Shown: in pieces, positions 1-39,313 of the stretch
Layout: every line of letters begins with the position of its first letter
Position numbering within the stretch: the stretch's first letter is position 1
DNA from: Kutzneria sp. 744
GTDB taxonomy: Bacteria > Actinomycetota > Actinomycetes > Mycobacteriales > Pseudonocardiaceae
Direction: 5' to 3'
DNA: 39,313 bases
NCBI RefSeq assembly: GCF_000568255.1
Contig: NZ_KK037166.1
Location: 120,282 to 159,594 of the forward strand
Made by a program: the position numbers and the translations under genes
Notes under the pieces: model-generated
Told to the model about the DNA's origin: nothing
The model's database searches: none
Seen by the model: the letters and a program-made list of their open reading frames with translations, nothing else

Positions 1-1285
1 TACCGCCGAGGGCCGAGCCGGGCAGGACGGCTATGACTCGTCGCAGCGCGACCTGGGCTAAAGAGGAGCCGTCGCCGGCCGGCAGCCGAATCCACAGGCA
101 CTGCCCGCCGGCCGCAGGCTCGAACGACCAGGAGGGCAGGAGTTTGCCCAGCTTGGCGCACAAATGGTCATGCCGCACGCGGAGCCCGGCCACCCGCTCC
201 GCGGCGATCGGCTCGATCCGGGGCAGCAGGTCGGCGACGGCGAGCTGCTCCAGCGTCGCGCAGCCCAGGTCGTGGATGGCCTTGAGCCGCCCGAGCTGGG
301 CGATCTCCCCGGCCGAGCCCCGGATCCAGCCGACCCGGAGGCCACCCCACAGCAGCTTGGTCACCGAGCCGACCGTCAACACCGGACCGTACGAGGCGAG
401 CCCGGGCGGGCGGACGCCGTCGAAGGACAGGTCGGCCTGCACCTCGTCGTCGATCACCACGGTGTCGCCGGCCGCTTCGACCAGCCGCCGCCGGACCAGA
501 CCGGACATGGTGGCGCCGGTCGGATTGTGGTTGGTGGCGTTGACATACACCAACCGTGGCCGCGACGACACCAGCGCCGCCGCGAGGTCGTCGGCCGACA
601 CGGGCGTGATCACGGCCGCCGCGTGCCGGAACAGCTCCAGCGCCCCGGGATAGGTCGGCGTCTGGGCGACGACGTGATCGCCGGGCGCCAGGAACAGCTG
701 CGTGATCAGCGACAACGCCTGCTGCCCGCCGGTGGTGACCAGGATCTGCGCCGGCGTCGTGGCCAGCCCCTGCCGGCAGTACCGGTCGGCGATCGCCTCC
801 CGCAGAGCCGGCAGCCCCAGCGGGTAGTAGCCGATGTCGTCGGCTGGCAGCCGCCCGATCGCCCGGCGCAGCGCCGACGCCAGCGCGGGCGGCGGATCCT
901 GCGGGGCCGCGCAGGCCAGCGACAGCACGTCGTCGCCGATGGGCTCCAGATAGTTGACGAACAGCGGGTTCGCCGGTGGGGCGGCGTTCGGCCGGACCCC
1001 AGCCGACACTGCCGGCTTCACCCAGGTGCCACGGCCCTGGCGCCGGTCGACCTTGCCGTCCTGCCGCAGCTGCTCATAGGCAGCGACCACCGTGCTCCGG
1101 CCGACGGCCAGCCGCTGCGCGAGCGTGCGGTCCGGCGGCAGCATCGCCCGGTGCGGCAGCTGTCCGGAGTCGATCAGCTGGCGTAGGCGCGAGGCCAGCA
1201 GCAGATACAGCGGCCCCCGGCTGGCCGACCACCGACCCAGCTGCGCCACAAGGCGGTCCACCGGCCACGGGATTGGCTCCGTCAC
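1..1285 (-). CDS. MocR-family (GntR-HTH + aminotransferase) transcriptional regulator, 3' end outside window
   Basis: The minus-strand frame is open from a GTG at 1285 to the window edge, about 428 codons, so only the C-terminal tail is missing. The first ~75 residues form a GntR-type winged helix with the motif LAQRLAVGRSTVVAAYEQL. After a linker comes a class I aminotransferase fold with NHNPTG (PLP-binding loop) and GSVTKLLWGG, whose Lys (about residue 310) should form the PLP Schiff base. This is the MocR/PdxR architecture: a PLP-dependent DNA-binding regulator rather than a metabolic aminotransferase. It is transcribed divergently from a PLP-dependent sulfur amino acid enzyme with a 62-bp spacer, so that gene is its likely target (inference). 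The GTG start fits the usual MocR N-terminus. Confidence 0.9.
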   Translation of the reverse strand, partial: MTEPIPWPVDRLVAQLGRWSASRGPLYLLLASRLRQLIDSGQLPHRAMLPPDRTLAQRLAVGRSTVVAAYEQLRQDGKVDRRQGRGTWVKPAVSAGVRPNAAPPANPLFVNYLEPIGDDVLSLACAAPQDPPPALASALRRAIGRLPADDIGYYPLGLPALREAIADRYCRQGLATTPAQILVTTGGQQALSLITQLFLAPGDHVVAQTPTYPGALELFRHAAAVITPVSADDLAAALVSSRPRLVYVNATNHNPTGATMSGLVRRRLVEAAGDTVVIDDEVQADLSFDGVRPPGLASYGPVLTVGSVTKLLWGGLRVGWIRGSAGEIAQLGRLKAIHDLGCATLEQLAVADLLPRIEPIAAERVAGLRVRHDHLCAKLGKLLPSWSFEPAAGGQCLWIRLPAGDGSSLAQVALRRVIAVLPGSALGG

Positions 1286-1308
1286 CAAACCAATCTAGCC
1301 GGGATTGG
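1272..1308. promoter_or_regulatory. Candidate MocR operator: ATTGG repeats in divergent spacer
   Basis: ATTGG occurs at 1272-1276 and 1304-1308, with an inverted copy (CCAAT) at 1290-1294. The two direct copies are 32 bp apart, about three helical turns. MocR/PdxR regulators often bind direct repeats near divergent promoters, so this is a plausible operator. The first copy lies just inside the MocR reading frame. The motif is short and chance is not excluded. Confidence 0.3.
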
Positions 1309-1347
1309 CGCTGTCGCCGGGCCGCGCCGCCGAGCAGGCTCGAAGCC

Positions 1348-2517
1348 ATGGACCAGCACCCAGCCACGCGAGTCGTCCACCAGCCCACGCCGACCCTGCC
1401 CAACTCACACCCGATCAGCGTGCCCCTCTACCAGGCGTCCAACTTCGCCTTCGACGACCCGGACGCCCTGGCCGAGGCGCTCGGCGCCCCCGACTGCGGC
1501 TTCGTCTACAGCCGTTACGGCAACCCGACCACCCGGGCGCTGGAGGAGACGGTGGCCGAGCTGGAGGGAGGTGCGGCGGCGGTGGCCACGGCCTCGGGCA
1601 TGGGGGCGGTGACCTCGGCGCTGATGGGCGTGCTGAAGACGGGCGACCACGTGATCGCGCAGAACTGTCTGTACGGCGGCACCTTCGCGGCGCTGTCGTA
1701 CCTGCACGAGCATTTCGACGTCGAGGTCAGCTACATCCCCGGCGAGGACCCGGCCGAGGTGGCTGCCGCGGTCCGGCCGAACACCAAGATGCTCTACCTG
1801 GAGACGATCGCCAACCCGGTGACCCGGGTCGTCGACCTGCCGGCGTTCCTGCGGGCGGGCAAGGAGGCCGGGCTGGTCACGGTCGTGGACAACACCTTCG
1901 CCACGCCCCTGCTGTGCCAGCCGATCCGGCACGGCGCCGACGTCGTGCTGCACTCCATCACCAAGTACCTCGGCGGCCACTCCGACGTCACCGCCGGCAT
2001 CCTGGTGTTCGCCGACGACGAGCGCTACCGCCACGGCTGGCACCACACCATGGAGATGGGGGCGATGATCGACCCGTTCGCCTCCTGGCTGACCCTGCGC
2101 GGCATCCAGACGCTGGCCCTGCGCATGCGGCAGCACTGCGCCAACGCCGGCCGCATCGCCGAGCTGCTGGCCGCCCACCCTGCGGTGGAGAAGGTGCACT
2201 ACCCGGGGCTACCGACCCACCCCGACCACGAGGTCGCCCGGCGGGTGTTGTCCGACTTCGGCGGCGTGGTCAGCTTCGACCTGGCCGGCGGCCGCGATGC
2301 CGGTTACGCGTTCACCAAGGGCGTCCGGCTGGTGAAGCTCGCGGCGTCGCTCGGCGGTGTGGAGACAATGGCGCTGCACCCGGCCAGCACCTCCCACCGC
2401 CAGCTCGATGCCGCCGCCCTGCGCTCCGCCGGCATCGCCGAGGGCACCATCCGGCTCTCGGTCGGCATCGAGCACATCGACGACATCTGGGCCGACGTCT
2501 CCCAGGCCCTGTCTTAG
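1348..2517 (+). CDS. Cys/Met metabolism PLP-dependent enzyme (cystathionine gamma-synthase/lyase or methionine gamma-lyase type)
   Basis: The 389-residue protein has the length and signature of the trans-sulfuration PLP family (fold type I). YSRYGNPTTRALEETVAELEG is the phosphate-binding/tetramer region, VVDNTFATPLL carries the PLP-ring Asp, and HSITKYLGGHSDVTAG contains the Schiff-base Lys (about K206). Members perform gamma-replacement or gamma-elimination on homoserine esters, cystathionine or methionine in the cytosol; the sequence does not tell which. The ATG at 1348 places the conserved N-terminus correctly, although the frame is open further upstream. Divergence from a MocR regulator suggests PLP- or amino-acid-responsive control. 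No partner gene for methionine synthesis lies adjacent. Confidence 0.93.
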   Translation: MDQHPATRVVHQPTPTLPNSHPISVPLYQASNFAFDDPDALAEALGAPDCGFVYSRYGNPTTRALEETVAELEGGAAAVATASGMGAVTSALMGVLKTGDHVIAQNCLYGGTFAALSYLHEHFDVEVSYIPGEDPAEVAAAVRPNTKMLYLETIANPVTRVVDLPAFLRAGKEAGLVTVVDNTFATPLLCQPIRHGADVVLHSITKYLGGHSDVTAGILVFADDERYRHGWHHTMEMGAMIDPFASWLTLRGIQTLALRMRQHCANAGRIAELLAAHPAVEKVHYPGLPTHPDHEVARRVLSDFGGVVSFDLAGGRDAGYAFTKGVRLVKLAASLGGVETMALHPASTSHRQLDAAALRSAGIAEGTIRLSVGIEHIDDIWADVSQALS

Positions 2518-2530
2518 CGAAGGCAAACGT

Positions 2531-2580
2531 CACATGTGGACCACATTCGACTCCCAGCGCCACATGTGCGCCACATGTGG
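2531..2580. repeat. Clustered CACATGTGG palindromic repeats in a convergent gap
   Basis: The 104-bp gap between two convergent genes holds CACATGTGG at 2531-2539 and an 11-bp tandem repeat, GCCACATGTGC (2559-2569) then GCCACATGTGG (2570-2580). The second contains a perfect 10-bp palindrome, CCACATGTGG. A half-copy, CCACATTCG, lies at 2541. Adjacent units could fold back on each other as a weak bidirectional terminator, or be binding sites. No function is assigned. Confidence 0.5.
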
Positions 2581-2621
2581 TGGAAAAGCGGGGGTGGGAG
2601 GGGCAGCCGGGTCGGGCGGGG

Positions 2622-4313
2622 TCAGTCGGCGAGTTTGAAGGCGAGTTCGGTCTCCCACTGCGACATGTCGGACTGGACGCGGGGGTCGGTCTTGTAGATC
2701 TCGAGCCGGCAGGCGAACTTGTCGCCGGCCGGGGTCTGCTCGGCATCCCAGCGCAGGCCCTGGGCGTCGGTCCACTCGTTGAGGCGCTTGGTCACGCCGA
2801 GCAGCTCGCCGGGATGCCCGAGGTGGGTGACCGACACGTAGCGGCCGGCCGGGAGGACGTCGGCGAAGACCTCGCCGTCGTCCTCGACCGAGATTGGGGC
2901 GGAGACCGGGAAGCCGGCCTCCATCACCAGCTCCCCCGCCATGTCGATGACCAGGTAGCGGAAGAAGGGGGCGCCGGCGGGCTCGATGCCGCGCTCGGTG
3001 AGCCACGCGAACACCGCCGGCATGCGGTCGGCGATCTCGGGAATGGTCTGCATGGTCACAGTGCGCCGGATGCCGACGTAGGGCTGCGCGGCCCGTTCGA
3101 TCACGCTGGGCTCCATGGCCCGTCCTCTCGTCTCGGTCAGTCGTCTGGTCAGGAAGCGGCGGTCGGCCTGGGCGGTAGCCAACCCCAGCGCCCGCTCGTA
3201 CGCCACTGCCGCCTCGGCGTGGCGGCCGAGCCGGCGCAGGAAGTCGGCGCGGGTGGCGGGAAGCAGGTGGTAGCCGGGGATGTCGAGGCCGTCCAGCAGC
3301 GCGAGGCCGGCCGCCGGGCCTTCGGCCATCGCGACCGCCGCCGCGTGGTTGAGCCGGATGACGGGCGACGGCACGGCGACGGCGAGCTGGGCGTACAGGC
3401 GGGCGATCAGCGGCCAGTCCGAGCCGGCGGCGTGGCTGTCGGCGATCGCCGCCTGCAGTTGGTACGGACCGAGCCGAGCCAGCCTCATGACCCGCGCCAG
3501 CACCGCCCGCCCCTCGGCGATCTGCGTTGCGTCCCAACGACTTCGGTCCTGGTCGGCCAGCAGCACCACATCGCCGTCGGCGTCGAGGCGCGTGTCGCGG
3601 CGGGAGTCGTGCAGCAGCATCAACGCCAGCAGGCCGCCGGCCTCCGGCTCGTCCGGCATGAGCTGAACCAGCAGCCGGGCCAGCCGGATCGCCTCGTCGC
3701 ACAGCGCCCGGCGCACCGGCGTGCTGTACCCCTCGTTGAACATCAGGTACAGCACGCCCAGCACGGCGGTGGTGCGCTCGGGCAGCAGATGCGCCGGCGG
3801 CACCCGGTAGGGGATGCCGGCGTTGCGGATCTTCGCCTTGGCCCGCCCGACTCGCCGGGCCATGGTCGTCTCCGGCACCAGGAACGCCCGGGCGATCTCG
3901 GCCATGCCCAGCCCGGCCAGCGTCCGCAGCGCCAAAGCCACCTGCGCCTCGAACGCCAACGCCGGGTGGCAGCAGGTGAAGATCAGCCGCAACCGGTCGT
4001 CCTCGATGCCCGCGTCGTTCACCAGCGGTTCCGACGGCTCGTGCATGGTCACCGCCACCTCACGGAGCTTGGCCGCGCCGACCGCCTCCCGACGGATCCG
4101 GTCGGTGGCGCGGTGCCGGGCGATCGTGGTCAGCCACGCGCCCGGTTTGCGCGGCACTCCCTCCACCGGCCACTGCCGGACCGCGGCCGCGAACGCCTCC
4201 TGGGCGCACTCCTCGGCCAGGTCCCAGTCGCCGGTGACCCGGATCAACGTCGCCACGACGTGGCCCCACTCCTCCCGGAAGGCGGCGGAGACGTCGGCGT
4301 CGACCGAGGTCAC
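2622..4313 (-). CDS. ECF42-type RNA polymerase sigma factor fused to a GyrI-like effector-binding domain
   Basis: The 563-residue protein starts at GTG 4313, overlapping the TGA of the upstream DGPF gene (GTGA). Residues ~1-165 are ECF sigma-2/sigma-4 regions (DLAEECAQEAFAAAVRQW; the LGMAEIARAFLVPETTMARR helix-turn-helix). Residues ~180-395 form the helical, TPR-like extension typical of ECF42 factors. From M400 a complete GyrI/AraC-type ligand-binding domain (~164 aa, start MEPSVIERAAQPYVGIR) follows in the same frame with no stop between. That Met is preceded by GAGAGGA at ribosome-binding distance, so the domain may descend from, or still be made as, a separate protein. ECF42 factors are normally paired with DGPF proteins, as here. 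The fusion implies small-molecule input to a sigma factor (inference); a lost stop or sequencing error is the alternative. Confidence 0.88.
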   Translation of the reverse strand: MTSVDADVSAAFREEWGHVVATLIRVTGDWDLAEECAQEAFAAAVRQWPVEGVPRKPGAWLTTIARHRATDRIRREAVGAAKLREVAVTMHEPSEPLVNDAGIEDDRLRLIFTCCHPALAFEAQVALALRTLAGLGMAEIARAFLVPETTMARRVGRAKAKIRNAGIPYRVPPAHLLPERTTAVLGVLYLMFNEGYSTPVRRALCDEAIRLARLLVQLMPDEPEAGGLLALMLLHDSRRDTRLDADGDVVLLADQDRSRWDATQIAEGRAVLARVMRLARLGPYQLQAAIADSHAAGSDWPLIARLYAQLAVAVPSPVIRLNHAAAVAMAEGPAAGLALLDGLDIPGYHLLPATRADFLRRLGRHAEAAVAYERALGLATAQADRRFLTRRLTETRGRAMEPSVIERAAQPYVGIRRTVTMQTIPEIADRMPAVFAWLTERGIEPAGAPFFRYLVIDMAGELVMEAGFPVSAPISVEDDGEVFADVLPAGRYVSVTHLGHPGELLGVTKRLNEWTDAQGLRWDAEQTPAGDKFACRLEIYKTDPRVQSDMSQWETELAFKLAD

Positions 4314-4636
4314 GGCGCGAACAGCGGCCGGATCTCGATCATCCCGTAGCCGGCGGCCGGGTGCCGGGAGGCGATCTCCACCGCCTCGTCCAGATCGGCG
4401 CACTCGATCAGCACGAGCCCGCCGATCTGCTCCTTGGTGTCGGCGAACGGGCCGTCGGTCAGCAGCACCTCGCCGTCCCGCACCCGCACGGTGGTCGCCT
4501 CGGTCGGCGGCCGCAGGCCGGCTCCGCCGCGGACGACGCCGCGACCGGCCATCTCCTCCGACCAGCCGCCGCAGCCCAGGGCCAGCTCATCGGGCGTGGG
4601 CTCGTGGTCACCGGCGATCAGCAACGCGTACTGCAT
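4310..4636 (-). CDS. DGPF/YCII-related domain protein, partner of ECF42 sigma factor
   Basis: A 108-residue protein carrying the namesake motif LLTDGPFADTKEQIGG, in a YCII-like ferredoxin-type fold. The start ATG at 4636 follows a strong Shine-Dalgarno (GAGGAGGGACC). The stop overlaps the GTG of the sigma factor gene, so the two are translationally coupled. Genes of this family are typical neighbours and regulatory targets of ECF42 sigma factors. The biochemical role of DGPF proteins is not established; YCII relatives have been suggested to have dehydrogenase- or lactonase-like activity. Confidence 0.9.
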   Translation of the reverse strand: MQYALLIAGDHEPTPDELALGCGGWSEEMAGRGVVRGGAGLRPPTEATTVRVRDGEVLLTDGPFADTKEQIGGLVLIECADLDEAVEIASRHPAAGYGMIEIRPLFAP

Positions 4637-5126
4637 GGTGGGTCCCTCCTCGGATCGGTTCGCACCGACACGTCGAATGGAACCACCCGGGTCGGACACT
4701 CACGCGCCGGAGACTTCGAGCGTGTCGCGCTGCCACCCGTCGACCAGAGGATGCCGGACCTTGCTGCGGATGCAGTCCGTAGCGACGAGGTGACGGTAGC
4801 CATCCGGAGTGAGACGGCCGGCCCACACCCTTGCGCCTGGCGGCGACCGTGACCGCTGGCCCGACCGGCCGGGGCCGTTCGTAGGGTCGAATCACGTCGG
4901 TGATTCCCGCACCCGGCACCCGAATGGCGGGACAACGGCGCATGCACCTGACAGACCAGTCCTGTGTTTGCCTATCGGCAAGAACCCTTCACGCATTTGG
5001 CGCGGGTCGCGTGCGAATTGTCCCGTGCGACCGAACGGAGGTGTTTCCGTGCGTGAAGACGTCACTACCGTTGGCGACGCAATTTCCCGAGTGTGTGTCC
5101 GTTCAATGGGGACTGGGAAGGGATCC
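4637..5126. other. 490-bp divergent intergenic region without a supported gene
   Basis: The region lies between the DGPF gene (minus) and the secreted protease (plus) and must carry both promoters. No frame has convincing coding character. The one structured element is an inverted repeat with 7-bp arms at 4889-4895 and 4900-4906 (GAATCAC-GTCG-GTGATTC), a possible operator. Confidence 0.4.
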
Positions 5127-6179
5127 ATGAAACTCGGCAAACAATTCGCCGCGTTCGGTGCGGCGGCGGCCGCCGCGTTGCTGGCGGCCGGGCTGGCCAC
5201 GGGCGGCGCGAGCGCCGCGACGGGGACCGACGTCGTGTCCGGCCCGGCCGGGCTCAGCCCGGACGTGGCGGCCACGACGCACGGCTCCGGGGTCGACGCG
5301 CACGAGCAGGCGCTGGCCGCCTACTGGACGCCGGACCGCATGAGACAGGCCAGACCGGAGAGCGAGATCCCGGCCGTGAAGAACGCGGACGGGTCCAAGT
5401 CGCAGGCACAGAGCGTGCCGGCCGGACCAGGCCAGGTCGCCGCGGCCGCGCCGAAGGCCGAGCCCAAGGCGGCGGGCGGCGGCGGCTCGCCGGACGTGGC
5501 TCCGGCGGCGTACTACCCGAACTACCCGGTCGGGCACCCGGTGGCCCGCACGTACGGCAAGGTGTTCTTCACCAGCTTGGGCCTGAACTACGTGTGCTCG
5601 GCCACGGTGGTCAACACCGAGGGCAAGTCCGAGGTCTGGACGGCCGGGCACTGCGTGTCCGACGGGCAGGCCTGGAACACCAACTGGACGTTCGTGCCGA
5701 ACTACGCCAACGGCTCCGCGCCCTACGGCTACTGGTACGCCTACCAGCTATGGACCACCACGGCCTGGTTCAACAACAACAACGACTTCGCCAACGACGT
5801 CGGCTCGGCCGTGCTGTACCGCACCAACGGCTGGCGCATCACCGACTACCTGGGCGGCCAGGGCATCGCCTGGAACTACCCGATCGGCCAGTACGTGTAC
5901 GCCTTCGGCTACCCGCAGGCCGCGCCGTTCACCGGCTGCTGCCTGGTCGGCGAGAACGGGTCGACCTACGACGGCGGCGGCGGCACGATCTACATGGTCA
6001 ACTACATGACGGGCGGCTCGTCCGGCGGGGCCTGGCTGATGTCGTTCGACGGCAATTGGGGGTACATCAACGGGCACAACGACTTCAAGTACAACTCGTT
6101 GCCGCAGTACATGTACTCGCCCTACTACGGAAACCAGGTGTTGAGCCTCTACAACACCGTCCGCAATATCTCCACATGA
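5127..6179 (+). CDS. Secreted trypsin/V8-like serine peptidase (S1 family)
   Basis: A 350-residue pre-protein. ATG 5127 follows GGGAAGGGATCC and begins a signal peptide (MKLGK, then an Ala/Leu-rich core to about residue 35). A Pro/Ala-rich propeptide-like segment runs to ~125. The catalytic domain shows WTAGHCV (His ~175), an Asp within NDFANDVGSAVLY (~224), and GGSSGGAW (nucleophile Ser ~300). It should be an exported endopeptidase; substrate preference is not visible. The upstream frame is open but lacks coding character, so the signal peptide decides the start. A 12-bp-stem hairpin follows the stop. The gene appears monocistronic. Confidence 0.92.
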   Translation: MKLGKQFAAFGAAAAAALLAAGLATGGASAATGTDVVSGPAGLSPDVAATTHGSGVDAHEQALAAYWTPDRMRQARPESEIPAVKNADGSKSQAQSVPAGPGQVAAAAPKAEPKAAGGGGSPDVAPAAYYPNYPVGHPVARTYGKVFFTSLGLNYVCSATVVNTEGKSEVWTAGHCVSDGQAWNTNWTFVPNYANGSAPYGYWYAYQLWTTTAWFNNNNDFANDVGSAVLYRTNGWRITDYLGGQGIAWNYPIGQYVYAFGYPQAAPFTGCCLVGENGSTYDGGGGTIYMVNYMTGGSSGGAWLMSFDGNWGYINGHNDFKYNSLPQYMYSPYYGNQVLSLYNTVRNIST

Positions 6180-6204
6180 TTCACGCGTAGACCGATCGGA
6201 TGAC

Positions 6205-6233
6205 CCGGGGATGCCGTCACGCGGCATCCCCGG
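6205..6233 (+). terminator. Hairpin terminator after secreted protease
   Basis: A perfect 12-bp GC-rich stem (6205-6216 with 6222-6233) with loop TCACG starts 25 bp after the protease stop. No long T tract follows, as is usual in actinomycetes. Confidence 0.8.
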
Positions 6234-6275
6234 CATTGGTGCAACCGAAAACCGGTCGGTCGTCGTCCGGGAGAC

Positions 6276-6722
6276 ATGATGCGAAGAATTCACGCCGGCG
6301 CCGCGCTGGGCCTGCTGCTGCTCCTGGCCTGCTGCGGCACCGCCCAGCCCGGCTCCGGCAACGGCGCCGTCACCTCCACGAGCCTGCCCATGCCCACCGG
6401 CGACTTCCCCACCGGCCTCAACCACGCCACGCCTGATCCCACCGTGGTCGAGCTGCGCCCGACCCGCTTCGACCGGGCCACCGCCGGCGACGGCGACAAC
6501 CTCGTCGTCCAGTACACCGCCGGCGGCCGGGCCGAGTGCGCCAAGCTGGGCCGGGTGGACGTCGCCGAGACCGACGACGCCGTCACCGTGACCGTGCGAC
6601 TGGGCCAGGCCCCGGGCGCGAAGTGCGGCGGCGAGCAGCCGATGATCGCCGCCACCTTCGAGACCACCGTGACCCTCAAGGCTCCGCTGGGCGCCCGTCA
6701 GGTCCGCGACGGGGCGAGCTAG
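6276..6722 (+). CDS. Small lipoprotein of unknown function
   Basis: A 148-residue protein with a short basic N-terminus, a Leu-rich core and a lipobox-like LLACCG (Cys at ~20 or 21), so it is probably lipidated and surface-anchored. A low-complexity Pro/Thr/Gly linker follows, then a ~90-residue domain with two Cys (AECAKLG and GAKCGGEQ) that could form a disulfide. I recognise no family. GGGAGAC precedes tandem ATGs at 6276 and 6279; either could start. The TAG stop shares CTAG with a possible convergent remnant. Confidence 0.75.
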   Translation: MMRRIHAGAALGLLLLLACCGTAQPGSGNGAVTSTSLPMPTGDFPTGLNHATPDPTVVELRPTRFDRATAGDGDNLVVQYTAGGRAECAKLGRVDVAETDDAVTVTVRLGQAPGAKCGGEQPMIAATFETTVTLKAPLGARQVRDGAS

Positions 6723-6840
6723 CCGTTGACCGTGATCAGGTAGTGGTTGCGAGCGCCGCCGGCCTGGCCTGCGCCGCCGGCGCGAGCACCGTCAGCAGGC
6801 CGAGCGCGGCGAGCGTGCCGGCCACCCATCTCGATCGTAT
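6719..6840 (-). pseudogene. Possible decayed small secreted peptide gene
   Basis: On the minus strand a near-perfect signal peptide is encoded (RSRWVAGTLAALGLL, then TVLAPAAQA), but its expected start codon is ATA (6838-6840) rather than ATG, only 5 nt after GAGGGGA. The frame closes at a TGA soon after the AQA cleavage site. A neighbouring frame continues as NHYLITVNG and ends in a TAG sharing CTAG with the convergent lipoprotein gene. This fits a ~40-residue secreted peptide gene with a lost start codon and a frameshift. Chance in GC-rich DNA is possible. Confidence 0.35.
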
Positions 6841-6949
6841 GGCGTCCCCTCGTCGATTGTGCTGCCGACGAGGGTGACCGCGCGTGAATCCGGGTGTCAG
6901 GAGGGCAAACTCCCCTATCGCCCGGGATTCTTTCCCTGCGTGACGTCGA

Positions 6950-7372
6950 TCACCGGCGGACGAGCTCGATGACCGGGATGAGCCGGTCGGTGCGCTGGGC
7001 GTAGTCGCCGAACTGGGGCTGGACGGCGGCCTGCCGGCTGTAGATGTCGTCGCGCTCGGGGCCGGACAGCACGCGGGCCACGACCGGGAAGCGCTCCGCG
7101 CCGTACTCGGCCTCGGTGTCGGGGTTGGCCACCAGGTTGTGGAACCACGCGGGGTGCTCGGGGCTGCCGCCCTTGCTGGCGAAGATGAAGATCCGGTCGC
7201 CGTCGACGTACGGCACGAGCGGCGTGATCCGCTCGGCCCCGGACCTGGCCCCGGTGTGGTGCACGAGCACCAGCGGCATGCCCTCGACGGCGCCGCCGGC
7301 CTTGCCGCCGTTGGCCCGGAACTCGGCGATGACCTGCCGGTTGAACTCGGTGAAGTCGGTGATCTCGGTCAT
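6950..7372 (-). CDS. Deazaflavin (F420)-dependent nitroreductase family (Ddn-like) protein
   Basis: A 140-residue single-domain split-barrel protein of the actinobacterial Ddn family. Signature stretches are LVLVHHTGARSG, RITPLVPYVDG and FIFASKGGSPEHPAWFHNL followed by ANPD. Family members use reduced F420 to reduce quinones or nitro compounds, or act in redox protection; the substrate cannot be read from sequence. The ATG at 7372 fits the family N-terminus. The gene is divergent from an AraC-type regulator with an 86-bp spacer, which may control it (inference). Confidence 0.9.
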   Translation of the reverse strand: MTEITDFTEFNRQVIAEFRANGGKAGGAVEGMPLVLVHHTGARSGAERITPLVPYVDGDRIFIFASKGGSPEHPAWFHNLVANPDTEAEYGAERFPVVARVLSGPERDDIYSRQAAVQPQFGDYAQRTDRLIPVIELVRR

Positions 7373-7396
7373 GACTCGACCCTACGAGGCACGAGG

Positions 7397-7444
7397 TGGC
7401 GCATTCGATAGCTGGAACAGCCAGATCCATATCCGATTGGCGCA
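7397..7444. promoter_or_regulatory. Candidate AraC operator: TGGCGCA direct repeat
   Basis: TGGCGCA is repeated at 7397-7403 and 7438-7444, 41 bp (about four helical turns) apart, in the spacer between the Ddn-like and AraC genes. Direct repeats on one DNA face are typical for AraC-family proteins. Short motif, unproven. Confidence 0.3.
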
Positions 7445-7458
7445 CTAGCATCGGTGGC

Positions 7459-8385
7459 ATGGACCTCCTGACGGATGCACTGGCCGTCGGCGGAGTGCGC
7501 GGCACGGTCGGCGCGCGGATCGAGGCCGGCGGCACCTGGGGCCTGTCGTGGTCGACGCTCAACGGGGCCACGTTCTACGCCGTCACCTCGGGCACGGCCT
7601 GGCTGACCGTGGCCGGCGACGAGCCACGGCAGCTCATGCCCGGCGACGTCGTGCTGCTCACCAACGGCACCCCGCACGGCATCAGCAGCGCCCCCGGCGT
7701 GCCGCTCACCCCGTGCCCGGGCTGCAACGCCGACGAGGTGATGGCCGATGGCTCCGTGGTCCGGCTGGGCACGGGCGAGGTCCAGACGCACATCCTCGGC
7801 GCGACCTACGCGTACGACCCCACCGTGAACACACAGGTCATGGCGGTGCTGCCGACGGTCCTGCACATCAAGGCGGACAACGGCGGGACCTGCCTGGACG
7901 ACACCGTCCGCCTGCTGTCCCGGGAGCTGGCGTACCCGCAGCTCGCCATCGGCTACGTGCTCAACCGGTTGGTCGACATCGCGCTGGTGCAGCTGCTGCG
8001 GGTCTGGCTGGCCGGCGGCCCGCCGGAGGTTCGCGGGACCTGGCTCAGCGCGCTCGACGACCCGGTGGTCGGCGCGGCGCTGGCGACCCTGCATGAGGAG
8101 CCGGCGCGGGCGTGGACCACGGAGTCGTTGGCGGCCAAGCTGACGATCTCTCGCAGCACCCTGACCCGACGCTTCCGGGCCGCGGTCGGCACCGCGCCGG
8201 CCGACTACCTGACCCGCTGGCGGATGGACCTCGCCGCGGTCCGGCTGCGGGACACCGACGACACCCTCGACGCCATCGCCCGCTCCGTCGGCTACACCTC
8301 GGTGTACGCGTTCAGCCGGGCCTTCCGGCGCTCCCGCTGCCAGGCGCCCGGCCAGTTCCGCACCGCGGCCCGGACCTCGGCGTGA
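7459..8385 (+). CDS. AraC-family transcriptional regulator (cupin_6 + HTH_18)
   Basis: A 308-residue protein. Residues ~5-190 form a cupin-type sensor (TFYAVTSGTAWLTV, QLMPGDVVLLTNGTPHGI). Residues ~210-305 contain two AraC helix-turn-helices (TTESLAAKLTISRSTLTRRF; TLDAIARSVGYTSVYAFSRAF). The start is placed at ATG 7459 (MDLLTDAL), usual for this subfamily, rather than an upstream GTG. Regulators of this type often control an adjacent, divergent redox enzyme; here that is the Ddn-like gene. The stop overlaps a possible GTG start of the next gene. Confidence 0.92.
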   Translation: MDLLTDALAVGGVRGTVGARIEAGGTWGLSWSTLNGATFYAVTSGTAWLTVAGDEPRQLMPGDVVLLTNGTPHGISSAPGVPLTPCPGCNADEVMADGSVVRLGTGEVQTHILGATYAYDPTVNTQVMAVLPTVLHIKADNGGTCLDDTVRLLSRELAYPQLAIGYVLNRLVDIALVQLLRVWLAGGPPEVRGTWLSALDDPVVGAALATLHEEPARAWTTESLAAKLTISRSTLTRRFRAAVGTAPADYLTRWRMDLAAVRLRDTDDTLDAIARSVGYTSVYAFSRAFRRSRCQAPGQFRTAARTSA

Positions 8386-8387
8386 TC

Positions 8388-8852
8388 ATGGACGTGCGGA
8401 TCCGCACCTTTGTCGCGTCGAAGGGCGAGCTGGTCCGCCTGGACGACAGCACCCCGACGCTGCGCGTGGGCCGGGACGAGTACCTCGACGGCGTCGCCAC
8501 GATCGAGGTCAAGGGGCGGCCGGTGATCGACGAGACGTACGTGGATGCCATCGACTGGTTCTGGGGCTCTCTGTGGCACCGAACCAAGGAATTCGCCAAC
8601 GGCGCCGACGTGACGGTCGGGCTGTGCTCGCTGCCGTACGAGCTGGGGCTGGTCCACCTGGCCGACCGGAACGCGCAGATCTCCTTCACCGGCCGAGGCG
8701 TCTCGGTGCGGCGGTTCTGCCCGGCGGACATGCTCGTCGAGGCCATCGTCACGGAGGCGGAGTCGTTCTACCGCAACAGGATCCGGCTGGCCCGGAAGCA
8801 GCAGCGGGAATGGCCACGGACGCTGGACGACATACGCGCGTTTCGCGGCTAG
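8388..8852 (+). CDS. Hypothetical protein coupled to AraC gene
   Basis: A 154-residue soluble protein with no signal peptide, TM segment or motif I recognise. It has an acidic/aromatic centre (DAIDWFWGSLWHRTKEF) and a basic C-terminal helix (FYRNRIRLARKQQREW). GTG 8382 (GTGATC) overlaps the AraC stop and is an alternative start, two codons upstream of ATG 8388. Codon use is typical of the host, and the tight overlap suggests cotranslation with the regulator. It ends 1 bp before a large hairpin. Confidence 0.7.
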   Translation: MDVRIRTFVASKGELVRLDDSTPTLRVGRDEYLDGVATIEVKGRPVIDETYVDAIDWFWGSLWHRTKEFANGADVTVGLCSLPYELGLVHLADRNAQISFTGRGVSVRRFCPADMLVEAIVTEAESFYRNRIRLARKQQREWPRTLDDIRAFRG

Positions 8853-8853
8853 G

Positions 8854-8918
8854 TCTCATGCAGGGAAGGACGCCTTACCCGCGTTCAACGAGGGTAAGGC
8901 GTCCTTCCCTGCATGAGA
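8854..8918. terminator. 27-bp perfect-stem hairpin between convergent genes
   Basis: Arms at 8854-8880 and 8892-8918 are perfectly complementary over 27 bp with an 11-nt loop. The core is GGAAGGACGCCTTACC. The element begins 1 bp after the plus-strand stop and ends 8 bp before the minus-strand stop, so it can serve as a bidirectional terminator. The stem is unusually long and lower in GC than its surroundings, suggesting a dispersed genomic repeat. Confidence 0.85.
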
Positions 8919-8926
8919 GAGGGGCG

Positions 8927-9721
8927 TCAGAAGGCGGGCCAGGGGATGGCGGGCCACTCGCCGGAGGGCTCGGGGTAGGCGCCGGCGGCCAGCAGCAGCT
9001 CGGTGCGGGTGATCAGGGCCGACACCTCGCGCCGCGTCAGGTGCTCAGCGACCTGCTCGGCGACGTCCCCGTCCAGGCCAGCCCGCAGCTTGCGTAGGGC
9101 CTCGACCGCCTCGGCCGACAGCGGCTCGCCGAGCCAGCCCCACAGCACGGTCCGCAGCTTGGACTCGGCGTGCATGCAGATGCCGTGGTCGACGCCGTAC
9201 ACCGCGTCCGTCGCGGTGTGCAGCACGTGCCCGCCCTTGCGGTCGGCGTTGTTGACGACGACGTCCATCGCCGCCATCAGCCGCATCCGGGGGTGGTCGG
9301 CATGCACCAGCACGGCGGGGTCGCCGTACCGGTCGGTGGCGTGCAGCACGGCCTTCCAGCCCTCGGGCACGTCGTCCACCGACACGATGTCGATCAGGTC
9401 GGCGTCCTCGTCGGTGTCCACCCACAGCTGCACCATGCCGGGCCCGAACGGGCCCGGCCGTAACACCGTGGGCGGCACGACGTCGAAGCCGGCGGCCTTC
9501 GACACCAGGTAGGTCGCCACCTCGCGGCCGGCCAGCGTGCCGTCCGGGAAGTCCCACAGCGGGCGTTCGCCGTTGATCGGCTTGTACACGCAGTTGGCCT
9601 GCACGCCGTGGTGGCTGATGGTGCCGAACAGCGTCGCGTTCGAGGCGTCCACCAACCGTCCGGTCACCTCGATCCGACCGCGCTCGACCAGTTCCAGCGC
9701 CCCGGGGTCGGTGGGCAGCAC
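8927..9721 (-). CDS. SCO1664 family protein (PI3/4-kinase-like fold)
   Basis: A 264-residue protein of the conserved actinobacterial SCO1664 family. Recognisable stretches are GVQANCVYKPINGERPLWDF, LAGREVATYLVSKA, DVVVNNADRKGGHVL and VYGVDHGICMHAE. The last two correspond to the N/D catalytic and metal motifs of PI3/4-kinase-like enzymes. Substrate unknown. It starts at GTG 9721, 8 bp after the DUF3090 stop, and the two genes form a pair conserved across actinobacteria, often near the mycothiol gene mshC. A longer upstream frame is open but overlaps DUF3090 and lacks family similarity. Confidence 0.88.
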   Translation of the reverse strand: MLPTDPGALELVERGRIEVTGRLVDASNATLFGTISHHGVQANCVYKPINGERPLWDFPDGTLAGREVATYLVSKAAGFDVVPPTVLRPGPFGPGMVQLWVDTDEDADLIDIVSVDDVPEGWKAVLHATDRYGDPAVLVHADHPRMRLMAAMDVVVNNADRKGGHVLHTATDAVYGVDHGICMHAESKLRTVLWGWLGEPLSAEAVEALRKLRAGLDGDVAEQVAEHLTRREVSALITRTELLLAAGAYPEPSGEWPAIPWPAF

Positions 9722-9729
9722 CGCCGGCC

Positions 9730-10296
9730 TCAGCTGTCCTCGGTGCGGCGGTAGCCGTTCTGCCTCGGGCAGACGTGACCACTGGGGTCGAGCGGCTCCT
9801 CGCACAGCGGACAGGGTTTGCGGCCGGCGTTGACGACCCGGTCGGCGCGGACGGCGAAGGCGCGGGCGGCCGGCGGCGTGAGGAACACCCGGACCGCGTC
9901 CGGGCCCTCCTCCGTGTCATCCAGCACGACGGCCTCGTCGACCTCGTCCTCGGTGGCGGCCAACAGCTCCACCACCACGGCGGTCGAGTCGGCGTCCCAG
10001 CCCAGGCCCATGGTGCCGACGCGGAACTCCTCCTCGACCGGCACCGTCAGGGGCTCGGTGTCGACCAGGTCGTCGGGCGCGCTGTCGGGCACCTCGGCGC
10101 CGAAACGCCGCTGCACCTCCTCCAGCAGCGAGCCGATCCGGTCGGCGAGCACGGTCAGTTGCGTTTTCTCCAGCACCACGCTGACCAGGCGGCCGTCCTC
10201 GGCCGCCTGCAGGTAGAAGGTGCGGTCACCAGGTTCCCCGACGGTTCCGGCTACGAACCGGTCGGGCTGGCGGAATACATGAATGACACGAGCCAT
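9730..10296 (-). CDS. DUF3090 family protein
   Basis: A 188-residue protein starting at ATG 10296 (MARVIHVFRQPDRFVAGT), the invariant N-terminus of DUF3090. FYLQAAEDGRLVSVVLEK is characteristic. The C-terminus carries a probable zinc-binding pair (CPLCEEPLDPSGHVCPRQNG). Function unknown; it is the standard partner of the SCO1664-like gene directly downstream. In other actinomycetes a histidine-phosphatase gene commonly precedes this pair. Here that position is occupied by a tnpB element facing away. Confidence 0.92.
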   Translation of the reverse strand: MARVIHVFRQPDRFVAGTVGEPGDRTFYLQAAEDGRLVSVVLEKTQLTVLADRIGSLLEEVQRRFGAEVPDSAPDDLVDTEPLTVPVEEEFRVGTMGLGWDADSTAVVVELLAATEDEVDEAVVLDDTEEGPDAVRVFLTPPAARAFAVRADRVVNAGRKPCPLCEEPLDPSGHVCPRQNGYRRTEDS

Positions 10297-10429
10297 GGCA
10301 CTGATGACCCTAAGGGATGGCGTCCACCGGGGCCGCACGTCCCCCTCCGGTTTCACGGTCGGCGAACCCGTCGCGTCGCCGGTCCACGTCTGTATCGGGT
10401 TTCCCGTCGTCGTGACATGGGCGGACGCT

Positions 10430-11755
10430 ATGGTGATCTTCGTGAAGCAGGTCGTGCAGGTGCGGCTGTTGCCGTGGCCCGAGCACGCACAGGCGTTGTT
10501 GGTCACCCTGCACACATGCAACGCGGCCGCGTCCTGACTGGCCGGGCAGATGCATGCCGATCAGGTGTTCCGGAAGTTCGATGTGCAGAAGCGTTTCTAC
10601 GGTCAGTTGCGGGAGCGGTTCGGGTTGGCCGCGCAGCCGGCGATCCGGGTGATCGGCAAGGTCGTCGACGCCTACACGGCACGCAACGCGAACCTGAAGG
10701 CCGGCAACTACGGGCGGCCCGGGTCGGACCGCCGTCGCAAGGTGCACGACACACCGATCATGTTCCGCCCGCAGGCCGGGCAGCCGTTCGACGCCCGCTG
10801 CCTGTCCTGGCAACTCGGTGACGCCGGCCGTGAGGGCACAGTGTCGATCTGGACCACAGCCGGCCGGCTCAAGGACGTGCGGCTCGCCGGAAGCGCCGTC
10901 CAGATGGCCCTGTTGCGATCCCGATCGATCGGGGAAACCGATCTGGTGTATCGCGACGGAATGTGGCTTTTGCACGCCGCCGTCGACATCATCGAGACCT
11001 CCCAGCGCGAACCGTTGAACGGATTTATGGGCGTTGACCTGGGTATCGTCAACATCGCCACCACCTCTGACGGCGATCAGTTCTCCGGGTCGCGTCTGAA
11101 CCGCCACCGCCGGCGTCAACTGCGGCTGCGGAGGCGGTTGCAGGCCAAGAAGACCTCTTCCGCGCGGCGGCTGCTGAAGAAACGCCGACGCAAGGAGGCC
11201 CGGTTCGCCACCGACGTCAACCACCAGGTCAGCAAGAACATCGTGGCCGAGGCTGAACGCACCGGACACGGGATCGCCGTCGAGGAGTTGACGGGAATCC
11301 GCGCGCGGGTACGGCTTCGCAAGCCCCAACGGGCCACGCTGCACAGCTGGGCATTCGCCCAGCTCGGACAGTTCCTGACCTTCAAAGCCCAGCGAGCCGG
11401 TGTGGCGGTGGTGCAGGTCGATCCGGCCTACACCTCCCAGACCTGCCACGTCTGCGGGCACGTCGACAAACGCAACCGCCGCAGTCAGGCGGTGTTCCAC
11501 TGTGGCCGGTGTGACTTCGTTGGGCACGCCGACCACAACGCGGCGCTCAACATCGCAGCACGCGGTGTGCAGCGCTGGGGCGAAGTCAAGCGTCCACACG
11601 CAGCGCCCATCCTGGCAGCCAGGACGGCAGCAGCAAGCCTACGAACCGCCGCCAGCGGCGGTCGGCACCCTCGTTCGTTGACGGACGAGCCCATGACAGT
11701 CAGCGAAGGGCCCGCCGCGCGGTGGGCGGGATTGGTTAGGGTCGTGGCGTGGTGA
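10430..11755 (+). pseudogene. tnpB: Solitary TnpB (IS200/IS605-type RNA-guided nuclease) with early nonsense codon
   Basis: From ATG 10430 the frame reads MVIFVKQVVQVRLLPWPEHA through CNAAAS and meets TGA at 10535-10537, exactly where relatives have Trp (NAAxW). The same frame then continues as LAGQMHADQVFRKFD and stays open to 11755. All three RuvC acidic positions are visible: Asp in GVDLGIVNIATTS, Glu in IAVEELTGIR, Asp in GHADHNAALNIA. So is the zinc ribbon (CHVCGH and CGRCDF). Re-initiation at ATG 10550 would lose the first ~40 residues of the WED domain. No tnpA is present. The frame ends inside the start of the next gene, so its last ~60 codons may be element end rather than protein. 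Confidence 0.85.
11645..11730 (+). ncRNA. Candidate omega RNA / right-end hairpins of tnpB element
   Basis: Three hairpins follow one another at the 3' end of tnpB. A: 11645-11651 with 11656-11662, a perfect 7-bp stem. B: 11670-11678 with 11681-11689, 9 bp including one U-G pair. C: 11711-11716 with 11725-11730. In TnpB systems the guide RNA scaffold overlaps the tnpB 3' end and the guide is the flanking DNA just beyond the element. The exact boundary cannot be fixed without comparing empty sites. Confidence 0.4.
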
Positions 11756-13692
11756 AGATCGCTTCGTACGGAACGTGGGTGTCCCCGCTCGCCGCGCAGG
11801 ACGTGGCCGCGGCCGGGGGCTCGGTGCAGTGGGTCGACCTGCGCGACGGGGAGACCTGGTGGGCCGAGAGCCGTCCCGACGAGGGCGGCCGGGTGGCGCT
11901 GATGCGCTCGGGCGCGCCGGGTGGGCAGCCCCGGCAGGTGCTGGCCGCGCCGTGGAACGTCCGCAACCGCGTCCACGAGTACGGCGGCCGGCCGTGGGCG
12001 TTCGTCGGCGGCAAGATCGTTTTCACCCATTGGGTCGATCAGCGGGTGTACGTGGTGGACCCCGACGACGAGGCGGCGACGCCGTCGCCGCTGAGCCCGG
12101 AACCGGCCCGTGAGCACGGCGACCGGTACGCCGACCTGACCGCGAGCCCGGACGGCGCCGAAGTGTGGTGCGTGCGGGAGACCCAGCTGTCGGACGCCAA
12201 CGTGAACGTGCGCCGCGAGCTGGTGGCGCTGCCGCTGGACGGGTCGCAGCAGGTGCGGGTGCTCGCCGCGAGCCACCACTTCATGTCCGCGCCCAAGCCG
12301 TCCCCGGACGGCCGGCACGTGGCCTGGCTGGGCTGGAACCACCCGGCGATGCCGTGGGACGGCAACGAGCTGTGCGTGGCCGAGCTGACCGAGGACGGCA
12401 AGATCGGCGAGCACCGGGTGATCGCCGGCGGCCCGGCCGAGTCGGTGTGCCAGCACCGGTGGGAGAGCCCGGACTCGCTGCTGGTGCTGACCGACCCACA
12501 GGGCTGGTGGAACCTGCACCGGATCACGCTGGACGGGGCCGCGACCAACCTCGCGCCGTGCGAGGAGGAGCTGGGCGGGCCGCTGTGGCGCCTGGGCGGC
12601 AGCTGGTTCGCGCCGCTGGGCAACGGCCGGCACGCCATCGTGCGCGGTACGGCGCTGGCCGTGCTGGACGAGCGCAGCGGCACGGTCACCGACGTTGAGA
12701 CCGATCTGCCGGTGTGGCTGGGGCAGCTGGCGGCCGAGGACGGCGTGGTCGTCGGCATCGCCGCCGGCCCGCACACGGAGGACGTGGTCGCGCGGCTGGA
12801 CCTGGCCACCGGCGAGCTGGACGAGCTGACCACGACCGAGCCGCTGCCGCTGGACGTGGCCTACCTGCCGACGCCGCAGGAGCGGATCTTCACCAGCCCG
12901 GACGGGGAGCGGATCCCCGCCTTCGTGTACCCGCCGACCAACCCGGACTTCGCCGCCCCCGAGGGCGAGCTGCCGCCGTACCTGGTCCACGTGCACGGCG
13001 GCCCGACCGGCGACGTGGTCGGCACGCTCAGCCTGAACTTCGCCTACTTCACCAGCCGCGGCATCGGTGTGGTGGCGGTCAACTACGGCGGCTCCACCGG
13101 CTACGGCCGGAAGTTCCGTGAGCGGCTGCGCGGCCAGTGGGGCGTGGTCGACGTGCAGGACTGCGCCGCCGTGGCAGTGGCACTGGCCGACGAGGGCAGT
13201 GCCGACCGGGCGCGGCTGGCCATCCGGGGCGGCAGCGCCGGCGGCTACACCACGGCCGCGGCGATGACCATGCCGTCGCCGTTCGCCTGCGGCAACGCCA
13301 TGTTCCCGGCCATCGACATGGTGGCCTTCGCCAGCGGCGAGACCCATGACTTCGAGTCCCGCTACCTGGACGGGCTGATCGGCCCGCTGGCGACGTCCCG
13401 CGAGATCTACCTGGAGCGCTCCCCCAGCGAGCGGCCGGACAAGCTGACCGGCCCGATCCTGCTGTTGCAGGGCCTGGAGGACGAGGTCTGCCCGCCGGCC
13501 CACACCGAGGCGTTCGCGCGGGCCATCGAGGGCCTGGGCATTCGGCACGCGTACATCGGCTTCCCCGGTGAGCAGCACGGATTCCGCCGGGCCGAGACGA
13601 TCAAGGCGGCGCTGGAGGCGGAGCTGTCCTTCTACGGGCAGGTGCTGGAGTTCGAGCCGGAGGACGTGCCGAGGCTGGCGCTGCGCACGTGA
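11749..13692 (+). CDS. S9-family serine peptidase (prolyl oligopeptidase / acylaminoacyl-peptidase type)
   Basis: A 647-residue cytosolic protein without signal peptide. Residues ~1-370 are a WD/propeller-like repeat domain. Residues ~400-647 are an alpha/beta hydrolase with HVHGGPTGDV (oxyanion region), RGGSAGGYTT (Ser ~494), LEDEVCPP (Asp ~577) and GEQHGFRR (His ~609). It likely removes residues or acylated residues from short peptides. The GTG at 11749 lies just after the tnpB element, so the native promoter may have been changed by the insertion. The stop overlaps the GTG of the LD-carboxypeptidase gene, so the two are cotranslated. Confidence 0.93.
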   Translation: MVKIASYGTWVSPLAAQDVAAAGGSVQWVDLRDGETWWAESRPDEGGRVALMRSGAPGGQPRQVLAAPWNVRNRVHEYGGRPWAFVGGKIVFTHWVDQRVYVVDPDDEAATPSPLSPEPAREHGDRYADLTASPDGAEVWCVRETQLSDANVNVRRELVALPLDGSQQVRVLAASHHFMSAPKPSPDGRHVAWLGWNHPAMPWDGNELCVAELTEDGKIGEHRVIAGGPAESVCQHRWESPDSLLVLTDPQGWWNLHRITLDGAATNLAPCEEELGGPLWRLGGSWFAPLGNGRHAIVRGTALAVLDERSGTVTDVETDLPVWLGQLAAEDGVVVGIAAGPHTEDVVARLDLATGELDELTTTEPLPLDVAYLPTPQERIFTSPDGERIPAFVYPPTNPDFAAPEGELPPYLVHVHGGPTGDVVGTLSLNFAYFTSRGIGVVAVNYGGSTGYGRKFRERLRGQWGVVDVQDCAAVAVALADEGSADRARLAIRGGSAGGYTTAAAMTMPSPFACGNAMFPAIDMVAFASGETHDFESRYLDGLIGPLATSREIYLERSPSERPDKLTGPILLLQGLEDEVCPPAHTEAFARAIEGLGIRHAYIGFPGEQHGFRRAETIKAALEAELSFYGQVLEFEPEDVPRLALRT

Positions 13693-14618
13693 CCTCGGAT
13701 CGACTGCGGCCCGAGCGGCTCAAGGCCGGGGACCTGGTGGCGCTGGTCGCGCCGGCCGGTCCCCCGCCGCCTGTGGTGTTGCAGGCCGGCATCGCCATCG
13801 TGCAGTCCTGGGGGCTGCGGGTGCGCGTGGGCAAACACGTCCTGGATCGGCATCCGACGCTGGACTACCTCGCCGGCACGGACGCCGACCGCGCGGCCGA
13901 CCTCCAGGACGCGTGGTGCGATCCGGAGGTGGCGGCGGTGTTCTGCGTCCGCGGCGGCTACGGCTGCCTGCGGATCGCCGACCTGCTCGACTGGGACGCG
14001 ATGGCTGCGGCCGGGCCGAAGGTGTTCGCCGGCTCCAGCGACGTGACCGTGCTGCACGAGCACATCGGCGCCCGGCTGGGGCTGGCGACCCTGTTCGCGC
14101 CGATGGTGGCCACGCTGGCCTTCACCGCCGACGAGCAGGCCCAATCCCATCTCCACTCGACCGTGTTCGAACCCGACGCCGTTCGGGTGTTGACGCGACC
14201 CGGGGCGGGCTCGTTGGTTGCGGGCCGCGCCTCCGGTGTGGTTGTCGGCGGCAACACGAGCCTGCTGGCCGCCGGCCTCGCCGCCAGGGACGCCGTGCCC
14301 GCGCCGGACGGGGCCGTCGCGGTGCTCGAAGACGTGAACGAGGATCCGTATCGGTTGGACGCGATCGTCACGAAACTGCTGCGTGCGGGCTGGTTCGATG
14401 GCGTCGCCGGCATCGCGCTCGGGTCGTGGACCGACTGCGGCGAGCTCGCGCACGTGCGCGCCATGATGCTCGACCGGCTCGGCGGGCTCGGCGTGCCCAT
14501 CGCGTGGGAAATGGGTTTCGGACACTGCCCTGCGCAGCTGACGGTGCCCCTTGGCCTGGTCGCAGACCTGGACGCCGTGGCCGGAACTCTCACCATGAGG
14601 TCAACCGCGTTGCGCTGA
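13689..14618 (+). CDS. Muramoyltetrapeptide LD-carboxypeptidase (peptidase S66)
   Basis: A 309-residue protein of the LdcA family, which cleaves the L,D-bond releasing terminal D-Ala from murein tetrapeptides during cell-wall recycling. The S66 triad is visible: Ser in FAGSSDVTVL (~116), Glu in LEDVNEDPYRLD (~213-219), His in GFGHCPAQ (~277). CVRGGYGCLRIADLLDWD is also typical. No signal peptide, so it acts in the cytosol on recycled muropeptides. It starts at GTG 13689 inside the S9 peptidase stop (GTGA). Pairing with an S9 peptidase suggests a peptide-recycling role (inference). Confidence 0.92.
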   Translation: MTSDRLRPERLKAGDLVALVAPAGPPPPVVLQAGIAIVQSWGLRVRVGKHVLDRHPTLDYLAGTDADRAADLQDAWCDPEVAAVFCVRGGYGCLRIADLLDWDAMAAAGPKVFAGSSDVTVLHEHIGARLGLATLFAPMVATLAFTADEQAQSHLHSTVFEPDAVRVLTRPGAGSLVAGRASGVVVGGNTSLLAAGLAARDAVPAPDGAVAVLEDVNEDPYRLDAIVTKLLRAGWFDGVAGIALGSWTDCGELAHVRAMMLDRLGGLGVPIAWEMGFGHCPAQLTVPLGLVADLDAVAGTLTMRSTALR

Positions 14619-14722
14619 CCGGGTGGTTTCTTGCGCAGATCGTCGAATGCGCGTGACGGCGGGCTCGCCGAGGCCATTATCGGAGGTCGCCGCATCACCG
14701 CATCGACGTCGAAGGGATCACC

Positions 14723-15034
14723 ATGGCTCTGCCCGCACTCACGGCCCAGCAGCGTGCCGAAGCGCTGGCCAAGGCTCAGCGCGCCCGCAAGGCCCGCGCC
14801 GAGCTGCTGGCCGGCCTCAAGGCGGGGACCGTGCAGCTGCCGGAAGTCTTCGAGCGCGCCGAGACCGACGAGGTGGTCCGCAAGACGCGGATCATCGCCG
14901 TCATCAAGGCGTTACCGGGAGTCGGCCCGGTGCGCGCCGCCGAGCTGATGCGAGGCTGCGAGATCGCCGAATCGCGCCGCGTGGGCGGGGTGGGCACCGC
15001 TCAGCGCAGCGCACTGCTGGCCGCCGTCAGCTAG
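14723..15034 (+). CDS. Actinobacterial-type integration host factor (mIHF) paralogue
   Basis: A 103-residue nucleoid protein starting at ATG 14723 after GAAGGGATCACC. It has the family start MALPALTAQQRAEALAKAQ, a charged N-terminal helix, the helix-two-turn-helix VIKALPGVGPVRAAELM and the terminal IAESRRVGGVGTAQRSAL. mIHF binds and bends DNA. The canonical gene normally sits beside gmk, which is absent here, so this is probably a second copy. Its N-terminal helix departs from the highly conserved canonical sequence. The stop shares CTAG with the convergent gene. Confidence 0.92.
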   Translation: MALPALTAQQRAEALAKAQRARKARAELLAGLKAGTVQLPEVFERAETDEVVRKTRIIAVIKALPGVGPVRAAELMRGCEIAESRRVGGVGTAQRSALLAAVS

Positions 15035-16122
15035 TCGCCGGCCAGCACGTTGTCGATCGACCACATCATCGAGCGGTCGCCGCCCCAGCACCGCGCGAGC
15101 CGGTCGCGGTGGCCGGCCAGCGCGGTGGCGTAGTCCAGGCCACCGCCGGCCAGGAGCGTCGCGGCGTCGAGCAGTTCCGGCAGGTCCGCCCGGATCCGGG
15201 CGGCCGACATGCTCGGCGTGCGCGGGCCCTCGTCCTCGACGGGCTCCGGTTCCGGGTTGACCATGGTGTAGCAGGGGAAACGGGAGCGATCAGGCAGGAC
15301 GGAGTAGAACGGCACGCCGTCGTTGAAGTAGAACTCGGGCCAGCGGTTGCCCGACAGGCACAGCCACGGGGTGCCGGTGGCCAGCGCGGCCATGCCGAAC
15401 CCGGTGTGCGGCGACAGGAAGACCTTCGACGCGCCGACCAGGCACAGCTGGTCCCGCAGCGGCAGGTCCAGCGCCAGCCGCGCGCCGGGCACGGCCGCCG
15501 CCAGCCGCTCGTACTCGTCACGGCTGTACGTCGTGCTCGTGCGGCCGTCCTTGGCCAGCTTGCCCAGCAGCCGGAACTCCGTGCCCGGCAGGCGTTCCGC
15601 CAACGCGGACAGGATCAGCTCCCAGGACGCGACCGTCGGGTACATGTGGCGGTCGGCGCTGCCACCGAGCAGGACCGTGAACCCGGTGCGTTCGGACCGC
15701 GGGAGGTCCAGGCGCAGGGGCTGCCTCGGTTCATACGAGGGCGCCTTGTTGAAGCCCGCGAAGCCTTTGGCGCCGGGGAAGTAGGCGTCCGCCTGGTCGT
15801 AGTAGGCCGCCAGGCCGGGGAAGAAGTCCCGCTGCGCGGGCTGCGCCGACCGGGCGTCGGCGACCACGTGGTCCCAGTCCTTGCCGATCTCGGCCAGCTG
15901 GGCGCGGGCGTCGGTGGCGGGGTCGAAGAGATCCAGGTCGATGGTGTGGACCTCGTCGATGAAGGGGCACCAGGTGGCCAGCTCGGCCGGGGTGTTCGCG
16001 TTGAGGACCACGCCGATGCGGCGGGACGGGTCGGCGGCGTGGTAGCCGAGCGCGTAGTGCAGGGCCTCGATGGCGTGGCCGACCTGAGGCGCGTAGACGA
16101 AGTTGACCAGAACCGAGTCCAT
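15031..16122 (-). CDS. GT-B/heptosyltransferase-like (GT9-like) protein
   Basis: A 363-residue protein starting at ATG 16122 (MDSVLVNFVYAPQVGHAIEA). The C-terminal half resembles the nucleotide-sugar-binding half of GT9/GT-B proteins: FTVLLGGSADRHMYPTVASW, then LVGASKVFLSPHTGFGMAA and TGTPWLCLSGN, the usual lost-privilege/market-place arrangement seen in heptosyltransferases. No TM segments. Acceptor and donor unknown; a non-catalytic relative cannot be excluded. Convergent with the mIHF gene, sharing CTAG; no terminator lies between them. Confidence 0.65.
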   Translation of the reverse strand: MDSVLVNFVYAPQVGHAIEALHYALGYHAADPSRRIGVVLNANTPAELATWCPFIDEVHTIDLDLFDPATDARAQLAEIGKDWDHVVADARSAQPAQRDFFPGLAAYYDQADAYFPGAKGFAGFNKAPSYEPRQPLRLDLPRSERTGFTVLLGGSADRHMYPTVASWELILSALAERLPGTEFRLLGKLAKDGRTSTTYSRDEYERLAAAVPGARLALDLPLRDQLCLVGASKVFLSPHTGFGMAALATGTPWLCLSGNRWPEFYFNDGVPFYSVLPDRSRFPCYTMVNPEPEPVEDEGPRTPSMSAARIRADLPELLDAATLLAGGGLDYATALAGHRDRLARCWGGDRSMMWSIDNVLAGD

Positions 16123-16162
16123 GCCGCCGATTCTGTCGGGGCCGTCGACCGAATTAGCGCGG

Positions 16163-16786
16163 TCAGCCCTTGCGGGCGGCCAGGAACAGGTCAACCTCCG
16201 GCCCGGCCTCCATGTGGTTGGGCACGAACTCGGCCATGCGTTCCCGTACCACGTCCAGGCCGAGGTCGGTGAGGCGCTGGCGGAACACGTCCTGCGGGTA
16301 GCTGCTCACGCCGGAGGCGGTCTGGCCGAGGAACTCGACCTCGACGTTCTCGGCGTCGACCGGCACGGTGGCCATCAGGAACAGGCCGCCGGGCTTGAGC
16401 CAGCCGGCGAACTTGGCCAGGGCGGCGTCGATCTCGGCCCGGGTGAGCTGGAGCAGCGGGTAGAAGGCGACCACCGCGTCCCAGCTCTGCTCGGGCAGGA
16501 CGAGCGTGCGCAGGTCGGCGACCTCGAACCGGGCCGTCGGGACCTGCTCGCGGGCGATCTCGACCATGCGCGGCGACACGTCGTAGCCGGTGACCTCATG
16601 GCCGGCCACGGCCAGCAGCTCGGCGGCCGGCCGGCCGGTGCCGGAGCCGATGTCCAGCACCTTCGCCCCGGCCGGCAGCTCGTCGAGCAGCCAGGCCACT
16701 TCCTCCCGCTGGGCGGCGAAGTCGGCGAACGCGGTCTCGTAGTCCTTGCCGAGGCGGTCGAACAGTTCTGCTGCGGAGAGCCCCAT
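16163..16786 (-). CDS. Class I SAM-dependent methyltransferase
   Basis: A 207-residue Rossmann methyltransferase. Motif I is VLDIGSGTGRPAAELL, motif II VTGYDVSPRMVEIA, and post-II FEVADLR; WDAVVAFYPLLQL and LKPGGLFLM are motifs IV/V. Small-molecule substrate, not identifiable. It starts at ATG 16786, 4 bp after the stop of the monooxygenase-like gene, so the two form an operon read from the MarR-operator region. Confidence 0.9.
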   Translation of the reverse strand: MGLSAAELFDRLGKDYETAFADFAAQREEVAWLLDELPAGAKVLDIGSGTGRPAAELLAVAGHEVTGYDVSPRMVEIAREQVPTARFEVADLRTLVLPEQSWDAVVAFYPLLQLTRAEIDAALAKFAGWLKPGGLFLMATVPVDAENVEVEFLGQTASGVSSYPQDVFRQRLTDLGLDVVRERMAEFVPNHMEAGPEVDLFLAARKG

Positions 16787-16790
16787 GTGA

Positions 16791-17120
16791 TCACGCTAGC
16801 GGGTGCACGGACGCCACGACGTACAGATGCGGCTCGAAGGACTCGGCGAGTTCGGCGGCGGCCGCCATGTGGGGCTGGGCGGCGGGGTTGGCCAGCATGG
16901 CCTGCAACGCCTCGGCCGAGGCCCACTGGGCGTAGTTGACGACCCGGACGCCGTCGGTGCTGGCGTGGATGTTGGCGGAGACGAAGCCGGGCAGGTCGGC
17001 CATGACCTCCTCGGTGGCACTGGTCAGCAGTCCGACCAGGTCGGCCTGCCGTTCGGGACGCACGGTGAAGACGTTGATCAGGGTGACGACCGGCTGGGCG
17101 GGGTCGATGGTGGTGGCCAT
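16791..17120 (-). CDS. Antibiotic biosynthesis monooxygenase (ABM) domain protein
   Basis: A 109-residue dimeric ferredoxin-like (ABM/YgiN) protein with VVTLINVFTVRPERQADLV, GFVSANIHASTDGVRVVNYA and QWASAEALQAML. Such proteins are cofactor-less monooxygenases acting on quinols or polyphenols, or related heme- or quinone-handling proteins. ATG 17120 follows GGAGATC. First gene of a two-gene operon with the methyltransferase. An operator-like palindrome ends 17 bp upstream, indicating MarR control. Confidence 0.9.
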   Translation of the reverse strand: MATTIDPAQPVVTLINVFTVRPERQADLVGLLTSATEEVMADLPGFVSANIHASTDGVRVVNYAQWASAEALQAMLANPAAQPHMAAAAELAESFEPHLYVVASVHPLA

Positions 17121-17136
17121 GGCGGATCTCCTTTGA

Positions 17137-17152
17137 TGTCAGGCTCCTGACA
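17137..17152. promoter_or_regulatory. MarR operator 1 (16-bp palindrome)
   Basis: TGTCAGGCTCCTGACA has 7-bp arms (TGTCAGG/CCTGACA) around a central CT. It lies 17 bp upstream of the ABM start, within its likely promoter. It differs from operator 2 by one base; the two centres are 28 bp apart. Confidence 0.85.
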
Positions 17153-17164
17153 TCGGCCATTGTG

Positions 17165-17180
17165 TGTCAGGATCCTGACA
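17165..17180. promoter_or_regulatory. MarR operator 2 (perfect 16-bp palindrome overlapping marR start)
   Basis: TGTCAGGATCCTGACA is a perfect palindrome. Its last A is the A of the MarR ATG, so bound repressor would cover the start region. No Shine-Dalgarno is free upstream, so the marR mRNA may be leaderless (inference). Confidence 0.85.
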
Positions 17181-17620
17181 TGAGTCAAGCAGCCAACAGC
17201 GAGCTCCGCCCCGGCTACCTGGTCAAGCGCGTGCAGCAGCTGGTGCGCCACGCCGCCGACGCCGACCTACGCAACACCGGCCTGTCGGTTTCCCAGTACG
17301 CGGTGCTCAACGCCCTGGCCGAACACCCGGGCGCCTCGTCGGCCGAGCTGGCCCGGCAGTGCTTCGTCACGCGGCAGTCGCTCCAGGACGTGCTGTCCGG
17401 CCTGCGAGCCAACGGCCTGGTGGTGGTCGCGGAGAAGGCCGTCACCGGCCGGGCCCGGCCAGCCGGTCTGACCGACCTGGGCCGGCGGCGGCTGACGGAG
17501 GCCGAGCGCGTGATGACCGCGGTGGAGGAGCAGATGCTGACCGGGTTGAGCGCCGAGGACAGGAGCCGGCTGACAAACTTGCTGATCCGGTGCGCGGAGA
17601 ACCTGACCGACCTAAGTTGA
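17180..17620 (+). CDS. MarR-family transcriptional regulator
   Basis: A 146-residue winged-helix regulator. YAVLNALAEHPGASSAELAR, CFVTRQSLQDVLSGLRANGL and TDLGRRRLTEAERV are the MarR recognition helix, wing and dimerisation segments. ATG 17180 is preferred over an upstream GTG because of family alignment. It probably represses itself and the divergent ABM-methyltransferase operon through the two TGTCAGG-N2-CCTGACA palindromes and is released by a small, perhaps phenolic or quinone, ligand (inference). The acyl-CoA dehydrogenase-like gene follows after 4 bp. Confidence 0.93.
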   Translation: MSQAANSELRPGYLVKRVQQLVRHAADADLRNTGLSVSQYAVLNALAEHPGASSAELARQCFVTRQSLQDVLSGLRANGLVVVAEKAVTGRARPAGLTDLGRRRLTEAERVMTAVEEQMLTGLSAEDRSRLTNLLIRCAENLTDLS

Positions 17621-17624
17621 CGTC

Positions 17625-18629
17625 ATGACTGAGCTGGTCGGGCGGGCGCGGGTTGTGGCTGATGAGGTGCTGTTTCCGGCGGCGGCGGAGGTGGATCGGA
17701 CCGGCCGGGTGCCGGCAGGGCACTTCGAGCGGCTGGCGGCAGAGGGGTTCTACGGGATCTCGGTGGACGAGACGCTGGGGCTGCCGGAGGTGGTGGCGAT
17801 CCTGGAGGCGCTGGCGGGCGGGTGCCTGAGCACGATGTTCACCTGGCTCCAGCACCTGGGTCTGACCCGGGGGATCTACGCCTCGACGAACGAGGCACTG
17901 CGCGAGCGGTATCTGGAGGATCTGGCGGCGGGGCGGCTGCGCGGTGGGGTGTCGTACGCGGCGGTGATTCCGCCGAAGCCGAAGGTCACGGCCAGACGGG
18001 TGGACGGGGGCTACGTCTTCGACGGGGAGGCGCCGTTCGTGAGCGGGTGGGGACTGATCGACCTGCTCCAGGTGGCGGGGCGCGACGGGGACACGATCGT
18101 GAGCGGCGTGATCGACGCGGTGGCGGCGGAGGGACTGACGGCGGAGCCGCTGATGCTGGTGGCGGCGCAGGGCACGGCGACGGTGCACCTGGGGTTCAAG
18201 GGCTTTTTCGTGCCGGACGAGCGGATCTACTCGACGGTCTCGTACGACGAGTTCGTCGCCGGCAACGCCGCCTTCGCGTCACGGCTGAACGGCTGCGCCC
18301 CGCTGGGGGTGGCGGAGCGGGCGGCGCGGCTGATCGAGGAGGCCGGCCAGGGCGAGGTCGCGGACCGGCTGCGCAAGGAGATCGGCGACGCGCGGGACCG
18401 GCTGGACGGCGGCCTGATCGACCAGGAGTCGATGCCGGCGGCCCGAGTCGCGGCGGCGGAAGTGGCCTACCGGTCGGCCGGCGCGCTGGTGGCGGCGACC
18501 GGCAGCAGCGGGATCCTGGGCGGCAACCACGCCCAGCGGCTGGTCCGCGAGGCGACGTTCCTGCTGGTCGCGGGCGGTCGCCCGGAGATCAAGGCGGGTC
18601 TGCTCAGGACGTTCGGAAAAATCTCCTGA
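17625..18629 (+). CDS. Acyl-CoA dehydrogenase-like flavoprotein
   Basis: A 334-residue member of the acyl-CoA dehydrogenase superfamily. The N-terminal helical domain includes PEVVAILEALAGGCLSTMFT, the central beta domain GGYVFDGEAPFVSGWG, and the C-terminal bundle AYRSAGALVAATGSSGILGG. It is ~50 residues shorter than typical dehydrogenases, and I see no clear catalytic Glu. It may act as a flavin monooxygenase- or hydroxylase-like member. It follows marR by 4 bp, so both are one operon under the TGTCAGG operators. Confidence 0.85.
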   Translation: MTELVGRARVVADEVLFPAAAEVDRTGRVPAGHFERLAAEGFYGISVDETLGLPEVVAILEALAGGCLSTMFTWLQHLGLTRGIYASTNEALRERYLEDLAAGRLRGGVSYAAVIPPKPKVTARRVDGGYVFDGEAPFVSGWGLIDLLQVAGRDGDTIVSGVIDAVAAEGLTAEPLMLVAAQGTATVHLGFKGFFVPDERIYSTVSYDEFVAGNAAFASRLNGCAPLGVAERAARLIEEAGQGEVADRLRKEIGDARDRLDGGLIDQESMPAARVAAAEVAYRSAGALVAATGSSGILGGNHAQRLVREATFLLVAGGRPEIKAGLLRTFGKIS

Positions 18630-18716
18630 CAAAGTTCCGGCGGCCTGTCGATCCGGGGCAGGGCTCGTTCGACGCAGTGGTGAGAGCCCGACAAACCCTG
18701 TGAACGGAGCCCCGAG

Positions 18717-19163
18717 ATGACCGCGATCGCCACCACCGCCAGCACCTCCGCCACGACCGGGACCAAGGCCAAGACCCCGGTCGCCACGAAGATCGGCCGC
18801 GGCCTGAGCACGCTGGCCGTCGCGTTCCTGCTGTTCGACGCCACGATCCACCTGCTGGCGCCCGACTTCGTGGTGCAGGCCTTCGTGCAGTCCGGTTTCC
18901 CCGCCTACCAGGCGGTCGTCATCGGCGGCCTGGAGCTGGGCTGCCTGGTGCTGTACGTGATCCCGAAGACCGCGGTGCTGGGCGCGATCGTGCAGACCGC
19001 GTACCTGGGCGGCGCGGTGTGCACCAACCTGCGCATGGAGGCCCCGCTGTTGTCCACCATACTGTCCCCGGTCTACGTCGCGCTGTTCGTGTGGGCCGGC
19101 CTGTACCTGCGCAACGCCGCGCTGCGCTCGGCCCTCGGCGTCGACATCCTGAAGAAGCGCTAG
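18717..19163 (+). CDS. DoxX-family membrane protein
   Basis: A 148-residue protein with a Thr/Ala-rich N-tail (~25 residues) and four hydrophobic segments: LSTLAVAFLLFDATIHLL, AVVIGGLELGCLVLYVI, AVLGAIVQTAYLGGAVCTNL and ILSPVYVALFVWAGLYL. The ~120-residue core fits DoxX-like proteins, often linked to redox or thiol metabolism. ATG 18717 follows GGAGCCCCGAG. The 87 bp upstream contain a GGGCTC/GAGCCC inverted repeat. It is probably a separate transcript from the acyl-CoA dehydrogenase-like gene. Confidence 0.85.
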   Translation: MTAIATTASTSATTGTKAKTPVATKIGRGLSTLAVAFLLFDATIHLLAPDFVVQAFVQSGFPAYQAVVIGGLELGCLVLYVIPKTAVLGAIVQTAYLGGAVCTNLRMEAPLLSTILSPVYVALFVWAGLYLRNAALRSALGVDILKKR

Positions 19164-19178
19164 CCCGACCGGCCCTCA

Positions 19179-19200
19179 CGCCCTGACCACGGTCAGGGCG
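19179..19200. terminator. Bidirectional terminator hairpin
   Basis: Arms 19179-19188 and 19191-19200 pair over 10 bp (CGCCCTGACC/GGTCAGGGCG), followed by TTT on the plus side. It lies between convergent genes and overlaps the last codons of the minus-strand Trypco1 gene. Confidence 0.8.
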
Positions 19201-19516
19201 TTTCGGCGTTGTGCCACTTGAGTTTCACCTCGAAGTGACCCTGCAGCCCGGTCCGCGCGATGAAGGCGCCGGCCTGGGCGTCGAACCTGACGCCGAACTT
19301 GAGCTCCACCTCGTCGGGCCGGTGCGGCATCGCCAAGAACTGCGTGAGCGCGGTCGTGGCGGTGTCCCGCACGCGAGCCAGGCCCTGCTCCAACGTCTGG
19401 GTGGCGTCCTGGAACATGTCGGCGGCGCGGCCGACGCGGGCCAGCCCGGGCTGGGGCTCGACCTCGACGAGCACCTCTCCCCCGTCCTCCAGCGGAATCC
19501 GCATCAGCTCGGTCAT
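19193..19516 (-). CDS. Trypco1 (trypsin-co-occurring domain 1, CU044_2847 family) protein
   Basis: A 107-residue protein. It begins MTELMRIPLEDGGEVLVEVE, has a central helix (ATQTLEQGLARVRDTATTAL), and ends with a beta-rich part (VELKFGVRFDAQAGAFIA, then GHFEVKLKW). This is the CU044_2847/Trypco1 pattern, found near trypsin-like proteases in actinobacterial signalling or conflict operons. It is the last gene of the six-gene minus-strand operon; a trypsin-like protease is the first. It starts 12 bp after the substrate-binding protein stop, with GAGAGGGAGCGACC as ribosome-binding site. Presumed adaptor or substrate of the protease (inference). Confidence 0.85.
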   Translation of the reverse strand: MTELMRIPLEDGGEVLVEVEPQPGLARVGRAADMFQDATQTLEQGLARVRDTATTALTQFLAMPHRPDEVELKFGVRFDAQAGAFIARTGLQGHFEVKLKWHNAETP

Positions 19517-19528
19517 GGTCGCTCCCTC

Positions 19529-20761
19529 TCAGCCACACGGCGCGGACAGCCGGGCCTCGTCGGCCAGGCCGGTACGGACTTGGTCGAGGCCGGACAGGAT
19601 GTCGCCGAGCCGGCCGGGATCGCCGAGGAACTCCAGCACGGCACGGGAGAACGCGTCGGCCATCGCCGCCGGCATCACGTCCGAGGCGTCGAGGCACAGC
19701 CGTGGGGCCGAGGCCAGCACCGCCGCGATCCGGGGACTCACGGATCCTTTGTAGACGCTGGCCGCCAACACCTTCTGGTTGACCGAGAAGGCGCTGCTGT
19801 CCTGCCGCGCCGGCCACACCGCCTGCGCCTGGGCACCGGCCAGGTAGGTCATGAACTCGCGGGCCAGCGGGTTGTCGGTGAACAGCCCGGCCACGTTGAC
19901 CGACACCTCCCACGCGTCCGGCACGTGCCCGATGGCCGGGAACGGGAAGAAGTCGTAGTCCGCGCCCTTGGGGTACGAGCCGGTGGCGAAGGAACCCTGG
20001 TGCTCAAGGTGACAGCCGGGCGGGGTGGCGAACATCTGCTTGCCGGCGTCGCCGAAGTAGGTCAGCAGGGCGGCGGACCGCATCCCCGGTGTGCCCTGTG
20101 TCGCCAGCAGTTGGCCCCACGTCGTCCAGGCGGCCCGCACGGCGTCCGCCGTCCACGGCAGGGCGCCGTTGGCCCAGGCCTCGTACACGTCGGGGCCGGA
20201 CTGGTGCAGCAGGATGTCCTCGATCCAGTCGGTGCCGGGCCAGCCGGAGGTGGAGAACGCCTCCATGCCCAGGCACCAGGCCGGTTTCACCCTGACCGTG
20301 TAGTCGAGCAGCCCCGGCCAGCTCCTCGCCGAGGCGTCGGGCGGGTTCTTCTTGTTGAACCACACGATGCTCTTCAGGTCCGCCTTCACCGGCACCGCGT
20401 ACAGGTCCGGGGTGCCGAGCCGGAGCAGGGTCCGCCACTGCTGGCTGTACTCGGCGTCGGAGACGCCGGAGATCTTGTGCAGGCCGTCGGCGGTGTAGCG
20501 GGCCAGTTCGCCGGGACTGGACAGCACGGCCACGTCCGGTGGCTGTCCTTTTTGGACATCGGCCTGGAGCACCTGGTTCACCGCGGGCGTGCCGATGTAG
20601 TCGATGGTCACGTCGTGCTGGGCCTCGAAGCCGGCGAACATCGCGCGGAAGGACTGCTCCTCCGCGCCGCTCCACGGCCCGAGCACGGTGAGTTCGGTGC
20701 GGGCCGAGCAGCCGGTCACCAGACCGGCGACCAGCGCGATGGCCAGCAGGAGTCGCTTCAC
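19529..20761 (-). CDS. Extracellular substrate-binding lipoprotein (family 1 type), signalling operon
   Basis: A 410-residue precursor. GTG 20761 starts a lipoprotein signal ending at LVTGCSA (Cys ~18). The mature part is a periplasmic-binding fold: TELTVLGPWSGAEEQSFRAM, PPDVAVLSSPGELARY, VPVKADLKSIVWFNKKN and VNVAGLFTDNPLAREFMTYL. Carbohydrate-type (family 1) ligands are likely, but none is provable. No ABC permease or ATPase genes are nearby. It overlaps the four-TM membrane protein gene by GTGA, so it is more likely a ligand sensor for that protein, comparable to mycobacterial GlnH acting on GlnX and PknG (inference). Confidence 0.88.
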   Translation of the reverse strand: MKRLLLAIALVAGLVTGCSARTELTVLGPWSGAEEQSFRAMFAGFEAQHDVTIDYIGTPAVNQVLQADVQKGQPPDVAVLSSPGELARYTADGLHKISGVSDAEYSQQWRTLLRLGTPDLYAVPVKADLKSIVWFNKKNPPDASARSWPGLLDYTVRVKPAWCLGMEAFSTSGWPGTDWIEDILLHQSGPDVYEAWANGALPWTADAVRAAWTTWGQLLATQGTPGMRSAALLTYFGDAGKQMFATPPGCHLEHQGSFATGSYPKGADYDFFPFPAIGHVPDAWEVSVNVAGLFTDNPLAREFMTYLAGAQAQAVWPARQDSSAFSVNQKVLAASVYKGSVSPRIAAVLASAPRLCLDASDVMPAAMADAFSRAVLEFLGDPGRLGDILSGLDQVRTGLADEARLSAPCG

Positions 20762-21831
20762 GACCGGTACCTGTATTCGTCGATCCGGGGCTGTAGGCCG
20801 ACCAGTGCCAGCCCGGCGACACCCAGGGCCAGCACGGGGATCAGCACGAGCAGCCAGCTCAGGTCGGTGGCGTCGGCGAACCCGGCCGTGGCGTCGGCGG
20901 CGGTCGTGGTGGCCGCCGGGGTGGACTGGGGCGCGGCCGGTGCCGTGTCGGGAAGCGTTGCGCCGCAACCGGTCGGGCTGCAGGCTTGCCGGACGGCGAG
21001 GATCAGGCCGCGCTGGGCGGTGGTGGACACGGCATTGGCCCGCTGGTCGGTGTTGCTGACGTACGAGGTGAGGACGGCGTCGGCGGCATGGGCCCGGTCG
21101 GCCAGCACGAGCCCGCTGGCCGTGGCCCCGATGAGCAGGACCAGCAGCGCGGTCGCGCCGATCAGCCCGACGTTGAACCGCCGCCCGAACCTCCGCCACA
21201 GATACCGCTGCGTGTACACGAGCAGCAGCGACAACAGGATCGACGGCACCAGCCAGGCCAGCACGGTCCACCGGTTCAGCCAGCCGTCGGACAGCTGCTG
21301 GTCCAGCTCCTTGCGTTGCAGCGAAGCCAGGCCCTCCAGGTGCGCGAGGGTCTGCTGGCTGCCGTACAGGGACCGCGCCGCGTACCAGAGATCCGTCAGG
21401 TACAGATCCCGCGTCCCTTCACGGAAGTGCGTGTCCGCGGCACTCATCCAGCCGCTGTAGGTCGTGAGCAGGCCGGCGATCAGCTGGAGCTCGCCGCTGC
21501 CGGTGGAGCCGCCCGCGTTGTCTCCGGCCGCCCGGGCCAGATCCTGCTCGGCCACGGCCAGGTCGGTCGTGTACTCCTCACCGGCCCCGACGAGCGTGGC
21601 CCCGCCGTCCACGAAGCTGTTCACAGCCGCCAGGTGGGCCTGCATCAGCGCCGCCTTGGCCGAAGCGACGTCGAGCACGGCGGGCGCGGTCCGATCCCGC
21701 ACGGTCCCCAAAACCGACTGCGTGGCGGCGAACGACCACACCGACATGGCCAGCACCACCACGGTCAGCCCGAGCAGGCCGAGGCGTAACCGGAGCAGGT
21801 CGCGGCGGGTGGTGCTGACCTTCTCGGTCAT
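20758..21831 (-). CDS. Four-TM membrane sensor-like protein (GlnX-like)
   Basis: A 357-residue protein. TM1 is at ~17-36 (LGLLGLTVVVLAMSVWSFAA), followed by a ~150-residue extracytoplasmic helical domain resembling four-helix-bundle sensors. Further hydrophobic segments lie at WTVLAWLVPSILLSLLLVY, VGLIGATALLVLLIGATASG and, near the C-terminus, WLLVLIPVLALGVAGLALVG. An Ala/Thr/Pro-rich stretch precedes the last one. The layout and company (substrate-binding lipoprotein plus PknG-like kinase) match mycobacterial GlnX; primary similarity could not be tested. ATG 21831 overlaps the vWA stop (ATGA), and its own stop overlaps the lipoprotein GTG. Confidence 0.82.
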   Translation of the reverse strand: MTEKVSTTRRDLLRLRLGLLGLTVVVLAMSVWSFAATQSVLGTVRDRTAPAVLDVASAKAALMQAHLAAVNSFVDGGATLVGAGEEYTTDLAVAEQDLARAAGDNAGGSTGSGELQLIAGLLTTYSGWMSAADTHFREGTRDLYLTDLWYAARSLYGSQQTLAHLEGLASLQRKELDQQLSDGWLNRWTVLAWLVPSILLSLLLVYTQRYLWRRFGRRFNVGLIGATALLVLLIGATASGLVLADRAHAADAVLTSYVSNTDQRANAVSTTAQRGLILAVRQACSPTGCGATLPDTAPAAPQSTPAATTTAADATAGFADATDLSWLLVLIPVLALGVAGLALVGLQPRIDEYRYRS

Positions 21832-23231
21832 GGCGCGACCTCGAAGGTGTGGCCGCAGTTGACGCAGAACTTCGCCCTGTGCGGGGACAACTTGGGGCAG
21901 TTCGGGCAGGTCCGCGGCTGGCCGTCGGGCGCGGCGGTCGGCGTCACCGGGGCGTCCGAGGTGGTGTTGCTGGCCAGGCTCAGCACCGCGGAGAAGGCGT
22001 CGCGCGGCCGCATGTGCTCCTTGAGCGTGACCTCCCCGGTCTCCGGGTCGACGTCGATGAGGCGGCTCAGGCGGCGCAGGGTGTCCTCGTTGCCGAGCCG
22101 GGTCGCCAACCGGAACGCCTCGCCCCACTCGGCTGCGGCGCCGTCGCGGTCCTCCTCGCCGAACCGGATCCAGCCGGCGTTGAGCCGGTGACCCAGGTCG
22201 GCCTGCACGGTGTGGCGCAGCACGGTCTCGTCGACGCGGGTGGCCAGCCGCTCGTCGTCGGTGACGTAGCCCAGGATCGGGACGGGCAGCGGCACGGTGA
22301 CCGAGTCGTCCGGCGGGACCAGCTCCACCCGCCCCAGCTGGAGATCCTCGTACCAGGGCCGGCCGTTCATGTCCACGGCGAGCGACAGGTGGTACTCCCG
22401 GGCCTCCTCGCCCCACGCGCCGGTCGACAGCTCGACCACGCCGCGTTTGACGGCCACGATCCGGTCGGTCAGGTCGATCTCGGCCGGAAACTCCTGCCTG
22501 AGCACCTCGACCCGGGAGAAAGTCGGCGTCACGATCCGCAGCCGCATGTCCGGCACGGCCTTGTCGGTCGCCGTGCGGATGAGCCGGCGGAACTCCGTGG
22601 GCAGGTCGTGATCGTCCAGCACGGCGTCGGCCGTGCCACGCAGCACCGCGGCGATGCGGCGCAACTCGTCGGGCTCCCAGTCGTCGCCGATTCCCCTGGC
22701 GTCGCAGGTGAATCGGCCCTCGCAGCTGTCCAGCACCTCGTGCAGGGTCTCGGCCGGCTCGCTCTCGTTTCGACCGTCGGTGAGCAGCAGCGCGTGCCGC
22801 ACGGCGTCGGGACGCTGGTCGAGCAGGTCGCGGGCCAGCGTGAGCCAGGTGCTCATCGCGGTGGCGCCCATGGCGAACATGTGCGCGGCGGCGGCCTTGG
22901 CCCGCCGCCGGTTCTGGTCGTCGGCCGGCACGAGGCGAGGCGTGTCGGGGAACCGCACGGTGGCCTTGCCGGTGCCCTCCACCAGCGCGAACCAGGTGCC
23001 GTCGGGTAGCGCGTCGATCGCCGCCGCGGCTGCCTTGCGGGCGTTGACCATCCTGGTCGGCGGCTCGTCCATGGAGCTGGAGCAGTCCACCACCAGCACC
23101 TCGGCCGTCGGTCGCGTGACCGCCTTCTCCAGCGCGGCGGCCCGGACCGTGAGGGCCACGGGCATTCGGGTGTCCGAAGTGGACAGATATCGGCTCTGGT
23201 TGAGCTCAAGGGAGAATTCGCTCACCGTCAC
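21828..23231 (-). CDS. vWA-domain protein with C-terminal zinc ribbon
   Basis: A 467-residue cytosolic protein. A vWA domain with an intact MIDAS follows a short N-terminal strand: DCSSS from D49, a Thr in GATAMSTWL, and Asp in LLLTDGRNE. The middle is beta-rich (~200-350), followed by a helical segment similar to vWA proteins of Ter/MoxR-like systems. The C-terminus is a zinc ribbon (CPNC...CVNC). It starts at GTG 23231 inside the kinase stop; GTG 23225 is possible. Likely a metal-dependent interaction module, and a plausible phospho-target or scaffold for the neighbouring kinase (inference). Confidence 0.9.
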   Translation of the reverse strand: MTVSEFSLELNQSRYLSTSDTRMPVALTVRAAALEKAVTRPTAEVLVVDCSSSMDEPPTRMVNARKAAAAAIDALPDGTWFALVEGTGKATVRFPDTPRLVPADDQNRRRAKAAAAHMFAMGATAMSTWLTLARDLLDQRPDAVRHALLLTDGRNESEPAETLHEVLDSCEGRFTCDARGIGDDWEPDELRRIAAVLRGTADAVLDDHDLPTEFRRLIRTATDKAVPDMRLRIVTPTFSRVEVLRQEFPAEIDLTDRIVAVKRGVVELSTGAWGEEAREYHLSLAVDMNGRPWYEDLQLGRVELVPPDDSVTVPLPVPILGYVTDDERLATRVDETVLRHTVQADLGHRLNAGWIRFGEEDRDGAAAEWGEAFRLATRLGNEDTLRRLSRLIDVDPETGEVTLKEHMRPRDAFSAVLSLASNTTSDAPVTPTAAPDGQPRTCPNCPKLSPHRAKFCVNCGHTFEVAP

Positions 23232-25423
23232 GTCCTCGTCCGTCGCCGTACGGTGTTCGCCGCGTCGATCAGCACGTGGCTGCGGGCGATGTCGGCGTGG
23301 TCGGCCAGCACGCGCAGCGCCGCCTCCTGCCGGTCCCGCAGGCCGCCGTCGGTCACCGGCTCCCCCAGCAGCCGCCACGTCCCGGTGTCCGGGGTCGGCC
23401 GGGCCAGGCGGGCCCGCGCGACCTCGAACAGGGTGGCGGTCAGCCGGACCCGGGTCTCGCCGTTGTCCTCGCCGCCGTCGAGGTAGAGCCGGGGCAGGCG
23501 GTCGGCGGCGGCGTTGATGTCCGCCACCGACGGCAGCTCGCCGTCGATGCGGGCCAGCAGCACCCGCACCGCCGCCACCTGCGCCGAGTCGTAGTGCCGG
23601 GACAGCCGGGGCAGCTCGTCGAGAGCCTCGACCGCGGCGGCCCGGTCGTGCTCGCGCAGAGCGATGCGAGCCAGCCCGAACAGGGCGCTGGCCTGCTCGT
23701 CGTCACGCCGCCAGACCACCTTGTAGTGCCGCTTCGCCTCGGCCAGATCTCCTTGCCACTCCAGGCAGAAGCCGATGGCCAGCTTGGGCGCCACCTCGCC
23801 CGGCACGTCGGCGTAGACGTCGCGGAAGGCCCGCAGCGCGCCGGGCAGGTCGTTGTCGGCCAACGCCAGCAGGCCGTGATGCCAGCGGATCCGCCAGTCG
23901 TGCTCGGACCACTCGCCGAGCATCGACGACGCCCGGTCGACGCGCCGACGGGCCTCGGCCGGCTCACCGAGCTCGATGTGGGCGCGGGCGGCGGCCAGGT
24001 CCAGCTCCACCGACGTGGCCGGGAACTCGTCGTACTCACGCAGCAACTGGCGGGGTGCGGCGACCGACCTGGTCGCCAGGAACGTGGCCACGGGATCGGT
24101 GTCGGCCGGCCTCGGCATCGGCAGCCGGGCCGCCGCGACGGGCGCGGTCGGCAGGCCGTCGTCGATGGTGCCGTCGGGCTCCTCCGCCTGGGTCCAGCGG
24201 TCGAGGCCCGGCACGGTGCCCAGGCAGGTGTCCAGCAGCTCGTGGGTGTTGGCGAAGCGGGTCGACTCCATCCGGTACGGCTTGCGTTCCCGCAGCGACA
24301 GCAGTTCCCGGTGCACGCCGTCGAGCTGCTCGGACATCTCGGCGGCGGAGGCGAAGCGCTGCTCGAACGGCGCGACGGCCCGGTTGAGCAGCCGGTCCAT
24401 GGAGTCGATGGCGAAGGCCACCCGGTCGCGGTCCGGCTCGTGCTGCTTGGCGTTGTCGAACAGCCTTCGCAGCGTCCGGCCGACGGTGTGGACGTCGGAC
24501 CGCACGGTCAGCCCGTGCTGCGCGATCTCCTCCGGGCCCACGTTGTAGTCGGGATGGCCGACCTTCGCGCTGTGCCGGTCGCCGATCCGCCGCGTGGCGC
24601 CCAGGTCGATCACCTTGAGCCGGTTGCCGGTGCGCATCACGTTGTCCGGCTTCATGTCGCAGTAGAGCAGGCCGTCGTCCAAGGTGTGCAGGTAGTGCAG
24701 CGCGGCCAGGATGTAGTGGCCGCAGGCGGTCACGTCCTCCAGGCGCAGCGGCTCGTTCGACTTGAGGATCTCCTGGAGCGTCCGGCCGGCCACGTACTCC
24801 ATGACGATGTACTCGTCGGTGCGGCCGGTGGCATCGTCGGTGTGCTCGACGTAGGTGATGATCCGGACGATGGTGGAGTGGTCGAGCCGGGTCAGCGTGT
24901 CCCGTTCCCGCCGGGTCAGCTGCATCGCCACCGCGTCGGTCGGGTTGATCACGCCCTTGAGCACCACCCGGAGGTCCGGCAGGCGCAGGTCCCGGGCCAG
25001 GTAGAGCCAGCCCTGGCCGCCGACGGCCAGCCAGCCGATCACCTCGTAGCGGGCGTTCGCCACCTTGTCGCCGGGATGGAGCTTGGGCACGAAGGAGAAC
25101 GGGGTGCGGCAGTGCGGGCAGAAGCCGGTCACCATGGGCGGCTGCGCGCCGATGCGGCGGCCGACCTCCTTGCCGCAGGAGCCGCAGAACCGGCGCTCCT
25201 CCGGATAGGCGGGATCGGGGAGCAGGCTCGGCTCGCCGACCGGGATCGAGGGCAGCGCGTAGACGTCGCTGCCGCGCCAGGAACTGGTCTCCGGCGGCGG
25301 CGTGGGTTCGGCCGCCGGCTCGGGCTCGCGGGGCGGCGTGGGCCGGGGTCTCTTGCGGCGCCCGCAGACGTCGCAGAACCCGGTCGGCCCCACCGGCTGG
25401 CCGCAGCACATGGTGTCGGTCAT
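23228..25423 (-). CDS. PknG-like Ser/Thr protein kinase (zinc-rubredoxin + kinase + TPR)
   Basis: A 731-residue protein with PknG architecture. Zinc-binding Cys pairs lie at the N-terminus (CCG, CDVCG) and in a rubredoxin-like module (FCGSCG, FCPHC; ~80-110). The kinase domain spans ~125-390: VVLKGV (Lys ~156), LLYCDMKPDNVM (catalytic Asp ~256, replacing HRD by YCD as in PknG) and VIDLGATR (DLG). TPR-like helices cover ~440-690. PknG couples amino-acid sensing to central metabolism in mycobacteria. Here it sits between a protease and a vWA gene with ATGA and GTGA overlaps, arguing for a multi-protein complex. No TM segment, so membrane input must come via the four-TM protein. Confidence 0.92.
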   Translation of the reverse strand: MTDTMCCGQPVGPTGFCDVCGRRKRPRPTPPREPEPAAEPTPPPETSSWRGSDVYALPSIPVGEPSLLPDPAYPEERRFCGSCGKEVGRRIGAQPPMVTGFCPHCRTPFSFVPKLHPGDKVANARYEVIGWLAVGGQGWLYLARDLRLPDLRVVLKGVINPTDAVAMQLTRRERDTLTRLDHSTIVRIITYVEHTDDATGRTDEYIVMEYVAGRTLQEILKSNEPLRLEDVTACGHYILAALHYLHTLDDGLLYCDMKPDNVMRTGNRLKVIDLGATRRIGDRHSAKVGHPDYNVGPEEIAQHGLTVRSDVHTVGRTLRRLFDNAKQHEPDRDRVAFAIDSMDRLLNRAVAPFEQRFASAAEMSEQLDGVHRELLSLRERKPYRMESTRFANTHELLDTCLGTVPGLDRWTQAEEPDGTIDDGLPTAPVAAARLPMPRPADTDPVATFLATRSVAAPRQLLREYDEFPATSVELDLAAARAHIELGEPAEARRRVDRASSMLGEWSEHDWRIRWHHGLLALADNDLPGALRAFRDVYADVPGEVAPKLAIGFCLEWQGDLAEAKRHYKVVWRRDDEQASALFGLARIALREHDRAAAVEALDELPRLSRHYDSAQVAAVRVLLARIDGELPSVADINAAADRLPRLYLDGGEDNGETRVRLTATLFEVARARLARPTPDTGTWRLLGEPVTDGGLRDRQEAALRVLADHADIARSHVLIDAANTVRRRTRT

Positions 25424-26840
25424 GTCCGTCGCCGCACCTCAGCGACGTAGGCGTCCACGAGCGCGCGGGCGGCCTTGAGCTCGCACGGGTGGGCTTCGAG
25501 GGCCAGCAGGGCGCCCCGGTACAGCTCGGCCAGCGACTCGTCCTCCATCAGGCCGTGCTCGACCGCCTTGGCGTTGTAGCTGATCAGACGGCCGCGCTGG
25601 AGCTCGAAGTCCCGCAGCGCCTCGTCGTTCTCCTCGGCCGCCCGCTGCATCGCGTCCAGGCCCCGCACCAGCTTGCGCTCGTAGTGGTGCAGCGCCCGGG
25701 CCAGCTTGGTGGCCTCCTTGTCCCGGACGTTGGAGCGCAGGATGGCCAGCGTGAACTCCATGTCCGCGGCCAGGGCGGGAATGTCGTCGAGATCCGGCCG
25801 CGGCGTGAAGCGGGTGCGGATCATCGCCCGGCGACGACGGACCCGGCCCTCGTGGTCGGCGAGCTGTGCGACACCCCGGGCCAGCTCGTTCACCCGCTGC
25901 TGGAGCGCGTCGAACTGCCACTGCTTGGCCAGGATCGCCGACGGGGACGAGTCGTCGTCGAACTGGAGGACCACCGTCGCGCCCTGGCGGACCAGCGGCG
26001 CGACGACGTCGTCGAGCACCTGCTCGGGCCGGCGGGCCTGCTCGATGCCGGCGAAGCCGACCGACATGTGCCGGGTGGCCGACTGGAGGACCGGGGACAG
26101 CTCGGCCGCCGACTTCCCGCTGGCGTCGACGATCCGGCCGGCGTCCAGCGGCCCGATCTGGATCACCAGCACGCCGATGGTCGGCCGCCAGACGTCGGGC
26201 TCCACGTCGTCGCCGACCCACCGGTCCAGCGCCGGCACGTGCCGGCGGAGCGTGTCGATCGGGATGATCCACGCCAGATTCGACTCCAGGTAGGCGCTGA
26301 CCACCATGCCGACCACGGCGCCGCTGCCGTCGTCGACGGCGCCGGCGCCGCTGAAGCCTTCGCGGATGTGCTCGCTGCGTTCGACGTGGTCGAGTTGGAT
26401 CCACTCGCAGCCCGGGCCGCCGGTGCCGGCCAGCACACCGGACGCCCAGATGCCGAAGTCGTGGTCGACCGGGAAGCCGAAGGCGTGCACGGTTCGGTTG
26501 CGGGGCGCAGGAACGCGGTGCAGCATCGTGCCGGGCAGGTCGGTCGGCACGATGATCGTGAGCAGGGCGATGTCCGCGCCGCCACCGTCGAGTTCCGGGG
26601 CCCAGCAGCCGGGCACCACCTTGGCCGTGGCGTGCCGGCCCAGTTCGACCCATTCGGCCGTGATCTCGACGTCGTCACCGAAGTCGGCGGCGTTCTTGAC
26701 GACGTGGGCGCAGGTGAGGATGGCCCGCCGGTGAGGGCGATGCCGGCGCCGATGATGGTGCCGTGGCTGTCCTTGAGGCGGAGCCGCCACGGTTCAGCGT
26801 CGGGAGATCGCCCTGCTGCGGGTCCAGCGTCGATGCTCAC
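25420..26840 (-). CDS. Trypsin-like serine protease with helical C-terminal domain; N-terminal frameshift in this sequence
   Basis: GTG 26840 opens PWRLRLKDSHGTIIGAGIAL, the usual start of operon-linked trypsin-like proteases, ending LTG. The continuation, RAILTCAHVVKNAADFG, is in another frame, so one base appears lost in 26722-26735 (GGCGGGCC where GGCCGGGCC would restore it). Downstream the triad is intact: His in TCAHVV (~46), Asp in GADIALL (~90), Ser in GFSGAGAV (~164). Residues ~270-470 are a helical, charged domain without a named family. No signal peptide, so it is cytosolic. Starting at ATG 26790 gives an open but unnatural N-terminus. First gene of the operon; its stop overlaps the kinase ATG. 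Confidence 0.85.
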
Positions 26841-26930
26841 CGCCTGCGCACCTTACGGACGCCGCCATGATCACACTGCGGATCGAGCGATGATCACCCG
26901 GTCGGCGGCATCGCCCAAGAGAGTGAACCG

Positions 26931-26962
26931 CGGGCCGGGCCGATTCCCGTCGGCCCGGCCCG
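26931..26962. terminator. Strong hairpin downstream of GH3 gene
   Basis: A perfect 13-bp GC stem (26931-26943 with 26950-26962) with a 6-nt loop, 8 bp beyond the GH3 stop on the minus strand. The remaining ~90 bp up to the protease start (26841-26930) contain no gene and should hold the promoter of the kinase operon. Confidence 0.8.
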
Positions 26963-26969
26963 TTTCGAG

Positions 26970-29738
26970 TCAGGCCGGCAGCTGCCAGCGCTGTTGCGGC
27001 TGGCCGTTGCAGTCCCAGATCTGCAACTGCGTGCTGTTGGCCGTGGACGCCGACGGATCATCGAGGCAGCGCCCGGAGTTCGGGTTCACTAGCGAGCCGT
27101 TGGCCCCGGCCTGCCACTGCTGCGCGCCGGTGCCGTTGCAGTCGTAGAGCTGGACCTTGGTGCCGTTCGTGGTGCCGGCGCCGGAGATGTCCATGCACTT
27201 GCCGAGCGCCTGCACCGTGCCGCCCGAGCCGACGGTCCAGGTCTGCGCGGAGGTGCCGTTGCAGGTGTAGATCTGCACCGCGGTGCCGTTGTTCGTGTTG
27301 GCGCCGGCGATGTCCACACACAGGTTGGAGCCGACACCGGCGACGATCGCGCCGGTGTGCCCGGTGCCGCCGTTGCCGGTGGTGGCCGTCCAGACGAAGG
27401 TGGTGTCGCCGGACGCCCCGGTGGAGTCGGTCGCCGTGACGGTCACGGTGCTGGTGCCGCCGGTCGTCGCCGTGCCGGAGATCGTGCCGTTGCCGCTGAT
27501 CGTCAGGCCGGCGGGCAGGCCCGTCGCCGTGAAGGTCAGGCTCTGGCCGCCGGAATCGGTGGCCTGCAAGGGAAGGCTGACCGCGGTGCCGACCGGGCTG
27601 CTCATGCCCTGGGGATTCGTCACGGTGACGGTGTTGCCGGCGTTGGTGCTGGTGACCGTGAGCGTGCCGGACAGCTGCGGGCCGGCGGAGGTGTTGCCGA
27701 CCGCGATCTGGTACGAGCCGAGGGCCGTGGTCCAGCCGTTGTTCCAGTAGGCCAGGTCATGCAGCGTGAGCGGGAAGCTGACCGTCGTGCTGGCGCCCGG
27801 CTGCAGCGTGACCTTGCTGAATCCCTTGAGCTGCAACGGAGGCTCGCCTGTGGTGGCCGGCGCGCCGACGTAGAGCTGCGGAACCTCGGAGCCGGCGCGG
27901 CTGCCGGTGTTGGTCACCGTGGCCGTCACCGTCGCCTTGCCGTGCGCGTCGAAGGCGCCGACCTGGAGGTTGCTGAAGCCGAACGTCGTGTAGGACAGGC
28001 CGAACCCGAAGGGGTACAGCGGGGCGATGTTCTGTGCTTGGTACCAGCGGTAGCCGACCTTCACGCCCTCCGAGTACTGCACGGTCCCGTTGCTGCCCGG
28101 CCACTGCGCCTGGGTGTGGGCCGGGACGTCGTTGAGGCTCTTGGGAAAGGTGACCGGCAGCTTGCCCGACGGGTTGGTGTCGCCGAACAGCACCGAGGCG
28201 ATGGCGTTGCCGTCCTCCTGGCCCGGGTACCAGGCCTCCAGGATGCCGGCCACGCTGTTCACCCACGGCATCGTCACGGCCGAGCCGGTGTTGAGCACCA
28301 CGACGGTGTTCGGGTTGGCCGCCGCGACCTGCGTGATCAGCGAGTTCTGCATGCCCGGCAGGTCGATGTTGCCGATGTCGCTGCCCTCGGACTCGTTGTA
28401 GCTGGCGAAAACGACCGCCACGTTCGAGTTGCGGGCCAGCGTGACCGCCTGGGCGATGTTGCCGGAGCTGTCGCCGGCCGCGTACTGCACGCTCACGCCG
28501 GAGCCGGCGCGGCTGGTGATGCCCTGCAACGGCGTGACCGTGCCCGAGGAGTTGACCCTCGCGCTGCCGCCGCCCGCGGTCTGCGGGGAGGTGCTGGCGT
28601 CCGCCCCGATCACCGCGATCGAGTGCGTGGCGGTCGTATCGAGCGGCAGGACATTGTTGTTACGCAACAGAACCGTGCCCTCGGCGGCGATCTGCCTCGC
28701 CGCCGTCTTGTGCGCCGTGGAGGTGACGGTCGCGCCGGTGTTGCCGGTGCGCGGGTTGTCGAACAGGCCGAAGGCGAACATCTCCGTCAGGATGCGGCTG
28801 ACCATGGCGTTCAGCGTCGCCTGGGTGACCTGGCCGTTCTGCACGGCCGTCTGCAGCGCGTTGCCGAAGTAGTCGCCGCCGGGCATCTCCTGGTCCATGC
28901 CGGCGTTGGCGGAGGCCACCGTGGAGTGCGTTGCGCCCCAGTCCGAGGTCACGAAGCCCGGGAAGCCGAACTGCGTGCGCAGCGGTCCGTTGAGCAGCGC
29001 CGAGTTCTGGCAGGCGTACGTGCCGTTGACCGTGCTGTAGGAGCACATCGCCGAGGAGGCCGCGCCCTGCTGCACGCCGGCCTGGAACTGCGGCAGGTAG
29101 ATCTCCTGCAGCGTCCGGTTGTCGACGATGGCGTTGTCGGACGGCGTGTTCCGGTTGGTCTCCTGGTTGTAGACGCCGATGTGCTTGATCTGCGCCAGCA
29201 CGCCCGTGCCCTGCACGCCGCGGATCTCCGCCGCGCCCAGTTGGCCGGCCAGGTAGGGGTCTTCCGTCAGCGACTCAAAGGCCCGGCCCCAGCGCGGGTC
29301 GCGGACGATGTTGACCGTCGGGCCCAGGTTGACGTTGGCCCCCTTGCCGGCCTCTTCGCTGCCCACCAGCTGGCCGTACTGGGCCTCCGCGTCGACGTTC
29401 CACGTCGCCGCGGCCGCCACCGGCGCCGGTAACTGGGTGACGCCGCCGAGGTTCTCGCCGACGCCGGCCGGGCCGTCCTCCAGGCCGAGCGCCGGGATGC
29501 ACAGGGCCGGGACGGCCGGCGTGTTGCCGACGTAGCCGCCTCCCGTGCCGTGCAGCAGACTGATCTTCTGGGCCTGGCTCATCTGGGCCAGCACCTGGGC
29601 CACTCTCTGCGGCACCGGGGCGGTCGAGCCGACCCACGGGCAGGTCGCGTCGGGCGCCGCGACCGCCGATGTCGGGGTCAGGGCGGTGACGGCAAGTCCT
29701 ATGGCTGCGGCTACGCCCAGCCAGCGACGTGCGGACAC
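26970..29738 (-). CDS. Secreted GH3 beta-glucosidase with Ig-like and ricin-B lectin (CBM13) domains
   Basis: A 922-residue exported enzyme starting at GTG 29738 after GGAGAGACA, with a signal peptide to ~AVAA (28). The GH3 N-domain shows LGLEDGPAGVGENLGG, DPRWGRAFESLTEDPYLAG, IKHIGVYNQE and the nucleophile motif GFVTSDWGATHS (Asp ~265). The C-domain follows, then an Fn3-like domain (VTNTGSRAGSEVPQLYV), a putative Ig domain (~700-785, FTATGLPAGLTISGNGTISG) and three QxW-type ricin repeats to the C-terminus. It should release terminal sugars from plant beta-glucans outside the cell, tethered by the lectin. A CebR-like box lies in its promoter. Confidence 0.95.
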   Translation of the reverse strand: MSARRWLGVAAAIGLAVTALTPTSAVAAPDATCPWVGSTAPVPQRVAQVLAQMSQAQKISLLHGTGGGYVGNTPAVPALCIPALGLEDGPAGVGENLGGVTQLPAPVAAAATWNVDAEAQYGQLVGSEEAGKGANVNLGPTVNIVRDPRWGRAFESLTEDPYLAGQLGAAEIRGVQGTGVLAQIKHIGVYNQETNRNTPSDNAIVDNRTLQEIYLPQFQAGVQQGAASSAMCSYSTVNGTYACQNSALLNGPLRTQFGFPGFVTSDWGATHSTVASANAGMDQEMPGGDYFGNALQTAVQNGQVTQATLNAMVSRILTEMFAFGLFDNPRTGNTGATVTSTAHKTAARQIAAEGTVLLRNNNVLPLDTTATHSIAVIGADASTSPQTAGGGSARVNSSGTVTPLQGITSRAGSGVSVQYAAGDSSGNIAQAVTLARNSNVAVVFASYNESEGSDIGNIDLPGMQNSLITQVAAANPNTVVVLNTGSAVTMPWVNSVAGILEAWYPGQEDGNAIASVLFGDTNPSGKLPVTFPKSLNDVPAHTQAQWPGSNGTVQYSEGVKVGYRWYQAQNIAPLYPFGFGLSYTTFGFSNLQVGAFDAHGKATVTATVTNTGSRAGSEVPQLYVGAPATTGEPPLQLKGFSKVTLQPGASTTVSFPLTLHDLAYWNNGWTTALGSYQIAVGNTSAGPQLSGTLTVTSTNAGNTVTVTNPQGMSSPVGTAVSLPLQATDSGGQSLTFTATGLPAGLTISGNGTISGTATTGGTSTVTVTATDSTGASGDTTFVWTATTGNGGTGHTGAIVAGVGSNLCVDIAGANTNNGTAVQIYTCNGTSAQTWTVGSGGTVQALGKCMDISGAGTTNGTKVQLYDCNGTGAQQWQAGANGSLVNPNSGRCLDDPSASTANSTQLQIWDCNGQPQQRWQLPA

Positions 29739-29782
29739 TGTCTCTCCTCACTGAGCACGGGGAACAGGCGCGCAGTGGCGGC

Positions 29783-29796
29783 TGGAAGCGCTCTCA
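29783..29796. promoter_or_regulatory. CebR-like (LacI-type) operator upstream of GH3 gene
   Basis: Read on the minus strand this is TGAGAGCGCTTCCA, matching 12 of 14 positions of the CebR cellulose-utilisation operator TGGGAGCGCTCCCA. It lies ~45-58 bp upstream of the GH3 start. Streptomyces CebR represses cellobiose uptake and beta-glucosidase genes, so cello-oligosaccharide induction is likely (inference). Confidence 0.65.
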
Positions 29797-29862
29797 TAAG
29801 GTGGCATATGTTGTGGTCCACAACGAGCACGGATCGATAAAGATGGCGGAGGGTGCGACCAG

Positions 29863-30432
29863 ATGCCCCAGTTGAGGGATGCCGCGGCCCGGCTGGCCGC
29901 CCTGGCCTGCTGCCGGCTCACGCCCGGCCTCACGGACGTCGAGTTCGCGCTGGTCGAGGCCTCGTACGGCTTCACCTTCGCCGATGACCACCGAGCATTC
30001 CTCGCCACCGCGCTGCCCGTCGACGTCGAGGGGCACGGCGGCTGGCCCGATTGGCGGGGCGGCGATCCCGCCGAGCTCCGGCGCATGCTGGACTGGCCGG
30101 TCGAAGGGGTGCTGTTCGACGTCGAGCACAACGTCATGTGGGAGCCCTCGTGGGGTCCCCGACCGCCGACGGTGTCCGAGTGCCTCACCGTCGCCCGCCG
30201 CCACCTCGCCACCGTGCCCCAGCTGGTGCCGGTCTACGCCCACCGCTACCTGCCCGCCGGTCGCGGCACCTCCGGGCACCCCGTGCTTTCCGTCTACCAG
30301 ACCGACATCATCTACTACGGCGTGGACCTCTCCGACTACATCCACCAGGAGTTTGGCGGCCCCGGCCTGTCCCGAACGGATTCCGCCTGGCGTCCTGTGG
30401 CGACCGTCCCATTCTGGCGAGATTTCCTGTAG
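29863..30432 (+). CDS. SMI1/KNR4 (SUKH)-like protein
   Basis: A 189-residue protein starting at ATG 29863 after GGAGGGTGCGACC. LTDVEFALVEASYGFTFADD, GWPDWRGGD, LDWPVEGVLFDVEHNVMW and WGPRPPT follow the pattern of actinobacterial SUKH-like proteins (W-rich, PDWR/EGVLFDVE motifs). SUKH folds are common immunity proteins, but many solitary copies have other roles. No toxin gene is adjacent. Divergent from the GH3 gene. Confidence 0.7.
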   Translation: MPQLRDAAARLAALACCRLTPGLTDVEFALVEASYGFTFADDHRAFLATALPVDVEGHGGWPDWRGGDPAELRRMLDWPVEGVLFDVEHNVMWEPSWGPRPPTVSECLTVARRHLATVPQLVPVYAHRYLPAGRGTSGHPVLSVYQTDIIYYGVDLSDYIHQEFGGPGLSRTDSAWRPVATVPFWRDFL

Positions 30433-30475
30433 ATGATCGTTAGAGTGAATCGCCCGAGTAGATGGGCGGTCGCCG

Positions 30476-31438
30476 ATGTTCGACTACCACCTGATCTTCG
30501 ATCACGACGACGAGACGCGGACGCCGTTCGCGGTGGCCCGCGGGAACATGGTCTTCGACCACGGGCTGATGTGGCGCCGGTCCGATGTCCTGGCCCGGCT
30601 GGGAAACATCGGGCGAGGGACGTGCACGCGGAAGGTTCGCAAGCCCGTGGCCGCCATCGAGCAGATCACCGCCGACGTGCGCCGTGCCGACCAGGCCGCC
30701 TGGATCGGCAAGACCTACCGCTACTACGCCAGCGGCGACGAGGTCGTGCGAGGCCGGTTGGTCGGTCCGCGCACCGTGTCGTACGAGCGGTTCAACGGCC
30801 TGCACTGGGTGCTGGGCGAAGCGGTGCTCGGCGTGGTGGCCGAGGTCGACGTGGAGGACGCCGAGGAGTTCAAGGCCGCCCGCTCCCGCCAGCCGGTCGC
30901 GCCCGAGCCCGAACCGGCCGCGCCGCCGCACGCCCCGATCGACCTGACGCCGGGCCACTACATCATCACCGAGCCCGGTGACGACCAGCCGCTCGCCATC
31001 GTGCGGACCGGCGAACGCGAGTGGGTGCGGCCCCTTCGGGCGTTTCGCGGGTACGACAGCGACTTCCCGGTGCTGAGCCAGCTCGCGGCCGGTCGGTTCG
31101 ACTGGACGGCGCATCCGGTCACCGAGAAGGAATACGACGCCGCCCGCACCACGATGTACCGGGCCGACGAGCGGGCCAGCAACTCCCGCTGGATCCATCA
31201 GCCCTATCGGTACTACTTCGTCATGGACGACGAGCGGCGCAAGGACACCGTCAGATCGCTGGTGCGGATCGAGCGCTACGGCGCTTTCGGCGGGTGGCGG
31301 GAGCAGGCGTTGTGGCGGGACGGCACGTGGAACCACTCGACGAAGCTGATGGACGCCGATCACGGCGGCTACGACGACTATCGCGAGGTCACCGAGGCCG
31401 ACGCCCGCCGGTACTCGGCCGGTCGCTACTGGCTCTGA
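30476..31438 (+). CDS. Hypothetical protein, possible two-repeat architecture
   Basis: A 320-residue protein without signal or TM segments and no family I recognise. Two halves (~1-135 and ~155-320) share features: each has a YRYY patch (IGKTYRYYASGDE; HQPYRYYFVMDDE) followed by an R-rich strand, VRxER(F/Y) and a Trp-containing segment. They are joined by a Pro/Ala-rich linker (PVAPEPEPAAPPHAP). This suggests an internal duplication. It starts 43 bp after the SUKH-like gene and may be cotranscribed. Confidence 0.65.
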   Translation: MFDYHLIFDHDDETRTPFAVARGNMVFDHGLMWRRSDVLARLGNIGRGTCTRKVRKPVAAIEQITADVRRADQAAWIGKTYRYYASGDEVVRGRLVGPRTVSYERFNGLHWVLGEAVLGVVAEVDVEDAEEFKAARSRQPVAPEPEPAAPPHAPIDLTPGHYIITEPGDDQPLAIVRTGEREWVRPLRAFRGYDSDFPVLSQLAAGRFDWTAHPVTEKEYDAARTTMYRADERASNSRWIHQPYRYYFVMDDERRKDTVRSLVRIERYGAFGGWREQALWRDGTWNHSTKLMDADHGGYDDYREVTEADARRYSAGRYWL

Positions 31439-31447
31439 ATCTCGGTC

Positions 31448-31497
31448 TTGAGCACTCGCTCAAATTCGCCTAGCCTGGTGTTTGAGCGAGTGCTCAA
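31448..31497. promoter_or_regulatory. Paired TTGAGC-N4-GCTCAA palindromes (TetR-type operator)
   Basis: TTGAGCACTCGCTCAA (31448-31463) and its exact reverse complement TTGAGCGAGTGCTCAA (31482-31497) flank a likely promoter, 34 bp centre to centre. Each has 6-bp palindromic arms, as in TetR-family operators. They sit 16 bp upstream of the SRPBCC start. No regulator gene is adjacent, so the repressor acts in trans. Confidence 0.75.
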
Positions 31498-31512
31498 ACG
31501 GGGGTGGTGGGG

Positions 31513-32187
31513 GTGCTGTACGTCGAGACGCTCATCCGGGCGGACCTCGAACAGGTGTGGCGGCTGACGCAGGATCCGGCGCAGCACCAGCGGTGGGACC
31601 TGAGGTTCACGCGGATCGAGTACCTGCCGGACACCGTGCCGCAGCGGTTTCGCTATGCGGTGACGGCGTTTCCCGGCCTGACGGTGTCCGGGACGGGGGT
31701 CACCGCGGGGCAGCGTGTCACGGCGGACGGGTCCCGAACGTCGGCGTTGCGGTTCGCTTCGGCGGATCCGCTGTCGCCGATCCAGGACGGGGCGGGGTAC
31801 TGGCGGTACGTGCCGACCGAGGACGGGGTGCGGTTCCTCACCGGTTATCACTATCGGCCCAGATGGTGCGGTGCGGACACGGTCTTCCGGCCGCTGATGG
31901 GCTGGGCGACGGCCTGGTCGTTCGATCGCCTGCGGCTGTGGCTGGAGGATGGCATAGAGCCGGAGACGTCGCTCCGCTGGGCGGTGCTGGACGTCGGCGT
32001 GCGGGCGGCGGCGTGCGTCGGACTGTGGCGGCTGGCGGGACTTCCGCTGGCGTTGGTCACGGCAGTGGGCCTGGCCCTGGCGCCGCCGTCGCCCGTGACA
32101 CCGGCCGCGCGGCGGTGCCGGCGTCGGCCGCCCGATCGGTTGTCGCGCACCGCTCCCGCTCAACTGTCCACTTTGGAGCTGTCATGA
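31513..32187 (+). CDS. SRPBCC (START/Bet v1-like) family protein with C-terminal membrane segments
   Basis: About 224 residues. LYVETLIRADLEQVWRLTQD and PAQHQRWDLRFTRIEYLP mark an SRPBCC fold (~1-145). A hydrophobic pair near the end (ACVGLWRLAGLPLALVTAVG) suggests one or two membrane segments. Several GTGs are possible: 31504, 31507 and 31513; 31513 gives the family-like VLYVETL with a G-rich Shine-Dalgarno. The stop overlaps the DUF4166 ATG (ATGA), so the pair is cotranslated under the TTGAGC palindromes. Confidence 0.82.
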   Translation: MLYVETLIRADLEQVWRLTQDPAQHQRWDLRFTRIEYLPDTVPQRFRYAVTAFPGLTVSGTGVTAGQRVTADGSRTSALRFASADPLSPIQDGAGYWRYVPTEDGVRFLTGYHYRPRWCGADTVFRPLMGWATAWSFDRLRLWLEDGIEPETSLRWAVLDVGVRAAACVGLWRLAGLPLALVTAVGLALAPPSPVTPAARRCRRRPPDRLSRTAPAQLSTLELS

Positions 32188-32855
32188 CCTCGATCTTCCA
32201 GCGTGCCCTCGGCGCCGACTTCGACCGCCTGCACCCGCAGTTGCAACGCCGTTTCGGGTTCGGCCTCGCCGACGGAGTGGGCTGCGTAGGCCGCGGCACC
32301 ATGGACCGGATCTGGCACGGGCGGGGGTTCACGCGGCCGTTCCTGGCCCTCGGCGCGAAGCGGCACATCCTGCTGCCGCAGTCCGGCGTGGGCATCCCGT
32401 TCACCATCGAGAACTACGCTTACCGCGACGCGCTGGGCCGGGAGTCGCTCAGCTTCGTGCGCACCTTCTCGTTCGACACTGCCCGCCGCTGGGACGCCAC
32501 CATGGTCTATAACGCCGAGCGCGGCACGATCGTCGACTATCTCGGCACCCACCAGCACGTCGCCGTCGATCTCCGTCCGTCGGTCGACGAGTGGGGCGGC
32601 CTGGTGATCCGCTCCGGCGAGCAGCGCTTCCACGGCGGACCGGTGAGCTTCCGAGTTCCCGGGCTGGTCAGCGGCGTGGCCGAGGTGCACGAGTCGTACG
32701 ACGAGGACCTCGGGCGGTTCCGGATCAAGGTCGTGGTGGCCAACCGCCGATTCGGGCCCCTGTTCGGCTACCACGGCACGTTCACCGCCGCCTACGTCAC
32801 CGGCGACGCCGTGCCGAGCGCCGTCAAGCCGCGGCGGGTGCAGGTCCGAGCGTGA
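32184..32855 (+). CDS. DUF4166 domain protein
   Basis: A 223-residue protein starting at ATG 32184 within the stop of the SRPBCC gene. FQRALGADFDRLHPQLQRRF, VGCVGRGTMDRIWHG, IPFTIENYAYRDALGRES and FRIKVVVANRRFGPLFGYHG are DUF4166 features. The domain is often fused to or next to saccharopine dehydrogenase-like or lipid-related proteins; function unknown. Pairing with an SRPBCC protein hints at lipid or hydrophobic ligand handling (inference). Confidence 0.88.
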   Translation: MTSIFQRALGADFDRLHPQLQRRFGFGLADGVGCVGRGTMDRIWHGRGFTRPFLALGAKRHILLPQSGVGIPFTIENYAYRDALGRESLSFVRTFSFDTARRWDATMVYNAERGTIVDYLGTHQHVAVDLRPSVDEWGGLVIRSGEQRFHGGPVSFRVPGLVSGVAEVHESYDEDLGRFRIKVVVANRRFGPLFGYHGTFTAAYVTGDAVPSAVKPRRVQVRA

Positions 32856-32860
32856 CGCCC

Positions 32861-32880
32861 GGGTAAAGGAACCATTACCC
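32861..32880 (+). terminator. Weak hairpin after DUF4166 gene
   Basis: GGGTAA (32861-32866) pairs with TTACCC (32875-32880), a 6-bp stem, in the 46-bp gap before the P-loop gene. Weak, may only attenuate. Confidence 0.3.
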
Positions 32881-32901
32881 TCGCCCGGCCGTTGACCGTA
32901 C

Positions 32902-33441
32902 ATGAGGATCACCGTCGAACTGGGCCGGCGCGATCTCCTGGTCGTGGCCGGACTGCCCGGGGCCGGCAAGAGCACGCTGCTCGGCCGGCTGTCCGGCGAC
33001 CTGACCGTGCTCGACCCCGACCAGCTGCGGGCCCGGCTGGCGGCGCGGCTGCCGTCGGGCACGCCGTACCGTTACTACCGGCCGATTGTCCACGTGTGGC
33101 AACGCCTTCGGGTTGCGTTCGCGGCGATCGGCCGTGGGCCGCTCATCGTGCAGGAGCCGTCCACACGTGCCACGACCCGAGCCTGGCTCGTGTTGCTGGG
33201 CGCGGTGACCGGCCGCCGGGTGCGGATGCTGTGGCTGGAGGTCACCGCCGAGCAGGCGTTGCGGGGCCAGCACGTCCGGGGCCGGGTACTGGGCCGCAAG
33301 ACCTTCGATCGACACGTGCGGAGGTCGGCCCGACTGCGGGAGACGTTGCTGGCCGACCAGGTTCCCCTCGGCTGGCACAGCGCCCAGGTCCTGACCCGCT
33401 CCACGGCCGACACCACGGCATTCGTGGGCGCGGCGGCCTAG
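32902..33441 (+). CDS. P-loop NTPase (zeta-toxin/kinase-like AAA_33)
   Basis: A 179-residue protein with Walker A GLPGAGKST (~17-25), a Walker B-like Asp in LTVLDPDQLRARL, and a lid-like R-rich segment (RGRVLGRKTFDRHVRRSARL). It resembles small nucleoside/sugar kinase-like P-loop proteins (AAA_33). Substrate unknown; no antitoxin gene precedes it, so a toxin role is unsupported. Its TAG shares CTAG with the end of the split P-loop kinase on the other strand. Confidence 0.85.
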   Translation: MRITVELGRRDLLVVAGLPGAGKSTLLGRLSGDLTVLDPDQLRARLAARLPSGTPYRYYRPIVHVWQRLRVAFAAIGRGPLIVQEPSTRATTRAWLVLLGAVTGRRVRMLWLEVTAEQALRGQHVRGRVLGRKTFDRHVRRSARLRETLLADQVPLGWHSAQVLTRSTADTTAFVGAAA

Positions 33442-33653
33442 AGGCCCAAGTGGGCACCGACCTCGTCCGCCTCGGCCTCGGCCTCGGCGTCGCGCGAGCC
33501 GTCGACCTCGATGACACGGACACCCAGGCGGCGTGCGGACTCCACTGCGTCAAGCGTGACCAGGCTGTCCCGTTCGAGGCGGTTGCGCTGCGCTCGCCCG
33601 GGATCGCTGACGTCGTGATGGAAGGTCGAGGCCCGAGGCATTCGGCTGAGCTG
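33438..33653 (-). pseudogene. C-terminal fragment of a split P-loop kinase gene
   Basis: The minus-strand frame ends with LSRMPRASTFHHDVSDPGRA, then RNRLERDSLVTLDAVESARR, LGVRVIEVDG and GAHLGL. This is the typical C-terminus of an actinobacterial P-loop kinase-like family (VSDPxRAQRNRLERD, VIEVDGSRD). No matching N-terminus lies directly upstream; the frame beyond ~33660 loses family similarity. The Walker A half is found 1.6 kb away at 35256-35372 on the same strand, so this is the downstream part of an interrupted gene. Confidence 0.7.
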
Positions 33654-33842
33654 GAGGGGGTCGCCGTAGTAATCGCCGAATTTTAGGCGGATATACCCTT
33701 GAACTGCGAAAACCTGGCTGCCTGGACGGCTTCCCCGCGTCGTGGCCGGCTTCGGACGATGACGACACCGCCAGCGGGCACCGTGACCGCGAGCGGCCCG
33801 CCCGCGCTCCAATAGCCTGCTGATCTTCTTTGGGGCTGGAGG

Positions 33843-34028
33843 TTGCGGTTGGCCACGCGGGCGTTCGCCGACGAAGAACTGGAACGCCTTCGGGAGTTCC
33901 CCGAGATCGGGCGGGACGAGCAGTTCCGGCACTTCACCCTCACCAGCGCCGACCGCACGTTCGTCGATCCAGGCCAGGGACGCGGCGCCGCCGACCGGCT
34001 CGGGCTCGCGGTGACGCTGTGCACCTTG
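33843..34028 (+). pseudogene. Tn3-family transposase N-terminal scrap (DUF4158)
   Basis: About 60 codons read ATRAFADEELERLREFPEIG, RDEQFRHFTLTSADRTFVDP and DRLGLAVTLCTL. This is the start of Tn3-type transposases (RDELxRFFTLTPAD, RLGxAVQLCTL). Similarity stops abruptly after LCTL, while a complete transposase needs ~1000 residues. Only TTG starts are available. A relic left by a larger insertion or rearrangement. From 33654 to 33842 and from 34029 to 34374 I see no gene; the latter must hold the promoter of the secreted protein gene. Confidence 0.7.
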
Positions 34029-34374
34029 CTCACGATAATGCGGCCGGTGCTTCCAGCCACCGTCGATCGAGCCGCCTACGCCGACGTCCAGGCGGGAGGG
34101 AACCGTTCGGGTACCGGGAAGGTACCGGTGCCGGTCAGGCTGTTGTTGTCTGCATTTCTACATAGGACCCAAGTTTCTCGGTACCACGGAAGCCATGCCA
34201 GAGCTACCGGTTTAGATGGTCTCTGGCAACCAAACCACGATCGAAAGGAAGGCTCTGGATGCGCGCTCGCTCGGTGCAGAAAGAACTCGCGAGCGCCGTC
34301 GGCCGTTGGTACGTTGCTCTCTGCCTGGCGACCCTTATTCGCCGTCAGATCATCGAACTGAGGGAGATCGGCAC

Positions 34375-34911
34375 GTGAAAAGGAAAGGCGTCGTCTCACG
34401 AATCATCGTCGTGGCGGCGATGATCGTGGCTTCTGCGACGTTCAGCGTCGGGCTCGCGGGCACCGCGCAGGCTGCGGCCTGCGCGAATCCGGTGGGCGTG
34501 ACACCGGCTCTGGACCTCAAGGCAAACGGTACCAACATGGGGTACCTATATCTGGGCTACTTCTCCTCCTGTCGCGAGGCGTACGCCGAGCTGCACATCA
34601 CTAGCGCCAGCGTGGCCCGCGTAGCCATCGAAGCGGTGGTGTCGATCGATAACGACGTCATCGGGATGGAGTACGGCAGCAAGGCCACCGATACCGTAAG
34701 CACAAATGGTGGATGGGCGGACAGCTTTTTCATCCCGATCGACCAGAACAACGACCACGACATCTTCTACAGTGCGACCCCGCACGTGACAATTTACTTC
34801 TCCGACGGGTACTCGTGCACCGGCACAGGCTGGACTCACGAATTCGCCCACGGTAACAACGTCTACGGGCTCGACGCCGGCCAATCGGGGAACTGCACAA
34901 ACGCTGCGTGA
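34375..34911 (+). CDS. Secreted protein of unknown function, DUF2690-like pattern (weak)
   Basis: A 178-residue precursor starting at GTG 34375 (MKRKGVVSR), with AGGGAGATCGGCAC upstream and a signal peptide ending at AQAAA (~34). The mature domain has paired Cys residues (ACANP; FSSCREAYAELH; GYSCTGTGW; SGNCTNAA) that may form two disulfides. GYLYLGYFSSCREAYAEL recalls the strand-C-W/Y pattern of DUF2690-type secreted proteins. Codon use is less GC-biased than in neighbouring genes (e.g. CTA TAT, ATT TAC TTC, ACA AAT), suggesting recent acquisition. A longer frame open from 34216 lacks coding character. Confidence 0.75.
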   Translation: MKRKGVVSRIIVVAAMIVASATFSVGLAGTAQAAACANPVGVTPALDLKANGTNMGYLYLGYFSSCREAYAELHITSASVARVAIEAVVSIDNDVIGMEYGSKATDTVSTNGGWADSFFIPIDQNNDHDIFYSATPHVTIYFSDGYSCTGTGWTHEFAHGNNVYGLDAGQSGNCTNAA

Positions 34912-34988
34912 ATCGTCCCGGGTTCCGTCCACGGCTCAGCGCGTCGCGAAGATCAGTGCATGTCAGTGAGCTGCGGTGAAAGCGCTGA

Positions 34989-35250
34989 GCCGTTGACGAA
35001 ACCCTGGCGATCCATCTGGCGTTGGTGTCCATGCTGCCGGGCGCCCGGGCCGCGGAGCTGTTCGTCCTGTACGCCGAGATGCCGGTCGTGCGCCACCGGT
35101 TCGCGGCCGTGCTGGTGGCCGGCGACCAGGTGGTCGTCGACCACGACGGCGAACTGGGCCGCGTCCCCTGCCCAGCTCGACGAGCTGCTGCACCATCTAC
35201 GCGCTGGCCTGCACGGCACGGCCACTGTGATCCCGCTCCGCCGGACTGGA
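34989..35250 (+). pseudogene. Frameshifted coding remnant, family unknown
   Basis: Strongly GC3-biased plus-strand frame DETLAIHLALVSMLPGARAA, ELFVLYAEMPVVRHRFAAVL, VAGDQVVVDHDGELG runs from ~34989 to ~35160. It continues in another frame as PAQLDELLHHLRAGLHGTAT, VIPLRR to ~35250. There is no good start, and a frameshift lies near 35163-35175. It abuts the breakpoint of the split kinase. I do not recognise the family. Confidence 0.5.
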
Positions 35251-35255
35251 GTTCG

Positions 35256-35372
35256 GTACGCCGTGAGCCCGTGCCGGAACGCCAACAGGCGGGCCACCGT
35301 GGACTTGCCGGCCCACTGCCCGCCGCCGATCCAGCGGGCGTTGCCGAGGGGGCCGAAGGGATCCCAGGCCAT
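35256..35372 (-). pseudogene. N-terminal (Walker A) fragment of the split P-loop kinase gene
   Basis: ATG 35372 shares one base with the TGA of the phosphotriesterase-like gene (TGATG), so it was translationally coupled to it. Thirty-nine codons read MAWDPFGPLGNARWIGGGQW, AGKSTVARLLAF, RHGLTAY, with Walker A GGGQWAGKST. After TAY the frame loses family character and coding bias. The matching C-terminus lies at 33438-33653. The ~1.6 kb between is foreign or decayed. Confidence 0.75.
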
Positions 35373-36217
35373 CAGCCGAAGGCCCGCGTCGGGTTGGCGA
35401 CGAAGATCTGCGCCGCCAGCTCGGGGTCGAGGCGCGGGCGGAGATGGGTCACCAGGTACGACATGCCAGGCACTCCCCTTGCCGCCACGGTCGTCGTGTC
35501 GCCGCCCAACAGCAGCTGGGAGGCGAACCCGGCGTCGGCGAGTCGGGTGAGGGTGCCTGGCATCGTCCAGTCGGTGGCGTGATGGGCGCGGGAGGGGCCG
35601 TCGAACGCGAGGAAGATGCCGGCGGAGGCGACGCGGTCCTGCACCCAGGGGTCGGGGAAGCGGTTGAGGTGCCCGAGAACGACCCGATGCGGCGGCACGT
35701 CCAGCTTGCCGCACAACAGGTCCAGCACGTCGAGGGCGGCGGTGCCGAGTTCCAGGTGAACAGCCACCGGCACTCCGGTGGTGTGGTGGGCGCGTGCGGC
35801 GGCGGTCATGGTGTGCACGGCGTGTGGGTCGAGGCCGTGGAAGCCTCCGGCGACCTTGATCAGGCCTGTCCGGCGTTGGGTGATGTCTTCGACGAACAGC
35901 TCTTCCAGGCGTGGCAGGGTTTTCGCCAGCCACTCCGGCTCGTAGTGCTGGGCCTGGTGCAGGCCGGTGGCGGCGACGATGGTCACGTCCGAGCGTCGCG
36001 ACAGATCGGGCAGGGCGTCGAGGCGGCGGTGCATGCCCAGCGGCGTCCACTGCACGACCGCCTGCCCGCCGGTGTCGTGAAACCGTTGCAGCTCAAGGAA
36101 CGCCGCCTCGACGTCGTCCAGCTCCTGGCCCGGGAGCACGCGGCTGGCCAGGAAGAGGTGATCGTGCGAGTTGGTGACGCCCAGCTCGTCGACGTCACCG
36201 AGGACCGTGCGGATCAC
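35372..36217 (-). CDS. Phosphotriesterase-family (amidohydrolase superfamily) hydrolase
   Basis: A 281-residue TIM-barrel metal hydrolase. VTNSHDHLFLASR carries the HxH pair, TGLIKVAGGF the Lys expected to be carbamylated, PVAVHLELG and VVLGHLNRFPDP the two further His, and LLLGGDTTT the barrel-end Asp. Members are lactonases, esterases or phosphotriesterases; substrate not predictable. GTG 36217 overlaps the stop of the DUF4865 gene (GTGA), and the stop overlaps the ATG of the broken kinase gene. The three formed one operon divergent from the TetR gene. Confidence 0.9.
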   Translation of the reverse strand: MIRTVLGDVDELGVTNSHDHLFLASRVLPGQELDDVEAAFLELQRFHDTGGQAVVQWTPLGMHRRLDALPDLSRRSDVTIVAATGLHQAQHYEPEWLAKTLPRLEELFVEDITQRRTGLIKVAGGFHGLDPHAVHTMTAAARAHHTTGVPVAVHLELGTAALDVLDLLCGKLDVPPHRVVLGHLNRFPDPWVQDRVASAGIFLAFDGPSRAHHATDWTMPGTLTRLADAGFASQLLLGGDTTTVAARGVPGMSYLVTHLRPRLDPELAAQIFVANPTRAFG

Positions 36218-36759
36218 CAGTGCCGACCGACCGGCAGCAGGTCCAGCTCTGGCGTGGACAGGTGCCGAACCGTGTACTCGGCGGCCGGGTTGTCCTCGTA
36301 CAGCGTGAACCGGACGAGCTCCCAGCCCCTCGTGTCGACCGCCAGCGCGACGGAATGCACTCCGTCCTCGGCCCGCAATTCCGTTACCGCATCGGGGATT
36401 CCCTCCGGCGTGATCCGGCTCGTCACCTTGCTGGCCCGGGTCGGCCTTCCCTCCCAGGCTGGTCCGCGCAGGAACGCCAGCGCCGTCCACTGCTGCACCA
36501 CCGGCCGGCCGAACGACTCACACAGGCCTCGAAACCCGTCGCCCCACAGGAAGGCGTTCATGCCCTCCACCGTGCGCCAGAGGTAGAACGGCGAGTACTG
36601 GTTCACCGGCGATCCCTCGGCCCGCTCCCGGACGCAGTACGCCTTCAGCCCCAGCCCCGGCCACCCGTCCAGCAACGCCCCCTTGCTCGCCACCCGCTCT
36701 CGGATGATCCCCATGTCGTAGTCGGCCGGCAGCGTGATCTCGTACTGCATCGCGTGCAT
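36214..36759 (-). CDS. DUF4865 family protein
   Basis: A 181-residue protein with the DUF4865 start MHAMQYEITLPADYDMGIIR, then WPGLGLKAYCVRER, QYSPFYLWRTVEGMNAFLWG and RPVVQQWTALAF. The predicted fold is ferredoxin-like (ABM-like); function unknown, but the family is commonly found beside TetR regulators and oxidoreductases. ATG 36759 is chosen; 36750 and 36774 are alternatives. Divergent from the TetR gene across a 75-bp spacer with a 29-bp palindrome. Confidence 0.85.
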   Translation of the reverse strand: MHAMQYEITLPADYDMGIIRERVASKGALLDGWPGLGLKAYCVRERAEGSPVNQYSPFYLWRTVEGMNAFLWGDGFRGLCESFGRPVVQQWTALAFLRGPAWEGRPTRASKVTSRITPEGIPDAVTELRAEDGVHSVALAVDTRGWELVRFTLYEDNPAAEYTVRHLSTPELDLLPVGRHW

Positions 36760-36800
36760 GCCGCCACTGTACATACCACTAGGTACAGGATGTACGGCTT

Positions 36801-36829
36801 GAAGTGTACGAAACCGTTTCGTACACTTC
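36801..36829. promoter_or_regulatory. 29-bp perfect palindrome, TetR operator
   Basis: Arms 36801-36814 (GAAGTGTACGAAAC) and 36816-36829 are exact inverse complements around a single C. It ends 5 bp before the first TetR GTG and lies between divergent genes, as expected for autoregulation and control of DUF4865. Extra TGTAC/GTACA half-sites occur at 36769-36795. Confidence 0.88.
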
Positions 36830-36834
36830 TGCTC

Positions 36835-37404
36835 GTGGTGAGGGGCAAGGAGCGGGAAGACGCGATTCTGGCGGCGACGATCGAGCTGGTGGGAGAGGTG
36901 GGGTACGGGGCGCTGACGATGGACGGGGTGGCGGCGCGGGCGCAGGCGAGCAAGGCGACGATCTACCGACGGTGGCGGAACAAGGCGCAGCTGGTGAAGG
37001 CGGCGCTGGACGCCTACGACACGAGGCAGAACGAGGCGATCCCGGACACCGGGGAGCTGCGCGAGGACCTGTACGCGGTGATGAGGGCGCTGCGGGAGCG
37101 GGTGAGCGAGAGCTACCTGGCCATGATCAACGGCCTCATCGCGGCGGCGAAGCACGATCCGGAACTGGATGCGGCGCTGCAGGAGCACGTGGCCGACGAA
37201 GAGCTGTCGCCGTTCCTGGTGAGCCTGCAAAGGGCGGTGGACCGGGGCGAGCTGCCGGCCGACGCGGACAGCGAGCTGGTGCACGACGTGGCGGAGGCGC
37301 TGATCATGCGCCAGGTCACGACCGGCGTCTTCGACGAGGAGTTCATCCGGCGGGTCGTCGACGACGTCCTGCTGGTGCTGCTGAGGCAAGGGGGAGAAAA
37401 GTGA
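36835..37404 (+). CDS. TetR-family transcriptional regulator
   Basis: A 189-residue regulator. The HTH is ATIELVGEVGYGALTMDGVA followed by ARAQASKATIYRRWRNKAQL; the C-terminal ligand domain includes MINGLIAAAKHDPELDAAL and ends LVLLRQGGEK, as in the TetR_C_16-like group. Tandem GTGs at 36835 and 36838 are both possible starts. It likely represses itself, the coupled FAD monooxygenase and the divergent DUF4865 operon through the adjacent palindrome. The stop overlaps the monooxygenase GTG (GTGA). Confidence 0.93.
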   Translation: MVRGKEREDAILAATIELVGEVGYGALTMDGVAARAQASKATIYRRWRNKAQLVKAALDAYDTRQNEAIPDTGELREDLYAVMRALRERVSESYLAMINGLIAAAKHDPELDAALQEHVADEELSPFLVSLQRAVDRGELPADADSELVHDVAEALIMRQVTTGVFDEEFIRRVVDDVLLVLLRQGGEK

Positions 37405-38828
37405 CGGTGCTGATCGCCGGGGCGGGCCCGACGGGGCTGACCCTGGGCATTGAGCTGGCACGCCGAGGGATCGCGTGCCGACTGCTGGACAAGGCCGACG
37501 GCCTGTTCCAGGGATCGAGAGGCAAGGGCCTGCAACCCAGGACGCTGGAGGTGTTCGACGACCTGGGCGTGCTGGACGCGATCCGGGCCGACGGCATGCC
37601 GTTCCCGAAGTTCCGCCTCTACTCCGGCACGGACGTCGTCTGGGAGCGGGCGCTGCACGAAATGCTGGGACTGGAGGCGCCGAAGCCCTCCCCCGACATC
37701 CCCTACCCGCTCCCCTGGCTGATCCCCCAGTGGCGCACCGACGAGATCCTGCGCGACCGGTTCGAGGCCCTGGGCGGCAAGGTGGAGTTCGGGGCCGAGG
37801 TCACGGCCGTCGAGCAGGACGACGACGGCGTGCGGGTCACGGTCGACGGCAGCGAGGTGATCACCGGGGACTACCTGGTCGGCACGGACGGCGGCCGCAG
37901 CGCCGTCAGGAAGCTGCTGGGGGTCGGCTTCGAAGGCGAGACGTATGAGACGGAGCAGACACTGGTCGGCGACGTCCGGGTGGAGGGCCTGCAAGGCACG
38001 GCCTGTCACATGATGACCCACGCCGGCGACGTGACGAAGCGGTTCTCGGTGTGGAACCTGCCGGGCAGCGACTACTACCAGCTGGTCGCATCGGTGCCGA
38101 GCAAGGAGATCCCGACCCTGGAGGACGTACAGGAGCTGCTGGAGGAACGGACGGGCCGCACGGACATCCGCCTGCACGACCTGCGATGGATCTCCGTCTA
38201 CCGGATCAACGTGCGCATGGTGGACCGCTTCCGAGTGGGACGCGTCTTCCTCGCCGGCGACGCGGCCCACGTGCACTCCTCGGCCAGCGGACAGGGCCTG
38301 AACACGAGCGTGCAGGACGCCTACAACCTGGGCTGGAAGCTGGCCGGCGTCATCCAGGGCGCCCCGGACGAGCTGCTCGACTCGTACGAGGGAGAGCGGA
38401 TGCCGGTGGCGGCGCAGGTGCTGGGCCTGTCGAGCGCCATGCACGCCAGGAACTTCCGGCCGACGACCGGCCCCGCGCCGGCCATCCACCAGCTCGACAT
38501 CACCTACCGCGGCGGCCCGCTGGCCACGGACGACTGCCCCGATCCTCAGCAGCTGCAAGCCGGCGACCGCGCGCCGGACGGGATGCTCCCGGACGGCACC
38601 AGGCTGTTCGACCTGTTCCGTGGGCCGCACTTCACGAGGTTGGTCTTCGCCGGCCCGATCGAGGGCTACGACGTCGAGCCCGGCACGCACGTGCTGGTCC
38701 GGCCGGACGGGTACATCGCGGTGATCAGCGACAATTCCGACACGGTCGACCGCTGGCTGGACCGGTTCGGCACGGATCCGGTGCGAACGATGCAACCCGT
38801 GGGCCGACTGGTTCCGTCTCCCGGGTAG
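37401..38828 (+). CDS. FAD-dependent aromatic hydroxylase/monooxygenase (PheA/TetX-RdmE type)
   Basis: A 475-residue class A flavoprotein monooxygenase. VLIAGAGPTGLTLGIELARR is the FAD-binding GxGxxG motif, YLVGTDGGRSAVRKLLG the DG motif, and VFLAGDAAHVHSSASGQGLN the GD motif; a short thioredoxin-like C-terminus follows. It should hydroxylate an aromatic or polyketide-like substrate with NAD(P)H and O2. It starts at GTG 37401 with GGGGGAGA upstream, inside the TetR stop, so drug or aromatic induction through TetR is likely (inference). Confidence 0.93.
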   Translation: MTVLIAGAGPTGLTLGIELARRGIACRLLDKADGLFQGSRGKGLQPRTLEVFDDLGVLDAIRADGMPFPKFRLYSGTDVVWERALHEMLGLEAPKPSPDIPYPLPWLIPQWRTDEILRDRFEALGGKVEFGAEVTAVEQDDDGVRVTVDGSEVITGDYLVGTDGGRSAVRKLLGVGFEGETYETEQTLVGDVRVEGLQGTACHMMTHAGDVTKRFSVWNLPGSDYYQLVASVPSKEIPTLEDVQELLEERTGRTDIRLHDLRWISVYRINVRMVDRFRVGRVFLAGDAAHVHSSASGQGLNTSVQDAYNLGWKLAGVIQGAPDELLDSYEGERMPVAAQVLGLSSAMHARNFRPTTGPAPAIHQLDITYRGGPLATDDCPDPQQLQAGDRAPDGMLPDGTRLFDLFRGPHFTRLVFAGPIEGYDVEPGTHVLVRPDGYIAVISDNSDTVDRWLDRFGTDPVRTMQPVGRLVPSPG

Positions 38829-38850
38829 CGATCACCGGGAGGTCGAGATC

Positions 38851-39303
38851 ATGCGTTCGGCGCCGTTAGTGCTGGCCGGAGTGCTGTTGTCGGTTGCTGC
38901 CTGCTCCACGACACCACCGCAGACAAGTCCGGCCGCGCAGGCGCCGGTCTGCGCGGACACGCTGCCACAGCAGCCGACGACCGGGGCGGCAACGCCGATG
39001 GTGCCGGGCGAGCCCCAGGCCGCGGTGATCTGCCAGTACACGGCGGTCCAGCAGCACCTGGCCAAGTCCACGCAGGTCAAGGACGTGCAGGGCCTGCAGA
39101 AGGCGCTCAACGCCGCCGACACGACACCGCCGCCGCGCGGCACGATGTGCCCGCTGGACCACGGCGGCCGGGACATGGTGATCTTCGCCTACGCCGGCGG
39201 CGACCCGGTGGACGTCACCATCAAGACCAGCGGATGCGCCACCGCCACCAACGGCAAGGTGACGGCGTACCGCCTCACCGACGCCGTCCTGGGCAAGCTG
39301 TAG
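38851..39303 (+). CDS. Lipoprotein of unknown function
   Basis: A 150-residue precursor. MRSAPLVLAGVLLSVAACST is a lipoprotein signal with lipobox VAAC (Cys 18). The mature part has four more Cys (PVCADTL, VICQYTA, GTMCPLD, SGCATA) and resembles small actinobacterial exported lipoproteins without a named function. ATG 38851 follows GGGAGGTCGAGATC. It begins 22 bp after the monooxygenase and may be cotranscribed, though a functional link is not evident. Confidence 0.8.
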   Translation: MRSAPLVLAGVLLSVAACSTTPPQTSPAAQAPVCADTLPQQPTTGAATPMVPGEPQAAVICQYTAVQQHLAKSTQVKDVQGLQKALNAADTTPPPRGTMCPLDHGGRDMVIFAYAGGDPVDVTIKTSGCATATNGKVTAYRLTDAVLGKL

Positions 39304-39313
39304 TTGCGGGATG

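Follow-up and report, generated by a model that had tools for sequence, protein, structure and literature searches.

A six-gene operon of Kutzneria sp. 744 as a putative variant of the PknG/GlnX/GlnH receptor-kinase system, apparently acting through proteolysis

The best-known role of PknG is the control of 2-oxoglutarate metabolism, and phosphorylation of an FHA protein (OdhI/GarA) is a trait of its kinase family. Work on mycobacteria and C. glutamicum has addressed sensing by GlnH-GlnX-PknG (PMC6069109, PMC9769921). Like the corresponding operons of Mycobacterium and Corynebacterium, the operon described here co-encodes a solute-binding lipoprotein, a GlnX-family protein with four transmembrane segments (4TM) and a PknG-type kinase. 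However, its solute-binding protein (SBP) belongs to another family, its 4TM protein is shorter, its kinase lies on a separate branch and it adds genes for a vWA protein, a protease and a Trypco1 (trypsin-co-occurring domain 1) protein. A sister operon, exemplified by locus L134, encodes GlnX, GlnH, a helical protein, PknG, PP2C, vWA and FHA. It shares homologous 4TM, kinase and vWA proteins and the helical domain with the Kutzneria operon, but trypsin and Trypco1 give way to PP2C and FHA, and its SBP is of the SBP_bac_3 family. As for the MoxR-vWA ternary systems (VMAP, iSTAND), the account of Kaur et al. 2020 (PMC7159879) describes vWA, trypsin-like peptidase, Trypco1 and inactive STAND-type components that are also found here. 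Unlike those systems, the Kutzneria operon has an outward-facing receptor and a PknG-like kinase. A scan of the window (the whole stretch of 39,313 nucleotides that was analysed), covering the six operon genes and 20 flanking ORFs, detected no MoxR AAA+ ATPase, and membership in a MoxR system was rejected.

Operon layout and locus types

All six genes are encoded on the minus strand, running protease, kinase, vWA, 4TM, lipoprotein, Trypco1, with junctions of -4, -4, -4, -4 and +12 bp. The gene coordinates thus agree with the first-pass annotation, which had read this order and 4-bp overlaps at the first four junctions. The genome of this soil actinomycete also has a canonical glnX-glnH-pknG besides this operon.

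Our survey covered 80 named loci from actinomycetes, each with a related vWA gene; they are the best 80 of at least 553 relatives, so that counts over them are not prevalences. Trypsin, kinase, vWA, 4TM and SBP genes occur together (type A) in 49 of these best 80, and 20 of the 49 also have Trypco1; none of these 49 complete type A loci yielded an FHA gene. The sister set of PknG, PP2C, vWA, FHA and GlnX (type B) was found in 20 of the best 80, with GlnH in 17 and the helical protein in 19 of them; since the profiles for this type were built from loci of the type itself, those loci are bound to match.

Neighbourhoods of the 4TM gene in 14 other genomes contain all six genes in nine cases and five, without detected Trypco1, in three; the other two are minimal operons of kinase, 4TM and SBP only, devoid of protease, vWA and Trypco1. 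Relative gene order is identical across the 14, the 4TM gene being split in one six-gene locus. The association of the six genes in these neighbourhoods is far beyond chance, and the conserved synteny, here and in the five-gene loci above, bears out their initial grouping into one unit. A class-wide 4TM search matched 24 of 394 genomes, from which we draw no prevalence because it mixes the type A family with GlnX.

Sensor and cytosolic halves are swapped between types in two hybrids. L103 has a trypsin-kinase-vWA set with GlnH, GlnX and Trypco1 on the opposite strand, while L109, whose contig ends early, has the PP2C/FHA cytosolic set with a type A 4TM protein and SBP.

The sensor half

Judged by profile comparison, the 4TM protein (20758..21831, minus strand, 357 aa) is a divergent homologue of GlnX, in line with what the first-pass annotation had proposed. 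Its hhalign alignment with GlnX reached 99.8% probability (E 2.9e-28, 226 columns), and it matched the NCBIfam GlnX family NF058618 with E 6.7e-29 and 101 bits, under the 250-bit cut-off; Pfam gave no family above cut-off. The four-TM topology was read from the sequence by eye. The structure model (pLDDT 90.9) is all-helical, with helices 7-74 and 221-284, and the extracytoplasmic part is predicted to be helical. A C-terminal R-x-x-E-Y tail is common to this protein and GlnX. Searched without anchoring to the end, the pattern is present in 46 of 47 type A 4TM proteins from the best 80 loci, and L094 has a near form. Foldseek with the 4TM model found no match at E <= 0.001. Helical-bundle sensors of chemoreceptors and histidine kinases (PcaY_PP, HK9) appeared as single chains with probabilities of 0.92-0.97, but their E-values, between 0.4 and 2, are not significant, and an unrelated TTYH channel ranks first by E-value. 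Unlike chemoreceptors and histidine kinases, the 4TM protein has no cytoplasmic signalling domain.

The lipoprotein (19529..20761, minus strand) is a family-1 (sugar-type) SBP: Pfam matched SBP_bac_1 (E 8.3e-14) and otherwise related SBP models only, and the nearest solved structure to the family profile is AcbH (E 5.5e-14), with a glucose-binding protein and NagB also retrieved. The GlnH proteins of L134 and L050 are SBP_bac_3. The first-pass comparison of the lipoprotein with GlnH is not borne out: GlnH itself is excluded by the SBP family and by the nearest solved relative. SBP_bac_1 proteins usually work with importers. In four Streptomyces loci, however, the SBP is fused to the 4TM protein, with a hydrophobic stretch ahead of it, which favours sensing over transport, as first suggested. 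The scan of the six operon genes and 20 flanking ORFs of the window found no permease, and with the fusions this led us to reject the SBP as part of an importer. A search of the phylum with the SBP matched 75 of 396 genomes at E <= 1e-25, mostly with 27-37% identity. Most of these are probably SBPs of ordinary importers, and such spread makes the SBP alone a poor marker of the operon.

The cytosolic half

The rubredoxin, kinase and TPR domains of the PknG-like Ser/Thr kinase (23228..25423, minus strand; PknG_rubred, Pkinase, PknG_TPR) all score above the Pfam cut-offs. Residues K156, E173, D256, N261 and D273 are conserved in 49/49 sequences, namely the window copy and 48 loci of the best 80 of at least 553, the split kinase of L086 having been dropped by a length filter. 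In a tree made by a quick method, a branch of length 0.68 with support 100 separates 21 sister-type kinases, seven canonical ones and hybrid L109 from all 52 type A kinases, two minimal ones and hybrid L103. In this quick tree, type A kinases do not group with the canonical PknG of the same bacterial family.

The vWA protein (21828..23231, minus strand; Pfam VWA_3 and VWA_3_C), whose nearest solved chain is 4fx5 (E 2.7e-126), has intact MIDAS residues in 50/50 sequences. Its C-terminal end is zinc-ribbon-like, with all four Cys present in 49 of the 50. The Trypco1 protein (19193..19516, minus strand) matches PF19493 with E 8.2e-28 and 97.3 bits, against a curated cut-off of 24.6. The Trypco1 alignment comprises 10 sequences. 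Ten matches of at least 92 bits were found in 60 genomes of the family, nine of them within 8 kb of a protease middle-domain match. Trypco1 was detected in 20 of the 49 complete type A loci (best 80 of at least 553); all 20 lie outside Streptomyces, which contributes 19 of the 49. It is therefore not essential, although its profile was built from Pseudonocardiaceae-type loci and divergent forms may escape it. The tie between Trypco1 and the protease postulated at first thus stands for a subset of loci. No conserved phosphosite was seen by eye in the vWA and Trypco1 alignments.

The trypsin-like serine protease (25420..26840, minus strand; Pfam Trypsin_2) consists of a trypsin domain, an eroded STAND-type domain and a C-terminal helical domain. 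It was aligned with 12 orthologues, and the structure model of the L064 orthologue has HtrA/DegS-type fold matches. Among the 49 proteases of type A loci (best 80 of at least 553) the catalytic triad is whole in 47; that of L072 lacks it entirely and that of L088 lacks the Asp. As Pfam is blind to the middle domain, with no family assigned and a sole match to NACHT (E 0.13) in one of 39 members, its identity was taken from P-loop relatives: in genome searches its profile picked up STAND-type proteins with a P-loop, four of them at E <= 2.6e-14. A Walker A motif, GxxxxGK[ST], was found in none of the 49 proteases within residues 180-420. The window copy of the domain is shortened, matching only positions 107-169 of the 170 in the profile (E 1.7e-5).

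For the helical part, a match was found in the helical protein that stands free in sister operons. The protease thus bears a domain found beside PknG in those operons, and it looks like a part of the kinase module. The domain N-terminal to this helical protein varies, being trypsin, Pkinase in L109, or in L089 another domain, whose motifs look cyclase-like but to which Pfam assigned no family.

In the window, the start at 26840 and the catalytic part of the protease are in different frames, with a break near 26728-26718. The frame is uninterrupted in the orthologues of two Kutzneria relatives, and the canonical glnX is likewise split in the same assembly, so a sequence error is likely. The window sequence, with its first residues out of frame, is one of the rows from which the protease search profile was built. 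The frame break, the eroded STAND-type domain and the sister PP2C/FHA operon were absent from the first-pass annotation.

Candidate signalling route and alternatives

The gene set, the GlnX homology, the SBP-4TM fusion, the exchange of halves, the intact catalytic residues and the make-up of the protease lead us to read the operon as a novel form of the PknG/GlnX/GlnH receptor-kinase system whose output appears to be proteolysis, with a probability of roughly 0.55. In the presumed direction of signalling, the tethered SBP would detect an extracellular ligand, probably sugar-like, and dock onto the helical sensor of the 4TM protein, whose helices and short conserved tail would relay the signal to the TPR part of the kinase, presumably by tail-TPR contact. 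The kinase would then switch a complex in the cytosol that unites the protease (trypsin/eroded-STAND/helical) with the MIDAS-type vWA protein and Trypco1, possibly by phosphorylating one of its members. With Trypco1 as putative partner of the protease, the switched complex would cleave a target; both the control of the protease by the kinase and the biological role are what we infer. More tentatively, and with less confidence than in the variant itself, one may picture an outward-facing cascade in which an external ligand acts through the kinase and the vWA switch on a dead-STAND trypsin carried by a swappable helical adaptor, the same sensor chassis driving either a phospho-switch (PP2C, FHA) or proteolysis (trypsin, Trypco1).

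Should a protease be among the outputs of the PknG chassis across many actinomycetes, sensing by a kinase would be joined to regulated proteolysis, a connection of which we found no description for PknG, and the Trypco1, vWA and trypsin parts of predicted conflict systems would acquire an input that faces outwards. SBP/receptor, tail/TPR and protease/Trypco1 make compact pairs for testing.

Several observations count against a proteolytic cascade: the two of 14 loci with sensor and kinase but no protease, the triad losses of L072 and L088, the frame-broken protease in the Kutzneria assembly, the detection of Trypco1 in 20 of 49 type A loci, the failure to see a conserved phosphosite by eye in the vWA and Trypco1 alignments and the 4TM score under the GlnX cut-off.

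Alternatively, the operon might house two modules that are not directly wired together, with SBP, 4TM protein and kinase regulating metabolism through a substrate elsewhere, like canonical PknG, and the protease, vWA and Trypco1 being merely co-expressed. The minimal operons and the presence of canonical glnX-glnH-pknG in Kutzneria fit this idea; we nevertheless hold it unlikely, given the helical domain shared with the surroundings of PknG, the retention of five genes together in 49 of the best 80 loci and the separate branch of type A kinases.

Less probable still is that the operon serves phage defence or cell suicide in the manner of MoxR-vWA systems, with the kinase standing in for the MoxR ATPase and a self-destructive protease freed on sensing. 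Trypsin, Trypco1 and vWA also combine in VMAP ternary systems, and an inactive STAND is the third component of another MoxR-vWA class, according to PMC7159879; the variable N-terminal domain on the helical protein is in keeping with such a system. However, the sensor faces outwards, MoxR is missing from the scanned window proteins, and so widely conserved an operon seems out of character for fast-turnover defence loci. The PADLOC matches, to PD-T4-6 and MAD6, involve only the kinase domain (best E 1.6e-30), apart from a weak one to the protease (E 8.1e-6), and the other four proteins gave none.

Finally, the common importer partnership of SBP_bac_1 proteins and the abundance of family-1 relatives across the phylum would suit a transport locus whose SBP feeds an unlinked ABC importer, with the 4TM protein a mere scaffold, but the lack of a permease among the flanking ORFs scanned, the four 4TM-SBP fusions and the hybrid loci that exchange the SBP with GlnH/GlnX make this very improbable.

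The operon and its relatives

The six genes lie on the minus strand in the order proposed by the first-pass annotation (trypsin-like protease, PknG-like kinase, vWA protein, four-TM membrane protein, substrate-binding lipoprotein and Trypco1), with intergenic gaps of -4, -4, -4, -4 and +12 bases. Its domain guesses were likewise borne out by Pfam matches to Trypsin_2, PknG rubredoxin, kinase and TPR domains, VWA_3 with VWA_3_C, SBP_bac_1 and Trypco1. The Pfam search returned no family above the cut-off for the four-TM (4TM) protein. The closest relatives of the kinase, as well as those of the vWA protein among the best 80 of 553, are Kutzneria proteins, and the protease is present in three of the six other genomes of the genus.

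The reading frame of the protease gene is broken near 26718-26728 (minus strand), a site at which the frame is uninterrupted in the Kutzneria orthologues L064 and L065. In the same genome (11.65 Mb, a single contig containing the window), the canonical glnX (L005 5856-7180; C1:8890891-8892173), which adjoins glnH and pknG, also extends over two frames, and the break is therefore likely due to indel errors in this assembly.

A search for the 4TM protein in 200 genomes of the order yielded matches in 28. Fifteen of these, including Kutzneria sp. 744 itself, harbour a close homologue (at least 35% identity; the G090 copy is split), and the top matches of the remaining 13 are at 27-33% identity. 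All six genes are present in nine of the 14 non-self loci with a close homologue, five genes with Trypco1 undetected in three, and only those for the kinase, the 4TM protein and the substrate-binding protein (SBP) in two.

We also scanned named genomes with a vWA alignment, took the best 80 of 553 relatives and classified their loci with profiles. In this set, 49 loci are complete type A operons (trypsin, kinase, vWA, 4TM and SBP), and 20 belong to a sister type B (PknG, PP2C, vWA, FHA and GlnX), with GlnH detected in 17 and a helical protein in 19 of the latter. Neither PP2C nor FHA was detected by the profiles in any of the 49 type A loci, nor trypsin or Trypco1 in any of the 20 type B loci. 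Trypco1 was detected in 20 of the 49 complete type A loci, and in none of the 19 from Streptomyces. The set further comprises two hybrids (L103 and L109), a type A locus without trypsin (L089), seven vWA genes in short loci that end before the gene set is complete, and a locus in which the vWA gene alone was seen (L138). Two complete type A loci, L096 and L099, have an extra GlnH-type gene, and in L099 the opposite strand also encodes a GlnX protein.

In the type B locus L134 (2571-10868), the gene order is GlnX-GlnH-helical-PknG-PP2C-vWA-FHA, with Pfam matches to SBP_bac_3, PknG domains, PP2C_2, VWA_3_C and FHA. This gene set is fuller than that of the three-gene PknG operon as it appears in the available portions of the literature. 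Double-zinc-ribbon matches in L134 are above the cut-off for the PP2C protein and below it for the FHA protein and the kinase.

The sensor module

In a profile comparison, the type A 4TM family matched GlnX, including four GlnX proteins adjoining canonical pknG (L050, L051, L052 and L055), with a probability of 99.8% and an E-value of 2.9e-28 over 226 columns in the N-terminal two thirds. The window protein matches the NCBIfam GlnX family with an E-value of 6.7e-29, but its 101 bits are below the cut-off of 250. Both families share a short C-terminal tail with an R-x-x-E-Y core. The 4TM model (pLDDT 90.9, pTM 0.84) is purely helical, and its helices are very long. Foldseek gave nothing significant, helical-bundle sensor domains appearing at high probability with poor E-values. 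GlnX of C. glutamicum has been described as having four TMs along with two periplasmic domains and tetra-helical bundles (PMC9769921).

The window SBP belongs to family 1, and among solved chains its family profile best matches AcbH, followed by a glucose-binding protein and NagB. A lipobox-like motif was found in 29 of 50 SBPs. The 21 without a match include four 4TM fusions and L080, which looks like a lipoprotein overlooked by the pattern; by eye, most of the 21 have a hydrophobic segment close to the script-assigned start. The fusions (L077, L079, L084 and L095, all from Streptomyces) are single 4TM-SBP polypeptides in which a hydrophobic stretch precedes the SBP part. Hybrid L103 combines trypsin, kinase and vWA with GlnH and GlnX, and L109, whose contig ends early, combines the PP2C/FHA set with a type A 4TM protein and SBP. 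The fusions and hybrids are thus good evidence that the SBP and 4TM proteins form an exchangeable sensor.

Kinase, vWA protein and protease

Five catalytic kinase residues are kept in all 49 sequences considered, one from the window and 48 from other loci, after a length criterion had removed the split L086 kinase. In a tree of 84 kinases built with a quick method and SH-aLRT support, a branch of length 0.68 with support of 100 separates 21 sister-type kinases, seven canonical ones and that of L109 from all kinases of type A and of the kinase/4TM/SBP loci together with that of L103. Kutzneria sp. 744 has one kinase on each side. All 50 vWA sequences have intact MIDAS residues, and 49 of them have the four C-terminal Cys residues.

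The L064 protease model (pLDDT 88.9) comprises a trypsin-like beta part (approximately 19-210), an alpha/beta domain (222-296) and helices (301-465), and its top fold matches are HtrA, MucD and DegS. Of 49 proteases, 47 have the full catalytic triad; L088 lacks the Asp. In Solihabitans fulvus (L072, protease at 4962-6530), all three residues are gone and the operon is retained.

A middle-domain profile (A9) built from 18 orthologues also matches proteins outside these operons, seven of which bear a Walker A motif; four of the seven match at E-values of at most 2.6e-14 in the genome search. Their P-loop aligns to a lysine-less stretch of the protease profile in the alignments shown, and none of the 49 proteases has a Walker A motif. 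One such relative in Kutzneria sp. 744 (L153, C1:23858-24304) matches WD40 above the cut-off and AAA_16 and nSTAND1 below it; it is a STAND-type ATPase with WD40 repeats, its P-loop domain being related to the eroded middle domain of the protease. The middle domain of the window protease is shortened, with a match limited to profile positions 107-169 (E-value 1.7e-5).

The C-terminal helical part of the protease matches the type B helical protein with 57-72 bits in the loci shown, and the reverse profile matches type A proteases with 19-112 bits, some of them weak. In a Dactylosporangium MAG (L109, 3529-5622), the N-terminal domain of a helical-adaptor protein is a Ser/Thr kinase (Pkinase); in Actinomadura chibensis (L089, 5382-6680), such a protein has another N-terminal domain, without a Pfam family. 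The domain preceding the adaptor is therefore variable.

In 60 genomes of the family, 24 Trypco1 matches were found, 10 of them with at least 92 bits. A middle-domain match lies within 8 kb of nine of these 10 and of none of the 14 others. Several strong middle-domain matches in the same genomes, including those in G607 and G083 and one of the two in G602, have no Trypco1 nearby. Trypco1 reportedly owes its name to its location next to trypsin-like peptidases in VMAP systems (PMC7159879). A second Trypco1 gene is present in Kutzneria sp. 744 (L004, C1:6810985-6811227); by eye, no trypsin gene was recognised among the ORFs in the surrounding 3.2 kb.

Proposed signalling path and gene surroundings

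The best reading is a path from receptor to kinase to effector complex. An outward-facing SBP/GlnX-like receptor would control the PknG-like kinase, as suggested by the homology to the studied system and by the fusions, and the kinase might switch a vWA/trypsin/Trypco1 complex, as the operon content suggests. The accessible parts of publications on Trypco1, on PknG/GlnX/GlnH and on kinase/vWA/SBP/trypsin hold no description of the operon that we could find, though it may be displayed in a figure, table or supplement; the same applies to those on PknG/FHA/PP2C/vWA in Streptomyces, on the GlnX neighbourhood and on GlnX with vWA.

Directly upstream of the operon and on its strand, the window encodes a family-3 glycoside hydrolase with a ricin-type lectin domain (26970-29738). 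Farther away are a DUF6596-containing sigma-70-like factor in a single frame with a GyrI-like domain (2622-4403) and an IS605 OrfB/TnpB-like gene with a Cas12f1-like TNB domain (10550-11755), after which come genes for S9 and S66 peptidases.
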